DNA from: Trichlorobacter ammonificans
GTDB lineage: Bacteria > Desulfobacterota > Desulfuromonadia > Geobacterales > Pseudopelobacteraceae
DNA: 64,000 nucleotides
Direction: 5' to 3'
Assembly: GCF_933509905.1 (NCBI RefSeq)
Contig: NZ_OW150024.1
Coordinates: 2,468,001-2,532,000 of the forward strand
Shown: positions 1 to 64,000 of the stretch, in pieces
How the letters are laid out: the number at the start of each line of letters is the position of its first letter
Position numbering within the stretch: position 1 is the stretch's first letter
The notes under the pieces: generated by a model
Seen by the model: the letters and a program-made list of their open reading frames with translations, nothing else
Database searches by the model: none
Told to the model about the DNA's origin: nothing
Position numbers and translations under genes: made by a program

Positions 1-234
1 CGCATTGGCGGTGGTCACCGTCATTTCTTCCAGGTCACCGGCCCCCACCACGTCGATGGACCGCCGGATGTCCTTGACCACGGTTGCATATTCCACTGCC
101 ATGGCCTGCACGTCGAAACCGGCCGTATCCCGTCGCACCTCGTCGACGGCGATGCAGTCGCGCCCCATCAGCATAATCGCGTGGGCACCCTCAATCCGCC
201 CGATCAGCGACTCCAGCAGCTCCCTCAGCGACAT
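1..234 (-). CDS. Roadblock/LC7-domain protein, N-terminal part (runs off window)
   Basis: The first 78 codons are present; the gene continues beyond the window edge. The readable part (MSLRELLESLIGRIEGAHAI, then LMGRDCIAVDEV and a GADLEEM-like VVGAGDLEEMTV stretch) matches the start of MglB-like roadblock/LC7 proteins, small dimers that act as GAPs or scaffolds for small Ras-like GTPases. The ATG lies inside the last codons of the upstream TPR gene (10-bp overlap), so the two are probably translationally coupled. No cognate MglA-type GTPase is visible in the window. The family call is by recognition of the pattern and only part of the protein can be seen. Confidence 0.7.
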   Translation of the reverse strand, partial: MSLRELLESLIGRIEGAHAIMLMGRDCIAVDEVRRDTAGFDVQAMAVEYATVVKDIRRSIDVVGAGDLEEMTVTTANA

Positions 235-1199
235 GTCCGCACCCTCCGGATATTCTCCAGCCACCCTTCCAGGACCACCACCTTTTCCCGGTTCGTGGCT
301 GACCGGTCCGCGGCTGCCGCCGTACCGGCGGCAGCGCCCTCCTCGACGGTGTCAGGTGTCTCCATTCCTTCAAGTTCGACAAGGCGAGCGGCGACCGCAG
401 CATCTTCCGGATTGCGCACATGCAGCATCCGGTAAATCTCCCGCGCCCGGTCGCCGAACCCCTGGGAAAGATAGAGTTCGGCAACGGTCGGCGTGATCAT
501 CGGGTCATCATCGGCAGCAAGCTCCGGCAGTGGCAGCTCGTCATCGGCAGCAGCCTCCCGGCCGATCCCGTCGAACAACGCCTCCGGCTCCGGAGCGAAA
601 CGGTCGACCGTTATCCAGGGATCGGTCTTACGCACCACCGGCGCGTTTGCCAGCACTGCCAGCGTCTCCTCGCCACTCTCGTCCGCTTCCTCCGGAATCA
701 CGTCGTCATCGGACAGCTCGATCAACTCCAACTCCCCGCCAGCATCAACGAGCGGCGGCGTATCCCAGAGCGAGGATTCAAGAGCGGCAAGCTCGGCACG
801 GACACCCAGATCGTCAGGATAGAACTCAAGGATGGTTCGCAGGGCCGCCAGTGCCTCGTCATGCCGGCCGGCCGCACGGCTGAGTTCCACCCGCATCTGC
901 TGGGCTTCCAGTGATTCCGGCGTAGCGGTCACGACCACGGCAAGGGCCTGCAGAGCCTCATCGTACAGCCGCTGCTGACGACAAGCCCGTGCCAGAGCCA
1001 TCCGGCCGGCCAGAAATCCGGGGTGGCGGGCGACACCGTCTCTGGCCGCCGCCAGGGCCTCTTCTCCCTGCCCCGCCTGCAGATAGAGATCGGCAAGGGG
1101 AGCAAAAGCGTACGAATCGGGAGCTGCCTCGAGACGCTTCCGGTACCCCCTGATCCTCTCCTGCAGGTCATCGGTCAGTGACGCCATGACTTCCCTCAC
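225..1199 (-). CDS. Tetratricopeptide-repeat protein
   Basis: A 324-residue soluble protein. Residues about 10–140 form helical TPR units (YAFAPLADLYLQAGQGEEAL, FLAGRMALARACRQQRLYDEAL, DEALAALRTILEFYPDDLGVRAELA). An acidic low-complexity linker of about 90 residues follows, then a final TPR (AELYLSQGFGDRAREIYRML). There is no signal peptide or membrane segment. It lies 8 bp downstream of aroB and overlaps the roadblock gene, so it belongs to the aro transcription unit. A scaffold for the roadblock protein is a reasonable guess, but no substrate can be read from the sequence. Confidence 0.8.
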   Translation of the reverse strand: MREVMASLTDDLQERIRGYRKRLEAAPDSYAFAPLADLYLQAGQGEEALAAARDGVARHPGFLAGRMALARACRQQRLYDEALQALAVVVTATPESLEAQQMRVELSRAAGRHDEALAALRTILEFYPDDLGVRAELAALESSLWDTPPLVDAGGELELIELSDDDVIPEEADESGEETLAVLANAPVVRKTDPWITVDRFAPEPEALFDGIGREAAADDELPLPELAADDDPMITPTVAELYLSQGFGDRAREIYRMLHVRNPEDAAVAARLVELEGMETPDTVEEGAAAGTAAAADRSATNREKVVVLEGWLENIRRVRTCR

Positions 1200-1207
1200 C
1201 TCCCCGT

Positions 1208-2275
1208 CTAACAGGCTGCGGCCAGATCGGCCGGTGTGATCTTCAGCACGGCATGGCCGCCGATTCCCCGGTTGCAGATGTAGCTCAGGGTTCCGGCACG
1301 GTTTTTCTTGTCGCCGGCAAGCGCCGCCGTCAGCAGGTCGGTAGCGGTTTTCGGCGGGGTTACCGGCAATCCCAGGCGTTCAAGCAGGCCGACGAGACGG
1401 TCCCGCTCCCCGGCAGTGCAGAAACCGGCAGCACGGGATATTTCCGCAGCACAGGCCATGCCGATGGCAACCGCCTCACCATGCACCAGGTTCCGGTACC
1501 CCCCCAAGGTCTCAAAGGCGTGTCCCAGGGTGTGGCCGTAATTCAGTACCGCCCGCAGCCCTGATTCGTGCTCGTCCTGCTCCACTACCCACGCCTTCAG
1601 CCGACAGCAGCAGGCCACGACCTCTCCCAGCAGGGCGGTGTCGCGCCGGAGCAGCAACTCCGTTTCCGCTTCCAGCCGTTCAAACAGGCCGCGGTCCAAT
1701 ACCATGCCGTACTTGACCACCTCGGCGAGGCCGGCCCGGTAATGGCGCTCGGAAAGAGTCCGCAAGGTGTCCAGGTCCGCCAGCACCAGGGAGGGTTGAT
1801 AAAAGGCGCCGATCAGGTTCTTGCCGCGGGGATGGTCAATGCCGGTCTTGCCGCCGACACTGCTGTCCACCTGGGCCAGCAGGGTGGTGGGAATCTGCAC
1901 GAAGGGAATTCCCCGCAGGTAGGTGGCGGCCGCAAAGCCCGCCAGATCACCCACCACGCCCCCTCCCAGAGCCACGATGAAATCATGGCGATCGACACCG
2001 GCCTCGATCAGGCGATCATACACATCATCGAGGGTGGCGGCGGTCTTGAACTCCTCGCCATCGGGAATCTCGATCAGAAGCGGCGCAAAGCCGGCCGCCG
2101 CAAGGGAAGCGACAACCGTTCCGGCGTAGAGGGGAGCAACGGTGGGATTGCTGATAACGGCCGCCCGCCCCGCCAGACCACGTGCCGAACAGGCGGCACC
2201 AGTGCCGGACAGCAGGGCGCTGCCAATTCGGATATCGTAACTGCGGGAACCCAGCTGGATGGATACGGTTCTCAC
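1208..2275 (-). CDS. aroB: 3-dehydroquinate synthase
   Basis: Converts DAHP to 3-dehydroquinate, the second step of the shikimate pathway, using NAD+ and a divalent metal. The 355-residue length is normal. Visible signatures are the NAD-binding GGGVVGDLAGFAAATYLRG, the phosphate/substrate loop TTLLAQVDSSVGGKTG, the metal-ligand region AEVVKYG, and the histidine motifs LNYGHTLGHAFE and LVHGEAVAIGM. Its start overlaps the end of aroK by 4 bp, and it sits between aroK and the TPR gene in one minus-strand operon. Confidence 0.97.
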   Translation of the reverse strand: MRTVSIQLGSRSYDIRIGSALLSGTGAACSARGLAGRAAVISNPTVAPLYAGTVVASLAAAGFAPLLIEIPDGEEFKTAATLDDVYDRLIEAGVDRHDFIVALGGGVVGDLAGFAAATYLRGIPFVQIPTTLLAQVDSSVGGKTGIDHPRGKNLIGAFYQPSLVLADLDTLRTLSERHYRAGLAEVVKYGMVLDRGLFERLEAETELLLRRDTALLGEVVACCCRLKAWVVEQDEHESGLRAVLNYGHTLGHAFETLGGYRNLVHGEAVAIGMACAAEISRAAGFCTAGERDRLVGLLERLGLPVTPPKTATDLLTAALAGDKKNRAGTLSYICNRGIGGHAVLKITPADLAAAC

Positions 2276-2802
2276 GGCGCTCCTGAAGCCTTCTCGGCCA
2301 GACGACAGCGGATTTCAGCGGCAACATCTTCCAATGTTTTCCCGGTAGTGTCAATCCGAATGTCGGCGTCGGCGTAGAACGATTCCCGTTCCTGCAGGAT
2401 GCGGCTAATCCGCTCTTCCCGCGACTCACTGCCGGCCAGGAGCGGCCGGTCGGTGGTCAGGGCAAGCCGCTGCGCCAGGGTGGTGGCGGAAGCGGTCAGA
2501 TTGACCACCACACCGATCATCCGCAGCAGCAGCCGGTTTTCCTCCCGCAGCACCACCCCGCCGCCGGTAGAAAGCACCATGCGGGTCCGGTCCCCCAGGG
2601 TGGCCAGAGCAGCGGTCTCCATCTCCCGAAAGGCCTGTTCTCCGCCACGGGCAAACACCTCGGTGATGCTGGAACCTTCCAGTTCGACGATCAGCGCATC
2701 GAGATCGACGAAATCATACCCCAGTTGTGTCGCCAGCAGGCGCCCCACGCTGGTCTTGCCGCTGCCCATGGGGCCGGTCAGCACGATGCAGGTGTTCATC
2801 AA
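2272..2802 (-). CDS. aroK: Shikimate kinase
   Basis: Phosphorylates shikimate at O3 with ATP. The 176-residue protein has a P-loop [11 protein letters not shown] near residue 10, the shikimate-binding D-x-D region (FVDLDALI), the GG-x-REMET substrate stretch ([14 protein letters not shown]), the STGGGVVLR Walker-B-like motif and the lid arginine region (TTDRPLLAG). It overlaps aroC upstream and aroB downstream by 4 bp each, a coupled arrangement typical of aro operons. Confidence 0.96.
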
Positions 2803-3977
2803 AAACTCCTTACCGCGGCCAGATAGCCATCCCGGTTGCGGATGATCTCGTCAAGGGAGTCGCCGCCGAATTTCTCCAGCACGGCATGGGCCAGCTCGAT
2901 GGCCACCACCGCCTCGGCCACCACCAGGGCAGCCGGAACGGCACAGGTATCGGAGCGCTCCACCGACGCCTCGTACGGCTCATGGGTCAGCAGGTCCACC
3001 GATCTGAGCGGCGTGTACAGGGTGGGGATCGGCTTCATGGCAGCCCGCAGAATCAGCGGTTCGCCGGTGGTCATCCCCCCCTCCAGGCCGCCGGCGTTGT
3101 TGGTGGCCCGGACGTAGCCGCTCACGACTCCCCGTTCCAGAACCGTCGGATCGTAACCAATTTCATCATGCACCTGCGATCCGGGGCGGCGGGCCGCCTC
3201 GAACCCCAGCCCCACCTCAACCCCCTTGATGGCCTGAATGCTCATCAGCGCCATGGCCAGCCGCGCATCCAGCTTGCGGTCCCACTGCACATGGCTGCCC
3301 AGTCCCGGCGGCAGGCCGGTCACCTGCACCTCCACCACGCCACCCAGGGTATCGCCGCTGGCCTTGGCATGGTCGATCAGCCGCTTCATCTCAAGTTCCG
3401 CCTCGTCATCGCAACAGAACAGCTCCGAAGCAGCCGCCCGCTCCCAGAGCGTCGGCAGCGGCTCGGCGGCGACTCGGGCACACACGCCGCCCAGTTCGGT
3501 CACCATACCGCCAATCCGGATGCCGAGGGCTTCCAGCAGGCAGCGGGCCACCGCTCCCACCGCCACCCGCACCGCAGTTTCCCGGGCGCTGGAGCGTTCC
3601 AGGATGTTACGGACGTCACGATGACCGTACTTCATCGCCCCGGAAAGGTCGGCATGCCCCGGACGGGGACGGGTCACCGCCTCCGCCATGCCGTCGTGCT
3701 CTGCCAGGGGGGACATCTTCTCCAGCCAGTTGGCCCAGTCCCGGTTCTTCACCACCAAGGTCACCGGAGAGCCCAGGGTTCTGCCCCAGCGGACACCGGA
3801 CAACAGCTCCACCCGGTCCAACTCGATCTTCATCCGGTCACCCCGGCCGTAACCATGCTGACGACGGGCCAGCTGCCGGTCGATCTGCTCCGGCGACACC
3901 GGCAGCCCGGCGGGCAACCCTTCGATAATGGCGGTCAACTGGGGACCGTGCGATTCACCGGCGGTTATGTAGCGCAT
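2799..3977 (-). CDS. aroC: Chorismate synthase
   Basis: Converts EPSP to chorismate using reduced FMN; last step of the shikimate pathway. The start is set at [13 protein letters not shown] because family members begin there, although the open frame runs 54 codons further upstream. An AAGGAG lies 12 bp before it. The 392-residue product shows the FMN and substrate motifs [53 protein letters not shown] and the C-terminal [17 protein letters not shown]. First gene of the aroC-aroK-aroB-TPR-roadblock operon. Confidence 0.96.
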
Positions 3978-4015
3978 AGGTCGAACAAGCTCCTTGGTAA
4001 GGCGAAGTTCGTCGA

Positions 4016-4044
4016 GATATATCGTAAAGATAGCTGTGGCGCAA
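4016..4044 (-). promoter_or_regulatory. Putative promoter of the aroC operon
   Basis: On the minus strand TTGCGC (4039–4044) is separated by 17 bp from TATATC (4016–4021), about 40 bp before the aroC start. The -35 is weak and the assignment rests on spacing and position only. The rest of the gap between aroC and nadK (3978–4159) shows only ACCGGT-type short inverted repeats and no reading frame of note. Confidence 0.4.
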
Positions 4045-4159
4045 CCTTCCGCTGCAGAAGCCGGCCCCGTGTTCCGATTTTGCCGCCGCACCGACGACCG
4101 GTTTCCCGGTCGGTTACGACCGGTGGACAAGCCTTCCAAGCTGTGGTACAGGAGCGGGT

Positions 4160-5017
4160 ATGCTCAACGTTGCCATTTTCGCCAAAGTGCATGACCCCCG
4201 CTGTCAGGGCGTTGCCGCCGAGCTGGTCACCTGGCTGGAGGCCCGCGGCTGCCAGCCGCTGCTGGAAGCCCACCTGGCCCGCCACCTGGGGCATCCCAAT
4301 GGCCTGTCCGAAGAAACCATCCGGGAGCAGGCCGGCTTGGTCGTGGTGCTGGGGGGGGATGGCACCCTGATCTCCGTGGCCCGCCTGTTCAGCGGCCGCG
4401 AAGTGCCGATCCTGGGGGTCAACCTGGGCAGCCTGGGGTTTCTGACCGAAATCACCGTGGAAGAGTTGTACCCGGTGCTGGAGGAGTGCCTGGTTGCCGG
4501 TCCGCGCATCACCGAGCGGATGATGCTGGAGGTAACCGTCACCCGCGACAATCGCGAACTGGCCCGCTGCGAGGTGCTGAACGACGCCGTGATCAACAAG
4601 GGAGCCATTGCCCGGATCATCGAGCTGGAGGCGCGGGTGAACGACCACTTTCTCACCACCTTCAAAGCCGATGGCCTGATCATCTCCACCCCCACCGGTT
4701 CCACCGGTTACTGCCTCTCCGCCGGCGGTCCCATCGTGCAGCCGCTGATGCACTGCATCGTGATCATCCCGATTTGCCCCCACACCCTGACCAATCGTCC
4801 CATCGTCATCTCCGACGAATCGGTCACCAGGATCGTGGTCAAGTCCTCCTTCGACGAAAAGGTCTACCTCACCCTGGACGGTCAGGTGGGGGTGGAGCTG
4901 CAGGAAGGGGACAGCATCGAGATCCGTCGTGCCCTCAAGACAACCCCCCTGGTCACCTCCCGCGACAAGGATTACTTCGCCATCCTGCGGGCCAAGCTGA
5001 AGTGGGGCGAACGCTGA
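4160..5017 (+). CDS. nadK: NAD kinase
   Basis: ATP-dependent NAD+ kinase that supplies NADP+. The 285-residue protein contains the diagnostic [11 protein letters not shown] (about residues 67–77), [10 protein letters not shown], the NE/D-containing [10 protein letters not shown], and [21 protein letters not shown] is preceded by AGGAG at normal distance. recN starts 7 bp after its stop, the same nadK–recN neighbour pair found in many bacteria. Confidence 0.96.
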
Positions 5018-5024
5018 CCGCACC

Positions 5025-6689
5025 ATGCTCACCGACCTTTCCATTCGCAATATCGCCATCATCGAACAGTTGCACCTCTCCCTGGGGCCGGGCCTTACCA
5101 TGCTCACCGGTGAAACCGGGGCCGGCAAGTCGATCATCATCGACTCGCTGTCGCTTTTGTCCGGTGGACGGGCGGTAGCCGAGCTGATCCGCAGTGGTGA
5201 GGAAGAGGCCACGGTGGAGGCGGTGTTCGATATCTCCGGACAGCCTGAACTGGCAGCCTCCCTGGCGGATGCCGGCATCGAGAGCGACGGTGAACTGCTG
5301 GTAAAACGGATCGTCAACCGCTCCGGCCGCAACCGGATCTACCTGAACGGCTCCCTCGCCACCCTGGCCCAGCTTGCCGAAATCGGCCGCCGTCTGGTCA
5401 CCATCCACGGCCAGCACGAATCCCAGGCACTGCTGAAACCGGAATCCCACCTGCTGCTCCTGGACAGCTTTGCCGGCTGCCACCACAACCGCCGCGAACT
5501 GGCCGCAGCGTTCGAGGCCTGGCAAGCGTTGGAGCAGCAGGCAGCCGATTTCGAGGCCCAGGAACGGGAAGCGGCCCGCCGCCTCGACCTGGTCTCGTTC
5601 CAGTGCGAGGAGATCGAGCAGGCGGCTTTAAAGCCGGGGGAGGACGGCGACCTGGCGGAAGAACAACGCTTGCTGGCCCATGCCGGCAGGCTTGCCGCCA
5701 TTACCGGCGGCGCCTTCGAGAGCCTCTACGGCGGCGATCAGGCCGTTCTGGGGGAACTGCGCCGCCTGACCTCCGCACTGCACGAAGCGGCAACCATCGA
5801 TCCGGCGCTGACCGGCACCACCGGGTTGCTCGAAGAGTCGTTCCACCAGCTCGAAGAAGCCGCATTGCGGCTCAGGGATTACGCCGGGCGGATCGAGGCC
5901 GACCCGGAGCGGCTCCGTCACCTGGAAGACCGCCTTGACCAGCTCGGCCGCTTGAAGAAAAAGTACGGGGCCACCATCGAGGAAATTCTCTGCCGGGGGG
6001 CTGCTCTCGCTCGGGAACGGGACGAACTGCTGGGACGCTGCCGGTCGCGGGAAGAACTGGAGCAGGCCGTAGCAGCGGCACGCAGCCGGGTCGATCACCT
6101 GGGGAGCGAACTGTCCGCGGTCCGGCGCCGGGGAGCGGAGCACCTGCGCGAACGGTTGGTTGCCGAAGTCCGTCAGCTGGCCATGCCCCACGCCGAGGTG
6201 ACGGTGGCCTTTGAACCGCTGTCCCCCCCCCGTGCCAGCGGGTTCGAACGGGTTGAGTTCCTCTTCTCCCCCAACCCCGGCGAGCCGCCCCGCCCCTTGG
6301 GGAAAGTGGCCTCGGGGGGCGAGCTGTCCCGCCTGATGCTGGCCTTCAAACAGGTGCTGCCGGAAGGGGAAGCCCCCACCCTGATCTTCGACGAGGTGGA
6401 TACCGGCATCGGTGGCGCCGTGGCCGGGGTGGTGGGAAAAAAACTCAAGAGCCTGGCCGTTGGCCAGCAGGTGTTCTGCATCACCCACCTGCCCCAGGTG
6501 GCTGCCTGCGCCGACCATCATCTGCGGGTGGAAAAGGCGGTGCTCAAGGGGCGTACGACCACCTCGCTGACACTGCTCGACCATGACGGACGGATCGGCG
6601 AACTGGCCCGGATGATGGCCGGCGAAAAAATTACCGACACTGCCCGGGGGCATGCCGCCGACCTGCTGGCCCGCGCAGCGTCTCAATAA
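5025..6689 (+). CDS. recN: DNA repair protein RecN
   Basis: SMC-like ATPase that tethers broken DNA during double-strand-break repair. In 554 residues it has an N-terminal Walker A (GETGAGKSIIIDSLSLLSGG, about 28–47), a Q-loop region, a central Glu/Arg/Leu-rich coiled coil (about 150–360), and a C-terminal ABC signature with Walker B (ASGGELSRLMLAFK then PTLIFDEVDTGIGG). The TITHLPQVA-like CITHLPQVAACADHH H-loop is intact. Probably co-transcribed with nadK. No LexA-type operator was recognised upstream. Confidence 0.96.
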   Translation: MLTDLSIRNIAIIEQLHLSLGPGLTMLTGETGAGKSIIIDSLSLLSGGRAVAELIRSGEEEATVEAVFDISGQPELAASLADAGIESDGELLVKRIVNRSGRNRIYLNGSLATLAQLAEIGRRLVTIHGQHESQALLKPESHLLLLDSFAGCHHNRRELAAAFEAWQALEQQAADFEAQEREAARRLDLVSFQCEEIEQAALKPGEDGDLAEEQRLLAHAGRLAAITGGAFESLYGGDQAVLGELRRLTSALHEAATIDPALTGTTGLLEESFHQLEEAALRLRDYAGRIEADPERLRHLEDRLDQLGRLKKKYGATIEEILCRGAALARERDELLGRCRSREELEQAVAAARSRVDHLGSELSAVRRRGAEHLRERLVAEVRQLAMPHAEVTVAFEPLSPPRASGFERVEFLFSPNPGEPPRPLGKVASGGELSRLMLAFKQVLPEGEAPTLIFDEVDTGIGGAVAGVVGKKLKSLAVGQQVFCITHLPQVAACADHHLRVEKAVLKGRTTTSLTLLDHDGRIGELARMMAGEKITDTARGHAADLLARAASQ

Positions 6690-6695
6690 TCCTTC

Positions 6696-6726
6696 TTGAC
6701 AGAGGTCACGGTGCTGTGTTTAGTAT
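6696..6726 (+). promoter_or_regulatory. Promoter of the DAHP synthase leader
   Basis: A consensus -35 TTGACA (6696–6701) is followed after 17 bp by TTTAGT (6719–6724); the overlapping TAGTAT (6721–6726) is an alternative -10 at 19 bp. Either places transcription start at about 6731–6734, at or within a few bases of the leader-peptide ATG at 6734. Confidence 0.65.
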
Positions 6727-6733
6727 CAGCGCT

Positions 6734-6832
6734 ATGAATTTCTCCAGCTACCGCTACATCTCCTTTTTCGGGTTTTTCTGGTACGGTTTTTATTTTAGGC
6801 CGTCTGCCCGGGCAGGGGTGTATGCGGTGTAG
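6734..6832 (+). CDS. Aromatic-rich leader peptide of the DAHP synthase attenuator
   Basis: A 32-codon frame with ATG at 6734 and TAG at 6830. The product has 7 Phe, 5 Tyr and 1 Trp; residues 11–21 (FFGFFWYGFYF) are 9 of 11 aromatic. Such a run just upstream of a terminator and an aromatic-biosynthesis gene is the hallmark of a ribosome-mediated attenuator such as pheL or trpL. No Shine–Dalgarno is visible, and the predicted transcription start is almost on the ATG, so translation may be leaderless. No known leader family was matched; the call rests on composition, position and the RNA structures downstream. Confidence 0.8.
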   Translation: MNFSSYRYISFFGFFWYGFYFRPSARAGVYAV

Positions 6833-6895
6833 GGGAACCACCACCGATTACACAGCCAAAAGCCGGGGCAGACGATGAGTCGCCCCGGCTTTTTC
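6797..6895 (+). promoter_or_regulatory. Attenuator region (alternative antiterminator/terminator) upstream of DAHP synthase
   Basis: The segment CGTCTGCCCGGGC (6801–6813) in the 3' part of the leader-peptide frame is complementary, with one mismatch, to GCCGGGGCAGACG (6862–6874). The latter forms the left arm and loop of the terminator at 6858–6894, so the two pairings exclude each other. Inferred logic: ribosomes stalled on Phe/Tyr/Trp codons 11–21 change which pairing forms, so that shortage of aromatic aminoacyl-tRNA allows read-through into the DAHP synthase gene. The exact ribosome positions were not modelled. Confidence 0.7.
6858..6894 (+). terminator. Attenuator terminator before DAHP synthase
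   Basis: A 12-bp perfect stem pairs AAAAGCCGGGGC (6858–6869) with GCCCCGGCTTTT (6882–6893). GAC/GTC can add three inner pairs, and a TTTTT run closes it (6890–6894). It lies 25 bp after the leader-peptide stop and 80 bp before the GTG start of the structural gene, so it is an upstream control element and not the end of recN. Confidence 0.85.
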
Positions 6896-6973
6896 GTGCT
6901 CGCATCCGCTGCAACGACACCTGGCCGGGGAACTCCTCCCGGCCTTCGCGTTTTTGGGGAACAGGAGCGGACC

Positions 6974-7993
6974 GTGATCATCGTAATGAAGGCAGGTGCG
7001 GCAAAGAAGGAGAAGGACGAAGTGTTGAAACGGATCAAGGAGTTGGGCTACACCCCCCACGTCATTCACGGCACCACCCGCGACGTGATCGGCGCCGTGG
7101 GGGACGAGCGGGGCAAACTGGTGCTGCAGTCCCTGGAAAGCATGCACGGTGTGGAAAGCGTGGTGCCGATCCTGCAGCCGTACAAACTGGCCTCCACGGA
7201 AGTGAAGAAGGAGCCGAGCCACGTGAGGATCGCCGACGGCGTGGTGATCGGCGGCGACCAGGTGGTGGTCATGGCCGGTCCCTGCTCCGTGGAGAGCGAA
7301 GCACAGATCATGGAAAGCGCCCGGGCCGTCAAGGCCGCCGGAGCCCATATCCTGCGGGGCGGGGCCTTCAAGCCCCGCACCTCCCCTTACTCGTTCCAAG
7401 GGTTGGAGGAGGACGGCCTCAAGCTACTGGCAAAGGCCAGGGCCGAAACCGGGCTGCCGGTGGTGACGGAGGTGATCAACCCGGAGACCGTGGATCTGGT
7501 GGCCTCCTATGCCGACATCCTCCAGATCGGCGCCCGCAACTCCCAGAACTTCGCCCTGCTGAAAAAGGTGGGACAGTGCGGCAAGCCGGTGCTGCTCAAG
7601 CGGGGGATGGCCATGACCATCCAGGAATTTCTGATGAGCGCCGAGTACATCATGAGCGAGGGGAACCAGGGAGTAATCCTCTGCGAGCGGGGAATCCGCA
7701 CCTTTGAGACCGCCACCCGCAACACCCTGGACCTTTCCGCCATCCCGGTGCTGAAGCGCAAGACCCACCTGCCGGTGGTGATTGATCCCTCCCACGGCAC
7801 CGGTGACCACCACTACGTGGCGGCCATGAGCTTTGCTGCCGTGGCCGCCGGCGCCGACGGCCTGATCGTTGAGGTTCACCCCGACCCGGAGCACGCCTCC
7901 AGCGACGGCCCCCAGTCCCTGAAACCGAAAAAGTTCGCCGCCATGATGGAGAAGCTGAAGCTGTTTGCCAACGCTGCCGACAGGACGCTCTAG
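6974..7993 (+). CDS. aroF: 3-deoxy-7-phosphoheptulonate (DAHP) synthase, type I beta
   Basis: Condenses PEP and erythrose-4-phosphate, the first and usually controlling step of aromatic amino-acid synthesis. A GTG start at 6974 with AGGAG 6 bp upstream gives 339 residues ([20 protein letters not shown]); the open frame further upstream falls in the attenuator. Residues 1–70 are a ferredoxin-like regulatory domain as in Thermotoga-type enzymes. The catalytic barrel shows [51 protein letters not shown]-like [10 protein letters not shown] and DPSHGTGD. The N-terminal domain suggests allosteric feedback in addition to attenuation. The symbol may differ between annotations (aroG/aroF). Confidence 0.95.
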
Positions 7994-8005
7994 GCCGGAA
8001 ACAGT

Positions 8006-8040
8006 ACCGGCGGCCCCGCGCTTGTAGCGAGGCCGCCGGT
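8006..8040. terminator. Hairpin between convergent aroF and argC
   Basis: ACCGGCGGCC (8006–8015) and GGCCGCCGGT (8031–8040) form a perfect 10-bp GC-rich stem in the 77-bp gap between two converging genes. Neither side has a long T run, so it may be a weak or factor-assisted bidirectional terminator. Confidence 0.5.
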
Positions 8041-8070
8041 GGCTCCGTGGTACGACTGCTCTCATCCCCC

Positions 8071-9111
8071 TCAGGGATACAGGGCAAGTCCCTCCAGCCC
8101 CAGGGTTTCCGGATAGCCGCACAGCAGGTTCATGTTCTGCACCGCCTGTCCCGAGGCCCCCTTCACCAGGTTGTCGATGGCCGAGATGACGATGATCCGG
8201 TTGCTGCGACTGTCCACGGTCACCCCGATATCGCAGAAGTTGGAGCCCCGTACAAAGGCGGTGGAGGGGAACCGCCCCGCCGGCAGCGGCCGGACGAACG
8301 GCTCATCCCGGTAGGTTTCGGCGTAGAGCGTTGCCAGCTCCTCCGTGGTCACCTTCTGAAGCGGCGTGGCGTAGATGGTGGAAAGAATTCCCCGGTCCAT
8401 CGGCACCAGGTGCGGTGTGAACGTAATGACCACCTCCCGGCCGGCCAAAAGCGACAGCTCCTGCTCGATCTCCGGGGTATGGCGGTGTACCCCGCCCACG
8501 CCGTAGGCCTTGTACCCCTCGTTCACCTCGCAGTAGAGGGAGTCAACCTTGGCCGACCGTCCGGCGCCGCTGACCCCGGAGGCGGAGTCGGCAATGATGC
8601 TGGCCGGGTCGATCAGGCCGGCCGCGAGCAGCGGCTTCAGCCCCAGGATGATGCTGGTGGGGTAGCAACCGGGGTTGGCCACCAGCCGGGCGGAACGGAT
8701 CGCTTCCCGCCGCAGTTCCGGCAAACCGTAGACCGCCTCCGGCAGCAGCTCGGGATTCTTGTGGGGTTCGTACCACTGGCCGTAGACCGCGGCGTCATGC
8801 AGCCGGTAGTCGGCCGACAGGTCCACCACCGGTTTGCCGGCAGCCAGGAACGCCGGCACCACCACCATGGCCGACTGGTGGGGCAGCGCCGTAAAGACCA
8901 GATCGGCCTTTGCCGCCACCGTGGCCGGGTCCAGCGGTTCAAGGAGCAGATCGCACCGTTCCCGCAGGCTCGGGAACAGGTCGGAAACCGGCTTGCCCGC
9001 ACTCTGCTCCGAGGTGACACAGGTAATGGTCACCTCCGGGTGGCGATCGAGCAGCCTGATCAGTTCAAGGCCGGTATAGCCACTGGCACCGGCAACGGCA
9101 ATCCGTTTCAT
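8071..9111 (-). CDS. argC: N-acetyl-gamma-glutamyl-phosphate reductase
   Basis: NADPH-dependent reductase of arginine biosynthesis. The 346-residue protein has the Rossmann motif [14 protein letters not shown] at the N-terminus, the catalytic cysteine in [13 protein letters not shown] (about residues 145–157), the SGVSGAGRS substrate loop and [11 protein letters not shown]. Its start overlaps the stop of the upstream permease gene by 4 bp. rplM-rpsI lie further upstream on the same strand but are separated by a terminator. Confidence 0.96.
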
Positions 9112-10205
9112 GTCGCGTCCTCTCCACCTGCGGTCAGGTCATTGGTATTCGATTCATCCGGCGGTTCCAGCACGAACAGCTCGTACAGCACCGCCAGCAG
9201 CAGCGGGCCGAAGATCGCTCCCAGCACACCGAAAGCAGCCAGTCCCCCCAGCGCCCCCAGCATCAGCGGCAGGATCGGCAGGCTCACCTTGCTGCTCATG
9301 AAGAGCGGCCGGACAACGTTGTCGGCCATCCCCACCACGAGCAGCCCCCAAAGGCTCAGCAGCACCGCCGCAACGGCACTCCCCTGCACAAAGAGGTAGA
9401 TGGCGGCCGGCAGCCAGATGATGGCGGTTCCCACCAGCGGCACGAACCCGCCGATACCGGTCAGGAGTCCCAGCAGCAGGGGGGAGGGAACTCCGGCCAC
9501 CCAATAGGCCAAGCCGGCCAGCACCCCCTGCAGCAGACTGGTCAGCAGGGTGCCGAAGATGAAGCCGGCCAGAACGTTCTGCACCACCTGGGGTATCTGC
9601 CTGCCGAACCGGTGTCCCTCCAGGGTGGAGACCCGCACCAGCCAGCTCCGCACCTGCTCGCCGTCACGATAGACAAAAAACAGGATGAACAGCATGAAGA
9701 CCATGTTGAACAGAAAGGCAAAGGAGTTGGCCAGCGCCGAACTCAGCCCCCCCAGCACCTTGCCCACGATCTCCTTGGAGTTGGCCATCAGGTTATCCAT
9801 CAGGCCGGCTTCGCTCAGACCGGTCAATGCCTGCAAGCGCTCCAGCAGATGCTGGACCCAGGGCTGGCTTCCCAGCCGTTGCACCAGTTCCCGGGCGGTA
9901 CCACTGTTGACGGCCTGCTCCAGAAACCGGTACAGGGCTGCCACCTCCTGGACCAGCAGCACCAGCAGTCCCACCGTGGGCAACACGAACACCAGCATCA
10001 CCAGCACCGTCATGGCTGCCGCGGCAGTCCCTTCCCGCTCCCGGCAGAGACGGCGCAGCCGCCGGTACAAGGGAAAGGTGATGATGCCGATAATCAACGC
10101 CCACGCCAGAGGGGACAGAAAGGGAAGCAGCATGGCCCCCAGCAGGTAGAGGAGCGCCAGAATCGCGGTGAAGAGGGAGAGGATTTTCAGCAGGCCATAG
10201 TCCAT
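9108..10205 (-). CDS. AI-2E family (PerM-like) membrane permease
   Basis: A 365-residue polytopic protein starting at [26 protein letters not shown] lies just upstream, and the longer frame before it has no coding character. It shows about 7–8 hydrophobic segments, including [19 protein letters not shown], an amphipathic central region and the family-typical C-terminal block [19 protein letters not shown] then [21 protein letters not shown]. The family includes AI-2 exporters and Na+/H+ antiporters; the substrate cannot be deduced. Overlaps argC by 4 bp. Confidence 0.88.
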
Positions 10206-10333
10206 TGCGCCCTCCGGCAGGGGGGACAAAAAACGGTATGAGGAAGGCCGGTACAAGTCGTACGGAACACGATCCGTCGGGACACACCGCGGGGAACAGG
10301 TGCCGTACACCGATGGAGACGGCCTCCGGAACA

Positions 10334-10379
10334 GTTTTTAAAGAAAAACGGGGGATAACCCTTGCGGATTGTCCCCCGT
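10334..10379 (-). terminator. Rho-independent terminator of rplM-rpsI
   Basis: On the minus strand, ACGGGGGA (10379–10372) pairs with TCCCCCGT (10355–10348), extended by further pairs inside, and is followed by TTTTTCTTT. It lies about 40 bp after the rpsI stop codon. Confidence 0.85.
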
Positions 10380-10417
10380 AACCGGTGTCTTCCGGTGCGC
10401 GGCACCGAAAATCGGAT

Positions 10418-10810
10418 TTAGCGCTTGGAGAACTGGAACCTGGCGCGGGCAGCGGCAAGGCCGTACTTTTTACGCTCTTTGACGCGTGAATCGCGGGTAA
10501 TGAAACCGGCCTTCTTCAGGTTGGGACGCAGTTCCGGATCAGCCTCGAGCAGCGCCTTGGTGATACCATGGCGAATGGCGCCGGCCTGACCGGAGTCACC
10601 GCCGCCGCTGACGTTGACGTACACATCAAACTTGCCGAGGTTTTCGGTCAGCTCCAGAGATTGACGAACAACCATCTTGGAGGTTTCGCGGCCGAAGTAC
10701 TCGTCGAGCGTCTTATTGTTGACCACGATCCGACCGGCACCGGGCTTGAGCCACACCCGGGCAACCGAACTTTTTCTCTTGCCTGTGCCGTAGAAACTGA
10801 CAGCTGCCAT
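10418..10810 (-). CDS. rpsI: 30S ribosomal protein S9
   Basis: A 130-residue protein of normal length. It has the N-terminal [17 protein letters not shown], the central [20 protein letters not shown] and the strongly basic C-terminus ending KRKK-like ([22 protein letters not shown] region; final residues SKR), which reaches the P-site tRNA. It follows rplM with a 44-bp gap, the conserved L13–S9 operon order. Confidence 0.98.
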
Positions 10811-10854
10811 CTCTTTATCTCCTCAATTGATCAGGGTTGATCGACGTAACGTTC

Positions 10855-11283
10855 TTACAGGGCCAACTGCTTCGGTTGCTGGGCCTCGTGGGGATGGGCG
10901 CCACCGGTGTAAATCTTCAGCTTCTTCAGCATGTGGCGGGCCAGCTTGTTCTTGGGCAGCATACCCTTCACCGCCTTGCGGATCAGCTCTTCCGGCTTCT
11001 TGGCCAGGAGTTCGGCTGCGGTGGCAGACTTGATGCCGCCGGGGAACCCGGAGTGGCTGTAGTATACCTTGTCGGCGGTCTTGTTACCGGTCAGGGCGAT
11101 CTTCTCGGCATTGAGAACAATGACGAAATCGCCGGTGTCCACGCTGGGGGTATAGACCGGCTTGTGCTTGCCGCGCAGCACGTTGGCCACCTGGGTGGCC
11201 AGACGGCCCAGTACCAGATTCTCGGCATCAACCACGAACCACTGACGTGTAACCTGCTCTTTTTTTGCAACTTCCGTTTTCAT
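10855..11283 (-). CDS. rplM: 50S ribosomal protein L13
   Basis: 142 residues, starting at [15 protein letters not shown] with GAGG upstream; the 15 extra upstream codons of the open frame lack family similarity. Typical L13 motifs are [49 protein letters not shown] and the C-terminal [12 protein letters not shown]. First gene of the rplM-rpsI operon. Confidence 0.98.
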
Positions 11284-11312
11284 TTCAAACCTCACAGCAG
11301 CTTGACCCGACA

Positions 11313-11389
11313 GGTGTGCTCGACACACCGGAGCCGTAATTAAGTTTCACGAAGAGGTGAACAATACGGAAACATCCAGATACTGTCAA
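11313..11389 (-). promoter_or_regulatory. rplM promoter and 5'-UTR hairpin
   Basis: On the minus strand, TTGACA (11389–11384) and TATTGT (11366–11361) are 17 bp apart, a near-consensus sigma-70 promoter. In the roughly 70-nt leader that follows, GGTGTG (11329–11324) and CACACC (11318–11313) can form a 6-bp hairpin around TCGAG. Ribosomal-protein leaders often carry autoregulatory structures, but nothing here proves this one does. Confidence 0.75.
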
Positions 11390-11496
11390 GATTTTTTTCC
11401 AGCCCGTTACCGAACCCGGTTGCCAGCGCCACGGTTTCGTGATACAGAAAACAACATTTTTAACCATTCCGTACTCTCCAGGCAAGGAAATCCATC

Positions 11497-11784
11497 ATGA
11501 GCATCAGCCGCAGTGATATCGACCATGTAGCCGTCCTGGCCCGGCTGGCCTTACGCGACGAGGAGAAGGAGCTGTTCACCGCCCAGATGGAGGCGATCCT
11601 CTCCTACGTGGAAACCCTCAACGAACTGGATACCACGAACGTCTCCCCCACCTCCCATGCCGTGCCGCTGCAGAACGCCTTCCGGCCCGACACGGTCCAG
11701 CCGTCCCTCGGTATCGACGCCGCCCTGGCCAATGCGCCGGACAGAAGCGACAGCTATTTCCGCGTTCCCCCGGTCATTGAATAA
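11497..11784 (+). CDS. gatC: Asp-tRNA(Asn)/Glu-tRNA(Gln) amidotransferase subunit C
   Basis: A 95-residue wrapping subunit that stabilises GatA in the GatCAB complex. It begins [20 protein letters not shown] and contains the conserved [13 protein letters not shown] and [15 protein letters not shown] stretches. AAGGAAA lies before the ATG. It heads gatC-gatA-gatB, divergent from rplM. Confidence 0.96.
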
Positions 11785-11801
11785 TTAAGGATCAGCACAT
11801 T

Positions 11802-13259
11802 ATGGAACTTTTCGACCTCACCCTGCATCAGTTGCACGACATGCTGAAGAGCCGTGCCATCTCCTCCCGGGAGCTGACCCGCACCATGCTGGAGCGGATC
11901 GAAACCGTGGAGCCGCTGGTAGGCGCCTTTATCACCTGTACCGCCGACCAGGCCCTGGCGGACGCGGACCTGGCCGATCAGCGGATCGCCGCCGGCGACT
12001 GTGCTCCCCTGACCGGTATCCCGGTGGCCTTGAAGGATATCTTCATGACCGCCGGCATCCGCACCACCTGTGCCTCCCGGATTCTGGAAAACTTCATCGC
12101 CCCCTACGACGCCACGGCCTGGAGCCGGATGAAAGAACAGGGGGCGGTGCTGCTGGGCAAGCTGAACCAGGACGAGTTCGCCATGGGCTCCTCCTGCGAG
12201 ACCAGCGCCTTCGGCCCGACCCGCAACCCCTGGAACAGCGCCTGCATCCCCGGCGGTTCCTCCGGCGGCTCCGCGGCAGCCATTGCCGCCCGACAGGCGG
12301 TGGCCACCCTGGGCACCGACACCGGCGGTTCCATCCGCCAGCCGGCCTCCCACTGCGGCTGCGTGGGGCTCAAGCCCACCTACGGCCGGGTTTCGCGGTA
12401 CGGCGTCATCGCCTACGCCTCCTCCCTTGACCAGGTGGGCCCCATGACCCGCGATGTCCGCGATTGTGCCCTGCTGCTGCAGGTGATTGCCGGTCACGAC
12501 CCCAAGGACTCCACCAGCGTCGACACGCCGGTGCCCGACTACGGCGCGGCCCTGACCGGCGAGGTCGCGGGGATGAAGATCGGCCTGCCCAGGGAGTACT
12601 TCATCGAGGGGCTGGACCCGGCGGTGCAGCAGGCCATGGACCAGGCCATTGCCCGCTTCCGCGAGCTGGGGGCTGAACTGGTGCCGGTATCGCTCCCCCA
12701 CACCTCCTACGCCGTGGCCTGCTACTACCTGATCGCCACCGCCGAGGCCAGCTCCAACCTGGCCCGCTACGACGGCATCCGCTTCGGCCACCGGGCGCAG
12801 AACGCCGCCGGCCTGATCGACCTGATGATGCAGTCACGGGCCCACGGGTTCGGCTCCGAGGTGAAACGCCGGATCATGCTGGGCACCTACGCTCTCTCCT
12901 CCGGCTACTACGATGCTTACTACCTGAAGGCCCAGAAGGTGCGGTCCCTGATCCAGCAGGACTTCACCGAGGCATTCAAACAGGTGGACCTGCTGCTGAC
13001 CCCCACCGCCCCCACCCCGGCCTTCCGGCTGGGGGAGAAGGTCAGCGACCCGCTGCAGATGTACCTTTCCGACATCTTCACCATCCCGGTCAACCTGGCC
13101 GGCATCTGCGGCATTTCCGTTCCCGCGGGCATGAGCAGCGACGGCCTGCCGGTGGGCCTGCAGCTGGTGGGGCGCCCCTTTGGCGAAGAAACGATCCTCC
13201 GGGCGGCCCACGCCTTTGAACAGACCACCGAATGGCACCAGAAAAAGGCAGCGCTATGA
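11802..13259 (+). CDS. gatA: Asp-tRNA(Asn)/Glu-tRNA(Gln) amidotransferase subunit A
   Basis: The glutaminase subunit of GatCAB. 485 residues with the amidase Ser-cisSer-Lys triad visible: Lys78 (PVALKDIF), Ser153 ([11 protein letters not shown]) and Ser177 ([12 protein letters not shown]). The C-terminal [17 protein letters not shown] is family-typical. GatCAB amidates misacylated Glu-tRNA(Gln) and/or Asp-tRNA(Asn); no aminoacyl-tRNA synthetase is visible here to decide which. gatB starts within its stop codon (ATGA). Confidence 0.97.
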
Positions 13260-14680
13260 ACTACCAACCGGTCATCGGACTCGAAGTCCACGTTCAGCTT
13301 AACACCAACACCAAGATCTTCTGCTCCTGCTCCACCCGCTTCGGGGCAGAGCCCAATCTGCACACCTGCCCGGTCTGCCTGGCCCTGCCCGGCGCCCTGC
13401 CGGTGCTGAACCGCCAGGTGGCCGACTACGCCATCATGGCGGGGCTCTCCACCAACTGCCGCATCGCCCGCCACAGCGTCTTTGCCCGCAAGAACTACTT
13501 CTATCCCGACCTGCCCAAGGGATACCAGATCAGCCAGTTCGAGCAGCCGATCTGCGAAAAAGGGTGGCTGGATATCGAAGGGGAATGGGGCGTGAAGCGG
13601 ATCGGCATCACCCGCATCCATATGGAGGAGGATGCCGGCAAGCTGGTGCACGGCATGGGGGGCGGCTCGGGCGTTGACCTGAACCGGGCCGGCACGCCGC
13701 TTCTGGAGGTGGTTTCCGAGCCGGACCTGCGCAGTGCCGACGAAGCGGTGGCTTACCTGAAGCAGCTCTACCAGATCGTCACCTACCTGGGAATCTGCGA
13801 CGGCAACATGGAGGAAGGCTCCTTCCGCTGCGACGCCAACGTGTCGGTCATGCCGGTGGGCTCAAGCACCTTCGGCACCCGGGCCGAGATCAAGAACGTC
13901 AACTCCTTCAAATTCGTCAAGCAGGCCATCGAGTACGAGATCGGCCGCCAGATCGACCTGATCGAAGACGGCGGAAAAGTCGTGCAGGAGACCCGCCTGT
14001 TTGACCCGAACAAGGGGACCACCCGTTCCATGCGGGGCAAGGAAGAGGCCCACGACTACCGTTACTTCCCGGATCCCGACCTGGTGCCGCTGGTGATCAG
14101 TGCCGACTGGGTGGAGCGGATCGAGAAGGATCTGCCGGAACTGCCGGACAAGAAGCGGCAGCGGTTCATCACCTTCTACACCCTGCCGGAATACGACGCC
14201 GACGTGCTCACCGCCTCCCGTCCCCTGGCCGCCTATTTCGAGGAAACCGCCGCCTTTGCCCATAACCCCAAGGCTGCCGCCAACTGGGTGATGGGAGAGG
14301 TGACCCGTGCGCTGAACGACTCCGGCCTTGACATCGACCACTGCCCGGTAACCCCCAAGGCCCTGGGGGAGCTGATCCGGCTGATCGACGGCGGCACCAT
14401 CTCCGGCACCATTGCCAAGAAGGTGTTCGAGCAGCTCTGGACACAGGGCGGCGACCCGGCCGAGATCGTCAAAGCGCAGGGACTGGCCCAGGTATCGGAC
14501 ACCGGCGCCATCGAGGCGGTCATCGACCGGATTCTGGCCGCGGCGCCGGACCAGGTGGCCGAGTATCGCGGCGGCAAGGAAAAGGTCTTCGGCTTCTTTG
14601 TCGGCCAGGTGATGAAGGAGATGAAAGGCAAGGCCAACCCGGCGGTGGTCAACGAGCTGCTGAAAGGAAAACTGGCCTGA
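13256..14680 (+). CDS. gatB: Asp-tRNA(Asn)/Glu-tRNA(Gln) amidotransferase subunit B
   Basis: The kinase/tRNA-binding subunit. 474 residues from [17 protein letters not shown]; the frame opens 8 codons earlier inside gatA. Key motifs are the zinc-site cysteines CSCSTRF and CPVCLALPG, the [15 protein letters not shown] stretch, HMEEDAGKL, and the C-terminal YqeY-like tail ending [17 protein letters not shown] overlap with gatA, and 1-bp overlap with lolA downstream. Confidence 0.97.
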
Positions 14681-15393
14681 TGGCGGCGCTGCGGATCGTC
14701 CTGCTGCTCTGCCTCGGCTTGGCCCTGCAGGTGCTGCCGGCAGCGGCCCGGGAAGCCACCCTGGCCGAGGTGATCGCCACCCTGGAGCAGGGGTATGCCG
14801 GGCTCAAGGACCTGCAGGCCTCCTTCAGCCAGACCACCACCCTCCCCGGCCTGCCCCGGCCCCAGAAAGGAAACGGCGAGCTGCTGCTGCGCCGGCCGGA
14901 TCAGGGGGCGGCCCAGTTCCGCTTCGACTATGCCAAGCCGAAACAGCAGATCGTCTCCAACGGCAAGCAACTCTGGTTCCACCAGCCGGAGAACCGGCAG
15001 GTGATCGTCACCTCCGCCGAAAAACTGCTCAAGGGGGGCGGCAGCCTGGCCATGGCCTACCTCACCGGCTTGGGCGACGTGTCCCGCGATTTCACCGCCG
15101 CCCTTGCCAAGCCGGCCCGCGACAAACAGAACAACTACCTGATCGACCTGACGCCCCGCACCCCCACCCCGGCCCTGGCCCGTCTGCGGCTGGCCATCAG
15201 CAAAGAAGCGGTGGAACAACGGCTGGCCTCCGGCACGGCCGGCAACCACTTCCCCATCGTCTCCTCCGTGGTGGTTGACGGAAACGGCGCCGAGACCAGG
15301 ATCGACTACAGCCGGGTGCGCACCAACAGCGGCATCAGCGCCGCCAGGTTCACCTTTGCTATCCCGGCAGGGACCGAGATTATCAAACAGTAG
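14680..15393 (+). CDS. lolA: Outer-membrane lipoprotein carrier protein LolA
   Basis: A periplasmic chaperone that ferries lipoproteins from LolCDE to LolB. 237 residues: a signal peptide (hydrophobic IVLLLCLGLALQVL, likely cleavage near AAA-R), then LEQGYAGLKDLQASFSQTT and the half-barrel pattern GNGELLLRRPDQGAAQFRFD, QQIVSNGKQLWFHQPENRQV. It is fused to the gat operon by a TGATG overlap. No lolB is in view. Confidence 0.88.
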   Translation: MAALRIVLLLCLGLALQVLPAAAREATLAEVIATLEQGYAGLKDLQASFSQTTTLPGLPRPQKGNGELLLRRPDQGAAQFRFDYAKPKQQIVSNGKQLWFHQPENRQVIVTSAEKLLKGGGSLAMAYLTGLGDVSRDFTAALAKPARDKQNNYLIDLTPRTPTPALARLRLAISKEAVEQRLASGTAGNHFPIVSSVVVDGNGAETRIDYSRVRTNSGISAARFTFAIPAGTEIIKQ

Positions 15394-15407
15394 GAGGATA
15401 GACCGCC

Positions 15408-15893
15408 ATGCCGTCATTCGACATCGTTTCCAAGGTTGAGATGCAGGAAGTGGACAACGCCGTGAACCAGGCCGTGAAGGAGATCGCCCAGCGGTACGAC
15501 TTCAAGGGGTCCAAGAGCGAGATCACCCAGGAGCGGGAGACCATCAAGATCCTGGCCGATGACGACTACAAACTGAAGGCGGTGGTTGACGTGCTGCAGT
15601 CCAAGTTCATCAAGCGGGGCCTGTCGCTCAAGGCGATTCAGTACGGTAAGGTGGAGCCGGCCTCCGGCGGCATGGTACGCCAGCTCATTACCATCCAGCA
15701 GGGGATCTCCAAGGAAAAGGGGAAGGAGATCATCGCCGTCATCAAGGAGAGCAAGATCAAGGTGCAGGGCCAGATCCAGGACGACCAGGTGCGGGTCACC
15801 GGCAAGAACCGCGACGACCTGCAGCAGACCATTCAACTGCTGAAAGGAAAGGACCTGGGGGTGGAGATGCAGTTCGTTAACTTCAGGGAGTAA
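15408..15893 (+). CDS. YajQ family nucleotide-binding protein
   Basis: 161 residues, starting [20 protein letters not shown] after AGGAGG. The YajQ/DUF520 signatures are clear: [29 protein letters not shown], and the C-terminal [21 protein letters not shown]. Some homologues bind cyclic di-GMP, but ligand binding here is not proved. 14 bp after lolA, probably last gene of that unit. Confidence 0.93.
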
Positions 15894-15915
15894 GCTTCTT
15901 CCTGAACCCGCCATA

Positions 15916-16995
15916 ATGCCATCAGACAACGACACTATTCTGGTTAAAGACCACCGGCTGCTCACAAAAGACTGGGCACAAGCAGTGCTGCGCCTGCATG
16001 ATGCCGGTGCCGTGGTGCGTGCCGTGGAGACCGTTGCGGTACATATCGGCACAACCACACGGGTACGGCTTGCCATCGACCACGACAGCCGCCATGTGGC
16101 ACGGAAATGGTTCGTCAAACTGCCGTCCAGGAACTGGCGGGCACGGCTTATTACCGCCCTGCCGCGTTTGTTGCAGACCGAAGCGCGCTTTTATCAGCAG
16201 CTGGCAGCACAGGTGCCGCTGACCATACCGCTCTGCCTGGCGGCCCGCAGCAGGTGGGGCAATGGCACGATACTCGTCCTTGCCGATGTGACCGAACAGG
16301 GCAGCAGAGCCGGAACAGCCGGGGATACCCTGGATATACCGCAGGTGTCTGCGGCAGTGGGGCAACTGGCACGGTTCCACGCCCGCTTCTGGCAGGACGC
16401 AACCGTGACAACCAGTTATCCGTGGCTTGCCGATTCGGTGCGGCAGTTGGAAGACCTGCTGGGCAGCGCACTGGCGGTGCCGTTGATGCGGCGCGGCCTG
16501 AGCAAGGCAGGCGGCCTGATTCCCGAAGAGCTGCATGGGCCTGCGTTACGCTATGCACACAACCGCAGAAAGGCCATGGCCTTTCTCAATGATGCGCCGC
16601 AGACGGTAACGCATCATGATTGCCATCCGGGCAACCTGTTCTGGCAAAAAGACGGCAGTGCCGGATTTCTGGATTGGCAACTGGTGCGGCTTGGCGAGGG
16701 GATCGGCGATATAGCCTATCTGTTGACCACGACATTGGCCCCTGAACTCCGCCGGCAGCACGAAGCCGCCCTGTTGGCGCAGTATGCCGAAACAGTACGT
16801 GCGCAAGGGGTACGTGGACTGAGCGATGATCTGATGACACGCTATCGCGCCCATTGCTGCTACACCTTTGAAGCGATGGTGGTAACGCTGGCAATCGGCG
16901 GCATGATGGAGCTGGACAGCAACCTGGAACTGATACGGCGAACAGCAATCGCGGTTAAGGATCTGGACTGTTTTGCGGCATTGCCGTTAGCGTGA
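15916..16995 (+). CDS. Phosphotransferase (aminoglycoside-phosphotransferase/ecdysteroid-kinase-like)
   Basis: 359 residues with a protein-kinase-like APH fold. The Brenner-type catalytic motif is HHDCHPGNLFW (about 233–243) and the DFG-equivalent is FLDWQLVRLGEGIGDIAYLL. Substrates of this family are diverse small molecules, and this one cannot be assigned. The last 400 bp and 100 bp of downstream sequence are repeated at 18435–18934, where they form a headless fragment. Transcribed in the same direction as yajQ, 22 bp downstream. Confidence 0.8.
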   Translation: MPSDNDTILVKDHRLLTKDWAQAVLRLHDAGAVVRAVETVAVHIGTTTRVRLAIDHDSRHVARKWFVKLPSRNWRARLITALPRLLQTEARFYQQLAAQVPLTIPLCLAARSRWGNGTILVLADVTEQGSRAGTAGDTLDIPQVSAAVGQLARFHARFWQDATVTTSYPWLADSVRQLEDLLGSALAVPLMRRGLSKAGGLIPEELHGPALRYAHNRRKAMAFLNDAPQTVTHHDCHPGNLFWQKDGSAGFLDWQLVRLGEGIGDIAYLLTTTLAPELRRQHEAALLAQYAETVRAQGVRGLSDDLMTRYRAHCCYTFEAMVVTLAIGGMMELDSNLELIRRTAIAVKDLDCFAALPLA

Positions 16996-17098
16996 AGAAC
17001 GCTTCTCTCAAAGAGGGCTTTCAGGCTACCTCGACGCCATGTTTATCCGTACAAAAAGGCTTTGCCAACATGTAATCCCTTCAGGAAATACGGAAAAT
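16599..17098 (+). repeat. 500-bp direct repeat, copy 1 (3' end of phosphotransferase and downstream)
   Basis: From GCAGACGGTAAC at 16599 to about 17098 the sequence recurs 1836 bp downstream with constant offset, no indels and only scattered substitutions. It covers the last 132 codons of the phosphotransferase and about 100 bp of noncoding sequence. The 1336 bp between the copies hold only the DUF4143 ATPase gene. Confidence 0.95.
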
Positions 17099-17119
17099 GC
17101 ACCTGATTTTCCAATAACT

Positions 17120-18319
17120 TTACAGCCTCAGTTGAAGCATCCGCAGATACTCCTCAACACCAATGGCGGTTACTCCACGACTGATAGGTTGCTCGCCGTC
17201 AGCCAGGCAGAGCAGCAGACCATCCTCCGGTGTTGTTTCTGCAAACAGAGAGGCATAACGGGTCAGACCTGACGCCAGTGCAGCGGTCGGCGTTCGGCTT
17301 AATTTGATTTCGACCGGAAGAACCCGCATATTCTCCCCCTCGATAATCATATCCACTTCCAGACCGTTATTCGTCCGCAGATACGAAAGTCGTGGCTGTT
17401 CTCCCCGGTTGGCATACATCTTTACCGTTTCCTGCAGGCAATAATTTTCAAACAACGCCCCCGCCATCGGTCCTTCCAGCAGTTGCTCCCGATCCCGCAC
17501 ACCGGCCAAATGACATGCCAATCCGGTGTCAAGGAAATAGACCTTTGGCATCTTGGTAATTCGTTTACCCAGATTATTGAAATGAGGCGGCAAAACGTAG
17601 ATGATCCGTCCGGCTTCCAGAACCGACAGCCAGCGCTTGATGGTGGTGACGCTAACGCCGAGATCTGTGGCAAACGAACTCATATTGAGAATCTGACTGC
17701 AACGTATAGCAAGAAGCTGCATGAACCGGTGGAACTCCCTCAAACTGCCGATATCATACAGAGAACGAATGTCCCTCTCCAGATATGTCTGGATGTAGGA
17801 TGAATACCAGAGCCGCCGATCTAATTCGGTCGTCGTGGCAATTTGAGGATATGCGCCAGGCAGGATGGATGAGGCAAACAGCTCCAATCCACCGGTGAGT
17901 GCTACAGTCTGCTGCATCTCTTCAGCGGCAAAGGGTAGCAGGTCAAGCAGAGCAATCCGACCGGCAAGGGAGTCGCCCAGGTTTCGAATCATGCCGAACT
18001 GCTGGGAACCGGTAAATACAAAGCGGCCATTGCGGCTGCGATCTTCATCCACTCGCATTTTGACGTACGAGAGGATTCCGGGAGCGAGCTGAATTTCATC
18101 GATAATGCAGCGGTCGCCCAGTGAATCAAGAAAATATACCGGATCGGAGTGCGCAAGCTCCAGCACCGCCGGATCGTCAAGCGTGACATAGTGATATTCG
18201 GGCAACGCATGGCGCAGCAGGGTTGATTTGCCGGACTGCCTCGGACCGGTGACGGCAAGACAGGGAAAAGTGGCAAGAATGCCGGGAAGAAGCTTTTCTA
18301 TGGTGCGTTGAATGTACAT
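17120..18319 (-). CDS. AAA ATPase with C-terminal DUF4143 domain
   Basis: 399 residues. Walker A TGPRQSGKSTLL (about 23–34), Walker B RCIIDEIQLAP, sensor FTGSQQFGM, then a winged-helix region (SFATDLGVSVTTIKRWLSVL) and a DUF4143 segment whose GLEVDMIIEG…PVEIK resembles a PD-(D/E)xK core. This large family is scattered through prokaryotic genomes, often near mobile DNA, and its role is not established. It is oriented against its neighbours and sits exactly between the two copies of a 500-bp repeat, which suggests insertion together with a local duplication. Confidence 0.88.
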   Translation of the reverse strand: MYIQRTIEKLLPGILATFPCLAVTGPRQSGKSTLLRHALPEYHYVTLDDPAVLELAHSDPVYFLDSLGDRCIIDEIQLAPGILSYVKMRVDEDRSRNGRFVFTGSQQFGMIRNLGDSLAGRIALLDLLPFAAEEMQQTVALTGGLELFASSILPGAYPQIATTTELDRRLWYSSYIQTYLERDIRSLYDIGSLREFHRFMQLLAIRCSQILNMSSFATDLGVSVTTIKRWLSVLEAGRIIYVLPPHFNNLGKRITKMPKVYFLDTGLACHLAGVRDREQLLEGPMAGALFENYCLQETVKMYANRGEQPRLSYLRTNNGLEVDMIIEGENMRVLPVEIKLSRTPTAALASGLTRYASLFAETTPEDGLLLCLADGEQPISRGVTAIGVEEYLRMLQLRL

Positions 18320-18434
18320 GAACGCATGATAAAAGTGGGGTTACGGGATGTCAATACAATTTTAACACCATGAAGCAAATGTGTATTTATAGAGCATGGT
18401 GCAACTGCCAAATTGGGTAGTGTCCCGAATTTCT

Positions 18435-18831
18435 GCAGACGGTAACGCATCATGATTGCCATCCGGGCAACCTGTTCTGGCAAAAAGACGGCAGTGCCGG
18501 ATTTCTGGATTGGCAACTGGTGCGGCTTGGTGAGGGGATCGGCGATATAGCTTATCTGTTGACCACGACATTGGCCCCTGGACTCCGCCGGCAGCACGAA
18601 GCCGCCCTGTTGGCGCAGTATGCCGAAACAGTACGTGCGCAAGGGGTACGTGGACTGAGCGATGATCTGATGACGCGCTATCGCGCCCATTGCTGCTACA
18701 CCTTTGAAGCGATGGTGGTAACGCTGGCAATCGGCGGCATGATGGAGCTGGACAGCAACCTGGAACTGATACGGCGAACGTCAATCGCGGTTAAGGATCT
18801 GGACTGTTTTGCGGCATTGCCGTTAGCGTGA
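18435..18831 (+). pseudogene. C-terminal fragment of the duplicated phosphotransferase
   Basis: Repeats the last part of the gene at 15916–16995, beginning within the catalytic motif (in copy 2 the frame reads on from the His-Asp-Cys-His-Pro-Gly-Asn-Leu codons). It has no N-terminal lobe and no start in the homologous position. The residues that can be compared are almost identical, including WQLVRLGEGIGDIAYLL, so the duplication is recent. Not expected to be functional. Confidence 0.85.
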
Positions 18832-18934
18832 AGAACGCTTCTCTCAAAGAGGGCTTTCAGGCTACCTCGACGCCATGTTCACCCGTACAAAAGGGCTTTG
18901 CAAACATGTAATCCCTTCAGGAAATACGGGAAAT
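18435..18934 (+). repeat. 500-bp direct repeat, copy 2
   Basis: Second copy of 16599–17098. It ends inside the first codons of the open frame of the next gene, so that frame begins in repeat-derived sequence. The 115 bp just before it (18320–18434) are unique and more AT-rich, with no gene recognised. Confidence 0.95.
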
Positions 18935-19621
18935 GTCCCTAGTTTTCATGCCGCTGCCCCCATCCCCCCGCCGTTGATCGACTATGCCCAACCGTTCCGG
19001 CTCCGCGACACCCCGGTGATTACCGACATCGACGAAATACAGCCCTGGTACCGGCGCGGCTGGGTAGCACTGCTGGGGCTCACGATATGCGCCGCCGTTG
19101 CCGTCACCGTGTATCAGCAGTGGAGGGCCGGCCGCACCGCGCCTCCCCGGAAACCGGCCACTCCGGCGGTAGTGGCACCGCCGAAACCGGTGGCAAAACC
19201 GCAGCAGGCACCGCTCAGTTCGACGCCTCAGCCCCAGAAGCCGTTTGCCGTGCACGGCACCGGACGCCCCAAGGATCTGCCGTCATTCGTCCCCCATGAC
19301 GGGCTCGACAAAGGGTATGGGAAGGAACACGCGGGATGGGAACGGTACCTGGGACAGGCTCACGAATACCGGATCTTCCGGGAAAAGGGCGGCGCCATCC
19401 GCTCCATCCAGGTACTGGACAAAAGCGGCGCCGGCATTCAGGAGCCGTTCTACGTCACCGTGCTCAAGGAGGTTGCGGGCGCGGCAGCCATGCGCCCCGT
19501 CTCGTCGGAGATCAAGGAAGGCTACGAAATCCGCAAGGGAGAGGCCGGCGGATTGCAGGTGGTGCAGTACCGGGATGCCCAGGGGGGGCGGTTGCGGGGG
19601 ATCGTCATCATCTGGCCCTGA
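18875..19621 (+). CDS. Single-pass membrane protein with proline-rich linker, unknown function
   Basis: 248 residues as opened. Residues 1–20 come from the 500-bp repeat and are probably not native. An acidic DIDEIQPWYRR segment precedes one transmembrane helix (WVALLGLTICAAVAVTVY, about 66–83), a Pro/Ala/Lys-rich linker (about 88–125) and a globular domain ending LRGIVIIWP. I do not recognise the C-terminal domain. No ATG or GTG with a good RBS lies between the repeat edge and the helix, so the true start may have been lost when the repeat formed. A terminator follows. Confidence 0.6.
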   Translation: MFTRTKGLCKHVIPSGNTGNVPSFHAAAPIPPPLIDYAQPFRLRDTPVITDIDEIQPWYRRGWVALLGLTICAAVAVTVYQQWRAGRTAPPRKPATPAVVAPPKPVAKPQQAPLSSTPQPQKPFAVHGTGRPKDLPSFVPHDGLDKGYGKEHAGWERYLGQAHEYRIFREKGGAIRSIQVLDKSGAGIQEPFYVTVLKEVAGAAAMRPVSSEIKEGYEIRKGEAGGLQVVQYRDAQGGRLRGIVIIWP

Positions 19622-19656
19622 CAACGACCGTGGAGGGCATCCCGCGGCACTGAAAT

Positions 19657-19690
19657 CCCCCGGAAGGCTCGGACCTTCCGGGGGTTAATT
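19657..19690 (+). terminator. Rho-independent terminator after the membrane-protein gene
   Basis: An 11-bp perfect stem, CCCCCGGAAGG (19657–19667) with CCTTCCGGGGG (19674–19684), 6-nt loop, followed by TTAATTGTTT. It lies between convergent genes. Confidence 0.8.
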
Positions 19691-19692
19691 GT

Positions 19693-20550
19693 TTAGAATT
19701 GGAAATTGCAGGCTCTGCTGTATCCCTTCTGACAGGCTGCGGTGATATCCTGCTGTGCTTTCTCCATATCCTTGTTCAGGACATGCAGCTGTCCCCTGCT
19801 GAATAGCGATACCGCCTGACCGGCATCAAGCTCAAGGGCCTTGGAAAAATCGGCCAGGGCCCTGTCCGCCTGCCCACGTCCCGCAAGGAACTCCCCCCGC
19901 ATCTGCAAATCCTGGGCAGTGGCGGGTTGCATCCCGACAACCCGCTGCATATCGGCGTCCGCCCTCCCCCTGTCGCCAAGCGCATCGTATGCCTTGCTTC
20001 TGTTGATATAGCCCTCCAGGAACTCCGGATACATCGCCAGCGCCCTGCTGGTGTCATCCACTACCCGTTCATAATCCTGCGCCTGAAGGGCCTCCCGGCC
20101 GTTATACACCTCACGGGCCATGGCCATCCTTCCCTCCGGTGTATCCTTGAACAACTTGGCATGCACGGAACCGTCGTAGAACTTCCACATGGCACCGGTG
20201 GCCGGGTCTATGACCAGAATACCCAGCAGCCCCCCGAAGACCACGTTGCCGAAGTACCAGCCGTTTAGCCCGGCCCTCAGCTGCTTTTCCATCGGAATGT
20301 AGCCGTCTTTGGACAGCTTGACCGTGTACCTGGCCGGCTGAAAAAAGCCCGCCGAGGCATCCATATTCAGCGTATGGGGGGTTGTTGCCTTCAGGATGCT
20401 GATCTTGTCATGCTGATTCACGATCTCCACCGTGGCCTGGTCCGGCTCGGTGGTGATGGTGACGTTACGGGCGCTGCTGGAGACAATGGAGGCGCAGCCG
20501 TTAAGATACAGAACCGACAGCGCCAGACAACAGAACAGGATTCGCTTCAT
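19693..20550 (-). CDS. TPR-containing lipoprotein
   Basis: 285 residues starting at MKRILFCCLALSV with AGGA upstream; 25 further upstream codons are open but lack a signal sequence. The lipobox is LNGC (Cys near residue 18), so the protein should be lipid-anchored. Residues about 30–110 resemble a PEGA-like beta domain (VTITTEPDQATVEIVNQ, YTVKLSKDGYIPMEK). TPR units follow (YINRSKAYDALGDRGRADAD, GEFLAGRGQADRALADFSKA). Cell-envelope role unknown. Confidence 0.8.
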   Translation of the reverse strand: MKRILFCCLALSVLYLNGCASIVSSSARNVTITTEPDQATVEIVNQHDKISILKATTPHTLNMDASAGFFQPARYTVKLSKDGYIPMEKQLRAGLNGWYFGNVVFGGLLGILVIDPATGAMWKFYDGSVHAKLFKDTPEGRMAMAREVYNGREALQAQDYERVVDDTSRALAMYPEFLEGYINRSKAYDALGDRGRADADMQRVVGMQPATAQDLQMRGEFLAGRGQADRALADFSKALELDAGQAVSLFSRGQLHVLNKDMEKAQQDITAACQKGYSRACNFQF

Positions 20551-20814
20551 GATAAGTCCTCCGAACCGATGGAATGCGGCCAGGGTATCCGCCCTGCCGA
20601 TGCTGATGCTCGGGCAGCATCGCACAGCACCCTCCCCATACAGGTTCCCATGCCTGCAATTATTTTCAGCCGTACCGGGAAATAACTACACCCGTTCATC
20701 TACCTGAACACCTGCAATCTGCCTCAAACAATGCTGATAAATATCAGAACCAGGGACACTCTTTGGGCAGGGTCAGGTGGTAGCATGGCACCCAATTCCG
20801 CATAGGGGGAAACC

Positions 20815-20949
20815 ATGCCCGACCTTATTGAAGACATCTTCGCCTTCCTGTGCGTCACTGAGCCGGACAGGCCGCGTTGTCCGACCTGCGGCACAGAGCT
20901 GGAGGAGTCCGATGACGGTGAGCCGTACTGTCCGAACTGCGACCACTGA
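20815..20949 (+). CDS. Small zinc-ribbon protein
   Basis: A 44-codon frame with AGGGGGA 5 bp before the ATG. The product has two CxxC knuckles, CPTCG (about 25–29) and CPNCD near the C-terminus, separated by an acidic turn (ELEESDDGEPY), a classic zinc-ribbon layout. The N-terminal half is short and hydrophobic (DLIEDIFAFLCV). Single-domain ribbons of this size often bind nucleic acid or a partner protein; no function is assigned. The 75 bp before the next gene contain no promoter I would commit to. Confidence 0.65.
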   Translation: MPDLIEDIFAFLCVTEPDRPRCPTCGTELEESDDGEPYCPNCDH

Positions 20950-21024
20950 AAACGCCTCTGTCATTTGACCAGGTGCAGATAGTCAGGTATACAGACAATC
21001 CAAACTGACCGGCCGGAGCGCAGC

Positions 21025-21993
21025 ATGGGTGATCAGCTTTTTCTCGAACGGTTCATCTGGTTTGACCAGAAAGTCCGCAGCAGCCGCTGGCCCAATGCCG
21101 GCAGCCTTGCCGCGCGTTTCGAAACCTCCGTCAAGACAGCGCAACGCTCCATAAGCTACTTCCGCGACCGCCTGCATGCTCCTCTTGAATACGACCAATC
21201 ACGCAAAGGCTACTACTATACCGATCCGGCCTTTCAACTGCCGGTAGCCCGGTTGAGCCAGGCTGAACTGCTGGCCCTGCTGATTTCCAGAAAGCTGATT
21301 ACCGAGGCCTCAGCAGGCACCTTGGGGGATGAGTTGGGTAATATCTCTTCCCGGCTGGGCATGCTGCTGGCCGCCAGGCTGCCGGGGCGGGCCAACCCGG
21401 AAGAGGCCTTCAGCTTCCGCTGGAAAGGGATCAACCCCACCGACCCGGTTGTCTTCCAGAATGTCACCACCGCCCTGCTTCAGGGCACACTGCTTTCCTT
21501 CTGCTACTACTCCCCCACCTCGTCAGCCTGCACCATGCGCACGGTTGAACCGCACCACATGGTCAACTACCTGGGCACCTGGCACCTGATCGCCTTCTGC
21601 CGTCTGCGTAACGACTGGCGGGATTTCGTGCTGGGCAGAATAACCCTCTGCACGGTCGGCCACGACAGTTTTGACCTGCGGCCCCATGACCAGTGGCAGC
21701 CGTTTCTGGCCAACACTTTCGGTATCTTCCAGAACCGCAAGAGCTTCAACGTCAAGCTCAAGTTCTCGCCGGAGCGCAGCCGGTGGGTCAGGAGCGAACT
21801 CTGGCATGAGGGGCAGACGGAAGAACTGCTGGAAGACGGCAGCCTGATCCTGACCATCCCGGCCTCCCATGAGGTTGAGATCATGATGGAGATACTGAAG
21901 CATGGCAGCCATGTGGAGGTGCTGGAGCCGGAGTGGCTGCGAGGAAAGGTGGCGGATGAGATAGCTGCCGCCAACTGCAGATACAAGCACTAA
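21025..21993 (+). CDS. WYL-domain transcriptional regulator
   Basis: 322 residues. A winged HTH at about 1–65 (SLAARFETSVKTAQRSISYF then LEYDQSRKGYYY) is followed by a WYL ligand-binding domain (about 145–230: LLSFCYYSPTS, RTVEPHHMVNYLGTWHLIAFC) and a C-terminal WCX-type extension (ASHEVEIMMEILKHGSHVEV). WYL regulators often govern defence and other accessory loci. Here it precedes a nucleotidyltransferase/winged-helix pair. Its last 100 bp recur as a remnant at 23985–24085. Confidence 0.9.
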   Translation: MGDQLFLERFIWFDQKVRSSRWPNAGSLAARFETSVKTAQRSISYFRDRLHAPLEYDQSRKGYYYTDPAFQLPVARLSQAELLALLISRKLITEASAGTLGDELGNISSRLGMLLAARLPGRANPEEAFSFRWKGINPTDPVVFQNVTTALLQGTLLSFCYYSPTSSACTMRTVEPHHMVNYLGTWHLIAFCRLRNDWRDFVLGRITLCTVGHDSFDLRPHDQWQPFLANTFGIFQNRKSFNVKLKFSPERSRWVRSELWHEGQTEELLEDGSLILTIPASHEVEIMMEILKHGSHVEVLEPEWLRGKVADEIAAANCRYKH

Positions 21994-22047
21994 CTTCTTT
22001 ACTTTCAGACGTAACGCTATTTATAGTACGCATTATGCGCAACAGAT

Positions 22048-22653
22048 ATGACAATGGCTCATAGCTATGAAAAGTTCAATCAGGCTCTCCGCCTGTTAAA
22101 CGCTCGCCTGGAGTTGACCGGTGCGCCCAGCTTCAATCTGGTGATCTGTGGCGGAACTGCGTTGGCCGCTACCGGTTTGGTTCCCAGGACGACCACGGAT
22201 GTTGATATCGTGGCGCTTCTGGATGATGAGGGCGAACTGCTTGACCCGGCGCCGCTGCCACAGGCGCTTGTCCGGGAAGCGAACGAAGTGGCGCTTGACC
22301 TGGGCCTGCCGAAGGATTGGCTGAATAACGGACCGAGCAGCGGCGATGGCGGTCTCTTCCGGATGGGGCTGCCGGAGGGGTTTGTCGAACGTCTGACCTG
22401 CGAGACTATCGGGAAAAAACTGACGGTTGGCTTTATCAGCCGTTATGACCAGATCCATTTCAAGCTGTATGCAGCGGTAGACCAACCCGGCAGCTATCAT
22501 GCAGCAGACCTGCTGGAACTGAGGCCGACGGACCAGGAACTGCTGGCCGCTGCCGGCTGGACCCGGTCCCACGATCCGTCGGATGGCTATCTGCAAGGGC
22601 TTCAGTGGTTTCTGAAGGAGTTTGGCTATGAACATCTCATTGCCGGAGTTTAA
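22048..22653 (+). CDS. Nucleotidyltransferase-fold protein (DUF6036/AbiEii-like)
   Basis: 201 residues. The N-terminal half holds the nucleotidyltransferase core: NLVICGGTALAATGLV, then TTDVDIVALL with the Dx D pair (about 48–50), and IGKKLTVGFISRYDQIHFKLYAAVDQ later. The pattern resembles DUF6036 and AbiEii-type enzymes, some of which are toxins modifying tRNA. The downstream gene begins 26 bp inside it, with AAGGAG embedded in this coding sequence. ATG at 22048 or 22054; neither has a strong RBS. Toxin function is inference from family and gene pairing. Confidence 0.7.
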   Translation: MTMAHSYEKFNQALRLLNARLELTGAPSFNLVICGGTALAATGLVPRTTTDVDIVALLDDEGELLDPAPLPQALVREANEVALDLGLPKDWLNNGPSSGDGGLFRMGLPEGFVERLTCETIGKKLTVGFISRYDQIHFKLYAAVDQPGSYHAADLLELRPTDQELLAAAGWTRSHDPSDGYLQGLQWFLKEFGYEHLIAGV

Positions 22654-23656
22654 AATAACTGTTCTCGATCAGTTGCTGGCTTTTCTCTGGCGGCAATGGT
22701 CAGCCCTTGGCGTTGCTGGACAGGACGCGCCGGAAGAGCGCTGCGTGATCGACCCCGAACCGCTGCTGCTCCTGTCACTGACGGTCTGCCGTTATGATGC
22801 CCGGCTGTTCGACGAAATACTGGACTGGCTGAGCGTCAACAGCGGGTTCATGAACGCGCAACGGCTGAAAAACCTGCTGCAACAGTTTGATTTTAACTGC
22901 ACAGCCGAGTTGAGCGCCGTAGCAGAACTCCTGGGCAAGAAATCCGGCACAGCGCTCAAATGGAAAACCCTCTCTTCACATCCCCCCCTGGCAACCCCGG
23001 AACCTCTCTTCTGTTTCAAGGATGGCAAACCACTGCCGTTGTCATCCGAAAAGGCGCCGGAGTTCAGTTCGCACGGACTACTGCGCGGACCGCTCAAGCT
23101 GCGCGGCTACTCCACCCCCTTCCCCGCACAAGGGACAGCAACCTTACTGCTCCGCCTGCGGGCGCTTCTGGGGGTCAATTCCCGCTGCGAACTGCTCTGC
23201 CTGCTCGGCGCCAGCAATGAAATCCACCCTGCCGACATCGCACGTCAAACCGGTTATTTTGCCCGCACCACCCAGAACGCTCTGGCGGAAATGCTCCGCT
23301 CAGGCGTGGTGGAGATGCGCACCAGCAACCGGGAAAAGATGTACTGGCTGAAACCGGGCCTGCTTGACAACCTGCTCCGGCCCGATGGTACACCGACGCC
23401 CTGGGTAAACTGGTCTCCCCTGTTTCGGGCCCTGGAGATTCTCTGGCTTGGCCTGATCGCCCCCAAACGTCAGAAACTTGATCCTCTGCTGCTGGCTTCG
23501 GAACTGCGCCGTCTGACCAGTGCCATGCGGCCGCTGCTTGGTGAAGCAGGCTGGGGTATGCACCTGCAGAACGAGAAAGCCTACCGGGGAGAAGAGTACA
23601 GTGTCGTGTTTATGCAGGATATTAAGGCGCTGCTGGAGCGACTGAACCACAACTAG
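22628..23656 (+). CDS. Winged-helix protein paired with the nucleotidyltransferase
   Basis: 342 residues starting at MNISLPEFKITVLDQL; AAGGAG is 7 bp upstream. Mostly helical. Residues about 195–245 form a winged HTH: RCELLCLLGASNEIHPADIA, QNALAEMLRSGVVEM and a wing with REKMYWL. I do not recognise a named family for the rest. It overlaps the nucleotidyltransferase gene by 26 bp, so the two are translationally coupled. It could be the repressor or antidote of that protein, by analogy with AbiEi–AbiEii, though gene order is reversed. Confidence 0.65.
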   Translation: MNISLPEFKITVLDQLLAFLWRQWSALGVAGQDAPEERCVIDPEPLLLLSLTVCRYDARLFDEILDWLSVNSGFMNAQRLKNLLQQFDFNCTAELSAVAELLGKKSGTALKWKTLSSHPPLATPEPLFCFKDGKPLPLSSEKAPEFSSHGLLRGPLKLRGYSTPFPAQGTATLLLRLRALLGVNSRCELLCLLGASNEIHPADIARQTGYFARTTQNALAEMLRSGVVEMRTSNREKMYWLKPGLLDNLLRPDGTPTPWVNWSPLFRALEILWLGLIAPKRQKLDPLLLASELRRLTSAMRPLLGEAGWGMHLQNEKAYRGEEYSVVFMQDIKALLERLNHN

Positions 23657-23699
23657 AGGCTGCCATTGATGAACTGGTGCGTGAAATGCCCAGAGAGCT

Positions 23700-23978
23700 G
23701 TGGGACAACCAGCCGTGAAATTTGATTATCCGGAAGATGAGATTGCAGCACGTTTTCATCACCGTTTAACGGCAATTCATCCGTTTCCAAACGGCAACGG
23801 ACGCCATGCCCGGCTGATGACGGATATTCTGCTGGTGCACCTGCTGAGGCAACAACGCTTTAGCTGGGGCAGCGGCAATCTGGTTAGTGCCGGGGATTGC
23901 CGTCAGCAGTACATTTCAGCCCTGCGTGCCGCAGACAGGCATGATTATGGCTTATTGCTGGCGTTTGCAAGGTCGTGA
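23700..23978 (+). pseudogene. Truncated Fic-family (mobile mystery protein B-like) gene
   Basis: About 90 residues carrying the Fic catalytic motif HPFPNGNGRHAR and the flanking FDYPEDEIAARFHHRLTAI. Fic enzymes AMPylate target proteins using this motif. The N-terminal two thirds of a normal Fic protein are missing, and the frame opens on a GTG with no RBS. The end abuts a fragment of the WYL gene. A decayed remnant of a mobile-element-associated toxin is most likely. Confidence 0.75.
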
Positions 23979-23984
23979 CCTCAG

Positions 23985-24140
23985 ACCATACCGGCCTCCC
24001 ATGAGGCGGAGATCATGATGGAGATATTGAAGCACGGCAGTCATGTGGAGGTGCTTGAACCGGAGTGGCTGAGAGAAAAAGTTACACAAGTATTCATACG
24101 GCGGCATGCATGCAAGGTACAGGAGGGACAACAGAAGTGA
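23985..24140 (+). pseudogene. C-terminal remnant of a second WYL regulator
   Basis: 23985–24085 repeats 21853–21955 with few differences and encodes TIPASHEAEIMMEILKHGSH, VEVLEPEWLREK. It then runs into unrelated sequence to a stop at 24138. No upstream WYL or HTH coding sequence is present. This is a scar of duplication or recombination, and it overlaps the 5' end of the next frame. Confidence 0.8.
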
Positions 24141-26026
24141 CATATATTGCTGAAAATGCACTAAATAAATATAGCTCTATTGGCAATGCTGATTATGATG
24201 GCATTATGGCAAGTATTGAAAATTCTATAGAATCGCTTAGCGCACCTAATATTAAAGAAATAGCTTTAAATTTTGCAGGTGCTATAGATATTAGTGATTT
24301 CTTGTTACTGAATAAGATATCTATAATTATAATAAATTTTGTTCACAGAGAAACATATAATCACTTAACATACATTGATTATAAAGTATACTTTGACGAA
24401 ATTGGAGAACAAAAAAGTAACTATCAAGATACAAATAGCCATTATGATGAATTTAATGATATTTTATCAAAAATAAGACAAGATATAGTAACAAAGTATT
24501 TTAAATTAAATTATAGAAAGTCATTACGAAAAATAGTTAATACTGAAGATCATAATTCACTAAAAAAGTTAGAATATCAATACAGCTCACTAAAAAATGT
24601 ATTGTCAAAATATAACTTATACAAAGATAATTTTTACAACAATATCGCACTATTTTCAATAGTCAATAAAGCTGTAAATAAATATTGCGCGGATATGTTT
24701 ATTAATAGCACAGGCATATCCATTGATAATCTATTAAATAGAGATTTGGAATTTTATATTAATCTATTATTTTCTAATATTATTACAAACAATGAAGATG
24801 TCAACATAGCTTTGGTAGCAAAATTTATATTACACTACAGTAACAATAACAATGAAACATATACCGATTTATTCAACACTGTCAGTAGCAAATATTATAA
24901 TTCTAAACTAAAGTATGATAACGATAACTTTGAACAAAAACTAATCAATAAACAAATTACAACAAAAAATGAAATTACAATAGAAGATGCTGACCTGATG
25001 TCGGGCGAAGAGTTTGAGGCATTGGTCGGCAAACTATTTACCCAAATTGGGTACGCTGTCAGCTATACAAAGAAGTCTGGTGACCAAGGAATTGATATAA
25101 TTGCCCAAAAACAGGGAATAAGAATTGGAGTTCAAGCTAAACGATATTCAGGTACAGTTTCAAACAGCGCAATACAAGAGGTAGTAGCAGGTAAAGCACA
25201 TTACAATTGCACAAAAGCAATAGTTGTTACCAATAGCATATTTACGCAACCCGCAATAGAACTGGCAAATTCTAATGGAGTTATATTATGGGACAGAAAT
25301 ATACTTAAACAAAAAATTTCTGAATCAAGTATAAAATGTGATTCAGAAATAATATTAAATGAATGCGAGATATCTAGCACGCCAAAAGTAAATAATGATT
25401 TATTTATATCAGATAATATTTTTTGTAGAACACAAAATTTACATAATGTCTTTGAAAATGAAACTAGATATTACAAAAAAATATCAACACATGCCCCAAT
25501 AAACAAATATTACAATGATAACAATCCTGTTAAAGACAAAGCTACCGGAAACACATTATTCAACCTAAGCCAAATAAATGTTGATGAGTCTGACGCAGAG
25601 CTCATTTTTACCATAAACCAATTAACTGATTATATAATAAAATACAACAACTTTGACGATTTTACAAATTTCACATATGAAAAACTAAGTGAAAGGGACC
25701 TTGAGGATGATTGGAACGAAATAACAATTAAAGCCTACGTAAATGCAGTTAATATATATTTAAACAGAGGAAGCATAAATCAACAAGAAGAACATTCGTT
25801 ATGTGAATACGTAGAAAATATGACAATGATAGAAGAGTTTGAAGAATATCTTATAGCAACAGAGAAGCTCTATAGAATGATTAACAAAGACAGTAATTTT
25901 AATGATAAAAATAGATTTATAAGAATGTGTGACGAATGTGGATACGTATTACCTTTAGGAGATGATTCATTTACCACTTTGCCTGACAAAAGCATAATAT
26001 GCCTCAAATGCTATAAACACAAATAA
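24137..26026 (+). CDS. Mrr-like restriction endonuclease-domain protein, AT-rich
   Basis: A GTG at 24137 with AGGAGG 10 bp upstream gives 629 residues; the longer frame from 24065 would start in the WYL remnant. Residues about 285–400 are a Mrr_cat-type nuclease: SGEEFEALVGKLFTQIGY, GDQGIDIIAQ and VQAKRY (D…QxK active site). The N-terminal 280 residues are mostly helical and unrecognised. The C-terminus has a two-knuckle zinc finger (CDECG, CLKC). Base composition is far more AT-rich than its neighbours, which indicates transfer from a low-GC source. A type IV-like restriction role is inferred. Confidence 0.75.
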   Translation: MTYIAENALNKYSSIGNADYDGIMASIENSIESLSAPNIKEIALNFAGAIDISDFLLLNKISIIIINFVHRETYNHLTYIDYKVYFDEIGEQKSNYQDTNSHYDEFNDILSKIRQDIVTKYFKLNYRKSLRKIVNTEDHNSLKKLEYQYSSLKNVLSKYNLYKDNFYNNIALFSIVNKAVNKYCADMFINSTGISIDNLLNRDLEFYINLLFSNIITNNEDVNIALVAKFILHYSNNNNETYTDLFNTVSSKYYNSKLKYDNDNFEQKLINKQITTKNEITIEDADLMSGEEFEALVGKLFTQIGYAVSYTKKSGDQGIDIIAQKQGIRIGVQAKRYSGTVSNSAIQEVVAGKAHYNCTKAIVVTNSIFTQPAIELANSNGVILWDRNILKQKISESSIKCDSEIILNECEISSTPKVNNDLFISDNIFCRTQNLHNVFENETRYYKKISTHAPINKYYNDNNPVKDKATGNTLFNLSQINVDESDAELIFTINQLTDYIIKYNNFDDFTNFTYEKLSERDLEDDWNEITIKAYVNAVNIYLNRGSINQQEEHSLCEYVENMTMIEEFEEYLIATEKLYRMINKDSNFNDKNRFIRMCDECGYVLPLGDDSFTTLPDKSIICLKCYKHK

Positions 26027-26028
26027 TT

Positions 26029-27241
26029 TGTACAGAGATAGTATTCACCTGACAGTGCCCTTGAATGGGTCGTGATTTACGCTGCCAGTTTGTAGTCCTC
26101 AGTATCTGAATCGTCGTTCTTTGGCAAGCCGTCTATGAAAACCGTGTATGGCGTCCTGCCAAGCATGTTTCTGCCTTGGTGTGGGCGGTCGTAGTTGTAA
26201 GTCTTGAGATAGGTGTCCAGATCGGTCTGCATCTCGTCCAACGACTCGTACCACTTGGTGCGGCCCATTACCCGGAAGTGTTCGTCAAGCAAGGTTCTGT
26301 GCAGCCGTTCGACAAAGCCATTGCTCTGCGGACGTCTGACCTTGGTGGTGCGGTGCTCGATCTCTTCAAGCTGTAGGAACAGCTCGTAGGGATGATTGTC
26401 CGGCCTGCCGCAGAACTCCCTGCCATTGTCCGAGAGGATGGTGCTGATCCGGGCGTCATGTTCTTCAAAGAACGGCAGTACGTCTTCATTAAGCACATGC
26501 ACAGCAGTGACCGGTAGCTTATTGGTGTAGAGCTTGCCCCAGGCGTAGCGTGAGTAGCAATCAATGACCGATTGCAGGTAGACTTTGCCGACGCCTTTCA
26601 GAGTGCCGACAAAGAAGGTGTCCACTGCTACGAGATCGCCGGTGTGGCTGGTTTCGATGTGACGCTCCCTGAACTCAGGGCTGAACCGTTCCAAGGCCCT
26701 GATCTGCTCATCTGACAGTTCGAATGCCTGTTCCCGGACGCTCTTTTCAAGCCGCAGCATCCGTTCCTGCTTGGTCAGTAGGTTGTGCCTGTTCCAGACA
26801 CCGCGAACGCCTCCAGAGCTGACCTGGGTGCCTTTAAGGGCCAGTTCGTTGGCAACCCGCAGCGGGCCATGACCGGGATGAGCCAGGCAGTGATCCAGAA
26901 TGGCCTGTTCGACAGCTTCGTCAACCCGGTTGGGATGTGGGCCCCTGGCTCCGGGCATCCGATCAACCAGACCGGCTGAACCGTAGGTCTGATAGTTTCG
27001 ACGGATTTCATAGAACTGCTGCCGCGAATAACCCATGAGCTTGCAGGCTTTGCTGACATTCGAAAGATCGGCGGCCAACTCTAGCAAACTGAGCTTTCTT
27101 CGTGATACTTTCTCGGCGGTGGTCATACTGTTCTCCTTGATGGAAAGATTTAGTCTGAGCAACTTCATCTTTTACCATTCAAGGGCAGTATGGCCACCAA
27201 CTGAAAATGGCCAACTGTCAGGTGAATACCATCACACTACA
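26029..27241 (-). mobile_element. IS481-family insertion sequence, copy 1
   Basis: 1213 bp bounded by imperfect 28-bp terminal inverted repeats starting TGTA and sharing GTATTCACCTGACAGT (24 of 28 match). Ends were fixed by comparing the two copies: similarity stops at exactly 26029 and 27241. The left end is 2 bp after the stop of the Mrr-like gene. The right end is 4 bp before the ATG of the next gene. No target-site duplication is apparent. Confidence 0.92.
26077..27126 (-). CDS. IS481-family transposase, copy 1
   Basis: 349 residues from MTTAEKVSRRKLSLLELA with AGGAG upstream (14 further codons are open). An N-terminal HTH (ACKLMGYSRQQFYEIRRNY) precedes an integrase core with the DDE residues in VAVDTFF, ILSDNGREF and NGFVERLHRTL. 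Intact. Differs from copy 2 at only a few residues (for example LLELAADLSNVSKACKLM against LLDLAADLSNVSRACKIM). Confidence 0.95.
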   Translation of the reverse strand: MTTAEKVSRRKLSLLELAADLSNVSKACKLMGYSRQQFYEIRRNYQTYGSAGLVDRMPGARGPHPNRVDEAVEQAILDHCLAHPGHGPLRVANELALKGTQVSSGGVRGVWNRHNLLTKQERMLRLEKSVREQAFELSDEQIRALERFSPEFRERHIETSHTGDLVAVDTFFVGTLKGVGKVYLQSVIDCYSRYAWGKLYTNKLPVTAVHVLNEDVLPFFEEHDARISTILSDNGREFCGRPDNHPYELFLQLEEIEHRTTKVRRPQSNGFVERLHRTLLDEHFRVMGRTKWYESLDEMQTDLDTYLKTYNYDRPHQGRNMLGRTPYTVFIDGLPKNDDSDTEDYKLAA

Positions 27242-27245
27242 ATCT

Positions 27246-27884
27246 ATGAATTATGGCGAAACCCTTGTTTATTGGTACCTACGCTTGAATGGTTTCTTCC
27301 CGTTGAATAACTTTGTCCTGCATCAACACGAAGAGACTATCGACGATTCCGCAGATTGTGATGTTCTTGCCGTTCGTCATCCACATGCCTATGAAATTAT
27401 CGGTGGGCAGAAAGCAGATTGGGACCCTAATTTATCAGAACAAGGAATCAATCTCTGTGACCGTATTACTGGCATCATTGTCGAAGTTAAAACAGGACAA
27501 GACGCAACCAAAATCCTAAAAAATACTATCAATTCCTTCAGTAGCGATCGTATCCGATATGCAGTTCAACGCCTTGGCTTCTGGCCTCAAGAAGATACCC
27601 CAGTTATCGAGGACACACTTAACACAAGGGTGAGTTACCAAGATGATACCTTTCAGATATTTAAGCTCCTTGTGTCTGACAGGCTACCCAGGTCCAAAGA
27701 GCCTGAAAGATGGAAACAGTTGAGTTTATCAAATGTCGAAAATTTTATTGTGGAACGCCTCAAGAAACATTGCGATAAAAAATATGCTGATCGTCTGCGT
27801 TTTCCGTCTGACCTGATGCAGTATATGATTTGGAAGACAACCACAGATCAGAACGGACGGACACCAAACTCCCTAGGTGTGTGA
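27246..27884 (+). CDS. PD-(D/E)xK nuclease-like protein, unknown
   Basis: 212 residues from MNYGETLVYWYLRLNGFFPL; the frame extends upstream into the IS but that part is IS sequence. SADCDVLAVRHPHAY followed by IIVEVKTG resembles a PD-(D/E)xK nuclease core (D…ExK). A helical C-terminal half follows, ending in a basic region (RLKKHCDKKYADRLRFPSDL). GC is lower than in the core genes. The IS end lies 4 bp before the ATG, so the native RBS and promoter are gone and expression is doubtful. Confidence 0.55.
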   Translation: MNYGETLVYWYLRLNGFFPLNNFVLHQHEETIDDSADCDVLAVRHPHAYEIIGGQKADWDPNLSEQGINLCDRITGIIVEVKTGQDATKILKNTINSFSSDRIRYAVQRLGFWPQEDTPVIEDTLNTRVSYQDDTFQIFKLLVSDRLPRSKEPERWKQLSLSNVENFIVERLKKHCDKKYADRLRFPSDLMQYMIWKTTTDQNGRTPNSLGV

Positions 27885-28118
27885 AGACTGTGAAGAGTAC
27901 ATCCTTCCGATCATGTCACCACCTACCACTGCCAACACATCGTCGTTGCCATGAGTGAGACCATCCGCATCATGGACGAGATTGACCTGGTTATTGATGA
28001 GCATGGCGGCTGGCCGATAAAGTGAATTTCACAGGAACAGACAGTCCGACAGGTATTACACCTGTTGCCTACGCCCCGCATTTCAAGATTTATGTCTGCC
28101 AACACATTCTAGGGGGGA
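27885..28118 (+). other. Intergenic stretch with possible gene remnant
   Basis: No intact gene. One plus-strand frame at about 27910–28024 reads coherently (CQHIVVAMSETIRIMDEIDL then VIDEHGGWPIK, stop) and looks like the C-terminus of a lost protein, but I cannot assign it. AGGGGGGAG at 28111 serves the next gene. Confidence 0.35.
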
Positions 28119-28121
28119 GTG

Positions 28122-28808
28122 ATGCAATACGAAAATTATATAAAAGATTTCCCGGCAAGATGCAGTACTTTGCTTGATAAATTTGAAGATCAAGCACGCC
28201 TACTAGAGCTAGATGTTACATTTCTATTTTCTATCGCATCCGTAGGACTAACCATTCCGATAGAGCGGTTGAAAAAACCATACATCAATGAGAAAGAGCC
28301 TGATAAAAACTCTACTCCTCATCCAGCTAATGACAGAGATAATTACCCTAATGCTAGGGATGCGATGCAAAATCTCAGACACAAAAATTTTAAGCGCTCT
28401 GAACTTTGGGACACAACAATGCAGCCTTGGTACTACGGTCGTCTGAGCTCTACTCTAGGTCCACCCGATGCTTGGCCAGAACTTTCAGAACTATCAAAAA
28501 CTTCTGAAGTACACTCTGAAACAACTGACTGTATCCTCAACCATATTAGAAATTCTTTGGCACATGGAAACATTTATACTTCAGGAAATCCAATCAAAAA
28601 AATTATCTTTCTGTCAGAATTAAGTACAGAAAAAGGTAAATTTAATTTTCTGGTCATACCGCTTTTGGGTTTCAGTAAATTTTTGCGAAACTGGTTTGCG
28701 TTCATAAATAAACTCGACATCAGTCAATCTCCTGTTCAAGGCGTCATTTATGATGATGGACAAAGAGATATGAGAATTGACTTGAGTCACCACGGCAAAG
28801 CGCAGTAA
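28122..28808 (+). CDS. HEPN-like protein
   Basis: 228 residues; ATG at 28122 (a GTG one codon earlier is also possible) after a G-rich RBS. Helical and low-GC. The segment CILNHIRNSLAHGNIYTSG (about 145–163) contains R-N-x3-H followed by GN, the HEPN RNase signature as in pEK499_p136-type proteins. HEPN ribonucleases act in toxin–antitoxin and phage-defence systems. No MNT-type partner lies beside it, and the nucleotidyltransferase at 22048 is 5 kb away. Motif seen; RNase function inferred. Confidence 0.6.
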   Translation: MQYENYIKDFPARCSTLLDKFEDQARLLELDVTFLFSIASVGLTIPIERLKKPYINEKEPDKNSTPHPANDRDNYPNARDAMQNLRHKNFKRSELWDTTMQPWYYGRLSSTLGPPDAWPELSELSKTSEVHSETTDCILNHIRNSLAHGNIYTSGNPIKKIIFLSELSTEKGKFNFLVIPLLGFSKFLRNWFAFINKLDISQSPVQGVIYDDGQRDMRIDLSHHGKAQ

Positions 28809-29272
28809 AAAAAGCTTCTTACGTTGTCGGCACCCCACTCCCGGACAAACTCCCTAAAAAGACCCTGGAATTTTTAGAAAATGCCGTAACGCCACAACGT
28901 GCTTATGAGATAGCTGCACAAGTGGAAAGAATCGCGGCCAAAAACCGTCCAGCAGCCAAAGCTCAACGTGCCTGTTGAACTGAATGTATCCCCTCTATGA
29001 GTCACTCAGATTTTCCAAGCTGCCCAGTATGAAAAACTGGATGTCGCTTTCCCTGCCGCATTGACATTTTTGAGGGTGACCAACGGCGGACTCCCGTCGG
29101 CGCCCCTTGCCAACAGTAATCCCGCTCCCGCATCCTCAAATTACACCGGAGCAGTACTTACCGGCCAGACCTATCATAAATATCACTGAGGCAGTATGGT
29201 ATATAATTTTCTTCTCACTGCCCACCATAAATATCACTACAATAATATTGTTGTTGATTTCAAAAGATACTT
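28809..29272 (+). other. Non-genic stretch with fragments before hipB
   Basis: No intact gene. A plus-strand frame at 28802–28978 encodes a plausible protein tail (TPLPDKLPKKTLEFLENAV, QRAYEIAAQVERIAAKN) with no start, perhaps the end of a deleted gene. A second open stretch (about 29000–29190) has no convincing start or family. The right end carries operator-like repeats described separately. Confidence 0.4.
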
Positions 29273-29298
29273 ATGAAAAGATATCACCTGAATGATAT
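29175..29298 (+). promoter_or_regulatory. Repeated operator-like sites upstream of hipB
   Basis: CATAAATATCACT occurs twice (29175–29187 and 29226–29238), 51 bp apart. The inverted repeat ATATCA-N6-TGATAT lies at 29281–29298, just before the likely hipB start. TATCAC half-sites shared by all three suggest binding sites for the HTH protein HipB, which autorepresses its operon in characterised systems. The site assignment is inference. Confidence 0.5.
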
Positions 29299-29320
29299 TT
29301 TAATTGCCAAGGATTGTCGT

Positions 29321-29569
29321 ATGTCAAAAACCGTAGTCCCGCTTCCTGTTCCGGAGCCGCAACAACTGACAAATGCAGCGACACTAGGAACATTTGTCCG
29401 CGCAAGAAGGACGCAGGCCGGCATGACCATTCATGAAGCTGCCGCTTTCTGCGGTGTTGCCGTCGGCACCATGAGCAAACTGGAAACCGCATGTGGTGAC
29501 GTGAAGCTGAGCAGCATCCTGACCGTCTGCTCCATGCTGGGAATTGCCATCACTCTAGAGGCACGGTAG
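29321..29569 (+). CDS. hipB: HipB-like HTH antitoxin
   Basis: 82 residues from MSKTVVPLPVPEPQQ, with AAGGA 7 bp upstream; a longer frame begins at 29273 but would run through the putative operator. A single Xre-type HTH is clear: GTFVRARRTQAGMTIHEAAA, FCGVAVGTMSKLETACGDVK. It is followed after 5 bp by the start of a HipA-like gene, the usual order of hipBA modules. The toxin gene is broken, so this may be an orphan antitoxin. Confidence 0.8.
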   Translation: MSKTVVPLPVPEPQQLTNAATLGTFVRARRTQAGMTIHEAAAFCGVAVGTMSKLETACGDVKLSSILTVCSMLGIAITLEAR

Positions 29570-29574
29570 AGATA

Positions 29575-29806
29575 ATGGCTGCTACGCTCACGGTACATCT
29601 CGATCGCCGACATCTCGGCAAGATACTGCTTGAAGAGAAGAGCGAACAGTATGGGTTGGAGTATGCTCCGTCCTGGCTTGACGGAGGAGGTTTTCCCGTA
29701 TCGCCGCATTTGAAGCCGGGGGATTGCTCCTCGGAATCGGTAAAGCGCTTTCTTGCCAATCTGCTTCCGGAAGGAAGGTGGCTGGAAGAGCTTTCAGTCG
29801 CCAGTC
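29575..29806 (+). pseudogene. hipA: hipA fragment truncated by IS481 copy 2
   Basis: The first 77 codons of a HipA-like kinase: LTVHLDRRHLGKILLEEKSE, FPVSPHLKPG and FLANLLPEGRWLEELSVA match the HipA N-terminal subdomain. The kinase core is missing: the frame enters the IS at 29807 and stops within two codons. Sequence on the other side of the IS (from 31020) does not resume HipA, so a deletion accompanied or followed the insertion. HipA toxins phosphorylate glutamyl-tRNA synthetase; this one cannot. Confidence 0.8.
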
Positions 29807-31019
29807 TGTAGTGTGATGGTATTCACCTGACAGTTGGCCATTTGCAGTTGGTGGCCATACTGCCCTTGAATGGTAAAAGATGAAGTTGCTCAGACTAAAT
29901 CTTTCCATCAAGGAGAACAGTATGACCACCGCCGAGAAAGTATCACGAAGAAAGCTCAGTTTGCTAGACCTGGCCGCTGATCTTTCGAATGTCAGCCGAG
30001 CCTGCAAGATCATGGGCTACTCACGGCAGCAGTTCTATGAAATCCGTCGTAACTATCAGACCTACGGCTCAGCCGGTCTGGTTGATCGGATGCCCGGAGC
30101 CAGGGGCCCACATCCCAACCGGGTTGACGAAGCTGTCGAACAGGCCATTCTGGATCACTGCCTGGCTCATCCCGGTCATGGCCCGCTACGTGTTGCCAAC
30201 GAGTTAGCTCTTAAAGGTACCCAGGTTAGCTCAGGAGGCGTTCGCGGAGTCTGGAACAGGCACAACCTGCTGACCAAACAGGAACGGATGCTGCGACTTG
30301 AAAAGAGCGTCCGGGAACAAGCATTCGAACTGTCCGACGAGCAGATCAGGGCCTTGGAACGGTTCAGCCCTGAGTTCAGGGAGCGTCACATCGAAACCAG
30401 CCACACCGGCGATCTCGTCGCCGTGGACACCTTCTTTGTCGGCACCCTGAAAGGCGTTGGTAAGGTCTACCTGCAGTCAGTCATCGACTGCTACTCACGC
30501 TACGCCTGGGGCAGGCTCTACACCAACAAACTGCCGGTCACTGCCGTGCATGTGCTCAATGAAGACGTACTGCCGTTCTTTGAAGAACATGACGCCCGGA
30601 TCAGCACCATCCTCTCGGATAATGGCAGGGAGTTCTGCGGCAGGCCGGACAATCATCCCTACGAGCTGTTCCTACAGCTTGAAGAGATCGAGCACCGCAC
30701 CACCAAGGTCAGACGTCCGCAGAGCAATGGCTTTGTCGAACGGCTGCACAGAACCTTGCTTGACGAACACTTCCGGGTAATGGGCCGCACCAAGTGGTAC
30801 GAGTCGTTGGACGAGATGCAGACCGATCTGGACACCTATCTCAAGACTTACAACTACGACCGCCCACACCAAGGCAGAAACATGCTTGGCAGGACGCCAT
30901 ACACGGTTTTCATAGACGGCTTGCCAAAGAACGACGATTCAGATACTGAGGACTACAAACTGGCAGCGTAAATCACGACCCATTCAAGGGCACTGTCAGG
31001 TGAATACTATCTCTGTACA
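29807..31019 (+). mobile_element. IS481-family insertion sequence, copy 2
   Basis: 1213 bp, nearly identical to copy 1 and in opposite orientation. The left end begins TGTAGTGTGATG inside hipA; the right end closes at TACA (31019). Flanks show no matching target duplication, either within this copy or crosswise with copy 1. Confidence 0.92.
29922..30971 (+). CDS. IS481-family transposase, copy 2
   Basis: 349 residues, intact, with the same HTH and DDE positions as copy 1 (VAVDTFF, ILSDNGREF, NGFVERL). AAGGAG precedes the ATG. Two intact, nearly identical transposases 2.6 kb apart imply recent activity. Confidence 0.95.
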   Translation: MTTAEKVSRRKLSLLDLAADLSNVSRACKIMGYSRQQFYEIRRNYQTYGSAGLVDRMPGARGPHPNRVDEAVEQAILDHCLAHPGHGPLRVANELALKGTQVSSGGVRGVWNRHNLLTKQERMLRLEKSVREQAFELSDEQIRALERFSPEFRERHIETSHTGDLVAVDTFFVGTLKGVGKVYLQSVIDCYSRYAWGRLYTNKLPVTAVHVLNEDVLPFFEEHDARISTILSDNGREFCGRPDNHPYELFLQLEEIEHRTTKVRRPQSNGFVERLHRTLLDEHFRVMGRTKWYESLDEMQTDLDTYLKTYNYDRPHQGRNMLGRTPYTVFIDGLPKNDDSDTEDYKLAA

Positions 31020-31131
31020 GTAGATGCTTTTCCAACTCGCTGCCGACACGGAAACCTATGGCCGTTCTTTGGTATTACCAATTGAAAGAATCTTTCAATT
31101 GAAAGAAACTTTACACACCCTGTGGATAACT

Positions 31132-31158
31132 AAAAACCCGCCTTTGGGGCGGGTTTTT
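31132..31158. terminator. Bidirectional rho-independent terminator
   Basis: AAAAACCCGCC (31132–31142) pairs with GGCGGGTTTTT (31148–31158) around a 5-nt loop, giving T runs on both strands. Confidence 0.85.
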
Positions 31159-31314
31159 AAGGTGCGGCTTTATAGGGTTGTTGGGGGTTCCGCTGTCGCA
31201 TGGGACTCCTCTGTGTGTAAGGTTTCAGCCTGTGTAGCGCTATTTACTCTGCCTGTCCAGCGGTTTTTACTCCAGCCCGGATTTTGTGCACAGTGCCACC
31301 CCAAACCGTGCCGG

Positions 31315-31353
31315 CCCTTTAAGCCTTCCCTTGTCACGGGAAGGCTTAAAGGG
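31315..31353 (-). terminator. 16-bp perfect stem-loop after the macroglobulin gene
   Basis: CCCTTTAAGCCTTCCC (31315–31330) and GGGAAGGCTTAAAGGG (31338–31353) match over 16 bp with a 7-nt loop, 18 bp past the macroglobulin stop codon. There is no long T tail, so its action as terminator or mRNA 3' stabiliser is inferred. Confidence 0.6.
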
Positions 31354-31370
31354 GATATCGCACCAGCACG

Positions 31371-34300
31371 TTAACGCACCTCCAGCATTTCCGCCTCCCC
31401 TTCACTGCGAAGCTGCGGGTTGTACATCGGCCAGATGGCAACAGGCAGTGCAGTTACCTTCCCTTTCAGCTCCGGGCGGATGACGTAGCGGAACTGATGG
31501 CTGCCGGCAGGCAGCGCCTGGATGAACCAGGCCAGATAGGTATCGCGTTGCTCCCGATGGTCGTACCAGCCACGGTAGTATGATTCAGCGGCATAGCGGG
31601 GGTCCAGTTCGGCAGGGCGCAACTCGAAACCGGCCGGTAGATAATCTTCCAGGATGACATACTCCTGAACCGTGTCGCTCTGCACCTCAACCCGCACCTC
31701 AAGATCATCACCCGGCTGCACTGCTTCACCGGCCTTTAACGGCAGGTATTCGTGGCGCCATCTGCCGTTGTCGTTGACTGATTGTATCCGGTAGTAGCTC
31801 CGCTTCAGCCCAAGCCGGCTGTTTTTGACAGGCTGGTCAAGGGGGACGCGGTACGCAAGGGTTGCGCCAAGCCAAGCGATGCCGCTATCGCCGCTTTTTT
31901 CCAGCACAAGGCTGTTACCTCCTTTTTGAGCCGGCAACGTCAGGCCAGCCGTGCCGTCTACCAGTCTCCCCTTTTCCACCCGGTAGCTCTGGGCCGCTGC
32001 CCCGTTTACCGTCAGGCGGGCGGTGTAGTTTGCGTCAAGCTGGCCGGTTGCGGCGACAAAGTCTGCCAGGGCCAGCACACCGGCGGCAGAGGCCGCTGTG
32101 GTGCGCCACCAGCCATCCTGCTGGTTACGCGCAAGATAGCGGGCCAGCCGAGGAAGAGCCGGATCATCGGGCAGAATCCTGCTTAATGCGGAAAGCAGGG
32201 CTGCGCTGCCTTCAATGGATGATCGGCCAAGACGCCAGCCATCCTCCGGTTCCGGGAGCCAGGCCGCCTCGCTGTCCCGTGCAAGCCGCTTTGTCAGCTT
32301 CTGCAGAAGTGCCGCAGCCGCGGCTTTTTGTCCACGGTTTGCCAGGGCATCGGCAACAGCGATACGGGCTGTGGCCGTCAATGTATCTTCTTGCGCCAGA
32401 AGCGCTGCCTCCACCTTCGGGTCGGTGCCGCCATGGGCGGTCAGGGCGCGGTACAAAAAGGCGGCCTGTTCAGGTTCGGCCTGTTTCAACTGCTCCGTCA
32501 GCGCCTCTTTGCCACGCTCCAGCATCCCTTGTTCCGGCACGACCCCGGCAGCCATTGCCTTTGCCAGCCCCTGCATCACCAGGGCGGTCAGGTAGCGGTC
32601 GCTGCTGCCATTTTTCCACCAGCCCCAGCCACCGTCTTCCTGCTGCATCTCTGCAAGCTGCTTCAGACCCTGGCTAATAATGACTGGCAGCTTCTCTTTG
32701 ATGGATGCGGGGAAACGCTCTGAATCGTCTTTGAGCAGATTCATGGCGTAGGCGGCAGGGACAAAGCGGGCAATGGTCTGCTCGGTGCAGCCGTAGGGGA
32801 AGCTGATCAGCCGCGACAGGGCCGGTACCAGGTTGCCGGCAATGGCGGGGGCGAAGCTGATCCTGAGTATGCCGCTTTCAGGCTCCGCCGGGCCGGGCAG
32901 GAGCAGTTCCGCCTGCTGACGCCCGCTGGCCAGTGAAATGGCCGTGGCCTGTTCACGCTTGAGGGAGCGGGGTAACACCGGGAATTCCACCTCCATGCTG
33001 TCTTTCCCCTCACTGCCCAGTGCGGAAAGCTGCAAGGTTGCCGGACCAGCTTTCTCAGCCGCTACCAGCACCTCTTTTTTCAGCGCTCCGTTGGCAGGGA
33101 GCGTGCCGGTAAAGCCGGTCTCCCCCAAAAGCGTCAGACCGGTTGCGGTAAACCGCCCCTGCACCTGCTGCTCCTGTGCTGCGGCATCGTTGAGTATCCC
33201 CGGTATCTCCAGCCTGTCTCCCGCCAGCATGAAGCGGGGCACGGCCAGCCGGGCCATGAACGGCAGACGGCTGATGAAGCTGGCCTGGGCAGAGCCGAAA
33301 AAGCTGTCCGCTGTATGCCCGACAGCGGTTGCCCGCCATCTGGTCAGGTTGTCCGGCAGCTCAGCCTCTGCACTTACCACCCCGTGATCATTGGTTGCAA
33401 GCAGGGGAAACCAGGCAGCGGTATCCTTGAACAGCTTGCGCACCTTGATCCCGTGCAGATCATCGTTACCGGCCAGCCGGGCCAGATCCTTTGCTGCTCC
33501 GCCAAGGTACATCCGCGGGAAGGAGTAGATGGTCTGCACCAGATGATCGCGGCGGCCACGGAAAAAACGGTAGATCTCTTCGCGGATCTCAGGGGCTACG
33601 GCAAAGATGGCTTCGTCAACAACGGCAAGCGACAGCTCAGCCTGCACCGGTTTCCCCTCTGCCTCTGCCTGTACGCTGATCTTTGCCCGGTCCCCCGGCG
33701 CATAGCTCTCTTTTTCAGGGATTACGGTCAGCTTTAACCTGCCCGGCTGATGCTCCACCTTCAAGAGCCCCTGCTGGTGGAAGAAGCGGCCAGCGGCCAC
33801 CATGCTGATTGAGACATGGATATTGGGGGCCAGCTCTTCGGTAACCGGAATCTCGATTACCTGCACCGCCTGATTGACCGGAATCGTCCGGCTCTGGTGG
33901 ATTCTGCGCCCCTCCAGGGTGAAGAGCAGCGTCCCCCCCTGGGCCGGTGTGCGCAGGATCAGCCGGGCGGTTTCACCGATCCGGTAGCTCTTTTTGTCAA
34001 ACTCCGCCTCAAGCTCGCGGTAGCCGCTTGCCCATCCTTCCCCCTGCTGCCAGACCCAGGCGCCGGTTTCGGCAACACTGCGCCGTTTGGCATCATCAAA
34101 GGTCTCGGCCAGCAGACGGTAATAGCCCGGCTTCGGGAAGCCGTAGGCAAAACGGGCCACGCCCCCGTTACCGGTGCGCCCTTCCAGGGTCGTGATCCTG
34201 TTCCAGCCAAACGTTTTACTCTTTTTGTCGTACTGCTGCTGCTCAACCAGCACGGTGACCGCACGGTTTGGCTGCTGCTCCCCCTGCCATGTCTGCACCG

Positions 34301-36485
34301 TGGCTGCAAAACCCGCCTGCTGGTTCGGCTTCAGCAGGTACTGCTCGCTTTTGAGGCTGACAGCCATCTGCGACGGCACAACCGTTACCCTGGTCGAAGC
34401 TGAGACCTGACGGCCGGAAAGATCGGTTACCTCGGCCTCAATGCTGTAGAAAAGCGGCTTTTCATGGCTTCCGGCAGGCACGGTGAAGACGGCCTCCCCG
34501 GCCTGGTCAAGCAGGGCTTCCCCTTCCCCCAGAAACTCATTGTAGCCGCCAAACTGCTGCTCCTCCCCAAAGCTGCCGCCCCCCTGCTCATCCCGTTGCC
34601 AGGGCTGGCTGTAGACCCGCCAGACCAGCTTACCGCCTGCCGCCGGAGCGCCAAAGTAATAGCGGGCAGCAAGCGCAAGCGGTATCTGCTCACCGGGCAG
34701 CACAAACTGCTTATCCGAGGAGAGCTTCACCTCGAACTCCGGTTTGCGGTACTCCAGAACCTGGAAACTGCCCTGCCAGGCACCGCCGTCAGCAGTGGCG
34801 ACAATGCTGTAATGCCCAAGAGCCGCCCCCTGCGGCAGGGTAAACCGTCCGCTGAAAGAACCGCTGGCAGAGCTGGTGACGCTCTCTTCAAACAGTGCCG
34901 TATCGTGGGGATCAGCAACCCTGATCGCCACCTTTGTTACGGCAGGCAGCCGGTAGTCATCACCAGCGTGCTGACGCAGCACCCCTTTGTAAAAAACGGT
35001 CTGGCCGGGACGGTAGGCAGTGCGCTCTGTGTAGAGATACCCCTTCAGGTCAGCGGTTTTCCGCTCTGCGGCAGACTCTGAAGCGGCCAGGGGCAGGATC
35101 GCCAGGCTGTTGCCATGCTGCCCCACGACCCGGCTGCCTGACCGCGTAACATTCCAGTCGGCAGTGCCGTTCGTATCGGTGGTGACAACCTGGTGCCCCT
35201 TGTCCCCCGACAACCGTACCCCGGCAAGGGGTTTGCCGCTTTTTATGTCAACCGCCTGGATAAAGGTGGTGTCCGGCGCCGATTTGGCCACCAGCGCCAG
35301 ATTTGTGGCGACAACAGCGGCTTTTGCCGTGGCCTGCCCGCTGTGCAGATGCAGCAGATAGACACCGGCAGGCAGGGGCGGCAGTTTGAAGCGGGCCTGG
35401 CTGCGGTGCCGGTTTTTAGTTTTTTTAAGGGTGACCTTAAAGGTTTGCACTGATTTCAGCCCTGCACTCTCAAGCGCTTCCGGTTTGCTGAAATCAATCT
35501 CCCCCCGTATCACCCGCTCTGCCGGAATCTGAAAAATGGTGGCTTGCACCTGTTCGGTCCAGAGGCCGTTGGCCCGGAGTGTGACCTCCTTGTCGGCCAG
35601 GATGGTGTCGCCGTACAGCTCAAGCTGCAGTTCAGGGGGGGCAGGGGTTGCATCCAGCGTCAGGTTCCCTTTTTCACCTTCGGCAAGAGTGATGCGCTTT
35701 TCTGCCCGCATCAGCCGCTCATCAGCAAACGAGACGGTATAATCGCCAGGGGGCAGCCCCCCCAGGGTCAGGCTGCTGTTCTCCTTAAACCGCTCCATCC
35801 GCCAGACGCTTTTACCGCTGAGAGTAACCTGAGCACCTCGCAATGAGCTGATATGGCGGTTGGGGAGAAGTTTCCCGGCAACCTCGAGCGAGGCGGCGCG
35901 GCGGATAATCAGATTCCCCATCTGCAACTGTTTACCTGGCGCAGGCTGGGGATACTGGGATTTTTCAAACACAAAGCCGGGCTGCTCAAGGTTCAGGTCA
36001 TGGCCGCCGCTCTCAACATCCTCAAAGGTAAAAACCCCGTTCTTATCGGTAACAGCGCTGAAAAACCGGTCCAGCGTCAGCTTGAAACCGCTGTGCGCCG
36101 TGCCGGCGGCATCGGTCAGTCTGCCGGAAAGGGTCGCCCCTTTGCGCAGCCAGACGGTCGTACCCTGCTTCGGCTGCTCATTCAGGTAAAGGTAGTTGCG
36201 GCTGGTTCCCAGCCCTTTGGACACAACCAGAAACTGGTAGGCGCCCCTGGGGAGCGTCACAGCGGCATTGCCGCCTGCATCGGTTCTGACCGCCATACGC
36301 TGCCTGGGGCGCTCGTCCCCCTCCATAAACCTGATCTCCGCACCGGCGACAGGCTGGTTGCTGTCGGCAGACAGTACCTGTACCTGCACCTTGTAGGCCG
36401 GCGCAGCGGCTTTGGCGGCATGCAGCGGGGGGCAGAACAGCAGGGAAAGACTCACAAGAGAGAGGGCAGCAAGCAGGCGGCGCAT
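31371..36485 (-). CDS. Alpha-2-macroglobulin family protein with thioester
   Basis: 1704 residues, the usual size for bacterial macroglobulins, which trap proteases in the periplasm. A Sec signal peptide (LLAALSLVSLSLLF, cleavage near LHA-A) leads into carnitine/CarboxypepD-like Ig repeats (about 30–290) and MG domains. A bait-region candidate lies near the middle, followed by the A2M core with the thioester motif GCTEQ at about residue 1230 (YGCTEQTIARF), an alpha-alpha toroid rich in GGWGWWKNG-type repeats, and a receptor-like C-terminus. The lipobox of YfhM-type proteins is absent, so it is probably soluble. It is the last gene of a cassette with AMMECR1-like and VanW genes and lacks the usual pbpC neighbour. 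Confidence 0.92.
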   Translation of the reverse strand: MRRLLAALSLVSLSLLFCPPLHAAKAAAPAYKVQVQVLSADSNQPVAGAEIRFMEGDERPRQRMAVRTDAGGNAAVTLPRGAYQFLVVSKGLGTSRNYLYLNEQPKQGTTVWLRKGATLSGRLTDAAGTAHSGFKLTLDRFFSAVTDKNGVFTFEDVESGGHDLNLEQPGFVFEKSQYPQPAPGKQLQMGNLIIRRAASLEVAGKLLPNRHISSLRGAQVTLSGKSVWRMERFKENSSLTLGGLPPGDYTVSFADERLMRAEKRITLAEGEKGNLTLDATPAPPELQLELYGDTILADKEVTLRANGLWTEQVQATIFQIPAERVIRGEIDFSKPEALESAGLKSVQTFKVTLKKTKNRHRSQARFKLPPLPAGVYLLHLHSGQATAKAAVVATNLALVAKSAPDTTFIQAVDIKSGKPLAGVRLSGDKGHQVVTTDTNGTADWNVTRSGSRVVGQHGNSLAILPLAASESAAERKTADLKGYLYTERTAYRPGQTVFYKGVLRQHAGDDYRLPAVTKVAIRVADPHDTALFEESVTSSASGSFSGRFTLPQGAALGHYSIVATADGGAWQGSFQVLEYRKPEFEVKLSSDKQFVLPGEQIPLALAARYYFGAPAAGGKLVWRVYSQPWQRDEQGGGSFGEEQQFGGYNEFLGEGEALLDQAGEAVFTVPAGSHEKPLFYSIEAEVTDLSGRQVSASTRVTVVPSQMAVSLKSEQYLLKPNQQAGFAATVQTWQGEQQPNRAVTVLVEQQQYDKKSKTFGWNRITTLEGRTGNGGVARFAYGFPKPGYYRLLAETFDDAKRRSVAETGAWVWQQGEGWASGYRELEAEFDKKSYRIGETARLILRTPAQGGTLLFTLEGRRIHQSRTIPVNQAVQVIEIPVTEELAPNIHVSISMVAAGRFFHQQGLLKVEHQPGRLKLTVIPEKESYAPGDRAKISVQAEAEGKPVQAELSLAVVDEAIFAVAPEIREEIYRFFRGRRDHLVQTIYSFPRMYLGGAAKDLARLAGNDDLHGIKVRKLFKDTAAWFPLLATNDHGVVSAEAELPDNLTRWRATAVGHTADSFFGSAQASFISRLPFMARLAVPRFMLAGDRLEIPGILNDAAAQEQQVQGRFTATGLTLLGETGFTGTLPANGALKKEVLVAAEKAGPATLQLSALGSEGKDSMEVEFPVLPRSLKREQATAISLASGRQQAELLLPGPAEPESGILRISFAPAIAGNLVPALSRLISFPYGCTEQTIARFVPAAYAMNLLKDDSERFPASIKEKLPVIISQGLKQLAEMQQEDGGWGWWKNGSSDRYLTALVMQGLAKAMAAGVVPEQGMLERGKEALTEQLKQAEPEQAAFLYRALTAHGGTDPKVEAALLAQEDTLTATARIAVADALANRGQKAAAAALLQKLTKRLARDSEAAWLPEPEDGWRLGRSSIEGSAALLSALSRILPDDPALPRLARYLARNQQDGWWRTTAASAAGVLALADFVAATGQLDANYTARLTVNGAAAQSYRVEKGRLVDGTAGLTLPAQKGGNSLVLEKSGDSGIAWLGATLAYRVPLDQPVKNSRLGLKRSYYRIQSVNDNGRWRHEYLPLKAGEAVQPGDDLEVRVEVQSDTVQEYVILEDYLPAGFELRPAELDPRYAAESYYRGWYDHREQRDTYLAWFIQALPAGSHQFRYVIRPELKGKVTALPVAIWPMYNPQLRSEGEAEMLEVR

Positions 36486-36592
36486 ACAAGACTCCTTTAA
36501 TCACCCGGCAGTATGTACAGGACAGCCAGGTTGCCGTACATAGTAATTTTAATCATGTTTCCAGGCGCTGCGTGGGGACGGGCCAGGATAGA

Positions 36593-37198
36593 TCAATCCC
36601 CTTTCTGCTGTCCACTTCTGATCCACTCCGCCTGAAACCGGTACAACCGCACCCCTGCGCTCTGTTCATGGAGCCCCAGCCGGCGCAGGGCAGAGCGCCA
36701 GGCATAATGGGCGGTTCTGGCCTCTCCGGGCACGATGGCCACACCGTGTCCATCCCCCCGTTCCAGCAGTAGCCCCTCATGGTGCGGGTTGATCAGCCGC
36801 CAGTCATGAACCGGCCGGGGTGGCTGCGGAAAGGTGATCTGAATCTGGGCTTCCTGAGCCAATGCCGGAGTAAGCTGTGCAGAACGGGGGTCGTGTATCA
36901 GCGCCAGACGGATATTGTCAGCGATCTCGTCACTGAGCCTGCTGTGGCGGGGGGTGAAGCTGCCAAAGCAGGCCATGACCTTCCCTTTGACAAAAAAGGT
37001 GACAAAGCAGGCCCGCTGTTGGCTGGCTACCGCCATATCCGGCGCGGCAGGGGGCGGTTCTTGAACAAGCCGGGCACGCATCACCCGGCGGGCATGGTCC
37101 AGCAGAAGCTGCTGCTCTCCCGGTGCCATTGGCTCAGCCGCTGCAGTGGTGGCAAGGGTAAGGCACAGGATACCCATGATGAGCCGGCTCAGCTTCAT
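36593..37198 (-). CDS. AMMECR1-like protein with signal peptide
   Basis: 201 residues. A signal peptide (LIMGILCLTLATTAAAEP) is followed by an AMMECR1-type fold: CFVTFFVKGKVMACFGSF, a DEIADNIRLALIHDPRSAQL helix-plus-loop and IQITFPQPPRP, then GLLLERGDGHGVAIVPGEAR. AMMECR1 proteins are normally cytoplasmic and of unknown activity, so export is unusual. It overlaps the vanW stop by 4 bp and lies 107 bp before the macroglobulin gene. The family call rests on pattern similarity. Confidence 0.7.
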   Translation of the reverse strand: MKLSRLIMGILCLTLATTAAAEPMAPGEQQLLLDHARRVMRARLVQEPPPAAPDMAVASQQRACFVTFFVKGKVMACFGSFTPRHSRLSDEIADNIRLALIHDPRSAQLTPALAQEAQIQITFPQPPRPVHDWRLINPHHEGLLLERGDGHGVAIVPGEARTAHYAWRSALRRLGLHEQSAGVRLYRFQAEWIRSGQQKGD

Positions 37199-37968
37199 GG
37201 CGCTTCTGTGCTGATGATCCGGCTGGGGGGTGGGTAGGTGTCCCGTGAAATCAGTTCTGTCCGGCTGGTGCCGTTTCTGGTGGTGATCCGCACGGTTTCG
37301 GTTGCAAAGCCGCTTCCCCCCGGCTGTTCCGCTGTGCCGGCACCTTTGCCCAGCAGCACCGTGTCCGGCAGAAGCCGTGTACGGCTGACCCTGATCTCGG
37401 TGCTGAACGGTTTTTCCCTGGTCGCGTAAAATGATGTGGTGATGCGGTTTTGGTCTACGGACATCCGCAACTGCAGCGGCTGCTGGTGGGGATTTTTTAG
37501 CTTTAGGTCCTTGCGCCAGGAGGAGATGGTGGCATCGCGGCCAGGCGGTATATGCCCCACGGCGCGGGAATGGGGGTGCCGCTCCACCACCTGCATCCCG
37601 GCCAGAAGCCCGGCGTTGTAGATGGTGGAGGCAAGCTGGCAGATACCGCCGCCCGGCGTATCCAGCATCCGGCCGCTGGCGGTGATCATTGGCGCGGCCT
37701 GATACCCTTTGCCGGTATCCCTGGCGCCAACCAGTTGATTGAAGCTGAACATCCCCCCCGGCGGTATGATGGTGCCGTCAAGGTCACGGGCTGCCGTGCT
37801 GCTGTTATGCCGCTGCTCTTGCGAGCGGAGGTGCAGTGAGGTGCTGTACCCCCCCCAAAGGTGGCTGAAGCTGTTTTCCAGGGCTGAAGATGCCCGTCCG
37901 GTGCAGATGCAGAGCAGCAGAGCGACTACAAGGACAACGTTCGGGCAGAGGCGTGTACGGTTGTTCAT
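37195..37968 (-). CDS. VanW family protein
   Basis: 257 residues from MNNRTRLCPNVVLVVALLLC, an N-terminal signal or anchor segment; the frame extends 98 codons upstream but that part overlaps flxA. The VanW domain core is intact: FSFNQLVGARDTGKGYQAAP, GGGICQLASTIYNAGLLAGM, then ERHPHSRAVGHIPPGRDAT. VanW is found in some vancomycin-resistance clusters and many unrelated genomes; its role is not established. First of the exported three-gene cassette. Confidence 0.88.
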   Translation of the reverse strand: MNNRTRLCPNVVLVVALLLCICTGRASSALENSFSHLWGGYSTSLHLRSQEQRHNSSTAARDLDGTIIPPGGMFSFNQLVGARDTGKGYQAAPMITASGRMLDTPGGGICQLASTIYNAGLLAGMQVVERHPHSRAVGHIPPGRDATISSWRKDLKLKNPHQQPLQLRMSVDQNRITTSFYATREKPFSTEIRVSRTRLLPDTVLLGKGAGTAEQPGGSGFATETVRITTRNGTSRTELISRDTYPPPSRIISTEAP

Positions 37969-38135
37969 TGGGGTTGGGGGACAGAACGCCGTCTGTTCCA
38001 CGAGCCTGACAACCGCACGGTAGTGGTAACGCTTTGCAAGGGACACTGCGGTTTCTCCCGTGTCATTGCCTTTGGCGAGCAGCATGCGACGCGACGCGTC
38101 TGCTGCAAGCTGCTGCCGGTAACGCTGGTGCGGAG
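37969..38135 (-). pseudogene. Possible ankyrin-repeat remnant upstream of vanW
   Basis: The frame running into vanW reads LLAKGNDTGETAVSLAKRYH then YRAVVRLVEQ, which resembles the end of an ankyrin repeat (G-x-T-A-x-x-LA…VV-x-L). It has no start of its own and would be only one repeat. It may be the stub of a gene lost between flxA and vanW, or chance. Confidence 0.35.
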
Positions 38136-38153
38136 CGCGAACCGAAAGCGCTA

Positions 38154-39008
38154 TCAGAACTCCTGCGGCATGGCCTTCACCTGGGCCGCCGTAAAGACCG
38201 GGCCGTCCTTGCAGACGTAGACATTGCCCACGTTGCAGCGGCCGCACTTGCCCAGGCCGCATTTCATGCGGTTCTCAAGCGTCGTGTAGACCTGGGTGTC
38301 GCTGAAGCCGAGTTTTTCCAGCACCGGCAGGGTGAACTTGATCATGACCGGCGGCCCGCAGACCAGGGCGATGGTGTTCTCCGCCGACGGGGCCGCCTCT
38401 TCGAGGATGGTGGGGACGAATCCCACCTTGCCGTCCCAGGCAGGGCCGTTGCCGCCGGGGTCCACGGTCTTGACCAGCCGCACGTCGCTGCGCTCCTGCC
38501 ACTCCGTCAGTTCCCGCTTGTAGACCAGGTCCGCCTCGGTCCTCGCCCCGTAGACGATGGTGATGTCGCCGAACTTGTCCCGCCAGTCCAGGCAGTTCCA
38601 GATCAGGGTGCGGAGCGGCGGCAGGGCGATGCCGCCGGCCACGAACACCAGGTTTTTGCCGAAGAACTGCTCGACGGGAAAGGAGTTGCCATAGGGGCCG
38701 CGTACCCCCATGGTGTCTCCCACCTCCAGGCGGCGCAGCGCCTCGGTGACCCGCCCCACGGAGCGGAAGCAGCACTCAATGTACCCCTGCCGGGTGGGGG
38801 ATGAAGCGATGCAGAAGGTGGATTCCCCTGCCCCGAAGGCGGAGTATTCGGCAAACTGACCGGCCCGGAAACTGAAGCTGTCGCGCAACTGCTCATCCTG
38901 AAATACCAGCCTGAGGGTGCGCACATCCGGGGTTTCGTCGATGATCTCCTCGACGGTGGCCAGTTGGGGAAGATAGATATTGCTGCCCGCGCTACTGTTC
39001 GAACACAT
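38154..39008 (-). CDS. flxA: FAD/NAD(P)-binding oxidoreductase, FlxA-like
   Basis: 284 residues of the ferredoxin-NADP reductase/PyrK type. FAD-binding beta barrel (FRAGQFAEYSAFGAGES, FCIASSP), NAD(P)-binding half (LVFVAGGIALPPLRTLIWN, VYGARTEADLVYK, ALVCGPPVMIKF) and a C-terminal [2Fe-2S] motif CGLGKCGRCNVGNVYVC. In Flx–Hdr complexes this subunit takes electrons from NADH. It overlaps the preceding orf by 1 bp and is last in the cluster. AsrB or hydrogenase-gamma naming would also fit the domains; context decides. Confidence 0.85.
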   Translation of the reverse strand: MCSNSSAGSNIYLPQLATVEEIIDETPDVRTLRLVFQDEQLRDSFSFRAGQFAEYSAFGAGESTFCIASSPTRQGYIECCFRSVGRVTEALRRLEVGDTMGVRGPYGNSFPVEQFFGKNLVFVAGGIALPPLRTLIWNCLDWRDKFGDITIVYGARTEADLVYKRELTEWQERSDVRLVKTVDPGGNGPAWDGKVGFVPTILEEAAPSAENTIALVCGPPVMIKFTLPVLEKLGFSDTQVYTTLENRMKCGLGKCGRCNVGNVYVCKDGPVFTAAQVKAMPQEF

Positions 39009-39385
39009 CAGGTTGCTTCCTTCCCGCCAAGTTTGGCGGCCAGCTCGGTAAACGCCGGCCCCTTGACCTTCAGCTCCACCGGCCGGTTGTTGTCGCCGAA
39101 GCCGATGGTCACCAGCCCACCCACCAACTGGTGCTCCATTTCCGCAAACAGCACCGAGCGCGGGTTCACCAGCAGGTTGCCGGACTGCACAAAGCCCCGC
39201 TGCTTCAGCTCGGCGATAAAGGCCTCCTGCTCCGCCCTGGCCACCTTCTTGAAGAGCTGCTTCCTGACCACGGCACCGTCGAACCAGACATCCATCATCC
39301 GGCTGTTGTCGCTCACCAGCGGGTTATCTTCCGGGGTGGTCATCTGGGCCGCCGCCACCCGATCGCAGTTGATGAATCGTTCCAT
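39008..39385 (-). CDS. Conserved-looking 125-residue protein in the flx cluster
   Basis: No cofactor motif, signal or membrane segment. It has a helical middle (QEAFIAELKQRGFVQSGNLL) and an apparent beta region (VTIGFGDNNRPVELKVKGPAF). It lies between flxB and flxA, 6 bp after flxB and overlapping flxA by 1 bp, so it is firmly embedded in the operon and may be an accessory subunit or assembly factor. Family not recognised. Confidence 0.7.
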   Translation of the reverse strand: MERFINCDRVAAAQMTTPEDNPLVSDNSRMMDVWFDGAVVRKQLFKKVARAEQEAFIAELKQRGFVQSGNLLVNPRSVLFAEMEHQLVGGLVTIGFGDNNRPVELKVKGPAFTELAAKLGGKEAT

Positions 39386-39391
39386 GGCTCC

Positions 39392-40396
39392 CTACTTTGT
39401 GCTGATTTCGTCAACAATGGCGGCGATATCGATCCCCACCGGGCAGAGGCGGATACAGCGGCCGCAACCGGTGCAGAGGGTCTGGCCGAACTTGTCGTCG
39501 TAGTATTTGAACTTGTGCATGATCCGGTTGCGGTAGCGCTTGGGCTGCTGGTCCCGGGGGTTGTGGCCCGAGGCGTGATGGGTGAACTTCCAGAAGCCGC
39601 AGGCATCCCAGTTCTTGCGCCGCTTGCCGGCCTTCTCGGTCCCTTCGTCCACGATGTCGAAACAGTGGCAGGCCGGGCAGACAAAGGCGCAGAGGCCGCA
39701 GCCGACGCAACGGGTAGCGATGCCGTCCCAGGCCGGGTCTTCGAAGTGCGTGTCCAGCCAGGCCTTGACCCTGGCCAGGTCGATCCGTTCCACCTGCGGT
39801 TCGGCCAGGGGGAGCGGCTCGTGGTCCGATGACGGGGAGAACAGCCCCCGATGCTGCTGCAGCAGCGCCTCCCCTTTTTCGGTGCAGGCAGCGCAGCGGT
39901 ATCCGCCGCCGCTCATGGGTGTCAGAAACAGATCACTTCCGGCTGTGGCGGCTGGCGACAGCCCCACGGCCGTGCAGAAGCAGGCATCGTCGGCACTGGT
40001 GCAGGCCAGGCCGATGACGGTGGTCTTGCGGCGGCGTTCCAGGAAGAACTCGTCCTGGTAGTCCCAGGAGAAGACCGCGTCCAGTACCGGCACGGCGGCG
40101 GCGTCGCAGGGGCGCACGCCGAACAGCACCGTTTCCGGAAACAGGGCGGGATCGACGGTCTGCAGCGTCACCTGCTGCCCTTCCTTGCGGTAGGACATGA
40201 TATCCTCGCACAGGGGAAAGAACGCCTCCTTGCCGGAGCGGCGGGGCAGCTGGTCAAGGACCAGTTCCGCGGCATTCTGCAGCGGCTCGTACAGGACGGT
40301 GCCGGCGTTCAGCCGAGGAGCCACCACCCGCGTACCGGCGGCAATCAGGGTATTCAGGAACGTGTTCAGATTATGTGCTGAGATGAAGGTGTGCAT
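39392..40396 (-). CDS. flxB: 4Fe-4S dicluster electron-transfer subunit, FlxB-like
   Basis: 334 residues from MHTFISAHNLNTFLN, with AAAGG 6 bp upstream. It is of the AsrA/hydrogenase-beta type: an N-terminal domain with FGVRPCDAAAVPVLD and cysteines at ACTSADDACFCTAVG, then two ferredoxin motifs, CVGCGLCAFVCPACHCFD (about 233–250) and CTGCGRCIRLCPVGID near the C-terminus. It should relay electrons between FlxA and the Hdr module. Confidence 0.82.
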   Translation of the reverse strand: MHTFISAHNLNTFLNTLIAAGTRVVAPRLNAGTVLYEPLQNAAELVLDQLPRRSGKEAFFPLCEDIMSYRKEGQQVTLQTVDPALFPETVLFGVRPCDAAAVPVLDAVFSWDYQDEFFLERRRKTTVIGLACTSADDACFCTAVGLSPAATAGSDLFLTPMSGGGYRCAACTEKGEALLQQHRGLFSPSSDHEPLPLAEPQVERIDLARVKAWLDTHFEDPAWDGIATRCVGCGLCAFVCPACHCFDIVDEGTEKAGKRRKNWDACGFWKFTHHASGHNPRDQQPKRYRNRIMHKFKYYDDKFGQTLCTGCGRCIRLCPVGIDIAAIVDEISTK

Positions 40397-40435
40397 GGAA
40401 AACCTTTTCACTGCCGTTCCGGCAGCGGTTCGTCC

Positions 40436-41353
40436 TTATTTGATGAAGCTCTGGTCGTCCTTTTCGGTAAAGGTGGCCAGGGGACCCGTGTCGTTGACCT
40501 CAAGACCGGCCTCGTAGGCGTACAGTTCCTTCAGCTCCTTGGCCATCTTGCGGTTCAACAGGTTGAGCGGAATATCCATGGGGCAGACCCGCTCGCACTC
40601 GGCGCAACCGGCGCAACGGCCGGTCAGGTGCATGGCCCGCACCACGTGCCAGGCGAAGTTCCCGGCAGGTCGGGGGGTGGTCTCCACCATCTGGGGTTTG
40701 TTCCGGTCGCAGAGGCACTGCTCGCAGAAGCAGAACGGGCAGACCTGGCGGCAGGCGTAGCATTTGACGCACTTGCTGAACTGCTCTTTCCAATAGGTCC
40801 ACCGCTCCGCAGGGGACATGGCCTCCAGCCGGGCGATCTCGGCGCTGTAACGGGCCTCCAGTCGGGGGGGCGTCGCCTGCTGGGAGGGAAGGAAGTCACA
40901 GCCCACGGGCAGGTGGACGTCGCACTCGCGGCATTTCGGCGCAATGTTCTCCCCGGTCAGCGGCGAATCCGGCCGGATGGTGGAGGCCAGCACCCCGACG
41001 CAGGGAACCCCGATCAGGTACAGATCCTCCCGCTTCAACTGCGACTCCCCCATCAGCCCCACCAGGGCCTTCAGGTCGCACCCCTTGACCACGATGCCGA
41101 TCCGGCCGGTCTTGGGGATCTCCTTCTTGGCCTTGGTCAGGTAAACGGCGAGGTTATTGACGCAGGATTCGCTGAAGATCAGCCGGGAGGCATCCCCGGC
41201 ACTGGTGATCACCACCGGCTGGGTCGCGCCGGTACGGCGGGCTGCTGCGTAGCCGACCACGGCGGAGACGGCGCCGTCGGCGAGAATCCGCTGCGCCTCC
41301 TCGCGAATCGCTTCGCTGATGGAGCTGTAGATGGTTGTATCGATGGTAGTCAT
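40436..41353 (-). CDS. flxC: Iron–sulfur subunit, FlxC-like
   Basis: 305 residues from MTTIDTTIYSSISEAI; the frame upstream of this ATG is repeat sequence. Part of the N-terminal half resembles the coenzyme-F420 hydrogenase beta-subunit region (IGIVVKGCDLKALVGLMGE, LIGVPCVGVL). Then come three cysteine clusters: CRECDVHLPVGC, CVKCYACRQVCPFCFCEQC, and CAGCAECERVCPMD. Sits between flxD and flxB in the cluster. Confidence 0.78.
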   Translation of the reverse strand: MTTIDTTIYSSISEAIREEAQRILADGAVSAVVGYAAARRTGATQPVVITSAGDASRLIFSESCVNNLAVYLTKAKKEIPKTGRIGIVVKGCDLKALVGLMGESQLKREDLYLIGVPCVGVLASTIRPDSPLTGENIAPKCRECDVHLPVGCDFLPSQQATPPRLEARYSAEIARLEAMSPAERWTYWKEQFSKCVKCYACRQVCPFCFCEQCLCDRNKPQMVETTPRPAGNFAWHVVRAMHLTGRCAGCAECERVCPMDIPLNLLNRKMAKELKELYAYEAGLEVNDTGPLATFTEKDDQSFIK

Positions 41354-41392
41354 AAACGGTTCCGGTATCCCTAACGGGTTGTCGAAAAACTC

Positions 41393-41512
41393 AGGTTGTT
41401 CAAAAATAGTCAGATCGTCGCACCCGGAGCCCCCCCGAGGAGGCGTAGCTGCGCTACGCCGCACAAGGATGGTTTCGAGGACGGCGGCGAGATGGCTGTT
41501 TTTCAACAACCT
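41393..41512. repeat. 120-bp palindromic (MITE-like) element
   Basis: Its ends are imperfect inverted repeats: AGGTTGTTCAAAAATAG at 41393 and, read from the other end, AGGTTGTTGAAAAACAG at 41512. The similarity continues for about 29 bp. A central hairpin pairs GGCGTAG (41442–41448) with CTACGCC (41454–41460). It fills the flxD–flxC gap, ends 1 bp from the flxD stop codon and carries no gene. Confidence 0.8.
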
Positions 41513-41513
41513 G

Positions 41514-42014
41514 CTAAATCTGGTTATAAGCTTCCTGCAGTTCCGGCGTGTCGATGGCCCCGGACCACTGTTCCTCCAGGGCCAGCTCCCGGAACTCCCG
41601 CATCGGTCCCATGGCGCGCACCCGCTCGGTCAGTTCGGTGACCACCTCCACCCATTTCCCCCCCTCGGCGGCGGAGACCCAGGAAAACTGCAACCGGTTC
41701 AGGTCCACGCCGACGAACTCCAGCAGTTTGCGGAAGGCGGCGAAACGGCGCCGGGCATGGAAATTACCGGCAATGTAGTGGCAGTCGCCGGGATGGCAGC
41801 CGGACACCAGCACGCCGTCGGCCCCCTGCTGGAATGCCTTGAGGATGAACACCGGGTCGATACGGCCGGTGCAGGGAAACTTGAGCACCCGCACGTTGGC
41901 CGGATACTGCATGCGGCTGGTGCCGGCCAGGTCGGCCCCGGCGTAGGTGCACCAGGTGCAGACAAAGGCGATGATCTTCGGTTCGAAGTCGTGTTTCTGT
42001 TTTTCAGGGTGCAT
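41514..42014 (-). CDS. flxD: MvhD/FlxD-like [2Fe-2S] electron-transfer subunit
   Basis: 166 residues with the MvhD-family cysteine motifs FVCTWCTYAGADLAG (about 17–31), FPCTGR and SGCHPGDCHYIAGN. MvhD passes electrons to HdrA in methanogens, and its homologue does so in Flx–Hdr. It lies 57 bp downstream of hdrA. Confidence 0.9.
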   Translation of the reverse strand: MHPEKQKHDFEPKIIAFVCTWCTYAGADLAGTSRMQYPANVRVLKFPCTGRIDPVFILKAFQQGADGVLVSGCHPGDCHYIAGNFHARRRFAAFRKLLEFVGVDLNRLQFSWVSAAEGGKWVEVVTELTERVRAMGPMREFRELALEEQWSGAIDTPELQEAYNQI

Positions 42015-42071
42015 TCGTAATTCCCTTGTATGGCTAGTCGGACAAGTCTGACCGGTCGGACCTGTCCGATT

Positions 42072-44069
42072 TTAGAGCGCCTCAATCATGGCCACGATCT
42101 GCTCATCGGTGTAGCCGTCCAGTTCCACCGACTTGGACGGGCACGTAGCCTGACAGGTGCCGCAGCCGCCGCAGACACCGGGGTTGACGTAGGCCACCAC
42201 CTTGACCAGATTCCCCTGGCGGTCGCGGATTTCCTTCTCCTCCACCGCGCCGTAGGGACAGACCTTCTTGCAGTAGAAGCAGGCAACGCAACCGGCCTCT
42301 TTGACCTTGGCCACGATCGGCTCCCGCTCCAGCTTGTCCTTGGCAAAGAGGGTCATCACCTTGGCGGCGGCGGCGGATGCCTGGGAGACGGTATCGGGGA
42401 TATCCTTGGGCCCCTGGCAGGCCCCGGCCAGATAAATACCGGCGGTGGCGCACTCCACCGGACGCAGCTTGGCGTGGGCCTCGGAGTAAAAGTGGTACTT
42501 GTCGTAGGAGATCCCCAGCTTCTGGGCCAGCAGGTCGGCGCCGGGCCGCGGTTGCACCGCCGTGGCCAGCACCACCAGATCGGCCTCGATCTCCACCTGC
42601 ACCCCCACGGCGATGTCGCTGCCCATCACCACGACCTTGTCCCCCTTCTGGTACAACCGGGAGACCATGCCGCGGACATAGACCGCCTCTTCCTCCTCGA
42701 TGGCGCGCCGCCAGAACTCGTCGTAGCTCTTGCCCGGCACCCGGGCATCCATGAAGAAGACATAGGCCTGGCCGTCATGCACCTTGTGCTTGTAGAGCAT
42801 GGTGTGCTTGGCGGTGTACATGCAGCAGATCTTGGAGCAGTAGGAGATCCCCTTTTCCCGCGCCCGGGAGCCGACGCACTGGATGAAGACCACCTGTTTC
42901 GGCTCCCTGCCGTCGGAGGGACGCAGGATCTTGCCGCCGGTGGGGCCGGAAGCCGAGGCCAGGCGCTCGAAGGTCATGCCGTCGATGACATCGGGGATTT
43001 TGCCGTGGCCGAACTCGCCGTACCCTTTGATAAACGAGCCCTTGGGCTTTTCGCTGATGTTATAGAGGTCAAAGCCGGTGGCCACCACGATGGCTCCCAC
43101 CGGTTCCACCACCAGCCGGTCCTCCTGCTCGTAATCCACGGCGCCGGGGCCGCAGACCTTCTGGCAGAGGCCGCACTTGCCGGTTTTGAACTTGGTGCAG
43201 TGTTCCCGGTCGATGACCGGGGTGTTGGGCACGGCCTGGGGGAACGGCACGTAGATGGCCGGCCGCATCCCCAGGTTGCAGTCGAAGCTGTTGGGGATTT
43301 TTTTGATGGGGCACTTCTCCATGCAGACCCCGCAGCCGGTGCATTTCTGCTCGTCAACCGAGCGGGCCTTCTTGCGGATGGTGACCTGGAAGTTGCCGAT
43401 GTAGCCGTCCACCTGCTCAACTTCGCTGAAGGTGTGAAGGGTAATATTGGGATGATTGGCAACATCCACCATCTTGGGGGTCATGATGCACTGGGAACAG
43501 TCCAGGGTGGGGAAGGTTTCCGAAAGCTGGGCCATGTGGCCGCCGATGGACGGCTCCCGCTCCACCAGCACCACCTGGTGGCCGGCGTCGGCTATATCCA
43601 GGGCAGCCTGGATACCGGCAATACCGCCACCGATGACGAGTGAGCGCTTGGTGACCGGCACGGTGATGGTGGGGAGCACCCGGTTCTTCTTGACCCGCTC
43701 CACCATCATGCCGACGATTTCTATCGCCTTTGCCGTGGCCTCGTCCCTGTTCTCGTGAACCCAGGAGCAGTGCTCGCGAATGTTGGCCATCTCACAGAGG
43801 AACGGGTTGAGTCCCGCCGCCTCCACCGCCTTGCGGAAGGTCTTCTCGTGCATCCGGGGAGAACAGGCGGCAACCACCACATGGGAGAGACGCTGCTCCT
43901 GGATGGCCTTTTTCAGCAGCCCCTGCCCCGGGTCGGAGCACATGTACTTGTAGTCGGTGGCGAAGGCCACGCCGGGCAGCTTCCCGACCTCGGCAGCCAC
44001 CCGCTCCACATCAACGGTCCTGGATATGTTCTCGCCGCAATGGCAGACAAATACGCCGATTCGTGACAT
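42072..44069 (-). CDS. hdrA: Heterodisulfide reductase subunit A homologue
   Basis: 665 residues, the flavoprotein where bifurcation is proposed to occur. It starts MSRIGVFVCHCGENISRTVD, followed by the FAD-binding GGGIAGIQAALD (about 146–157) and a cysteine cluster at LDCSQCIMTPKM. Then come a ferredoxin motif (CTGCGVCMEKCPIKK), a further CGLCQKVCGPGAVD motif and two C-terminal clusters (CVACFYCKKVCPYG, CGGCGTCQATCPS). Its start abuts the hdrB stop with no gap. Confidence 0.93.
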   Translation of the reverse strand: MSRIGVFVCHCGENISRTVDVERVAAEVGKLPGVAFATDYKYMCSDPGQGLLKKAIQEQRLSHVVVAACSPRMHEKTFRKAVEAAGLNPFLCEMANIREHCSWVHENRDEATAKAIEIVGMMVERVKKNRVLPTITVPVTKRSLVIGGGIAGIQAALDIADAGHQVVLVEREPSIGGHMAQLSETFPTLDCSQCIMTPKMVDVANHPNITLHTFSEVEQVDGYIGNFQVTIRKKARSVDEQKCTGCGVCMEKCPIKKIPNSFDCNLGMRPAIYVPFPQAVPNTPVIDREHCTKFKTGKCGLCQKVCGPGAVDYEQEDRLVVEPVGAIVVATGFDLYNISEKPKGSFIKGYGEFGHGKIPDVIDGMTFERLASASGPTGGKILRPSDGREPKQVVFIQCVGSRAREKGISYCSKICCMYTAKHTMLYKHKVHDGQAYVFFMDARVPGKSYDEFWRRAIEEEEAVYVRGMVSRLYQKGDKVVVMGSDIAVGVQVEIEADLVVLATAVQPRPGADLLAQKLGISYDKYHFYSEAHAKLRPVECATAGIYLAGACQGPKDIPDTVSQASAAAAKVMTLFAKDKLEREPIVAKVKEAGCVACFYCKKVCPYGAVEEKEIRDRQGNLVKVVAYVNPGVCGGCGTCQATCPSKSVELDGYTDEQIVAMIEAL

Positions 44070-44948
44070 CTACAGCAACCCTTTCTCTTTGAGCAGCGGC
44101 ATGGGATCCACAATCAGGGCTTCGAGTCCCAGCCGGTCCGGCGTAAGCCCGCAGGCCATGCCCACCAGCTGGGTGATATAGAACACCGGCAGGCCGTACG
44201 TGGTGTAGTGGGCGCTTTCGATCTCCTTCTGGCGGATGTCCAAGTTGCCGTGACAGAGGGGGCAGCCCACCATGATGCAGTCGGCTCCCGCGTCCCGCGC
44301 CGACTCCAGGATGGCGTTGGACAGCTGCAGCACCACGCCGGGGCGGGAAAGGGTAAAGTTGGCGCCGCAGCACTCCAGGCGATGGCTCCAGGGCACTGCC
44401 GTTCCTCCGACAGCCTCGACAACCTGCTCCATGATGGTGGGGGCTTCCACGCAGTCCAGGTTGGGTACTTCGGGCGGACGGGTGAGCAGGCAGCCGTAGT
44501 AGCAGGCCACCTTCAGGCCGGACAAGGGTCGCGACGCCTTGGTTGTCAGCTTCTCCAGCCCGTAATCCCGCGCCAGGATCTCCAGCAGGTGCTTGACGTT
44601 TCGGTCGAGTTTGAGCGGGGCATCCAGCGCCTTCTCCACCTGCCGGCGCTTGGCCTCGTTCTCTTCAAGGGTGTGCTGGGTGAACTTCAACCGGGAAAAG
44701 CAGGCGGCGCAGGCAACGGCCACATCGCCGAACACCTGTTCGGCCAGCTCCAGGTTCTTGGCACAGAGGGAGAGCGACAACAGTTCGTCAACATTGTGAG
44801 CCGGTGTTGCGCCGCAGCAGAACCAGTCCGGTACCTCGGTCAGCTCCACGTCGAGCGCGGAAAACAGTTCCCGGGTCGAGAGATCATACTCTCCCGCCGA
44901 GGCGTGGAGGGAACAGCCGGGATAATAGGCGTAGGAGAGCGAACTCAT
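44070..44948 (-). CDS. hdrB: Heterodisulfide reductase subunit B homologue
   Basis: 292 residues with two CCG domains that hold the noncubane [4Fe-4S] clusters of HdrB: first YYPGCSLHASAGEY … WFCCGA … CAACFSRL, second CYYGCLLTRPPEV … LECCGANFTL … MVGCPLCHGNLD. It is the site of disulfide reduction in methanogens; the bacterial substrate is unknown. Overlaps hdrC by 4 bp. Confidence 0.93.
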   Translation of the reverse strand: MSSLSYAYYPGCSLHASAGEYDLSTRELFSALDVELTEVPDWFCCGATPAHNVDELLSLSLCAKNLELAEQVFGDVAVACAACFSRLKFTQHTLEENEAKRRQVEKALDAPLKLDRNVKHLLEILARDYGLEKLTTKASRPLSGLKVACYYGCLLTRPPEVPNLDCVEAPTIMEQVVEAVGGTAVPWSHRLECCGANFTLSRPGVVLQLSNAILESARDAGADCIMVGCPLCHGNLDIRQKEIESAHYTTYGLPVFYITQLVGMACGLTPDRLGLEALIVDPMPLLKEKGLL

Positions 44949-45532
44949 AGGGCCTCGCCTTTCTTGCGCATCTCTTCGATCCGTTGGAAGATTTTCTCGA
45001 TTTCGTTCATATTTTTATTCTTTTGATGAAACATCTTCAGCTTGCCTTTGGTGAGCAGCCTGGGCCCGAGCATGAAGTCCTTGAGCAGCTTGCCGCTCTT
45101 CAGGTTGAAGACGGCAGCGAGACGCATCTCATACTGCCGGCCATAGGTGCGGATATTGTCCAAGAACAGCTTGTTGGCCAGCTGGACGTAGCTTTCCTTG
45201 GACGGCCCTTCGTAATCCCAGGAGAGCTTGCGCAGCGCGTCCATGATTGAAGCAAGGTGCACCTTGTTGGGACACCGGCTGGAACAGGTCTCGCAGGAGG
45301 CGCAGTACCAGATGGAGCGACCTTCCAGAATCCGGCGCCATTGCCCCAGTTGCAGCAGCCGCACGATCCGGTTGGGGGGGTGGTCCATGAAGGTCGCCAT
45401 GGGACAACCGGCCGAACATTTGCCGCACTGGAAGCAGCGCCGGACCGAAGTGCCGGACAATGCCTCCACTTTTCTGACCACGTCCAGCTCCATGGTTTTC
45501 TGCGATATGACCATCTTTTTCTTGCTGCTCAT
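44945..45532 (-). CDS. hdrC: Heterodisulfide reductase subunit C homologue
   Basis: 195 residues from MSSKKKMVISQKTM; a GTG three codons earlier is an alternative start. Two 4Fe-4S motifs, CFQCGKCSAGCPMA (about 33–46) and CASCETCSSRCPNK (about 77–90), then a long helical tail rich in Lys and Met. First gene of the hdrCBA–flxDCB–orf–flxA cluster. Confidence 0.9.
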   Translation of the reverse strand: MSSKKKMVISQKTMELDVVRKVEALSGTSVRRCFQCGKCSAGCPMATFMDHPPNRIVRLLQLGQWRRILEGRSIWYCASCETCSSRCPNKVHLASIMDALRKLSWDYEGPSKESYVQLANKLFLDNIRTYGRQYEMRLAAVFNLKSGKLLKDFMLGPRLLTKGKLKMFHQKNKNMNEIEKIFQRIEEMRKKGEAL

Positions 45533-45580
45533 ATACCTCACCCAATCCGCGGGGAATAGCTCTGCCTTCGTGACGTTCTA

Positions 45581-45610
45581 GTCATACAAGAGCGATCATT
45601 TTTAATGCAA
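45581..45610 (-). promoter_or_regulatory. Possible promoter of the hdr–flx operon
   Basis: On the minus strand TTGCAT (45610–45605) and TATGAC (45586–45581) are 18 bp apart, about 50 bp before hdrC, in an AT-rich stretch. Moderate match only. Confidence 0.35.
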
Positions 45611-45652
45611 CTAAAATTTTACCATTAAACTAAAGTTTGACCGAGGTGACAT

Positions 45653-45683
45653 AAAAAAGCGGCGTCCTGGGAAGGAACGCCGC
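45653..45683 (-). terminator. Terminator of the nuo operon
   Basis: GCGGCGT (45683–45677 on the minus strand) pairs with ACGCCGC (45665–45659) around an 11-nt loop, followed by TTTTTT (45658–45653). It stands 28 bp after the nuoN stop and separates nuo from the hdr–flx operon. Confidence 0.88.
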
Positions 45684-45710
45684 CTGTAAAAGCCAAACCG
45701 TGTAACACCG

Positions 45711-47177
45711 TCAGATCAACTTTACCGCCTGCTGGGCAAACTGGAGCAGCAGCGAGGGAACAATACCCGGGATCAACGAACCAGCGACGGATATAACCAG
45801 CGCAAGGGACACGGGCGCGCCTACGCGTACCCAGTCGAACTCTTCATCGGCAGGCTTCATGTACATGTAGACCATCACGCGCAGGTAGTAGTAGACCGAG
45901 GCAGCGCTGTTCAGCACGCCGATGATGACCAGCCAGAGGTAGCCCTGCTCCAGAGCGCCGGAAAAGAGGTAGAACTTGCCGATGAAGCCGGCGGTAGGAG
46001 GCATACCGGCCAGTGAGAACAGGAAGAGCGACATGACGGCTGCCAGCAGCGGACGCTTGTGACCGAACCCGGCGAAATCCTGTACCGTACCGTTTGTCTC
46101 GCCCTGCTTGCCAACCAGCACGATCACGGCAAAGGCACCGATGTTCATGAAGGCATAGGAGAGCATGTAGAAAAGGATACCGGTGGTGCCAGTGGCGTTG
46201 GCGGCGACAAAACCGACCAATGCATAGCCGGCATGCGCGATGGAGGAGTAAGCCAGCATCCGCTTGATATTATCCTGGCGCAGTGCCGTCAGGTTACCAA
46301 TGGTCATGGTCAGTACGGCGAGAATCCAGAGCAGCTCGGTCCACTGGACCATCAACGTCGGGAACGCCACCAGGAACAGACGCAGGAAGGCGGCAAAACC
46401 GGCAGCCTTGGGACCGGCGGACATGAAGGCGGTCATCGGTGTCGGTGCCCCTTCATAGACATCGGGAGTCCACATGTGGAAGGGAGCAGCGGCGATCTTG
46501 AAGGCAAAGCCGGTGAGAATGAGGAGCATACCGGCCAGCAGCAGGGTGTTGCTTTGATCGATTCCCGTCTGCGCGATGGTAGCAGCGATCTTAGCAATGC
46601 GGGTCGTACCGGTAACGCCGTAAATCAACGCCATGCCGTAGAGCAGGAAACCGGTTGAGAAGGAGCCGAGCAGAAAATACTTCAAGCCGGCCTCGTTGGA
46701 TTTAAGGGTTGCGCGATGGAATCCGGCAAGCACATACAGGGTAATCGACATCAGCTCCAGACCGAGGAAAACGGTCATCAAATCGGTGCCGGACGCCATC
46801 AGCATCATACCGGTGGTGGCAAACAGGATCAGGGGATACAGTTCGCCATGGTTACAGTTTTCCCGCTCCATGTACTGATCGCTGATCAGTACTGCCAGTC
46901 CCGCGGACACCAGGAAGGTGAGCTTGAAGAAGATGGCAAAGTTGTCGAGAACCACCGAACCGCTGAAGCTGGAAATATTCTGACCCCACCCGCTGGCAGC
47001 AGAACATCCCGCACCTATGATGCCCAGTAACGAGAGCCAGGTCAGATACGTTTTTTGCCTGGATGGAACAAAGACATTAACCAGCAGCAGCACCATAGCC
47101 ATGATAGACAGAATGACTTCCGGCATGATGGTCGCCAGGTTAATCGTCGCAAAAAGTTGGGCCACATTGATTTCCAT
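45711..47177 (-). CDS. nuoN: NADH-quinone oxidoreductase subunit N
   Basis: 488-residue antiporter-like membrane subunit of complex I with about 14 transmembrane helices. The Mrp-type core is evident: the Glu/Lys helices around LILTGFAFKIAAAPFHMWTP with DVYEGAPTPMTAFMS, and NIKRMLAYSSIAHAGYALVG. Last gene of nuoA–N, 35 bp after nuoM; terminator follows. Confidence 0.95.
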   Translation of the reverse strand: MEINVAQLFATINLATIMPEVILSIMAMVLLLVNVFVPSRQKTYLTWLSLLGIIGAGCSAASGWGQNISSFSGSVVLDNFAIFFKLTFLVSAGLAVLISDQYMERENCNHGELYPLILFATTGMMLMASGTDLMTVFLGLELMSITLYVLAGFHRATLKSNEAGLKYFLLGSFSTGFLLYGMALIYGVTGTTRIAKIAATIAQTGIDQSNTLLLAGMLLILTGFAFKIAAAPFHMWTPDVYEGAPTPMTAFMSAGPKAAGFAAFLRLFLVAFPTLMVQWTELLWILAVLTMTIGNLTALRQDNIKRMLAYSSIAHAGYALVGFVAANATGTTGILFYMLSYAFMNIGAFAVIVLVGKQGETNGTVQDFAGFGHKRPLLAAVMSLFLFSLAGMPPTAGFIGKFYLFSGALEQGYLWLVIIGVLNSAASVYYYLRVMVYMYMKPADEEFDWVRVGAPVSLALVISVAGSLIPGIVPSLLLQFAQQAVKLI

Positions 47178-47212
47178 TTAACTGTCCTCCAGTAACGTTG
47201 AAACGGTAGAGA

Positions 47213-48790
47213 CTAGTGCGCTGCCGGCTGAGCAGCAGGTTGCGGCGTTGCGACCGGCTCCGTCATGGCGGGCTGTGCCTCGGGCATGACAACCTGTACC
47301 GGCTTCTGCTGGGGCTTGGTCTGGGCGATGACCTTCTTGATGGACGGCGTCATCTTCTCGATGAACGGGTTGGGATAGACACCGATAACAAAGATCAGGG
47401 CAATCAGCGGAACCATGATGGCGATTTCACGGGCATTGAGATCATCGAGCTTCTGATTCTTCGGGTTATCGAGCTCACCGAACATTACCCGCTGGAACAT
47501 CCAGAGCATGTAAACCGCAGCCAGAATGACGCCGCTGGTGGCGATGATGGCGTACCAGCGCAGGCTGCTCTCATACGCACCGATCAGGATCAGGAATTCA
47601 CCCACGAATCCGTTGGTTCCCGGCACGGCAATGGACGACAGCGTGACGATCATGAAGATGACCGTGAAGATCGGCATCTGCTTGGCAAGGCCACCAAAGT
47701 CACTGATCAGGCGGGTATGCCGCCGCTCGTAGATAAAGCCAACGATAAGGAACAGGGCGCCGGTCGAAATACCGTGGTTGATCATCTGCATCATACCGCC
47801 GGTCAGTCCCTGCTCATTCAGGGCAAAGAGGCCGAGCATGACGTAGCCCAGGTGGGCAACCGAGGAGTAGGCAACCAGTTTTTTGACATCTTCCTGCACC
47901 ATCGCCACCAGTGCCGCGTAAATGATACCAATGACCGACAGCACCGCGATCAGCGGTGTAAACTGTGCCGTTGCCTCCGGAAAGAGCGGCATGGCAAAGC
48001 GAATGTAGCCGTAGGTACCCATCTTCAGCAGAATGGCCGCCAGAATGACCGAGCCTGCGGTAGGTGCCTCGGTGTGAGCATCAGGCAACCACGTGTGCAG
48101 CGGGAACATCGGCACCTTGATGGCAAAGGCGAAAGCAAATGCCAGGAACAGCCAGGTTTGCGTCGCTGGATCAATCTTCAGGCTGAAGAAATGCACCAGG
48201 CTGAAATCAGTGATACCGGTCTTTGTACCGAGGAAGTAGAGATAGATCAGGGCCACCAGCATCAGCAGCGATCCGACCATGGTGTAGACGAAGAACTTGA
48301 CCGCAGCGTAAACGCGGTTCTTGCCCCCCCAGATGCCGATGATGAAGTACATCGGGATGAGCATGACTTCCCAGAAAATGTAGAACAGGAACAGATCCAG
48401 CGCAATAAAGGCGCCCAGCATGCCGGTTTCGAGCAGCAGCAGACAGATCATGTACTCCTTGACCTTGTCCTCCACGGCGGTCCAGGTGGACAGGACTGCA
48501 ATCGGCATGATGAAGGTCGTCAGAATGACCAGCCAGATGGTGATACCGTCAATGCCGACGTGGTAACGCATGGCAAAGGGACCGGCAGCTATCCAGGGCA
48601 CATTTTCAACGAACTGGAAGTCCGCAATCGTCTGGAAGCCGGTGAGCACGGGAAGGGAGACCACAAAAGTGGCGACAGTGGTCAGAAATGCTACCGTCCG
48701 CAGCACGCCCTTGCTCTCCTTCGGGATAAAGAGCAGCAGCAGCACCCCCGCAATCGGCAGAAACGTCATCAGGCTCAGAATGTTACTCAT
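47213..48790 (-). CDS. nuoM: NADH-quinone oxidoreductase subunit M
   Basis: 525 residues, about 14 helices. Typical motifs: LFLFYIFWEVMLIPMYFIIG, KVPMFPLHTWLPDAHTEAP, VKKLVAYSSVAHLGYVMLG. After the last helix there is an unusual C-terminal tail of about 40 residues rich in Gln, Pro and Ala (QTKPQQKPVQVVMPEAQPAM…AAQPAAH), which should lie outside the membrane. A long open frame exactly antisense to it is a codon-bias artefact. Confidence 0.95.
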   Translation of the reverse strand: MSNILSLMTFLPIAGVLLLLFIPKESKGVLRTVAFLTTVATFVVSLPVLTGFQTIADFQFVENVPWIAAGPFAMRYHVGIDGITIWLVILTTFIMPIAVLSTWTAVEDKVKEYMICLLLLETGMLGAFIALDLFLFYIFWEVMLIPMYFIIGIWGGKNRVYAAVKFFVYTMVGSLLMLVALIYLYFLGTKTGITDFSLVHFFSLKIDPATQTWLFLAFAFAFAIKVPMFPLHTWLPDAHTEAPTAGSVILAAILLKMGTYGYIRFAMPLFPEATAQFTPLIAVLSVIGIIYAALVAMVQEDVKKLVAYSSVAHLGYVMLGLFALNEQGLTGGMMQMINHGISTGALFLIVGFIYERRHTRLISDFGGLAKQMPIFTVIFMIVTLSSIAVPGTNGFVGEFLILIGAYESSLRWYAIIATSGVILAAVYMLWMFQRVMFGELDNPKNQKLDDLNAREIAIMVPLIALIFVIGVYPNPFIEKMTPSIKKVIAQTKPQQKPVQVVMPEAQPAMTEPVATPQPAAQPAAH

Positions 48791-48826
48791 TGAATCTGCT
48801 CCTTTGTACAGAGTAAGAACTGTAAG

Positions 48827-50833
48827 TTACTTGAACAGGTAGTAGCCGAGGATGACCACCACGCCAAACGCCATGGTCCATGCATAGCTGTATACCTGAC
48901 CGGTCTGCAAGTAGCGCACGACGCCACCGAAGGACATGACGACATGAGCAACACCGTTCACCAGACCATCGACCACCACAACGTCGAACCCTTTCCAGAG
49001 GAACCTGCCCAGCGCTTTGCAGGGGTTGACGAACACGAAGTCATAGAGCTCGTCGATATACCACTTGTTGAAGACCGCCCGGTGCAGCGCCGGGAAGGCA
49101 GCGGTAAACTTGGCCGGTAGTGTCGGGTTCGTCACGTACAGATAGGCAGCAAGGGAGATACCGATGACGGCAATGACCACCGAGGTTCCCATCAGCCCCC
49201 ACTCCAGCGCATGGCTGTGGTGATGAGCGGCATGGGCATTTGCTGCCATGTAGGCGTTGGCGTTGGCAAAGACCGGATGCAGATAGTGCTCAAGATAGTT
49301 GGGAATACCGCCGAGAGCGTCACCGATCAGCTTGGGAACACCGATGTAACCGCCGATGACCGACAGGATCGCCAGAACGATCAGGGGAATGACGATGACG
49401 GCCGGAGATTCATGCAGGTATTTTTCCGCACCTGCCTTGATACGGCACTCGCCAAAGAAGGTCATGAAAACCAGCCGGAACATGTAGAAGGCGGTCAGGC
49501 CGGCTGCAATCGCTCCCAGCGCCCAGAGGAACGTGTTCAGTCCGCCGTGCAGGGGGTTGGCAAATGCCATCCAGAGAATCTCGTCCTTGGAAAAGAAGCC
49601 GGAGAATCCGGGAATACCGGCAATAGCGATGGTTGCCAGCAGGAAGGTCAGGAAGGTCAGCGGCATATGCTTCTTCAGCCCTCCCATGTTGCGCATATCC
49701 TGGGGATCGTCGTGAGAATGGACATGGTGCAGCGCAATATGCATGGAGTGAATGACGGCGCCGGAGCCGAGGAACAGGCAGGCCTTGAAGAACGCATGGG
49801 TCATCAGATGGAACACACCGGCGGTAAAGGCGCCGACACCCATGGCCAGCACCATGTAGCCGAGCTGGGAAACCGTTGAATAGGCAAGCACCCGCTTGAT
49901 GTCGTTTTGTGCCGTGCCGATGGTCGCTGCGAACAATGCGGTACAGGCGCCGACAACTGCGATGACAACCATGGTTTCGGGGGCGCGGACAAAAACGTAG
50001 CTCATGCGGCCGATCATGTAGACACCGGCGGTAACCATGGTAGCGGCATGGATCAGGGCTGAAACCGGCGTCGGACCTTCCATGGCGTCGGGCAACCAGG
50101 TGTAGAGGGGAATCTGAGCCGATTTACCGGTGGCGCCCAGGAAAAAACAGAGCGTGATCAGCGTCACCACGCCGCCGGTGGGCAGCAGGTGTGCATTCTG
50201 GGACAGCTCGGTAAACTTGATGGTCCAGACGTTATGATTCTGACCGAAGTACCAGAACAACCCGAATATCCCCAACAGGAAGCCGAAATCACCGACCCGG
50301 TTCATGACGAACGCCTTCTTGCCAGCGTCTCCAGCGGACTTCTTTTTGAAGTAGTAGCCGATCAGCAGGTAGGAGCAGAGACCCACCCCTTCCCAGCCAA
50401 CAAACATGAGCAGCAGGTTGTTACCCAGCACCAAGAGCAGCATGGAGAAGATAAACAGGTTCAGGTAGGCGAAGAACCGGTAGAATCCTTCCTCACCGTG
50501 CATGTAGCCGATGGAGTAGAGATGAATCAGGGAGCCGATACCGGTGACGATCAGGATCATCAGGCATGACAGCGGGTCGATCAGGAAGGCAATGTCAGCG
50601 TTGAAGTTCCCGGCTGTGATCCAGGTAAAGAGCTTGACATCGACAACCCGGCCGTTTTCCGGCAACGAGATCAACCCCAGGAAGGTCTTGCACGATACGA
50701 TAAACGAGGCAAACACCGCCAAGGTCGCAATACCGCCGATTACTGTCTCATTCTTGATTTTCTTCCCCAGCAGACCGTTTATCAAAAATCCGATGAGGGG
50801 AAACAGGGGAATCAGCCACACGTTCTCAAACAT
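48827..50833 (-). CDS. nuoL: NADH-quinone oxidoreductase subunit L
   Basis: 668 residues, the largest membrane subunit. N-terminal LIPLFPLIGFLINGLLG, the proton-channel block GKSAQIPLYTWLPDAMEGPT, then PVSALIHAATMVTAGVYM, and NDIKRVLAYSTVSQLGYMVL. The C-terminal part includes the long lateral helix that ties the antiporter subunits together. A His-rich loop (AANAHAAHHHSHALE) precedes it. 60 bp after nuoK. Confidence 0.96.
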   Translation of the reverse strand: MFENVWLIPLFPLIGFLINGLLGKKIKNETVIGGIATLAVFASFIVSCKTFLGLISLPENGRVVDVKLFTWITAGNFNADIAFLIDPLSCLMILIVTGIGSLIHLYSIGYMHGEEGFYRFFAYLNLFIFSMLLLVLGNNLLLMFVGWEGVGLCSYLLIGYYFKKKSAGDAGKKAFVMNRVGDFGFLLGIFGLFWYFGQNHNVWTIKFTELSQNAHLLPTGGVVTLITLCFFLGATGKSAQIPLYTWLPDAMEGPTPVSALIHAATMVTAGVYMIGRMSYVFVRAPETMVVIAVVGACTALFAATIGTAQNDIKRVLAYSTVSQLGYMVLAMGVGAFTAGVFHLMTHAFFKACLFLGSGAVIHSMHIALHHVHSHDDPQDMRNMGGLKKHMPLTFLTFLLATIAIAGIPGFSGFFSKDEILWMAFANPLHGGLNTFLWALGAIAAGLTAFYMFRLVFMTFFGECRIKAGAEKYLHESPAVIVIPLIVLAILSVIGGYIGVPKLIGDALGGIPNYLEHYLHPVFANANAYMAANAHAAHHHSHALEWGLMGTSVVIAVIGISLAAYLYVTNPTLPAKFTAAFPALHRAVFNKWYIDELYDFVFVNPCKALGRFLWKGFDVVVVDGLVNGVAHVVMSFGGVVRYLQTGQVYSYAWTMAFGVVVILGYYLFK

Positions 50834-50893
50834 TGAGATACTCCTTTATTCGTCTTTTCCTATCCGTTCAATCAGGTCCGGTGGGGGTACGGC

Positions 50894-51196
50894 CTACCAC
50901 TTCATCGCGCTGGCATCATCAACGTCAATGGACGCACGGTTGTTGAAAAATGCTATGATCAGCGCCAGACCGACCGCTGCCTCGGCAGCGGCAACCGTCA
51001 TGATGAAGAAGACAAATACCTGCCCGTCAAGGTTGCCGAGATGACGGGACAGTGCAACAAAGGTGAGGTTTACTGCATTCAGCATCAGTTCGATACACAT
51101 AAACATGACAATCACGTTTTTGCGCACCAGTACGCCGATGGTACCGATTGAGAAGAGTACCGCACTGAGGATCAGATAGTTCGACAGGTTATCCAT
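50894..51196 (-). CDS. nuoK: NADH-quinone oxidoreductase subunit K
   Basis: 100 residues, three transmembrane helices. The conserved glutamates are present in [14 protein letters not shown] and [13 protein letters not shown], part of the E-channel. 12 bp after nuoJ. Confidence 0.95.
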
Positions 51197-51208
51197 AGCA
51201 ATAAACCC

Positions 51209-51721
51209 CTAGGAAAGATTTCGTTTCGCCAGAATGACAGCACCGACAATGGCAGACAGCAGCAGTATCGAGGTGATTTCGAACGGCAGAATGAACTCGG
51301 TGAACATGACTGCGCCGATCAACTCGGTATGGCCAACCTGGTTGATGATGTTCGGCGTAATCGGGCCGGCCAGTTCGAATGCCTTGCCACGGGCAAGGAA
51401 CGATCCTGCGGTCAACAGGGTCATAATGCCGATGACCGTGCCGAGGGCGCTGTTGTGGAACGACTTCTTGTTGGCATCCGACCTGATGTTCAACAGCATG
51501 ATGGTAAAGACGATCAGAACCATGATCGCGCCCGCGTAAACGATGACCTGAACGACGGCCATGAACGGCGCCTGCAACATGACGTAGAAGGTCGCGATAC
51601 AGAAGAAGGTCAGGATCAGCGACAGGGCGCTATTGATCGGGTTCTTGCAGGTGACGACCAGCAGAGCCGAGACAACCGCCGCAATACTGACCAATGCAAA
51701 AAAGAGGGCTGAAATGTCCAT
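51209..51721 (-). CDS. nuoJ: NADH-quinone oxidoreductase subunit J
   Basis: 170 residues, five helices. The third helix carries VVQVIVYAGAIMVLIVFTIM with the flexible pi-bulge-type YAGAIMVL sequence typical of NuoJ. Between nuoI and nuoK. Confidence 0.95.
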   Translation of the reverse strand: MDISALFFALVSIAAVVSALLVVTCKNPINSALSLILTFFCIATFYVMLQAPFMAVVQVIVYAGAIMVLIVFTIMLLNIRSDANKKSFHNSALGTVIGIMTLLTAGSFLARGKAFELAGPITPNIINQVGHTELIGAVMFTEFILPFEITSILLLSAIVGAVILAKRNLS

Positions 51722-51734
51722 GTACTGCGCTCCT

Positions 51735-52142
51735 TTATTTCTTTTCTAAGAGTCGTTCCTTGCTGAACACAAAGTCTTCCCTGCGATAGTTGGCAAGCTC
51801 GAACTCACCGGTCATTTTAAGCGCGTCAACCGGGCAGGCTTCTACGCAGTACCCGCAGAAAATGCAGCGCAACATGTCGATCTCGTACACTGCGGCAAAC
51901 TTGTCGTGGTTCGCATCCTCACCGGCTTCAACCCGGATACATTTGGCCGGGCAGACCGTGGGACAAAGATAGCAGGCCACGCATTTCGCGCGATCATGGG
52001 AAACCTTGAGGGCGTGCAGGCCGCGGAAACGCTCCGCCACCTTGGGCTTCTCTTCCGGATACATCAGGGTAATCGGCTTCTTGAAGAGATGCGAGAGGGT
52101 GATCTTCATTCCTTGTATGATGGGTGTAAACGGATTCGGCAT
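51735..52142 (-). CDS. nuoI: NADH-quinone oxidoreductase subunit I
   Basis: 135 residues with two 4Fe-4S motifs, CVACYLCPTVCPAKC and CIFCGYCVEACPVDA, holding clusters N6a and N6b that lead electrons to NuoB. It begins with the amphipathic region LSHLFKKPITLMYPEEKP that contacts the membrane. Confidence 0.96.
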   Translation of the reverse strand: MPNPFTPIIQGMKITLSHLFKKPITLMYPEEKPKVAERFRGLHALKVSHDRAKCVACYLCPTVCPAKCIRVEAGEDANHDKFAAVYEIDMLRCIFCGYCVEACPVDALKMTGEFELANYRREDFVFSKERLLEKK

Positions 52143-52192
52143 GACGTCTTCCTTTAGTTCGTTAGTTCGTTATCAGACACAGATGGAATCGG

Positions 52193-53275
52193 TTATCCGA
52201 AAAAGGTGTTGAAACCCAGGAATCCCGCAAGACCGGTCAGTACGATCAGGCACAGCGACGTGGGAAGCAGCACTTTCCAGCCAAGGGTCATCAACTGGTC
52301 GTAGCGGTAGCGGGGCACGGTCGCACGGATCCACATGGTCAGGAACATCAGGAAGTAGACCTTGGCGATGAAATACAGCGGGGAAAGCAGCGGGATTGAG
52401 CTGCTGAAGGGGCCGTCCCAGCCACCGAGGAACATGGTCGTTGTGATTGCACAGACCGTTACCATGTTTGCATATTCTGCCATGAAGAACATGGCATACT
52501 TCATGGATGAATATTCGGTACAGAAACCCGATACCAGTTCGGTCTCCGCTTCGGGCAAGTCAAAAGGCGTCCGGTTGATCTCGGCAAGCGAGCACAGATA
52601 AAAGAGGAATGCAGCAACAAAGGTCATCGGGTTGCTCCAGATGAACCATTTGAATCCCTCCTGGGCCTTGACGATTTCCTGCAGCGACAGCGAACCGACC
52701 AGCATGAAGACCGGAATGATTGCCAGACCGGCTGCAAGCTCGTAAGACACCATCTGTGCGGATGCCCGCAGGCCCCCCAGCAGAGAATACTTGCTGTTGG
52801 ATGCCCAGCCGGCCAGCACGATACCGTATACCCCCAAGGAGGCCATGGCCAGCACATAGAGCACACCGACGTTCAGGTCGATGACCTTGCCCATATCGGT
52901 GTCATAGTAGGCGGCAATCTGCAGGGGAACCTTGTAGCCCATGACTTCGATGGTATTGCCGAACGGGACAGCTGCGAAGGTGAGAAACGCCGGCACCAGC
53001 GCCACAAGTGGAGCCAGCAGGAAGGCGAATTTGCTTGCCTGGCCGGGGACGATCTCTTCTTTGAAAAAGAGCTTCAAACCGTCAGCGATCGGCTGCAGCA
53101 GCCCCAACGGGCCAACCCGGTTGGGTCCGATGCGCACCTGCATGTGGCCGATGATTTTACGCTCGGCATACGTTGCGTATGCGACGGTCAGCAACACAAA
53201 AACGAACGCGACCAGTACCTTCGCCACCATGGCGATGTAGTAGTACAACGGCAGTCCAAGAATCACGTTGTCCAT
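52193..53275 (-). CDS. nuoH: NADH-quinone oxidoreductase subunit H
   Basis: 360 residues, eight or more helices, forming the quinone chamber. Conserved loops are ATYAERKIIGHMQVRIGPNR, LQPIADGLKLFFKEE, EINRTPFDLPEAETELVSGF and IRATVPRYRYDQLMTLGWK. 46 bp after nuoG. Confidence 0.97.
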   Translation of the reverse strand: MDNVILGLPLYYYIAMVAKVLVAFVFVLLTVAYATYAERKIIGHMQVRIGPNRVGPLGLLQPIADGLKLFFKEEIVPGQASKFAFLLAPLVALVPAFLTFAAVPFGNTIEVMGYKVPLQIAAYYDTDMGKVIDLNVGVLYVLAMASLGVYGIVLAGWASNSKYSLLGGLRASAQMVSYELAAGLAIIPVFMLVGSLSLQEIVKAQEGFKWFIWSNPMTFVAAFLFYLCSLAEINRTPFDLPEAETELVSGFCTEYSSMKYAMFFMAEYANMVTVCAITTTMFLGGWDGPFSSSIPLLSPLYFIAKVYFLMFLTMWIRATVPRYRYDQLMTLGWKVLLPTSLCLIVLTGLAGFLGFNTFFG

Positions 53276-53321
53276 CGTTCCCTCTTTCGTTCTCTGATAG
53301 CGTTAGGAGTCCGCAAACTCG

Positions 53322-55781
53322 TTACTTCGAAATCGTCACGCTGGTGACAGCCGCACCGGACCAGATACGGTTGATCGGGTTGGCGCTAAAATGATAGGGG
53401 CTGAATACCACCCCTGCCGGCATGCGCAGGGATATTTTTACTTTCAGCTTGATACTCCCCGTGGCACTGGTCACGGTCACTTCGTCATCATCTGCCAGCT
53501 TGCTGGCGGCCGCATCCTGGCGGGACACCTCCAGATAGCCTTCCGGACAGACGGCAACCGGCCCTTCGCCATACTGGGACAGTGTACCGCAGTGGTACAG
53601 CGCAGCACCGGCCAGGAGAGCCAGCTTGCCTGCCTCGATCCCCTTGACACCGGCTGTCGGCACAACCAGACGGGGAGTTACAGCAACCGGCACAAAGGCA
53701 CCTTCTGCCGGTATAGCGTCGTACGACATCGCAGAGTAGGCAGCAATCTCCGCGAAGGCCCCGGCAGGAGCAACAGCAGCCTGACCGCCAAGTGCCCTGA
53801 TCAGGTCTCCATAGACGCGGAACTCGGGACGGCTCTGGCCTACCGGCGTGATGGCCGGCTGAATCTTCTGGAGACGACGGTCGGTGGCGGTAAAGGTGCC
53901 ATCCTTCTCGGCATAGGAGCAGACCGGCAACACCACATCCGCCTGCTGGGCGGTTTCGGTCAGGAACAGATCGGCAACCACCAGAAACTCAACCTTCTCC
54001 AGCGCGGCAGTGACTTTGGCATGGTCAGGATAGGAGACGAGCGGGTTTTCGCCGGCAAGCAGCAGTGTCTTGATGCTGCCTGCAGCGCAGCCGTCAAGAA
54101 TGCTCCGCGCATCGCAGCCGCCTGCAGCCGGGATGAAGCCAACATCGACGGCCCCCTGGCTGTTGTTCTTCTCCTGCAACACCAGCAGCCCCGCCCCCTC
54201 GGATCCCAGCTTACCACCGAGGATTGCCAGGTTGGCAGCGGCATGGGCCAGCTGCGCATCATGGCCAGCATAGGCTAGACCGGTCGGGAAGATGATCAGG
54301 GCCTTTTCCGCAGCCGCGTAATCACGGGCAAGCTTTCTGATTTCGTCGGCGGCGATACCGCACTGCGACGCGACCTGCTCCGGAGTGAAGGCGGCAAGCC
54401 CGGCGACCAGTTCGGCATAGCCGGGGACCGACTGGGCAGAAGCGGCGAGATTTTCATCGATCAGTACTTTGGCAAGGGCGTTCAGCAGCACGACTTCCGT
54501 ACCGGGAGTATGCAGCAGGGTTTCCGCCTTGGGCAGTCTACCCAGTTTCCCCCGTTTATCGGAAAGAATCCTCAGCTTGACATCGCGATTTTTGACACCC
54601 ATGTTGATTTCAAAACCGACCACCGGATGGGTCTCATACACATCGCTCTTCACCACCAGCAGCAGGTCACTCTTCTGAATATCGAGAATGGTTGACGGAG
54701 CCGCTGCAACGCCAAAGCTCTTTTTGAGCCCTTCCGTCAAGGCCGTGTGCGCGTAGCCTGCGGAATGGTCGATGTGGGGGGTTCCCACCTGTACGGTCAT
54801 CAGTTGTTTGAGCAGTTGCAACTCTTCGTTGGTCATTCGTGGGGTTGCAAGGGCAGCAGCGGTAGTGCCGGCACTTTTCAGCCGTTCGGCAACCAATGCC
54901 AGAGCTTCATCCCAACTGGTCTCGACCAGCTCGCCGTTTTTACGCACCAGCGGTGCCGTCAGTCGCTTGGTCGAGCTGATGAACTGGTAGCCGAAGCGAC
55001 CACGGACACAGAGCTGACCATTGTGGAATCCCTGGTTCTCATCGTAGATTGTAGTCAGTACGGCATTATCCTTGACACCGAGCGTCAGGCTGCAACCGGT
55101 ACCGCAGTAGCCGCAGACCGAAGTCTTCTTCTTCAGTGCCCAGAAGCGTGCCTTGAACTTGAAGGGGCGGGCAAGCAGCGCCCCTACGGGACATACGGAA
55201 ATACAGGAACCGCAGAATTCGCAGTTCAGGGGACCGTCGAACTCGGTACCGATCTTGGTTTCGATACCACGGTTCATAAAGGTCAACGCACCGCGAGAGA
55301 CAATCTCATCGCAAATCCGTACACACTTGCCGCAGAGTACGCAACGGTTCTGGTCGCGCTCGATCAGGGGGTTGTTATAGTCGATCTCGTGGTGGAACTT
55401 CTCGTCGGACAGACGATTGACGTTCACCTTGTGATCGTAGGCAAGGTTCTGGAGCTCGCAGTCACCACCCTTGTCGCAGACCGGACAGTCCAACGGGTGG
55501 TTGAGCATCAGCAGCTCCAATACCAGCTTACGGGCCTTCTCCACAGCCGGCGTGGTGCAACGGACGATCATTCCCTCGGTCACCGGGGTCGTACAGGCCG
55601 GAATCAGACGTCCCTTCATCTGCTCGACTTCGACCAGACACATCCTGCAGGCACCAAAGGGCTTGAGCTTCTTGTCGTGACACAGGATCGGAATAGTGAC
55701 GCCTGCTGCTTTGGCGGCATCATAGATCGTGGCATCCTTCTCAACCGAAACCTGCTTATCGTCTATCGTCAGAGTAACCAT
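53322..55781 (-). CDS. nuoG: NADH-quinone oxidoreductase subunit G
   Basis: 819 residues. N-terminal [2Fe-2S] domain (CHDKKLKPFGACRMCLVEV, then CTTPV), the His-Cys cluster (HPLDCPVCDKGGDCELQNLA), two 4Fe-4S motifs (CVLCGKCVRICDE, CEFCGSCISVCPVGALL) and CGYCGTGCSLTLG, which would ligate an N7-type cluster. The rest is molybdopterin-oxidoreductase-like without obvious molybdenum ligands. 39 bp after nuoF. Confidence 0.95.
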   Translation of the reverse strand: MVTLTIDDKQVSVEKDATIYDAAKAAGVTIPILCHDKKLKPFGACRMCLVEVEQMKGRLIPACTTPVTEGMIVRCTTPAVEKARKLVLELLMLNHPLDCPVCDKGGDCELQNLAYDHKVNVNRLSDEKFHHEIDYNNPLIERDQNRCVLCGKCVRICDEIVSRGALTFMNRGIETKIGTEFDGPLNCEFCGSCISVCPVGALLARPFKFKARFWALKKKTSVCGYCGTGCSLTLGVKDNAVLTTIYDENQGFHNGQLCVRGRFGYQFISSTKRLTAPLVRKNGELVETSWDEALALVAERLKSAGTTAAALATPRMTNEELQLLKQLMTVQVGTPHIDHSAGYAHTALTEGLKKSFGVAAAPSTILDIQKSDLLLVVKSDVYETHPVVGFEINMGVKNRDVKLRILSDKRGKLGRLPKAETLLHTPGTEVVLLNALAKVLIDENLAASAQSVPGYAELVAGLAAFTPEQVASQCGIAADEIRKLARDYAAAEKALIIFPTGLAYAGHDAQLAHAAANLAILGGKLGSEGAGLLVLQEKNNSQGAVDVGFIPAAGGCDARSILDGCAAGSIKTLLLAGENPLVSYPDHAKVTAALEKVEFLVVADLFLTETAQQADVVLPVCSYAEKDGTFTATDRRLQKIQPAITPVGQSRPEFRVYGDLIRALGGQAAVAPAGAFAEIAAYSAMSYDAIPAEGAFVPVAVTPRLVVPTAGVKGIEAGKLALLAGAALYHCGTLSQYGEGPVAVCPEGYLEVSRQDAAASKLADDDEVTVTSATGSIKLKVKISLRMPAGVVFSPYHFSANPINRIWSGAAVTSVTISK

Positions 55782-55820
55782 CTAAAACCTCGAGTGCTGG
55801 AGTTATACCGTGGTACGCGA

Positions 55821-57593
55821 CTATTCAATCGCCATGAAGCGACAGGCGTCATAGCAGGACTTGCACTTGGTGCATTTTTCCTTATCAAGGTACGCGATCT
55901 GCCCCTTCTCCCAGACAATGGCATCAACCGGGCAGACCTTTTTGCAGGCGCCACACTTGACACACTTCTCTTCAACCACCTGCCACAGCAGCAGCTCCTT
56001 ACAACAGTTCGACGGGCAACGCTTGTCGGTGATGTGCGCTTCGTACTCGGAACGGAAGTAACGGAGCGTGGAAAGAACCGGGTTCGGCGCCGTCTGGCCG
56101 AGGCCACAGAGTGATGCCTGCTTGATGGTGGTCCCCAGGTCCATCAGGGTTTCGATATCTCCCTCGCGGCCGTTGCCTTCGGTGATCCGCACCAGAATGT
56201 CAAGCATCGCCTTCAGGCCGATTCGGCAGGGAACACACTTGCCGCAGGATTCCATCCGGGTGAAGGTAAGGAAAAACTTGGAGACATCCACCATACAGGT
56301 GGTTTCATCCATAACCACCAGACCGCCGGAACCCATCATGGCACCGGCCTTGATAAGGGAGTCGTAGTCAACGGGCGTATCAAGAATCTCTGCGGGAATA
56401 CAGCCACCCGAAGGACCGCCAGCCTGAACAGCCTTGAATTTGCGATTGTTCAGAATACCGCCGCAGACATCGTAAATAACCGAACGGACCGTCATGCCGG
56501 CCGGAACTTCCACCAAGCCGGTGTGCTTGACCTTGCCGGTAACCGCGAAAATTTTGGTCCCCTTGGTCGTATCCGTACCAATGGCGGCATACCAGTCGGC
56601 ACCCTTGTTGATGATGTGACGGACGTTGGCAAAGGTCTCGACGTTATTGATGTTGGAGGGCTTGCCCCAGAGTCCCTTGACGGCCGGGAACGGCGGCCGC
56701 GGCCGCGGCATACCGCGCTCGCCTTCGATGGAGGCCATCAGTGCGGTCTCCTCACCACAGACGAAAGCACCGGCACCCTTTTTAATCCGCATGTCGTACT
56801 CGAAGCCGAGCCCCATGCAGTTTTTGCCGAGGTAGCCTTTTTCATAGCAGGTGTCGATGGCCTTCTGAAGACGGTCGATGGCCAAGGGGTATTCTGCACG
56901 GACGTAGACGTAACCGAACTGGGCGCCGATGGCGTAGCCGGCGATCATCATCCCTTCGATGATGCAGTAGGGGTCGCCTTCCAGAATCGAGCGGTCCATG
57001 AAGGCACCGGGGTCACCTTCGTCGGCGTTACAGATAATGTATTTATGGTCTCCGGGCGATGCGGCGCAGAATGACCACTTCATGCCGGTAGGGAAACCGC
57101 CGCCCCCCCGACCACGGAGGCCGGACTTCTTGACTTCTTCGATAACCTCAGCCGGCTTCATGGTTTTGACGCACTTCTCAATGGCTTTGAAGCCATCCTC
57201 CGCAAGGTACGCGTCCAGGGATTCGGCATCAATCTGGCCGCATCCAGACATACAGACACGCATTTGGGCGTCAACGAACTGGTTGTAATAGGGCTTGGCC
57301 TTGCGTTTCTCGATCGGCGCACCGGCAACGATGTGCTCTTCGACCAGCTTGGCCACCTCTTCCGGTTGGACGAAGTCGTAGGTGGTGCACCCCTTGTCAT
57401 CCACGATATCAACCAGCACGTCGTTGGCACAAAGACCGCGGCAACCGGTTTTGATGATGTCGCAGCGCTTACCGACGGTCGCAGCGATCCCCTTTTCCGC
57501 AAGAACCCGGGTGAATTCGGCTTCGACCTTCTTGGCCCCGGCGGAAATACCGCCCGTTCCCTGGCAGATCAAAATCTTGATAGCTTCAGCCAT
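55821..57593 (-). CDS. nuoF: NADH-quinone oxidoreductase subunit F, HndC/HydB-type
   Basis: 590 residues, longer than E. coli NuoF (about 445). Residues 1–120 form a thioredoxin-like [2Fe-2S] domain (KILICQGTGGISAGAKKV, TGCRGLCANDVLV). The FMN/NADH domain follows (GLRGRGGGGFPTGMKWSF, CNADEGDPGAFMDR), then the N3 cluster region (ESCGKCVPCRIGLK). A C-terminal two-cluster ferredoxin (CVKCGACKKVCPVDAI, CTKCKSCYDACRF) completes it. This layout matches HndC/HydB of NAD-dependent hydrogenases more than the minimal NuoF. Confidence 0.94.
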   Translation of the reverse strand: MAEAIKILICQGTGGISAGAKKVEAEFTRVLAEKGIAATVGKRCDIIKTGCRGLCANDVLVDIVDDKGCTTYDFVQPEEVAKLVEEHIVAGAPIEKRKAKPYYNQFVDAQMRVCMSGCGQIDAESLDAYLAEDGFKAIEKCVKTMKPAEVIEEVKKSGLRGRGGGGFPTGMKWSFCAASPGDHKYIICNADEGDPGAFMDRSILEGDPYCIIEGMMIAGYAIGAQFGYVYVRAEYPLAIDRLQKAIDTCYEKGYLGKNCMGLGFEYDMRIKKGAGAFVCGEETALMASIEGERGMPRPRPPFPAVKGLWGKPSNINNVETFANVRHIINKGADWYAAIGTDTTKGTKIFAVTGKVKHTGLVEVPAGMTVRSVIYDVCGGILNNRKFKAVQAGGPSGGCIPAEILDTPVDYDSLIKAGAMMGSGGLVVMDETTCMVDVSKFFLTFTRMESCGKCVPCRIGLKAMLDILVRITEGNGREGDIETLMDLGTTIKQASLCGLGQTAPNPVLSTLRYFRSEYEAHITDKRCPSNCCKELLLWQVVEEKCVKCGACKKVCPVDAIVWEKGQIAYLDKEKCTKCKSCYDACRFMAIE

Positions 57594-57622
57594 GTGTTCT
57601 GTCCCCTGACAACGTCCCGAAG

Positions 57623-58141
57623 CTAGATCGGGAGCGAAGAATATTCCTTGATGATGTCATCAACCTTCTGAACCGTCATCTTACCGTAGGTTTCATCGTT
57701 CACCATGGCAAGTGGCGCCATACCGCAAGCCCCCAGACAGGCGACCAGCTCGAAGGTAAAACGACGGTCCGGCGAGGTTTCGGCGTGACCGATGCCAAGA
57801 CGCTCAAAGAAGGTTTCGCGGATACGCTCCGCCCCCAGAACGTGACAAGCTGTACCCATACAGACCCTGATGATGAACTTGCCGCGCGGCTTCAGGTGAA
57901 ACTGCGCATAGAAGGTCAGAACACCGTAAATCTGGCTGGGGTAGACGTTCAGGCGCTCGGCAACGTAATCAACCGTAATCTTGGGCACATAGCCGTACAC
58001 ATCCTGAATCCCCTGCAGCACCGGCATCAGGTTGCCGGGAATATCCTTATATTTCTGAATAACTTGTTCAGCAAGCGCCAGATCGATGACCGGCTCTTCC
58101 ATTTCAGCTGCTTCCTGTGCGACTGCAACCGCTTCACTCAT
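57623..58141 (-). CDS. nuoE: NADH-quinone oxidoreductase subunit E
   Basis: 172 residues from MSEAVAVAQEAAEMEE; the ATG three codons earlier directly abuts the AAGGAG and is unlikely to be used. Thioredoxin-like [2Fe-2S] protein with the four ligands in VCMGTACHVLG and ACLGACGMAP (cluster N1a). The helical N-terminus includes LMPVLQGIQDVYGYVP. 30 bp after nuoD. Confidence 0.95.
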   Translation of the reverse strand: MSEAVAVAQEAAEMEEPVIDLALAEQVIQKYKDIPGNLMPVLQGIQDVYGYVPKITVDYVAERLNVYPSQIYGVLTFYAQFHLKPRGKFIIRVCMGTACHVLGAERIRETFFERLGIGHAETSPDRRFTFELVACLGACGMAPLAMVNDETYGKMTVQKVDDIIKEYSSLPI

Positions 58142-58171
58142 CGGCGGCATCTCCTTTTCCGGTCTCGGGGA

Positions 58172-59344
58172 TTAGCGGTCGATCTCTCCCAGCACGATAT
58201 CCAGGGTACCGATGACGGCAACCAGGTCGGCGATCATGCTGCCCTTGGACATCTTCTCAATGGCCTGGAGATTGACGAATGAGGGGGGACGAATCCGCAT
58301 CCGGTAGGGATGCGAGCTGCCGTCACTGACGATATAGTAGCCCAACTCCCCCTTCGGAGCCTCGATGCCAACATAAGCCTCACCCTCTGGTACCGGATAG
58401 CCTTCGCTGGCAATCTTGAAGTGGTGGATCAACCCCTCGATGGAGTTGTAGACCGACTCCTTGGGGGGGTAGCAGACCTGGGGAGCATCAGCCAGCACAG
58501 GACCGGGCGCAAGGCGGTCAAGGGCCTGGTTGATAATCTTGCAGGACTCCCGCATCTCGGTCAGGCGCACCTTGTAGCGGTCGAATGTATCGCAGTTCGT
58601 ACCGACGGGAACCTCGAACTGATACTTATCGTAGCCGGCATAGGGAATATCGCGACGCAGGTCGAAATCAACCCCGGAACCACGCAGGGCAGGGCCGGTG
58701 ATACCGATATCGGTCGCATCCTCGGCAGAGATCACACCGTTGCCGATGGTTCGTTTGCGCCAAATCGGGTTATCGGTCAGTAGCCCTTCATAGGTGTCAA
58801 GGTAGTCGGGCAGCGTAGCGACAAAATCGCGTACCTTTTTCTCAAATTCAGGCGGCACATCTGCCGAAAGTCCGCCGGCACGGAAGAAGTTTGAGGTCAT
58901 CCGCGCCCCGGAAATCAGCTCATAGGTTTCCATGACCACTTCGCGCTCGCGGAATGCATAGAGGAACACGGTCATGGCACCAATATCGAGAGCGTGGCAG
59001 GCAATCCAGACCAAGTGCGACTGCAGACGCGCCATCTCGGTCATGATGATCCTGATGGTTTCGGCACGTTCCGGCACCTCGATGCCGAGCAGCTTCTCGA
59101 CGGTCAGAATGTAACCGAGGTTGTTGCTCATCGGCGCCAGATAGTCCAGACGATCGGTAAGAGGCAGGGTCTGGTGGTAGGTCCGATGCTCGGAAAGCTT
59201 CTCGACCCCACGATGCAGATAGCCGATATCCGGATCGATTCTGGTTATATTCTCGCCATCCAGCTCGATTACCAGCCGCAAAACCCCATGGGTACTGGGG
59301 TGCTGGGGCCCCATATTAACAGTCATGATCTCAGTGTTCGCCAT
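58172..59344 (-). CDS. nuoD: NADH-quinone oxidoreductase subunit D
   Basis: 390 residues, homologous to the large subunit of [NiFe] hydrogenases but without nickel ligands. It starts MANTEIMTVNMGPQHPSTHG (quinone-site His) and contains DIGYLHRGVEKLSEHRTYHQ, LDYLAPMSNNLGY, GARMTSNFFRAGG and PKGELGYYIVSDGSSHPYRM. Separate from nuoC. Confidence 0.97.
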   Translation of the reverse strand: MANTEIMTVNMGPQHPSTHGVLRLVIELDGENITRIDPDIGYLHRGVEKLSEHRTYHQTLPLTDRLDYLAPMSNNLGYILTVEKLLGIEVPERAETIRIIMTEMARLQSHLVWIACHALDIGAMTVFLYAFREREVVMETYELISGARMTSNFFRAGGLSADVPPEFEKKVRDFVATLPDYLDTYEGLLTDNPIWRKRTIGNGVISAEDATDIGITGPALRGSGVDFDLRRDIPYAGYDKYQFEVPVGTNCDTFDRYKVRLTEMRESCKIINQALDRLAPGPVLADAPQVCYPPKESVYNSIEGLIHHFKIASEGYPVPEGEAYVGIEAPKGELGYYIVSDGSSHPYRMRIRPPSFVNLQAIEKMSKGSMIADLVAVIGTLDIVLGEIDR

Positions 59345-59386
59345 GTATCGCCTCGTTACCTCGTTAAGTTAGTACGCAATCGAGAA

Positions 59387-59875
59387 TCAGGAGAGCCGCC
59401 CCCGGTAGGGCTCACGATCCGGCCCCTGCACCGGATAATCCTTGCGCAGGGGGTGACCGACCCAATCAGGGGTCATGAGAATGCGGCGCGGGTCGGGATG
59501 ATTACCAAAGGTTATGCCGAAGAGGTCAAACACCTCCCGCTCCAACCAGTTGGCCGACTGAAACACCTGGGTTGCACTTTCGATACGACAGTCGGCCTCG
59601 CTGACCGGCGCCTTGACCCGAAGGCGGTCCTTATACTGTACCGAGGTCAACTGATAAACCATCATGAAACGGTCAGCCTTTTTCCCGAGGTAGTCGACCG
59701 CAGTGACGTCGGTCAGCATCGCATAGGCACATTCGGCCTTCAGAAAGGACAGCACCGGCACGATGGCGTCTTTCGCTACCGTGACGATCCAGTCACCACG
59801 ATCCTGCGTGACCTCCAGCACGGAGGCGGCAAATTTTTCCTGCAGTTTCGAAACAGCGCGATGTGTGTCTGCCAT
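59387..59875 (-). CDS. nuoC: NADH-quinone oxidoreductase subunit C
   Basis: 162 residues of the 30-kDa subunit family. Diagnostic C-terminal stretch ANWLEREVFDLFGITFGNHP then DPRRILMTPDWVGHPLRKDY. No cofactor. Between nuoB and nuoD. Confidence 0.95.
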   Translation of the reverse strand: MADTHRAVSKLQEKFAASVLEVTQDRGDWIVTVAKDAIVPVLSFLKAECAYAMLTDVTAVDYLGKKADRFMMVYQLTSVQYKDRLRVKAPVSEADCRIESATQVFQSANWLEREVFDLFGITFGNHPDPRRILMTPDWVGHPLRKDYPVQGPDREPYRGRLS

Positions 59876-59947
59876 GATTTAAAACCTTTTTGAAGTAATG
59901 TGTGATTGGTTCAAGACAAAGAAAGAGCGCCCATGAAAGGCGCCGCC

Positions 59948-60457
59948 TTACACCGTCGCAACCCGCTCACCAAGCCCGAAAGCGGAACCGAACGAGTTCG
60001 CCTCGCCCATGATCTTGTCCTGAAGCTTGATGATTCCGTACAACAGCGCCTCCGGACGGGGAGGACAACCAGGGATATAGACATCAACCGGCAACGCCTC
60101 ATCAACACCCTGCACAACGCTGTAGGTATCAAAGACACCACCCGAACAGGCACAGGCCCCCATGGCAATAACCCACTTCGGCTCCGGCATCTGCTCATAC
60201 ACCGTCTTAATAACCGGCAACATCTTTTTAGTAACCGTGCCGGCAATAATAATACAGTCGGACTGACGGGGCGAAGCCCGGAAAATAATGCCGAAGCGGT
60301 CAAGGTCATGGGAAGAGGCACCGGTCGCCATCATCTCAATGGCGCAACAGGCGAGACCGAATGTCATCGGCCAGAGAGACGACTTCCTGACCCAGTTGAC
60401 CAGCATGTCGAGAGACGTGACAGTGACACCACTGCCCAAGGGCTGATTTACTCCCAT
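59948..60457 (-). CDS. nuoB: NADH-quinone oxidoreductase subunit B
   Basis: 169 residues. It ligates cluster N2 through the adjacent cysteines in [12 protein letters not shown] with GACACSGG and IPGCPPRPE. Its start overlaps nuoA by 10 bp. No gene occupies the 72 bp before nuoC. Confidence 0.97.
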
Positions 60458-60813
60458 TCCAGTGCTCCTTTTTTCCAGACATATATGTAACCGACAAACA
60501 AAATAACGATAAACACACCCATCTCAATCAGACCAAAGAGCCCCAACTTCTTATAGAGAATGGCCCAGGGGTACAGAAAAACCGCTTCAATATCGAACAA
60601 AATAAACAGCATGGCTATGAGATAAAACTTGATCGAAAAGCGCTCCTGCGCAGAACCAACCGGCTCACAACCGCATTCATAGGGAGCCAGCTTGACCGGG
60701 CTGAGTTTTTTCTGGCCAACCAGCGACGAGACAACGACCGAGCCCAAACCAAAGGCTACGGCGATCAACAGCAGCAGAATAATGGGCAGATAGGTTCCCA
60801 GCATGTAATACAA
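60448..60813 (-). CDS. nuoA: NADH-quinone oxidoreductase subunit A
   Basis: 121 residues, three transmembrane helices ([40 protein letters not shown]; a C-terminal one in [18 protein letters not shown]). The conserved loop [13 protein letters not shown] is present. First gene of the nuo operon. Confidence 0.95.
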
Positions 60814-60846
60814 CCTCCCCGGTCATTTAGCCTGAAATACATCAGG

Positions 60847-60898
60847 TATACTGTATACAAACGTCGCCAACGTATTGCATTCAACCAGCATTGTCAAG
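60847..60898 (-). promoter_or_regulatory. nuo operon promoter with GTATAC repeat
   Basis: On the minus strand TTGACA (60898–60893) and TACGTT (60875–60870) are separated by exactly 17 bp, 60–85 bp before nuoA. Just downstream, near the expected transcription start, GTATAC occurs twice (60847–60852 and 60854–60859) around one base, a symmetric site that could bind a regulator. The remaining 130 bp up to the DUF116 stop codon hold nothing recognisable. Confidence 0.7.
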
Positions 60899-61030
60899 CA
60901 TTTTTTCCCCCGGATTTCAGCCTGCACCAGCCACGACGGACACAGGCATGACGGGACTCCCCGCCGCGCTCGCACCTCGCCGCCACCGTGACGGTTACAC
61001 ACGAAAACTACACCGTAGCAAAGCGTGATG

Positions 61031-61831
61031 TCAGGGGGATTCGGAAGCGGGGGACGAGTGGACGTCCAGCACCTGCTGCAGGGCCTCGTCGATTGCGCCG
61101 ACGTTCACCATGGTATTGAAGCAGGGCCCGAAGGGACGCTCGTTGAGAATACCGATAACCGGCAAGGGATAGCAGTCCTTGATACCCGAGGTGAGGTCGC
61201 GCTCACAGGCAACAGCCAACACCAACTTGGGACGTTTTTCGACGATTACCTTGCGGGCAAGCGTGCCGCCCGTGGCCACGGAGATGTCGATATGGTACTT
61301 CCTGCCCAGCTCCACCAACCCCTTGATGTTGCAGCGGCCACACTCCACGCACTTGTTGATGTCGCCGGTCACCTTAATTTCGCAGTCGAACAACTGAATG
61401 CAGTGAGGCAGCAGCACCAGGATACGGTCCGGCTTCAGCCGGTACTGTTGGGAAATAACCAGTGAGTTATTCATAGCGATGAAGGACTGGCGAATCCGGT
61501 CCCGGTCCAGTCCCAACACCTTACCGACGAATTCAATGACCGGCAGCAGGAATTTGATCACCACCAGTCGCATAAATCGGGTGAAGAAGATATCCTTACC
61601 CAGTGCCGTGGTCAGCACCAGCAGCGCGGTCCCCAGCATGGCGATACCGGAAAGCACCGCCATGCTCATCCCGACATAGCGAGGAAGGTCCGGATGAATA
61701 TTGGCCAACCCCTTGCTGGGAATCCACCATGCAAGAAAAATGACTCCCACCAGTATCAGGCAGGTAAGCCCCATCAAACCAATAAAAAGACGCTTGCGGG
61801 GTGCCGCGGTCTTGTCGTGGGCAGCGCTCAC
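61031..61831 (-). CDS. DUF116 membrane protein
   Basis: 266 residues. Two N-terminal transmembrane helices (LFIGLMGLTCLILVGVIFLAW and MSMAVLSGIAMLGTALLVL) precede a soluble DUF116 domain with clustered cysteines (LLPHCIQLFDCEIK, NKCVECGRCNIK) suggestive of metal or Fe–S binding, and VLAVACERDLTSGI then GILNERPFGPCFNT. Function unknown. It overlaps fmt by 4 bp, so it belongs to the def–fmt unit; nuo begins with its own promoter after it. Confidence 0.85.
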   Translation of the reverse strand: MSAAHDKTAAPRKRLFIGLMGLTCLILVGVIFLAWWIPSKGLANIHPDLPRYVGMSMAVLSGIAMLGTALLVLTTALGKDIFFTRFMRLVVIKFLLPVIEFVGKVLGLDRDRIRQSFIAMNNSLVISQQYRLKPDRILVLLPHCIQLFDCEIKVTGDINKCVECGRCNIKGLVELGRKYHIDISVATGGTLARKVIVEKRPKLVLAVACERDLTSGIKDCYPLPVIGILNERPFGPCFNTMVNVGAIDEALQQVLDVHSSPASESP

Positions 61832-62778
61832 CGCACCGTCTCCCCATCGCCGAACACGACACCCGGCTGCAGTGGATGACCGGCAAGAAAACTGGCGGCA
61901 TCCATCCTGCGGCTTCCCGCAGCCTGCAACTCATAAATCAGCAACGACCCCTCGCCACAGGCCACCTCGACCCCTTCCTTGCCGGCGGCAAGAATGGTTC
62001 CCGGCGTTCCGCTTCCGCCGGCCACGCCGGTACGAAAAAGCTTCAGGGGCTCACCGCCGCAGGTGGTGACCGCACCGGGCCAGAGCGAGAACCCGCGAAC
62101 CAGGTTGTGAATGGTGTGAGCCGACTTACCCCAGTCTATCACCCCATCCTCCTTTTTCAGGAGCGGCGCATAGCAGCTCTGCTGGTCGTCCTGGGGCTCC
62201 GGCACGACGGTTCCCGCCTTGAGCCCGTCCAGTGTTTCAGCGAGAAGCTCGGCCCCCAACAGCGCCATCCGGTCGTGCAAACCGGCAATATCCTCATTGG
62301 AGCCGATGGGGGTAGCGCGTTTCAGCAGCATGGGACCGGTATCAAGACCGACATCCATCAGCATGGTGGTGACCCCCGTTTCCGTTTCGCCGTTGACGAT
62401 ACACCAGTTCAGCGGCGCCGCCCCCCGATAGCGGGGCAGCAGGGAGGCATGGACATTGACGCAGCCTTGGGGGGGGATGTCCAGCAGCGACTTGGGCAGG
62501 ATCTGCCCAAAGGCGACCACTACGATCAGGTCGGGACGCAACTCCCTGATCTGCTCGACCACCTCAGGACTGCGGACCTTGGGGGGCTGATAGACCGGAA
62601 TGCCGTGCCGCAGGGCAAGCTCCTTGACCGGCGGATGCTGCAGCTTCTGGCCACGTCCCCTGGGGCGGTCAGGCTGGGTGTAAACGGCGACAACCTCTTC
62701 GCCGCGCTGCAGGAGGGTCTGCAATGTAGGACAGGCAAACGCCGGGGTCCCCATGAACACGATGCGCCAGCCGGTCAT
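61828..62778 (-). CDS. fmt: Methionyl-tRNA formyltransferase
   Basis: 316 residues, from MTGWRIVFMGTPAFACPTLQ with AAGGAG 4 bp upstream. It formylates initiator Met-tRNA with 10-formyl-THF. Seen: the core FGQILPKSLLDIPPQGCVNV then HASLLPRYRGAAPLNW (catalytic Asn-His), GETETGVTTMLMDVGLDTGP and a C-terminal OB-like domain. Overlaps def by 4 bp. Confidence 0.96.
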   Translation of the reverse strand: MTGWRIVFMGTPAFACPTLQTLLQRGEEVVAVYTQPDRPRGRGQKLQHPPVKELALRHGIPVYQPPKVRSPEVVEQIRELRPDLIVVVAFGQILPKSLLDIPPQGCVNVHASLLPRYRGAAPLNWCIVNGETETGVTTMLMDVGLDTGPMLLKRATPIGSNEDIAGLHDRMALLGAELLAETLDGLKAGTVVPEPQDDQQSCYAPLLKKEDGVIDWGKSAHTIHNLVRGFSLWPGAVTTCGGEPLKLFRTGVAGGSGTPGTILAAGKEGVEVACGEGSLLIYELQAAGSRRMDAASFLAGHPLQPGVVFGDGETVR

Positions 62779-63275
62779 AGCACTCCTTTTTTCTTGCATT
62801 TTTTCAGATACAGCTCCCGCTTGAGCGGCGAGAGCCGATCAACGAAGAGAATGCCATCCAGGTGATCGATCTCATGCTGGAAGGCAATGGCCAGCAAGCC
62901 GTCGGCCTGCCAGATCCGCTCCTGCCCTTCCAGCGACAGGCCCTTCACCGTCACCCGCTCATGGCGGCTGACACTTGCCGAATAGTCAGGAACCGACAGG
63001 CACCCTTCCTCTTCGTAGACCGATCCCTCGGCATGGGTGATGACCGGATTGATTACCGTGATCAGGCGTGGCGCTTCCTCCTTGCCGGAAACATCCACGA
63101 CGATGATCCGCTGCAACACTCCCACCTGCGGTGCGGCCAGCCCGACGCCGGGTGCCGCATACATGGTCTCGGCCATGTCGCGGGCCAGCTGAACAACTTC
63201 GTCGGTGACGGCTTCGACCGGAGCGGATTTCTGCTTGAGAAGCGGATCAGGAAAAGAGAGAATAGGGCGTATCAT
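62775..63275 (-). CDS. def: Peptide deformylase
   Basis: 166 residues from MIRPILSFPDPLLK with AAGGA 7 bp upstream; 11 earlier open codons are discarded. All three metalloenzyme motifs are present: GVGLAAPQVG, EEGCLSVP (metal Cys) and QHEIDHLDG (HExxH). The normal def–fmt pair removes and adds the formyl group on nascent Met. Confidence 0.97.
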   Translation of the reverse strand: MIRPILSFPDPLLKQKSAPVEAVTDEVVQLARDMAETMYAAPGVGLAAPQVGVLQRIIVVDVSGKEEAPRLITVINPVITHAEGSVYEEEGCLSVPDYSASVSRHERVTVKGLSLEGQERIWQADGLLAIAFQHEIDHLDGILFVDRLSPLKRELYLKKCKKKGVL

Positions 63276-63338
63276 AATACTGTCCTTTATAGCAATTTCT
63301 TCATCCATTAATCAATACGCTTGCGGGGAGCATCCAAG

Positions 63339-63545
63339 ATGACCGAACCGGTGCAAAGAATCGGCAGGACGACAGAGATCGGGCAGCGCAAAGGATACCG
63401 CGACCGGCTGAACCAGGGTTACGGCGAGGGTGCAAAGCGGGAACCCGACCACGAAGACGATCAGGTGGATATCTCGGAAGAAGCGCGCAGCCGAGCGGAA
63501 GGACGGTACAAAAAAAGTATCCTGGAGCATGTAGAAGGCAGTTGA
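63339..63545 (+). CDS. Small charged protein
   Basis: 68 residues, divergent from def. ATG preceded by GGGGAG at 8 bp. Highly hydrophilic, with an Arg/Gly-rich first half (QRIGRTTEIGQRKGYRDRLN) and an acidic DHEDDQVDISEEARSRAEG. The VDIS-E-AR pattern occurs in small flagellum- or surface-associated proteins, but that is weak. No family assigned. Confidence 0.6.
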   Translation: MTEPVQRIGRTTEIGQRKGYRDRLNQGYGEGAKREPDHEDDQVDISEEARSRAEGRYKKSILEHVEGS

Positions 63546-63599
63546 TCTATCTTCCGCACCTGTTCTGCGTGGCGGAGCGCCCCGGCGCCGATAGGAGGA

Positions 63600-64000
63600 C
63601 TAGGTAAACAACTCATTGTCCTTTCGAAAGGTCTCGATAAACGACGACAGCAGATACTGCACCTGTTCCTCCGCCAGTCCCAGCGTTTGAACCTGCCGGC
63701 TACCGACGATATCCAGCTCCTCCCTGTGGATGGTTCCCACGCCGAACCAACGACAGAACAGGTCAGCCAGACTGACGATGTGCACCAGGTGCACCAGGTA
63801 GGGATCCTCGTCCTCGGGAAGCTCAAGGGTGTGGTGATACCTGACCGCATGGATCAGGTTTTCGGGGAAATTCCACTTACGGATGACCAGCGCCCCGGCC
63901 TCCTCGTGGGTGTAGGGAAACAGCTGCTGCTCGGCATCCTCAAATGACGCCCCCTCATTGTAGCAACGCTGTATCGCTTCCTGAAAACGCTCCTTGTCAA
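63600..64000 (-). CDS. HDOD-domain protein, C-terminal part (runs off window)
   Basis: The last 133 codons of a gene whose start lies beyond the window. The segment YTHEEAGALVIRKWNFPENL then IHAVRYHHTLE is typical of HDOD domains, catalytically degenerate HD-type output modules of signalling proteins. It is followed by VHLVHIVSLADLFCRWFGVG and a helical tail. An upstream receiver or GGDEF part cannot be judged from here. The stop faces the end of the small protein gene. Confidence 0.75.
   Translation of the reverse strand, partial: DKERFQEAIQRCYNEGASFEDAEQQLFPYTHEEAGALVIRKWNFPENLIHAVRYHHTLELPEDEDPYLVHLVHIVSLADLFCRWFGVGTIHREELDIVGSRQVQTLGLAEEQVQYLLSSFIETFRKDNELFT

Follow-up and report, generated by a model that had tools for sequence, protein, structure and literature searches.

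Bacterial alpha-2-macroglobulins (A2Ms) are encoded together with different sets of partner genes. The type II A2M of the Mag (or Yfa) operon is without a thioester, and its partners are the DUF1175, DUF2138 and DUF2300 genes. In the type I arrangement the A2M gene lies beside that of PBP1C, and passages of PMC5764988 propose that the two proteins provide a joint periplasmic defence; the basis of this idea of cooperation, in the text of PMC5764988 and PMC7554673 that bears on it, is that the genes are neighbours. For the Mag proteins of Pseudomonas aeruginosa, a passage of the first source states that they have been shown to form a complex (PMC5764988).

Here, we examine a cassette at 31371-37968 on the minus strand of the window (the whole stretch of 64,000 nucleotides that was analysed), in which a thioester macroglobulin of 1704 aa is accompanied by a VanW protein and by an AMMECR1-fold protein with a signal-peptide-like N-terminus. 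This composition had been read from the sequence alone and was confirmed by Pfam, motif and predicted fold. The features, all on the minus strand, are as follows.

37195..37968, minus strand: VanW-domain protein, 257 aa, putative L,D-transpeptidase (Pfam PF04294, invariant C110/H133, G5-like C-terminal model)
37195..37198, minus strand: ATGA overlap of the VanW stop and the AMMECR1 start (4 nt)
36593..37198, minus strand: AMMECR1-like protein, 201 aa, signal-peptide-like N-terminus, distinct subfamily (Pfam PF01871, AlphaFold, Foldseek)
36486..36592, minus strand: 107-nt spacer from AMMECR1 to A2M (gene coordinates)
31371..36485, minus strand: thioester (CTEQ) alpha-2-macroglobulin, 1704 aa, signal peptide without lipobox (Pfam, motif)

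We suggest, with a confidence that falls just short of even, that these genes constitute a periplasmic damage-response module composed of an A2M trap, re-cross-linking by VanW and an AMMECR1 accessory. The A2M would trap proteases that pass the outer membrane, and VanW, perhaps held at the wall by its G5-like part, would restore peptidoglycan cross-links as an L,D-transpeptidase; in this it would resemble PBP1C, the class A synthase believed to play that part beside A2Ms of the E. coli type. The third member, the AMMECR1-like protein, would be exported and act as an accessory; the likeliest parts for it are those of a VanW activator, a VanW chaperone or a partner that presents substrates to VanW. 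We infer the export, the enzyme activity, the protease trapping, the part given to AMMECR1 and the joint action of the three proteins, and in the module reading the part of AMMECR1 is the least secure.

The three cassette proteins

The Pfam domains of the macroglobulin are MG2, A2M_BRD, A2M, TED_complement, bMG3, bMG5 and bMG10, with CarboxypepD_reg-like stretches near the N-terminus and the bait-region domain at 826-962; by profile, its closest solved structures are those of E. coli YfhM (4rtd and others). The thioester motif CTEQ occupies C1233-Q1236. CxEQ is present in all 20 A2M orthologues that reach the region (4 more end before it) and is invariant in the 19 sequences of A3, the A2M alignment, from which L035 and L036 (ends of the fetched stretch) and L039, L044 and L045 (contig ends) were left out. 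A lipobox pattern was found in the first 60 residues of none of the 24 A2Ms. The protein is presumably a soluble A2M of the thioester type that would trap proteases.

A simple hydropathy scan of the first ~70 residues revealed a strongly hydrophobic stretch in 24/24 A2M, 23/24 VanW and 25/26 AMMECR1 orthologues, which supports the view that all three proteins have signal sequences. The VanW miss (L039) is a fragment without its N-terminus; the AMMECR1 miss (L055) has an over-long start, with its hydrophobic stretch further in.

The VanW protein (Pfam PF04294, E 3.8e-43) consists of a signal-peptide-like N-terminus, the VanW domain and then a C-terminal part (roughly residues 186-257) whose model resembles a G5 domain (against the G5 structure 4fzq: Foldseek 7.1e-5; VIA-align Z 7.1, rmsd 4.1, 72 aligned). 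We took its start at 37968 in preference to the program-made ORF start at 38262, because a signal-peptide-like N-terminus then results and the start agrees with those of the orthologues. C110 and H133 are invariant in 23/23 orthologues, and the GGGICQ and PHSR stretches are strictly kept in all 23 VanW proteins that cover this part of the sequence, the 24th being a fragment. This invariance accords with the Cys-His-small-residue triad that passages of PMC12729407 describe for the VanW L,D-transpeptidases of C. difficile, and by analogy C110 and H133 would be catalytic residues. The predicted model is poorest at residues 131-150, the site of the putative His (pLDDT block means 41-46). No sequence match to the VanW part was found among solved structures, and structural alignment of the VanW domain returned ribosomal proteins only, at a Z of 5.9-6.4 that is under the tool's meaningful level; a relation to the YkuD fold was not found. 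A genuine glycopeptide-resistance VanW is ruled out by score (73.7 bits against a cut-off of 365). Two YkuD proteins are also encoded in the same genome, so that its L,D-cross-linking need not rely on VanW.

PMC12729407 reports L,D-transpeptidase activity for some VanW proteins and no such activity for others. This, and the G5-like C-terminal fold, would suit a VanW that is no transpeptidase and instead binds the wall, docking the A2M and AMMECR1 to peptidoglycan. We regard such an anchoring role as quite unlikely; the strict conservation of GGGICQ and PHSR suits catalysis better than docking, and a putative L,D-transpeptidase is the VanW that we prefer.

The resemblance of the second protein to AMMECR1 held both in a profile search (Pfam PF01871, E 9.4e-21, 74.5 bits against a cut-off of 25) and in its AlphaFold model (pLDDT 90.8), whose predicted fold is that of AMMECR1 (against 1vaj: Foldseek 1.0e-10; Z 16.8, rmsd 3.4, 175 aligned). 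To our knowledge, the function of this fold is unclear. The N-terminal sequence suggests that the cassette protein is exported. A separate, cytoplasmic-type AMMECR1 (189.6 bits) without the hydrophobic N-terminal stretch is encoded in the same genome, and the two groups are split by score, which rules out a mis-assigned cytoplasmic AMMECR1. When the A1 (AMMECR1) profile was run against 277 genomes of the class, 26 genomes scored at least 267 bits and two contained partial relics (121.7 and 65.9 bits); the next best among the matches listed was 52.1 bits. Two further candidate identities were rejected. A lipobox-like pattern occurs in 2/26 alone (L055, in its over-long start, and L057), and a lipoprotein is thus no general feature of the group. 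An AmmeMemoRadiSam system is ruled out by a TIGR04335 score of 52.4 bits against a cut-off of 99 and by the distance of the Memo gene, the sole match of the genome being at C1:1975803, more than 500 kb from the cassette.

Recurrence, gene order and descent

A survey of co-occurrence revealed that the three families recur together across one order and not only at this locus, which excludes a chance neighbourhood. Among 141 genomes of the window's order, VanW is present in 26, exported AMMECR1 in 26, both in 25 and neither in 114, kinship being ignored in these counts. The gene order and the common strand are kept for all three genes in 24 of the 26 neighbourhoods examined. When 395 genomes drawn from the phylum were searched, the A2 (VanW) profile, from which L039 (broken by N) and L055 (cut) were left out, and the A1 profile matched only G000 and G138 each (E 1e-10 and 1e-15, respectively). 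A scan of genome contigs under strict patterns gave no match with the single protein, and with A1 it gave 23 loci, named as Geobacteraceae, Geobacter, Trichlorobacter, Pelotalea, Desulfuromonadales or Deltaproteobacteria. The gene trees of the three genes share 11, 12 and 13 of 16 splits, when 500 relabelled controls share fewer than 0.3 on average and 3 at most (L055, without a full VanW, was left out; the cut L035 was kept in). These shared splits mainly reflect joint descent. Against the three cassette proteins the PADLOC models matched 0 families at E 0.001, and a promoter scan found one sigma-70-like site, which is the chance expectation.

Of the three genes, which the sequence-only reading had called coupled, VanW and AMMECR1 are the sole overlapping pair, and their ATGA overlap likely reflects translational coupling; the A2M starts 107 nt past AMMECR1. 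Of the 24 loci that hold both VanW and AMMECR1, 21 have the 4-nt overlap and the rest are 12, 24 and 57 nt apart. The site of the AMMECR1-A2M spacer holds 0.7-7.5 kb with other genes in 7 of the 10 other neighbourhoods of the window's own genus, so the A2M is not tightly coupled there. In G127 the VanW-AMMECR1 pair adjoins while the A2M is on another contig, which points to AMMECR1 as the partner of VanW. In the G126 genome, which is 85% complete, an AMMECR1 and an A2M are present but no VanW was found, and different genes flank the AMMECR1; this argues against AMMECR1 serving VanW only.

The case of G126, along with the co-occurrence of AMMECR1 and A2M in 25 genomes and the invariance of C64 and C77 of the AMMECR1-like protein in 26/26, would fit an alternative in which AMMECR1 is a maturation or guard factor of the A2M (e.g., in thioester protection or formation) and VanW is a looser third partner tying the complex to the wall. 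We judge this unlikely. The cytoplasmic AMMECR1 of the same genome has the two cysteines as well, so they are no export-specific adaptation. Moreover, the 4-nt overlap of AMMECR1 is typically with VanW, and an overlap of this length with the A2M occurs in L042 and L049 only; that of 77 nt in L054 involves an over-long predicted start. Finally, the six genomes of the order with a PBP1C-type A2M have no intact exported AMMECR1, a relic being present in G066. We favour AMMECR1 as an accessory of VanW within the damage-response module.

VanW and PBP1C as neighbours of the macroglobulin

As the sequence-only reading had held, PBP1C and the DUF1175 and DUF2138 genes are missing: in the cassette's own genome no PBP1C was found above the cut-off (the models match weakly, with a best E of 7.3e-51, and 5 other genomes pass), and searches for DUF1175 and DUF2138 gave no match. 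The neighbours of the A2M are VanW and AMMECR1, and the PBP1C adjacency by which a type I A2M is recognised was not found. The order has 32 A2M genomes: 24 contain VanW, and in 6 a PBP1C-like gene lies beside the A2M without VanW; 5 of these six genes are above the cut-off, and the G045 gene ends at a contig end. The two remaining genomes have neither VanW nor PBP1C, and one of them ends at a contig end. It thus appears that VanW-AMMECR1 stands in the place of PBP1C. This exchange strengthens the earlier proposal of a periplasmic defence or wall-surveillance system, which is a reasonable inference with regard to function.

The close bond between VanW and AMMECR1 could also mean that these two are an ordinary pair for peptidoglycan housekeeping or stationary-phase remodelling, and that the A2M is a neighbour gaining from shared expression with no joint defence. 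Theirs is the tightest pairing in the cassette, and the A2M is separated from it in the 7 own-genus loci and unlinked in G127. Such an arrangement nonetheless seems improbable to us. There is no clear case of VanW-AMMECR1 without an A2M, since the only VanW genomes lacking a bMG10 match, G063 and G101, both end at contig ends at the cassette; and VanW and PBP1C are mutually exclusive among the 32 A2M genomes.

Significance and comparison with known systems

No report of a VanW, AMMECR1 and A2M grouping was found in the literature searched. We tentatively raise the possibility, somewhat doubtful at present, that bacterial macroglobulin systems come in a third kind, represented here, in which PBP1C would be replaced by two proteins, an L,D-transpeptidase of the VanW family and an AMMECR1 domain that has its own function in the periplasm (as an activator, or as an enzyme acting on wall peptides), and trapping and non-PBP re-cross-linking would form one response. 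If true, the AMMECR1 fold would thereby have a role outside the cytoplasm, of which no example was found in the literature searched. A macroglobulin whose wall enzyme has been swapped for a cross-linker of another kind would offer an independent natural test of the link between protease trapping and wall repair, and the mutual exclusion of PBP1C-A2M and VanW-A2M within one order is part of this test. The cassette also offers the AMMECR1 fold a small, defined partner and assigns VanW proteins to the envelope of a Gram-negative bacterium.

The cassette resembles the type I systems (E. coli YfhM/ECAM with pbpC; Salmonella Sa-A2M) in the thioester CxEQ, in the MG2, BRD, TED and bMG10 domains and in having a peptidoglycan enzyme gene beside the A2M. 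It differs in that the partners are VanW and AMMECR1, without PBP1C, and in that its A2Ms have no lipobox, whereas YfhM is named a lipoprotein in its PDB listing; where pieces of the cassette A2M align with A2Ms of the PBP1C type from this order, they are only about 21-27% identical. With the type II operon of P. aeruginosa MagD it has in common a periplasmic A2M with several partner genes, but here the thioester is present, and DUF1175 and DUF2138 are absent from the genome. The cassette VanW shares its domain, with the invariant Cys and His, with LdtCd4 and LdtCd5 of C. difficile and with the VanW of glycopeptide operons. It is short with a signal-peptide-like N-terminus, whereas the C. difficile enzymes are, according to passages of PMC12729407, membrane-attached with PG4 domains. 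Lastly, AMMECR1 and protein A of AmmeMemoRadiSam have the same fold, as predicted, and the same above-cut-off PF01871 match as the cassette protein, which departs from the canonical form in its signal-peptide-like N-terminus and in the replacement, in 26/26 exported AMMECR1 proteins, of LRGCIG by an ACxG-type stretch and of LPQV...WD by a PxEA[RK]T-type stretch.

Arrangement and predicted export of the cassette

The VanW, AMMECR1-like and thioester alpha-2-macroglobulin (A2M) genes lie in the following order of reading:

38154-45541: heterodisulfide-reductase/MvhD-type oxidoreductase gene run, immediately upstream of VanW
37195-37968, minus strand: VanW gene, first gene read in the cassette
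36593-37198, minus strand: AMMECR1-like gene, second, overlapping VanW by 4 nt
31371-36485, minus strand: A2M gene, third, starting 107 nt beyond AMMECR1
between A2M and the transposase, downstream of A2M: ORF of 116 aa without family match
29880-30971: IS481 transposase, downstream of A2M beyond the 116-aa ORF

The upstream run, with FlpD/MvhD, CCG-domain, 4Fe-4S and FAD/NAD oxidoreductase domains of heterodisulfide-reductase-like character, and the downstream transposase are apparently unrelated to the cassette. The transposase gene, which scanned as IS481, has a nearly identical counterpart in opposite orientation at 26077-27168; the pair encloses a sub-threshold HEPN (pEK499_p136) match at 28119-28808, and an Mrr-type endonuclease gene (24065-26026) adjoins the transposase-flanked stretch.

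A hydropathy scan found a hydrophobic N-terminal stretch in all three window proteins and in 25 of 26 AMMECR1, 23 of 24 VanW and 24 of 24 A2M sequences, the two exceptions being one over-long start and one fragment. No lipobox was present in the 24 A2M or 24 VanW sequences (one VanW being a fragment), and a lipobox-like pattern occurred in 2 of 26 AMMECR1. Because of these hydrophobic starts and the general lack of a lipobox, the cassette proteins are most likely soluble and periplasmic.

The putatively exported AMMECR1-like protein and VanW

The window's AMMECR1-like protein matches the Pfam AMMECR1 family at 74.5 bits. Its AlphaFold model (24 input sequences; mean pLDDT 90.8) gave five significant Foldseek matches, all chains of 1vaj, 1zq7 and 1wsc, which VIA-align scored at Z 16.8, 14.2 and 13.0, the next best entry reaching 5.3. 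We take these three entries, labelled uncharacterised in the structure listing, to be AMMECR1-family structures; 1zq7 was also a weak sequence-profile match (0.0027). The same genome carries a second AMMECR1 of the cytoplasmic type. Two stretches of this protein and of three more cytoplasmic-type AMMECR1 in the order (L031, L032, L059), LRGCIG and LPQV...WD, have been lost from the exported group, and ACxG and PxEA[RK]T-type stretches replace them in 26 of 26 members. When a profile of the exported group was run against the class (277 genomes, order included), 26 genomes scored at least 267 bits and, partial relics in G066 and G102 aside, the best other score among the matches listed was 52.1 bits; by this gap in sequence score, the exported AMMECR1 is a distinct subfamily.

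The VanW protein matches its domain at 146.5 bits and, among 23 orthologues, C110 is the sole invariant cysteine and H133 is also invariant. Residues 186-257 are modelled as a G5-like C-terminal domain (4fzq: Foldseek 7.1e-5; VIA-align Z 7.1, a middling score, rmsd 4.1 over 72 aligned residues); the G5 sequence profile had no match to the protein at E 0.01. The model is poor near residues 131-150, in the putative active site. Residues 34-183 align with ribosomal proteins of 60S/80S structures at middling Z (5.9-6.4), which may reflect only a common arrangement.

Conservation as a unit and exchange with PBP1C

The sequence-only reading had grouped the three genes as one cassette, and the grouping recurs across the order. 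Exported AMMECR1 (strong matches, at least 115 bits) and VanW each occur in 26 of its 141 genomes and together in 25 (Fisher p 1.9e-25, uncorrected for kinship); G063 has a VanW truncated by a contig end, and in G126 AMMECR1 is present and no VanW was found. All three genes keep the same order and strand in 24 of 26 neighbourhoods examined, the window included, a gene being cut in six of the 24 by contig ends (L039, L044, L045, L055) or by the limit of the stretch fetched (L035, L036). VanW and AMMECR1 are adjacent in G127 with A2M on a separate contig, and AMMECR1 and A2M are not together in G126. The AMMECR1-A2M interval is free of ORFs of at least 80 aa in 16 of the 24 and holds at least one in 8. 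In seven of the ten other neighbourhoods of the window's genus (L033-L039) it spans 0.7-7.5 kb, compared with 107 nt in the window; the genes inside vary by genome and, among the proteins scanned, include RhuM, HSDR_N-like, Mrr endonuclease and AAA/DUF4143.

The gene trees of VanW, AMMECR1 and A2M (19 loci) have 11, 12 and 13 of 16 splits in common; relabelled controls averaged fewer than 0.3 shared splits, with a maximum of 3 (500 relabellings). This fits joint inheritance of the three genes over a long time, much of it perhaps simply descent with the host lineage.

No strong AMMECR1 match beyond the order appeared in the class search, which returned the same 26 genomes, and in a phylum sample of 395 genomes only the window's own genome and G138, placed in the window's genus, matched either the AMMECR1 or the VanW profile. 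Other phyla were covered by a strict scan only; carriers named by that scan with the AMMECR1 profile include Trichlorobacter thiogenes and Pelotalea chapellei. Among the best literature matches listed, from a coverage outside which most subscription journals fall, no paper was found on VanW with A2M or on exported AMMECR1.

Marked by bMG10, A2M occurs in 32 of the 141 genomes, 24 of which have VanW. In six others (G023, G045, G052, G055, G065, G066), where VanW was not found, a gene like PBP1C, the class A synthase that usually partners E. coli-type A2M, adjoins A2M; five of the six exceed the curated cut-off, that of G045 being truncated by a contig end. That leaves G126 and G062, the latter with an A2M gene that extends past its contig end. 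The five A2M-adjacent genes are the only PBP1C over cut-off in the order, and VanW and such a PBP1C share none of the 141 genomes. A C-terminal relic of exported AMMECR1 survives at L058:9572-10042 in G066, which has an A2M-PBP1C pair; no VanW or cassette A2M was found in the stretch around it, and the cassette is complete in G069, which belongs to the same genus. We interpret this single case as one module having taken the other's place inside a genus. A shorter relic in G102 (L062:9604-9726) lies beside HemW-like and 2Fe-2S genes, and in L044 and L043 the cassette adjoins a gene related to these. The class A PBP match to TIGR02073 seen at about 350-400 bits in most genomes of the order is absent from the window's own complete genome (best match E 7.3e-51) and from a minority of others, e.g., G126 and G131; in the former, a PBP1A-type gene may have been lost or have diverged.

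A possible damage response and its relation to known systems

L,D-transpeptidases make 3-3 cross-links from existing tetrapeptides. In these bacteria the VanW protein would take the wall-enzyme role, closing wall breaks by such cross-links, and AMMECR1 would act as its accessory, because it is nearly always found alongside VanW and usually overlaps its gene. We infer each functional step, and hold the whole A2M/VanW/AMMECR1 damage-response reading tentatively, as a nearly even case that leans towards doubt; the role of AMMECR1 is its least certain part because of G126. Two C. difficile VanW proteins are reported as L,D-transpeptidases in a review (PMC12729407), and PMC5764988 proposes that A2M and PBP1C work jointly, the former acting on proteases that reach the periplasm and the latter mending the wall (see also PMC7554673).

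The cassette A2M carries the domains of bacterial A2Ms, bMG10 included, with an intact CTEQ motif, and CxEQ is kept in all 20 orthologues that reach the region. By profile its nearest solved structures are those of E. coli YfhM. It shares only about 21-27% identity in aligned pieces with the PBP1C-type A2Ms of its own order and so, at the level of sequence, forms a lineage apart from them.
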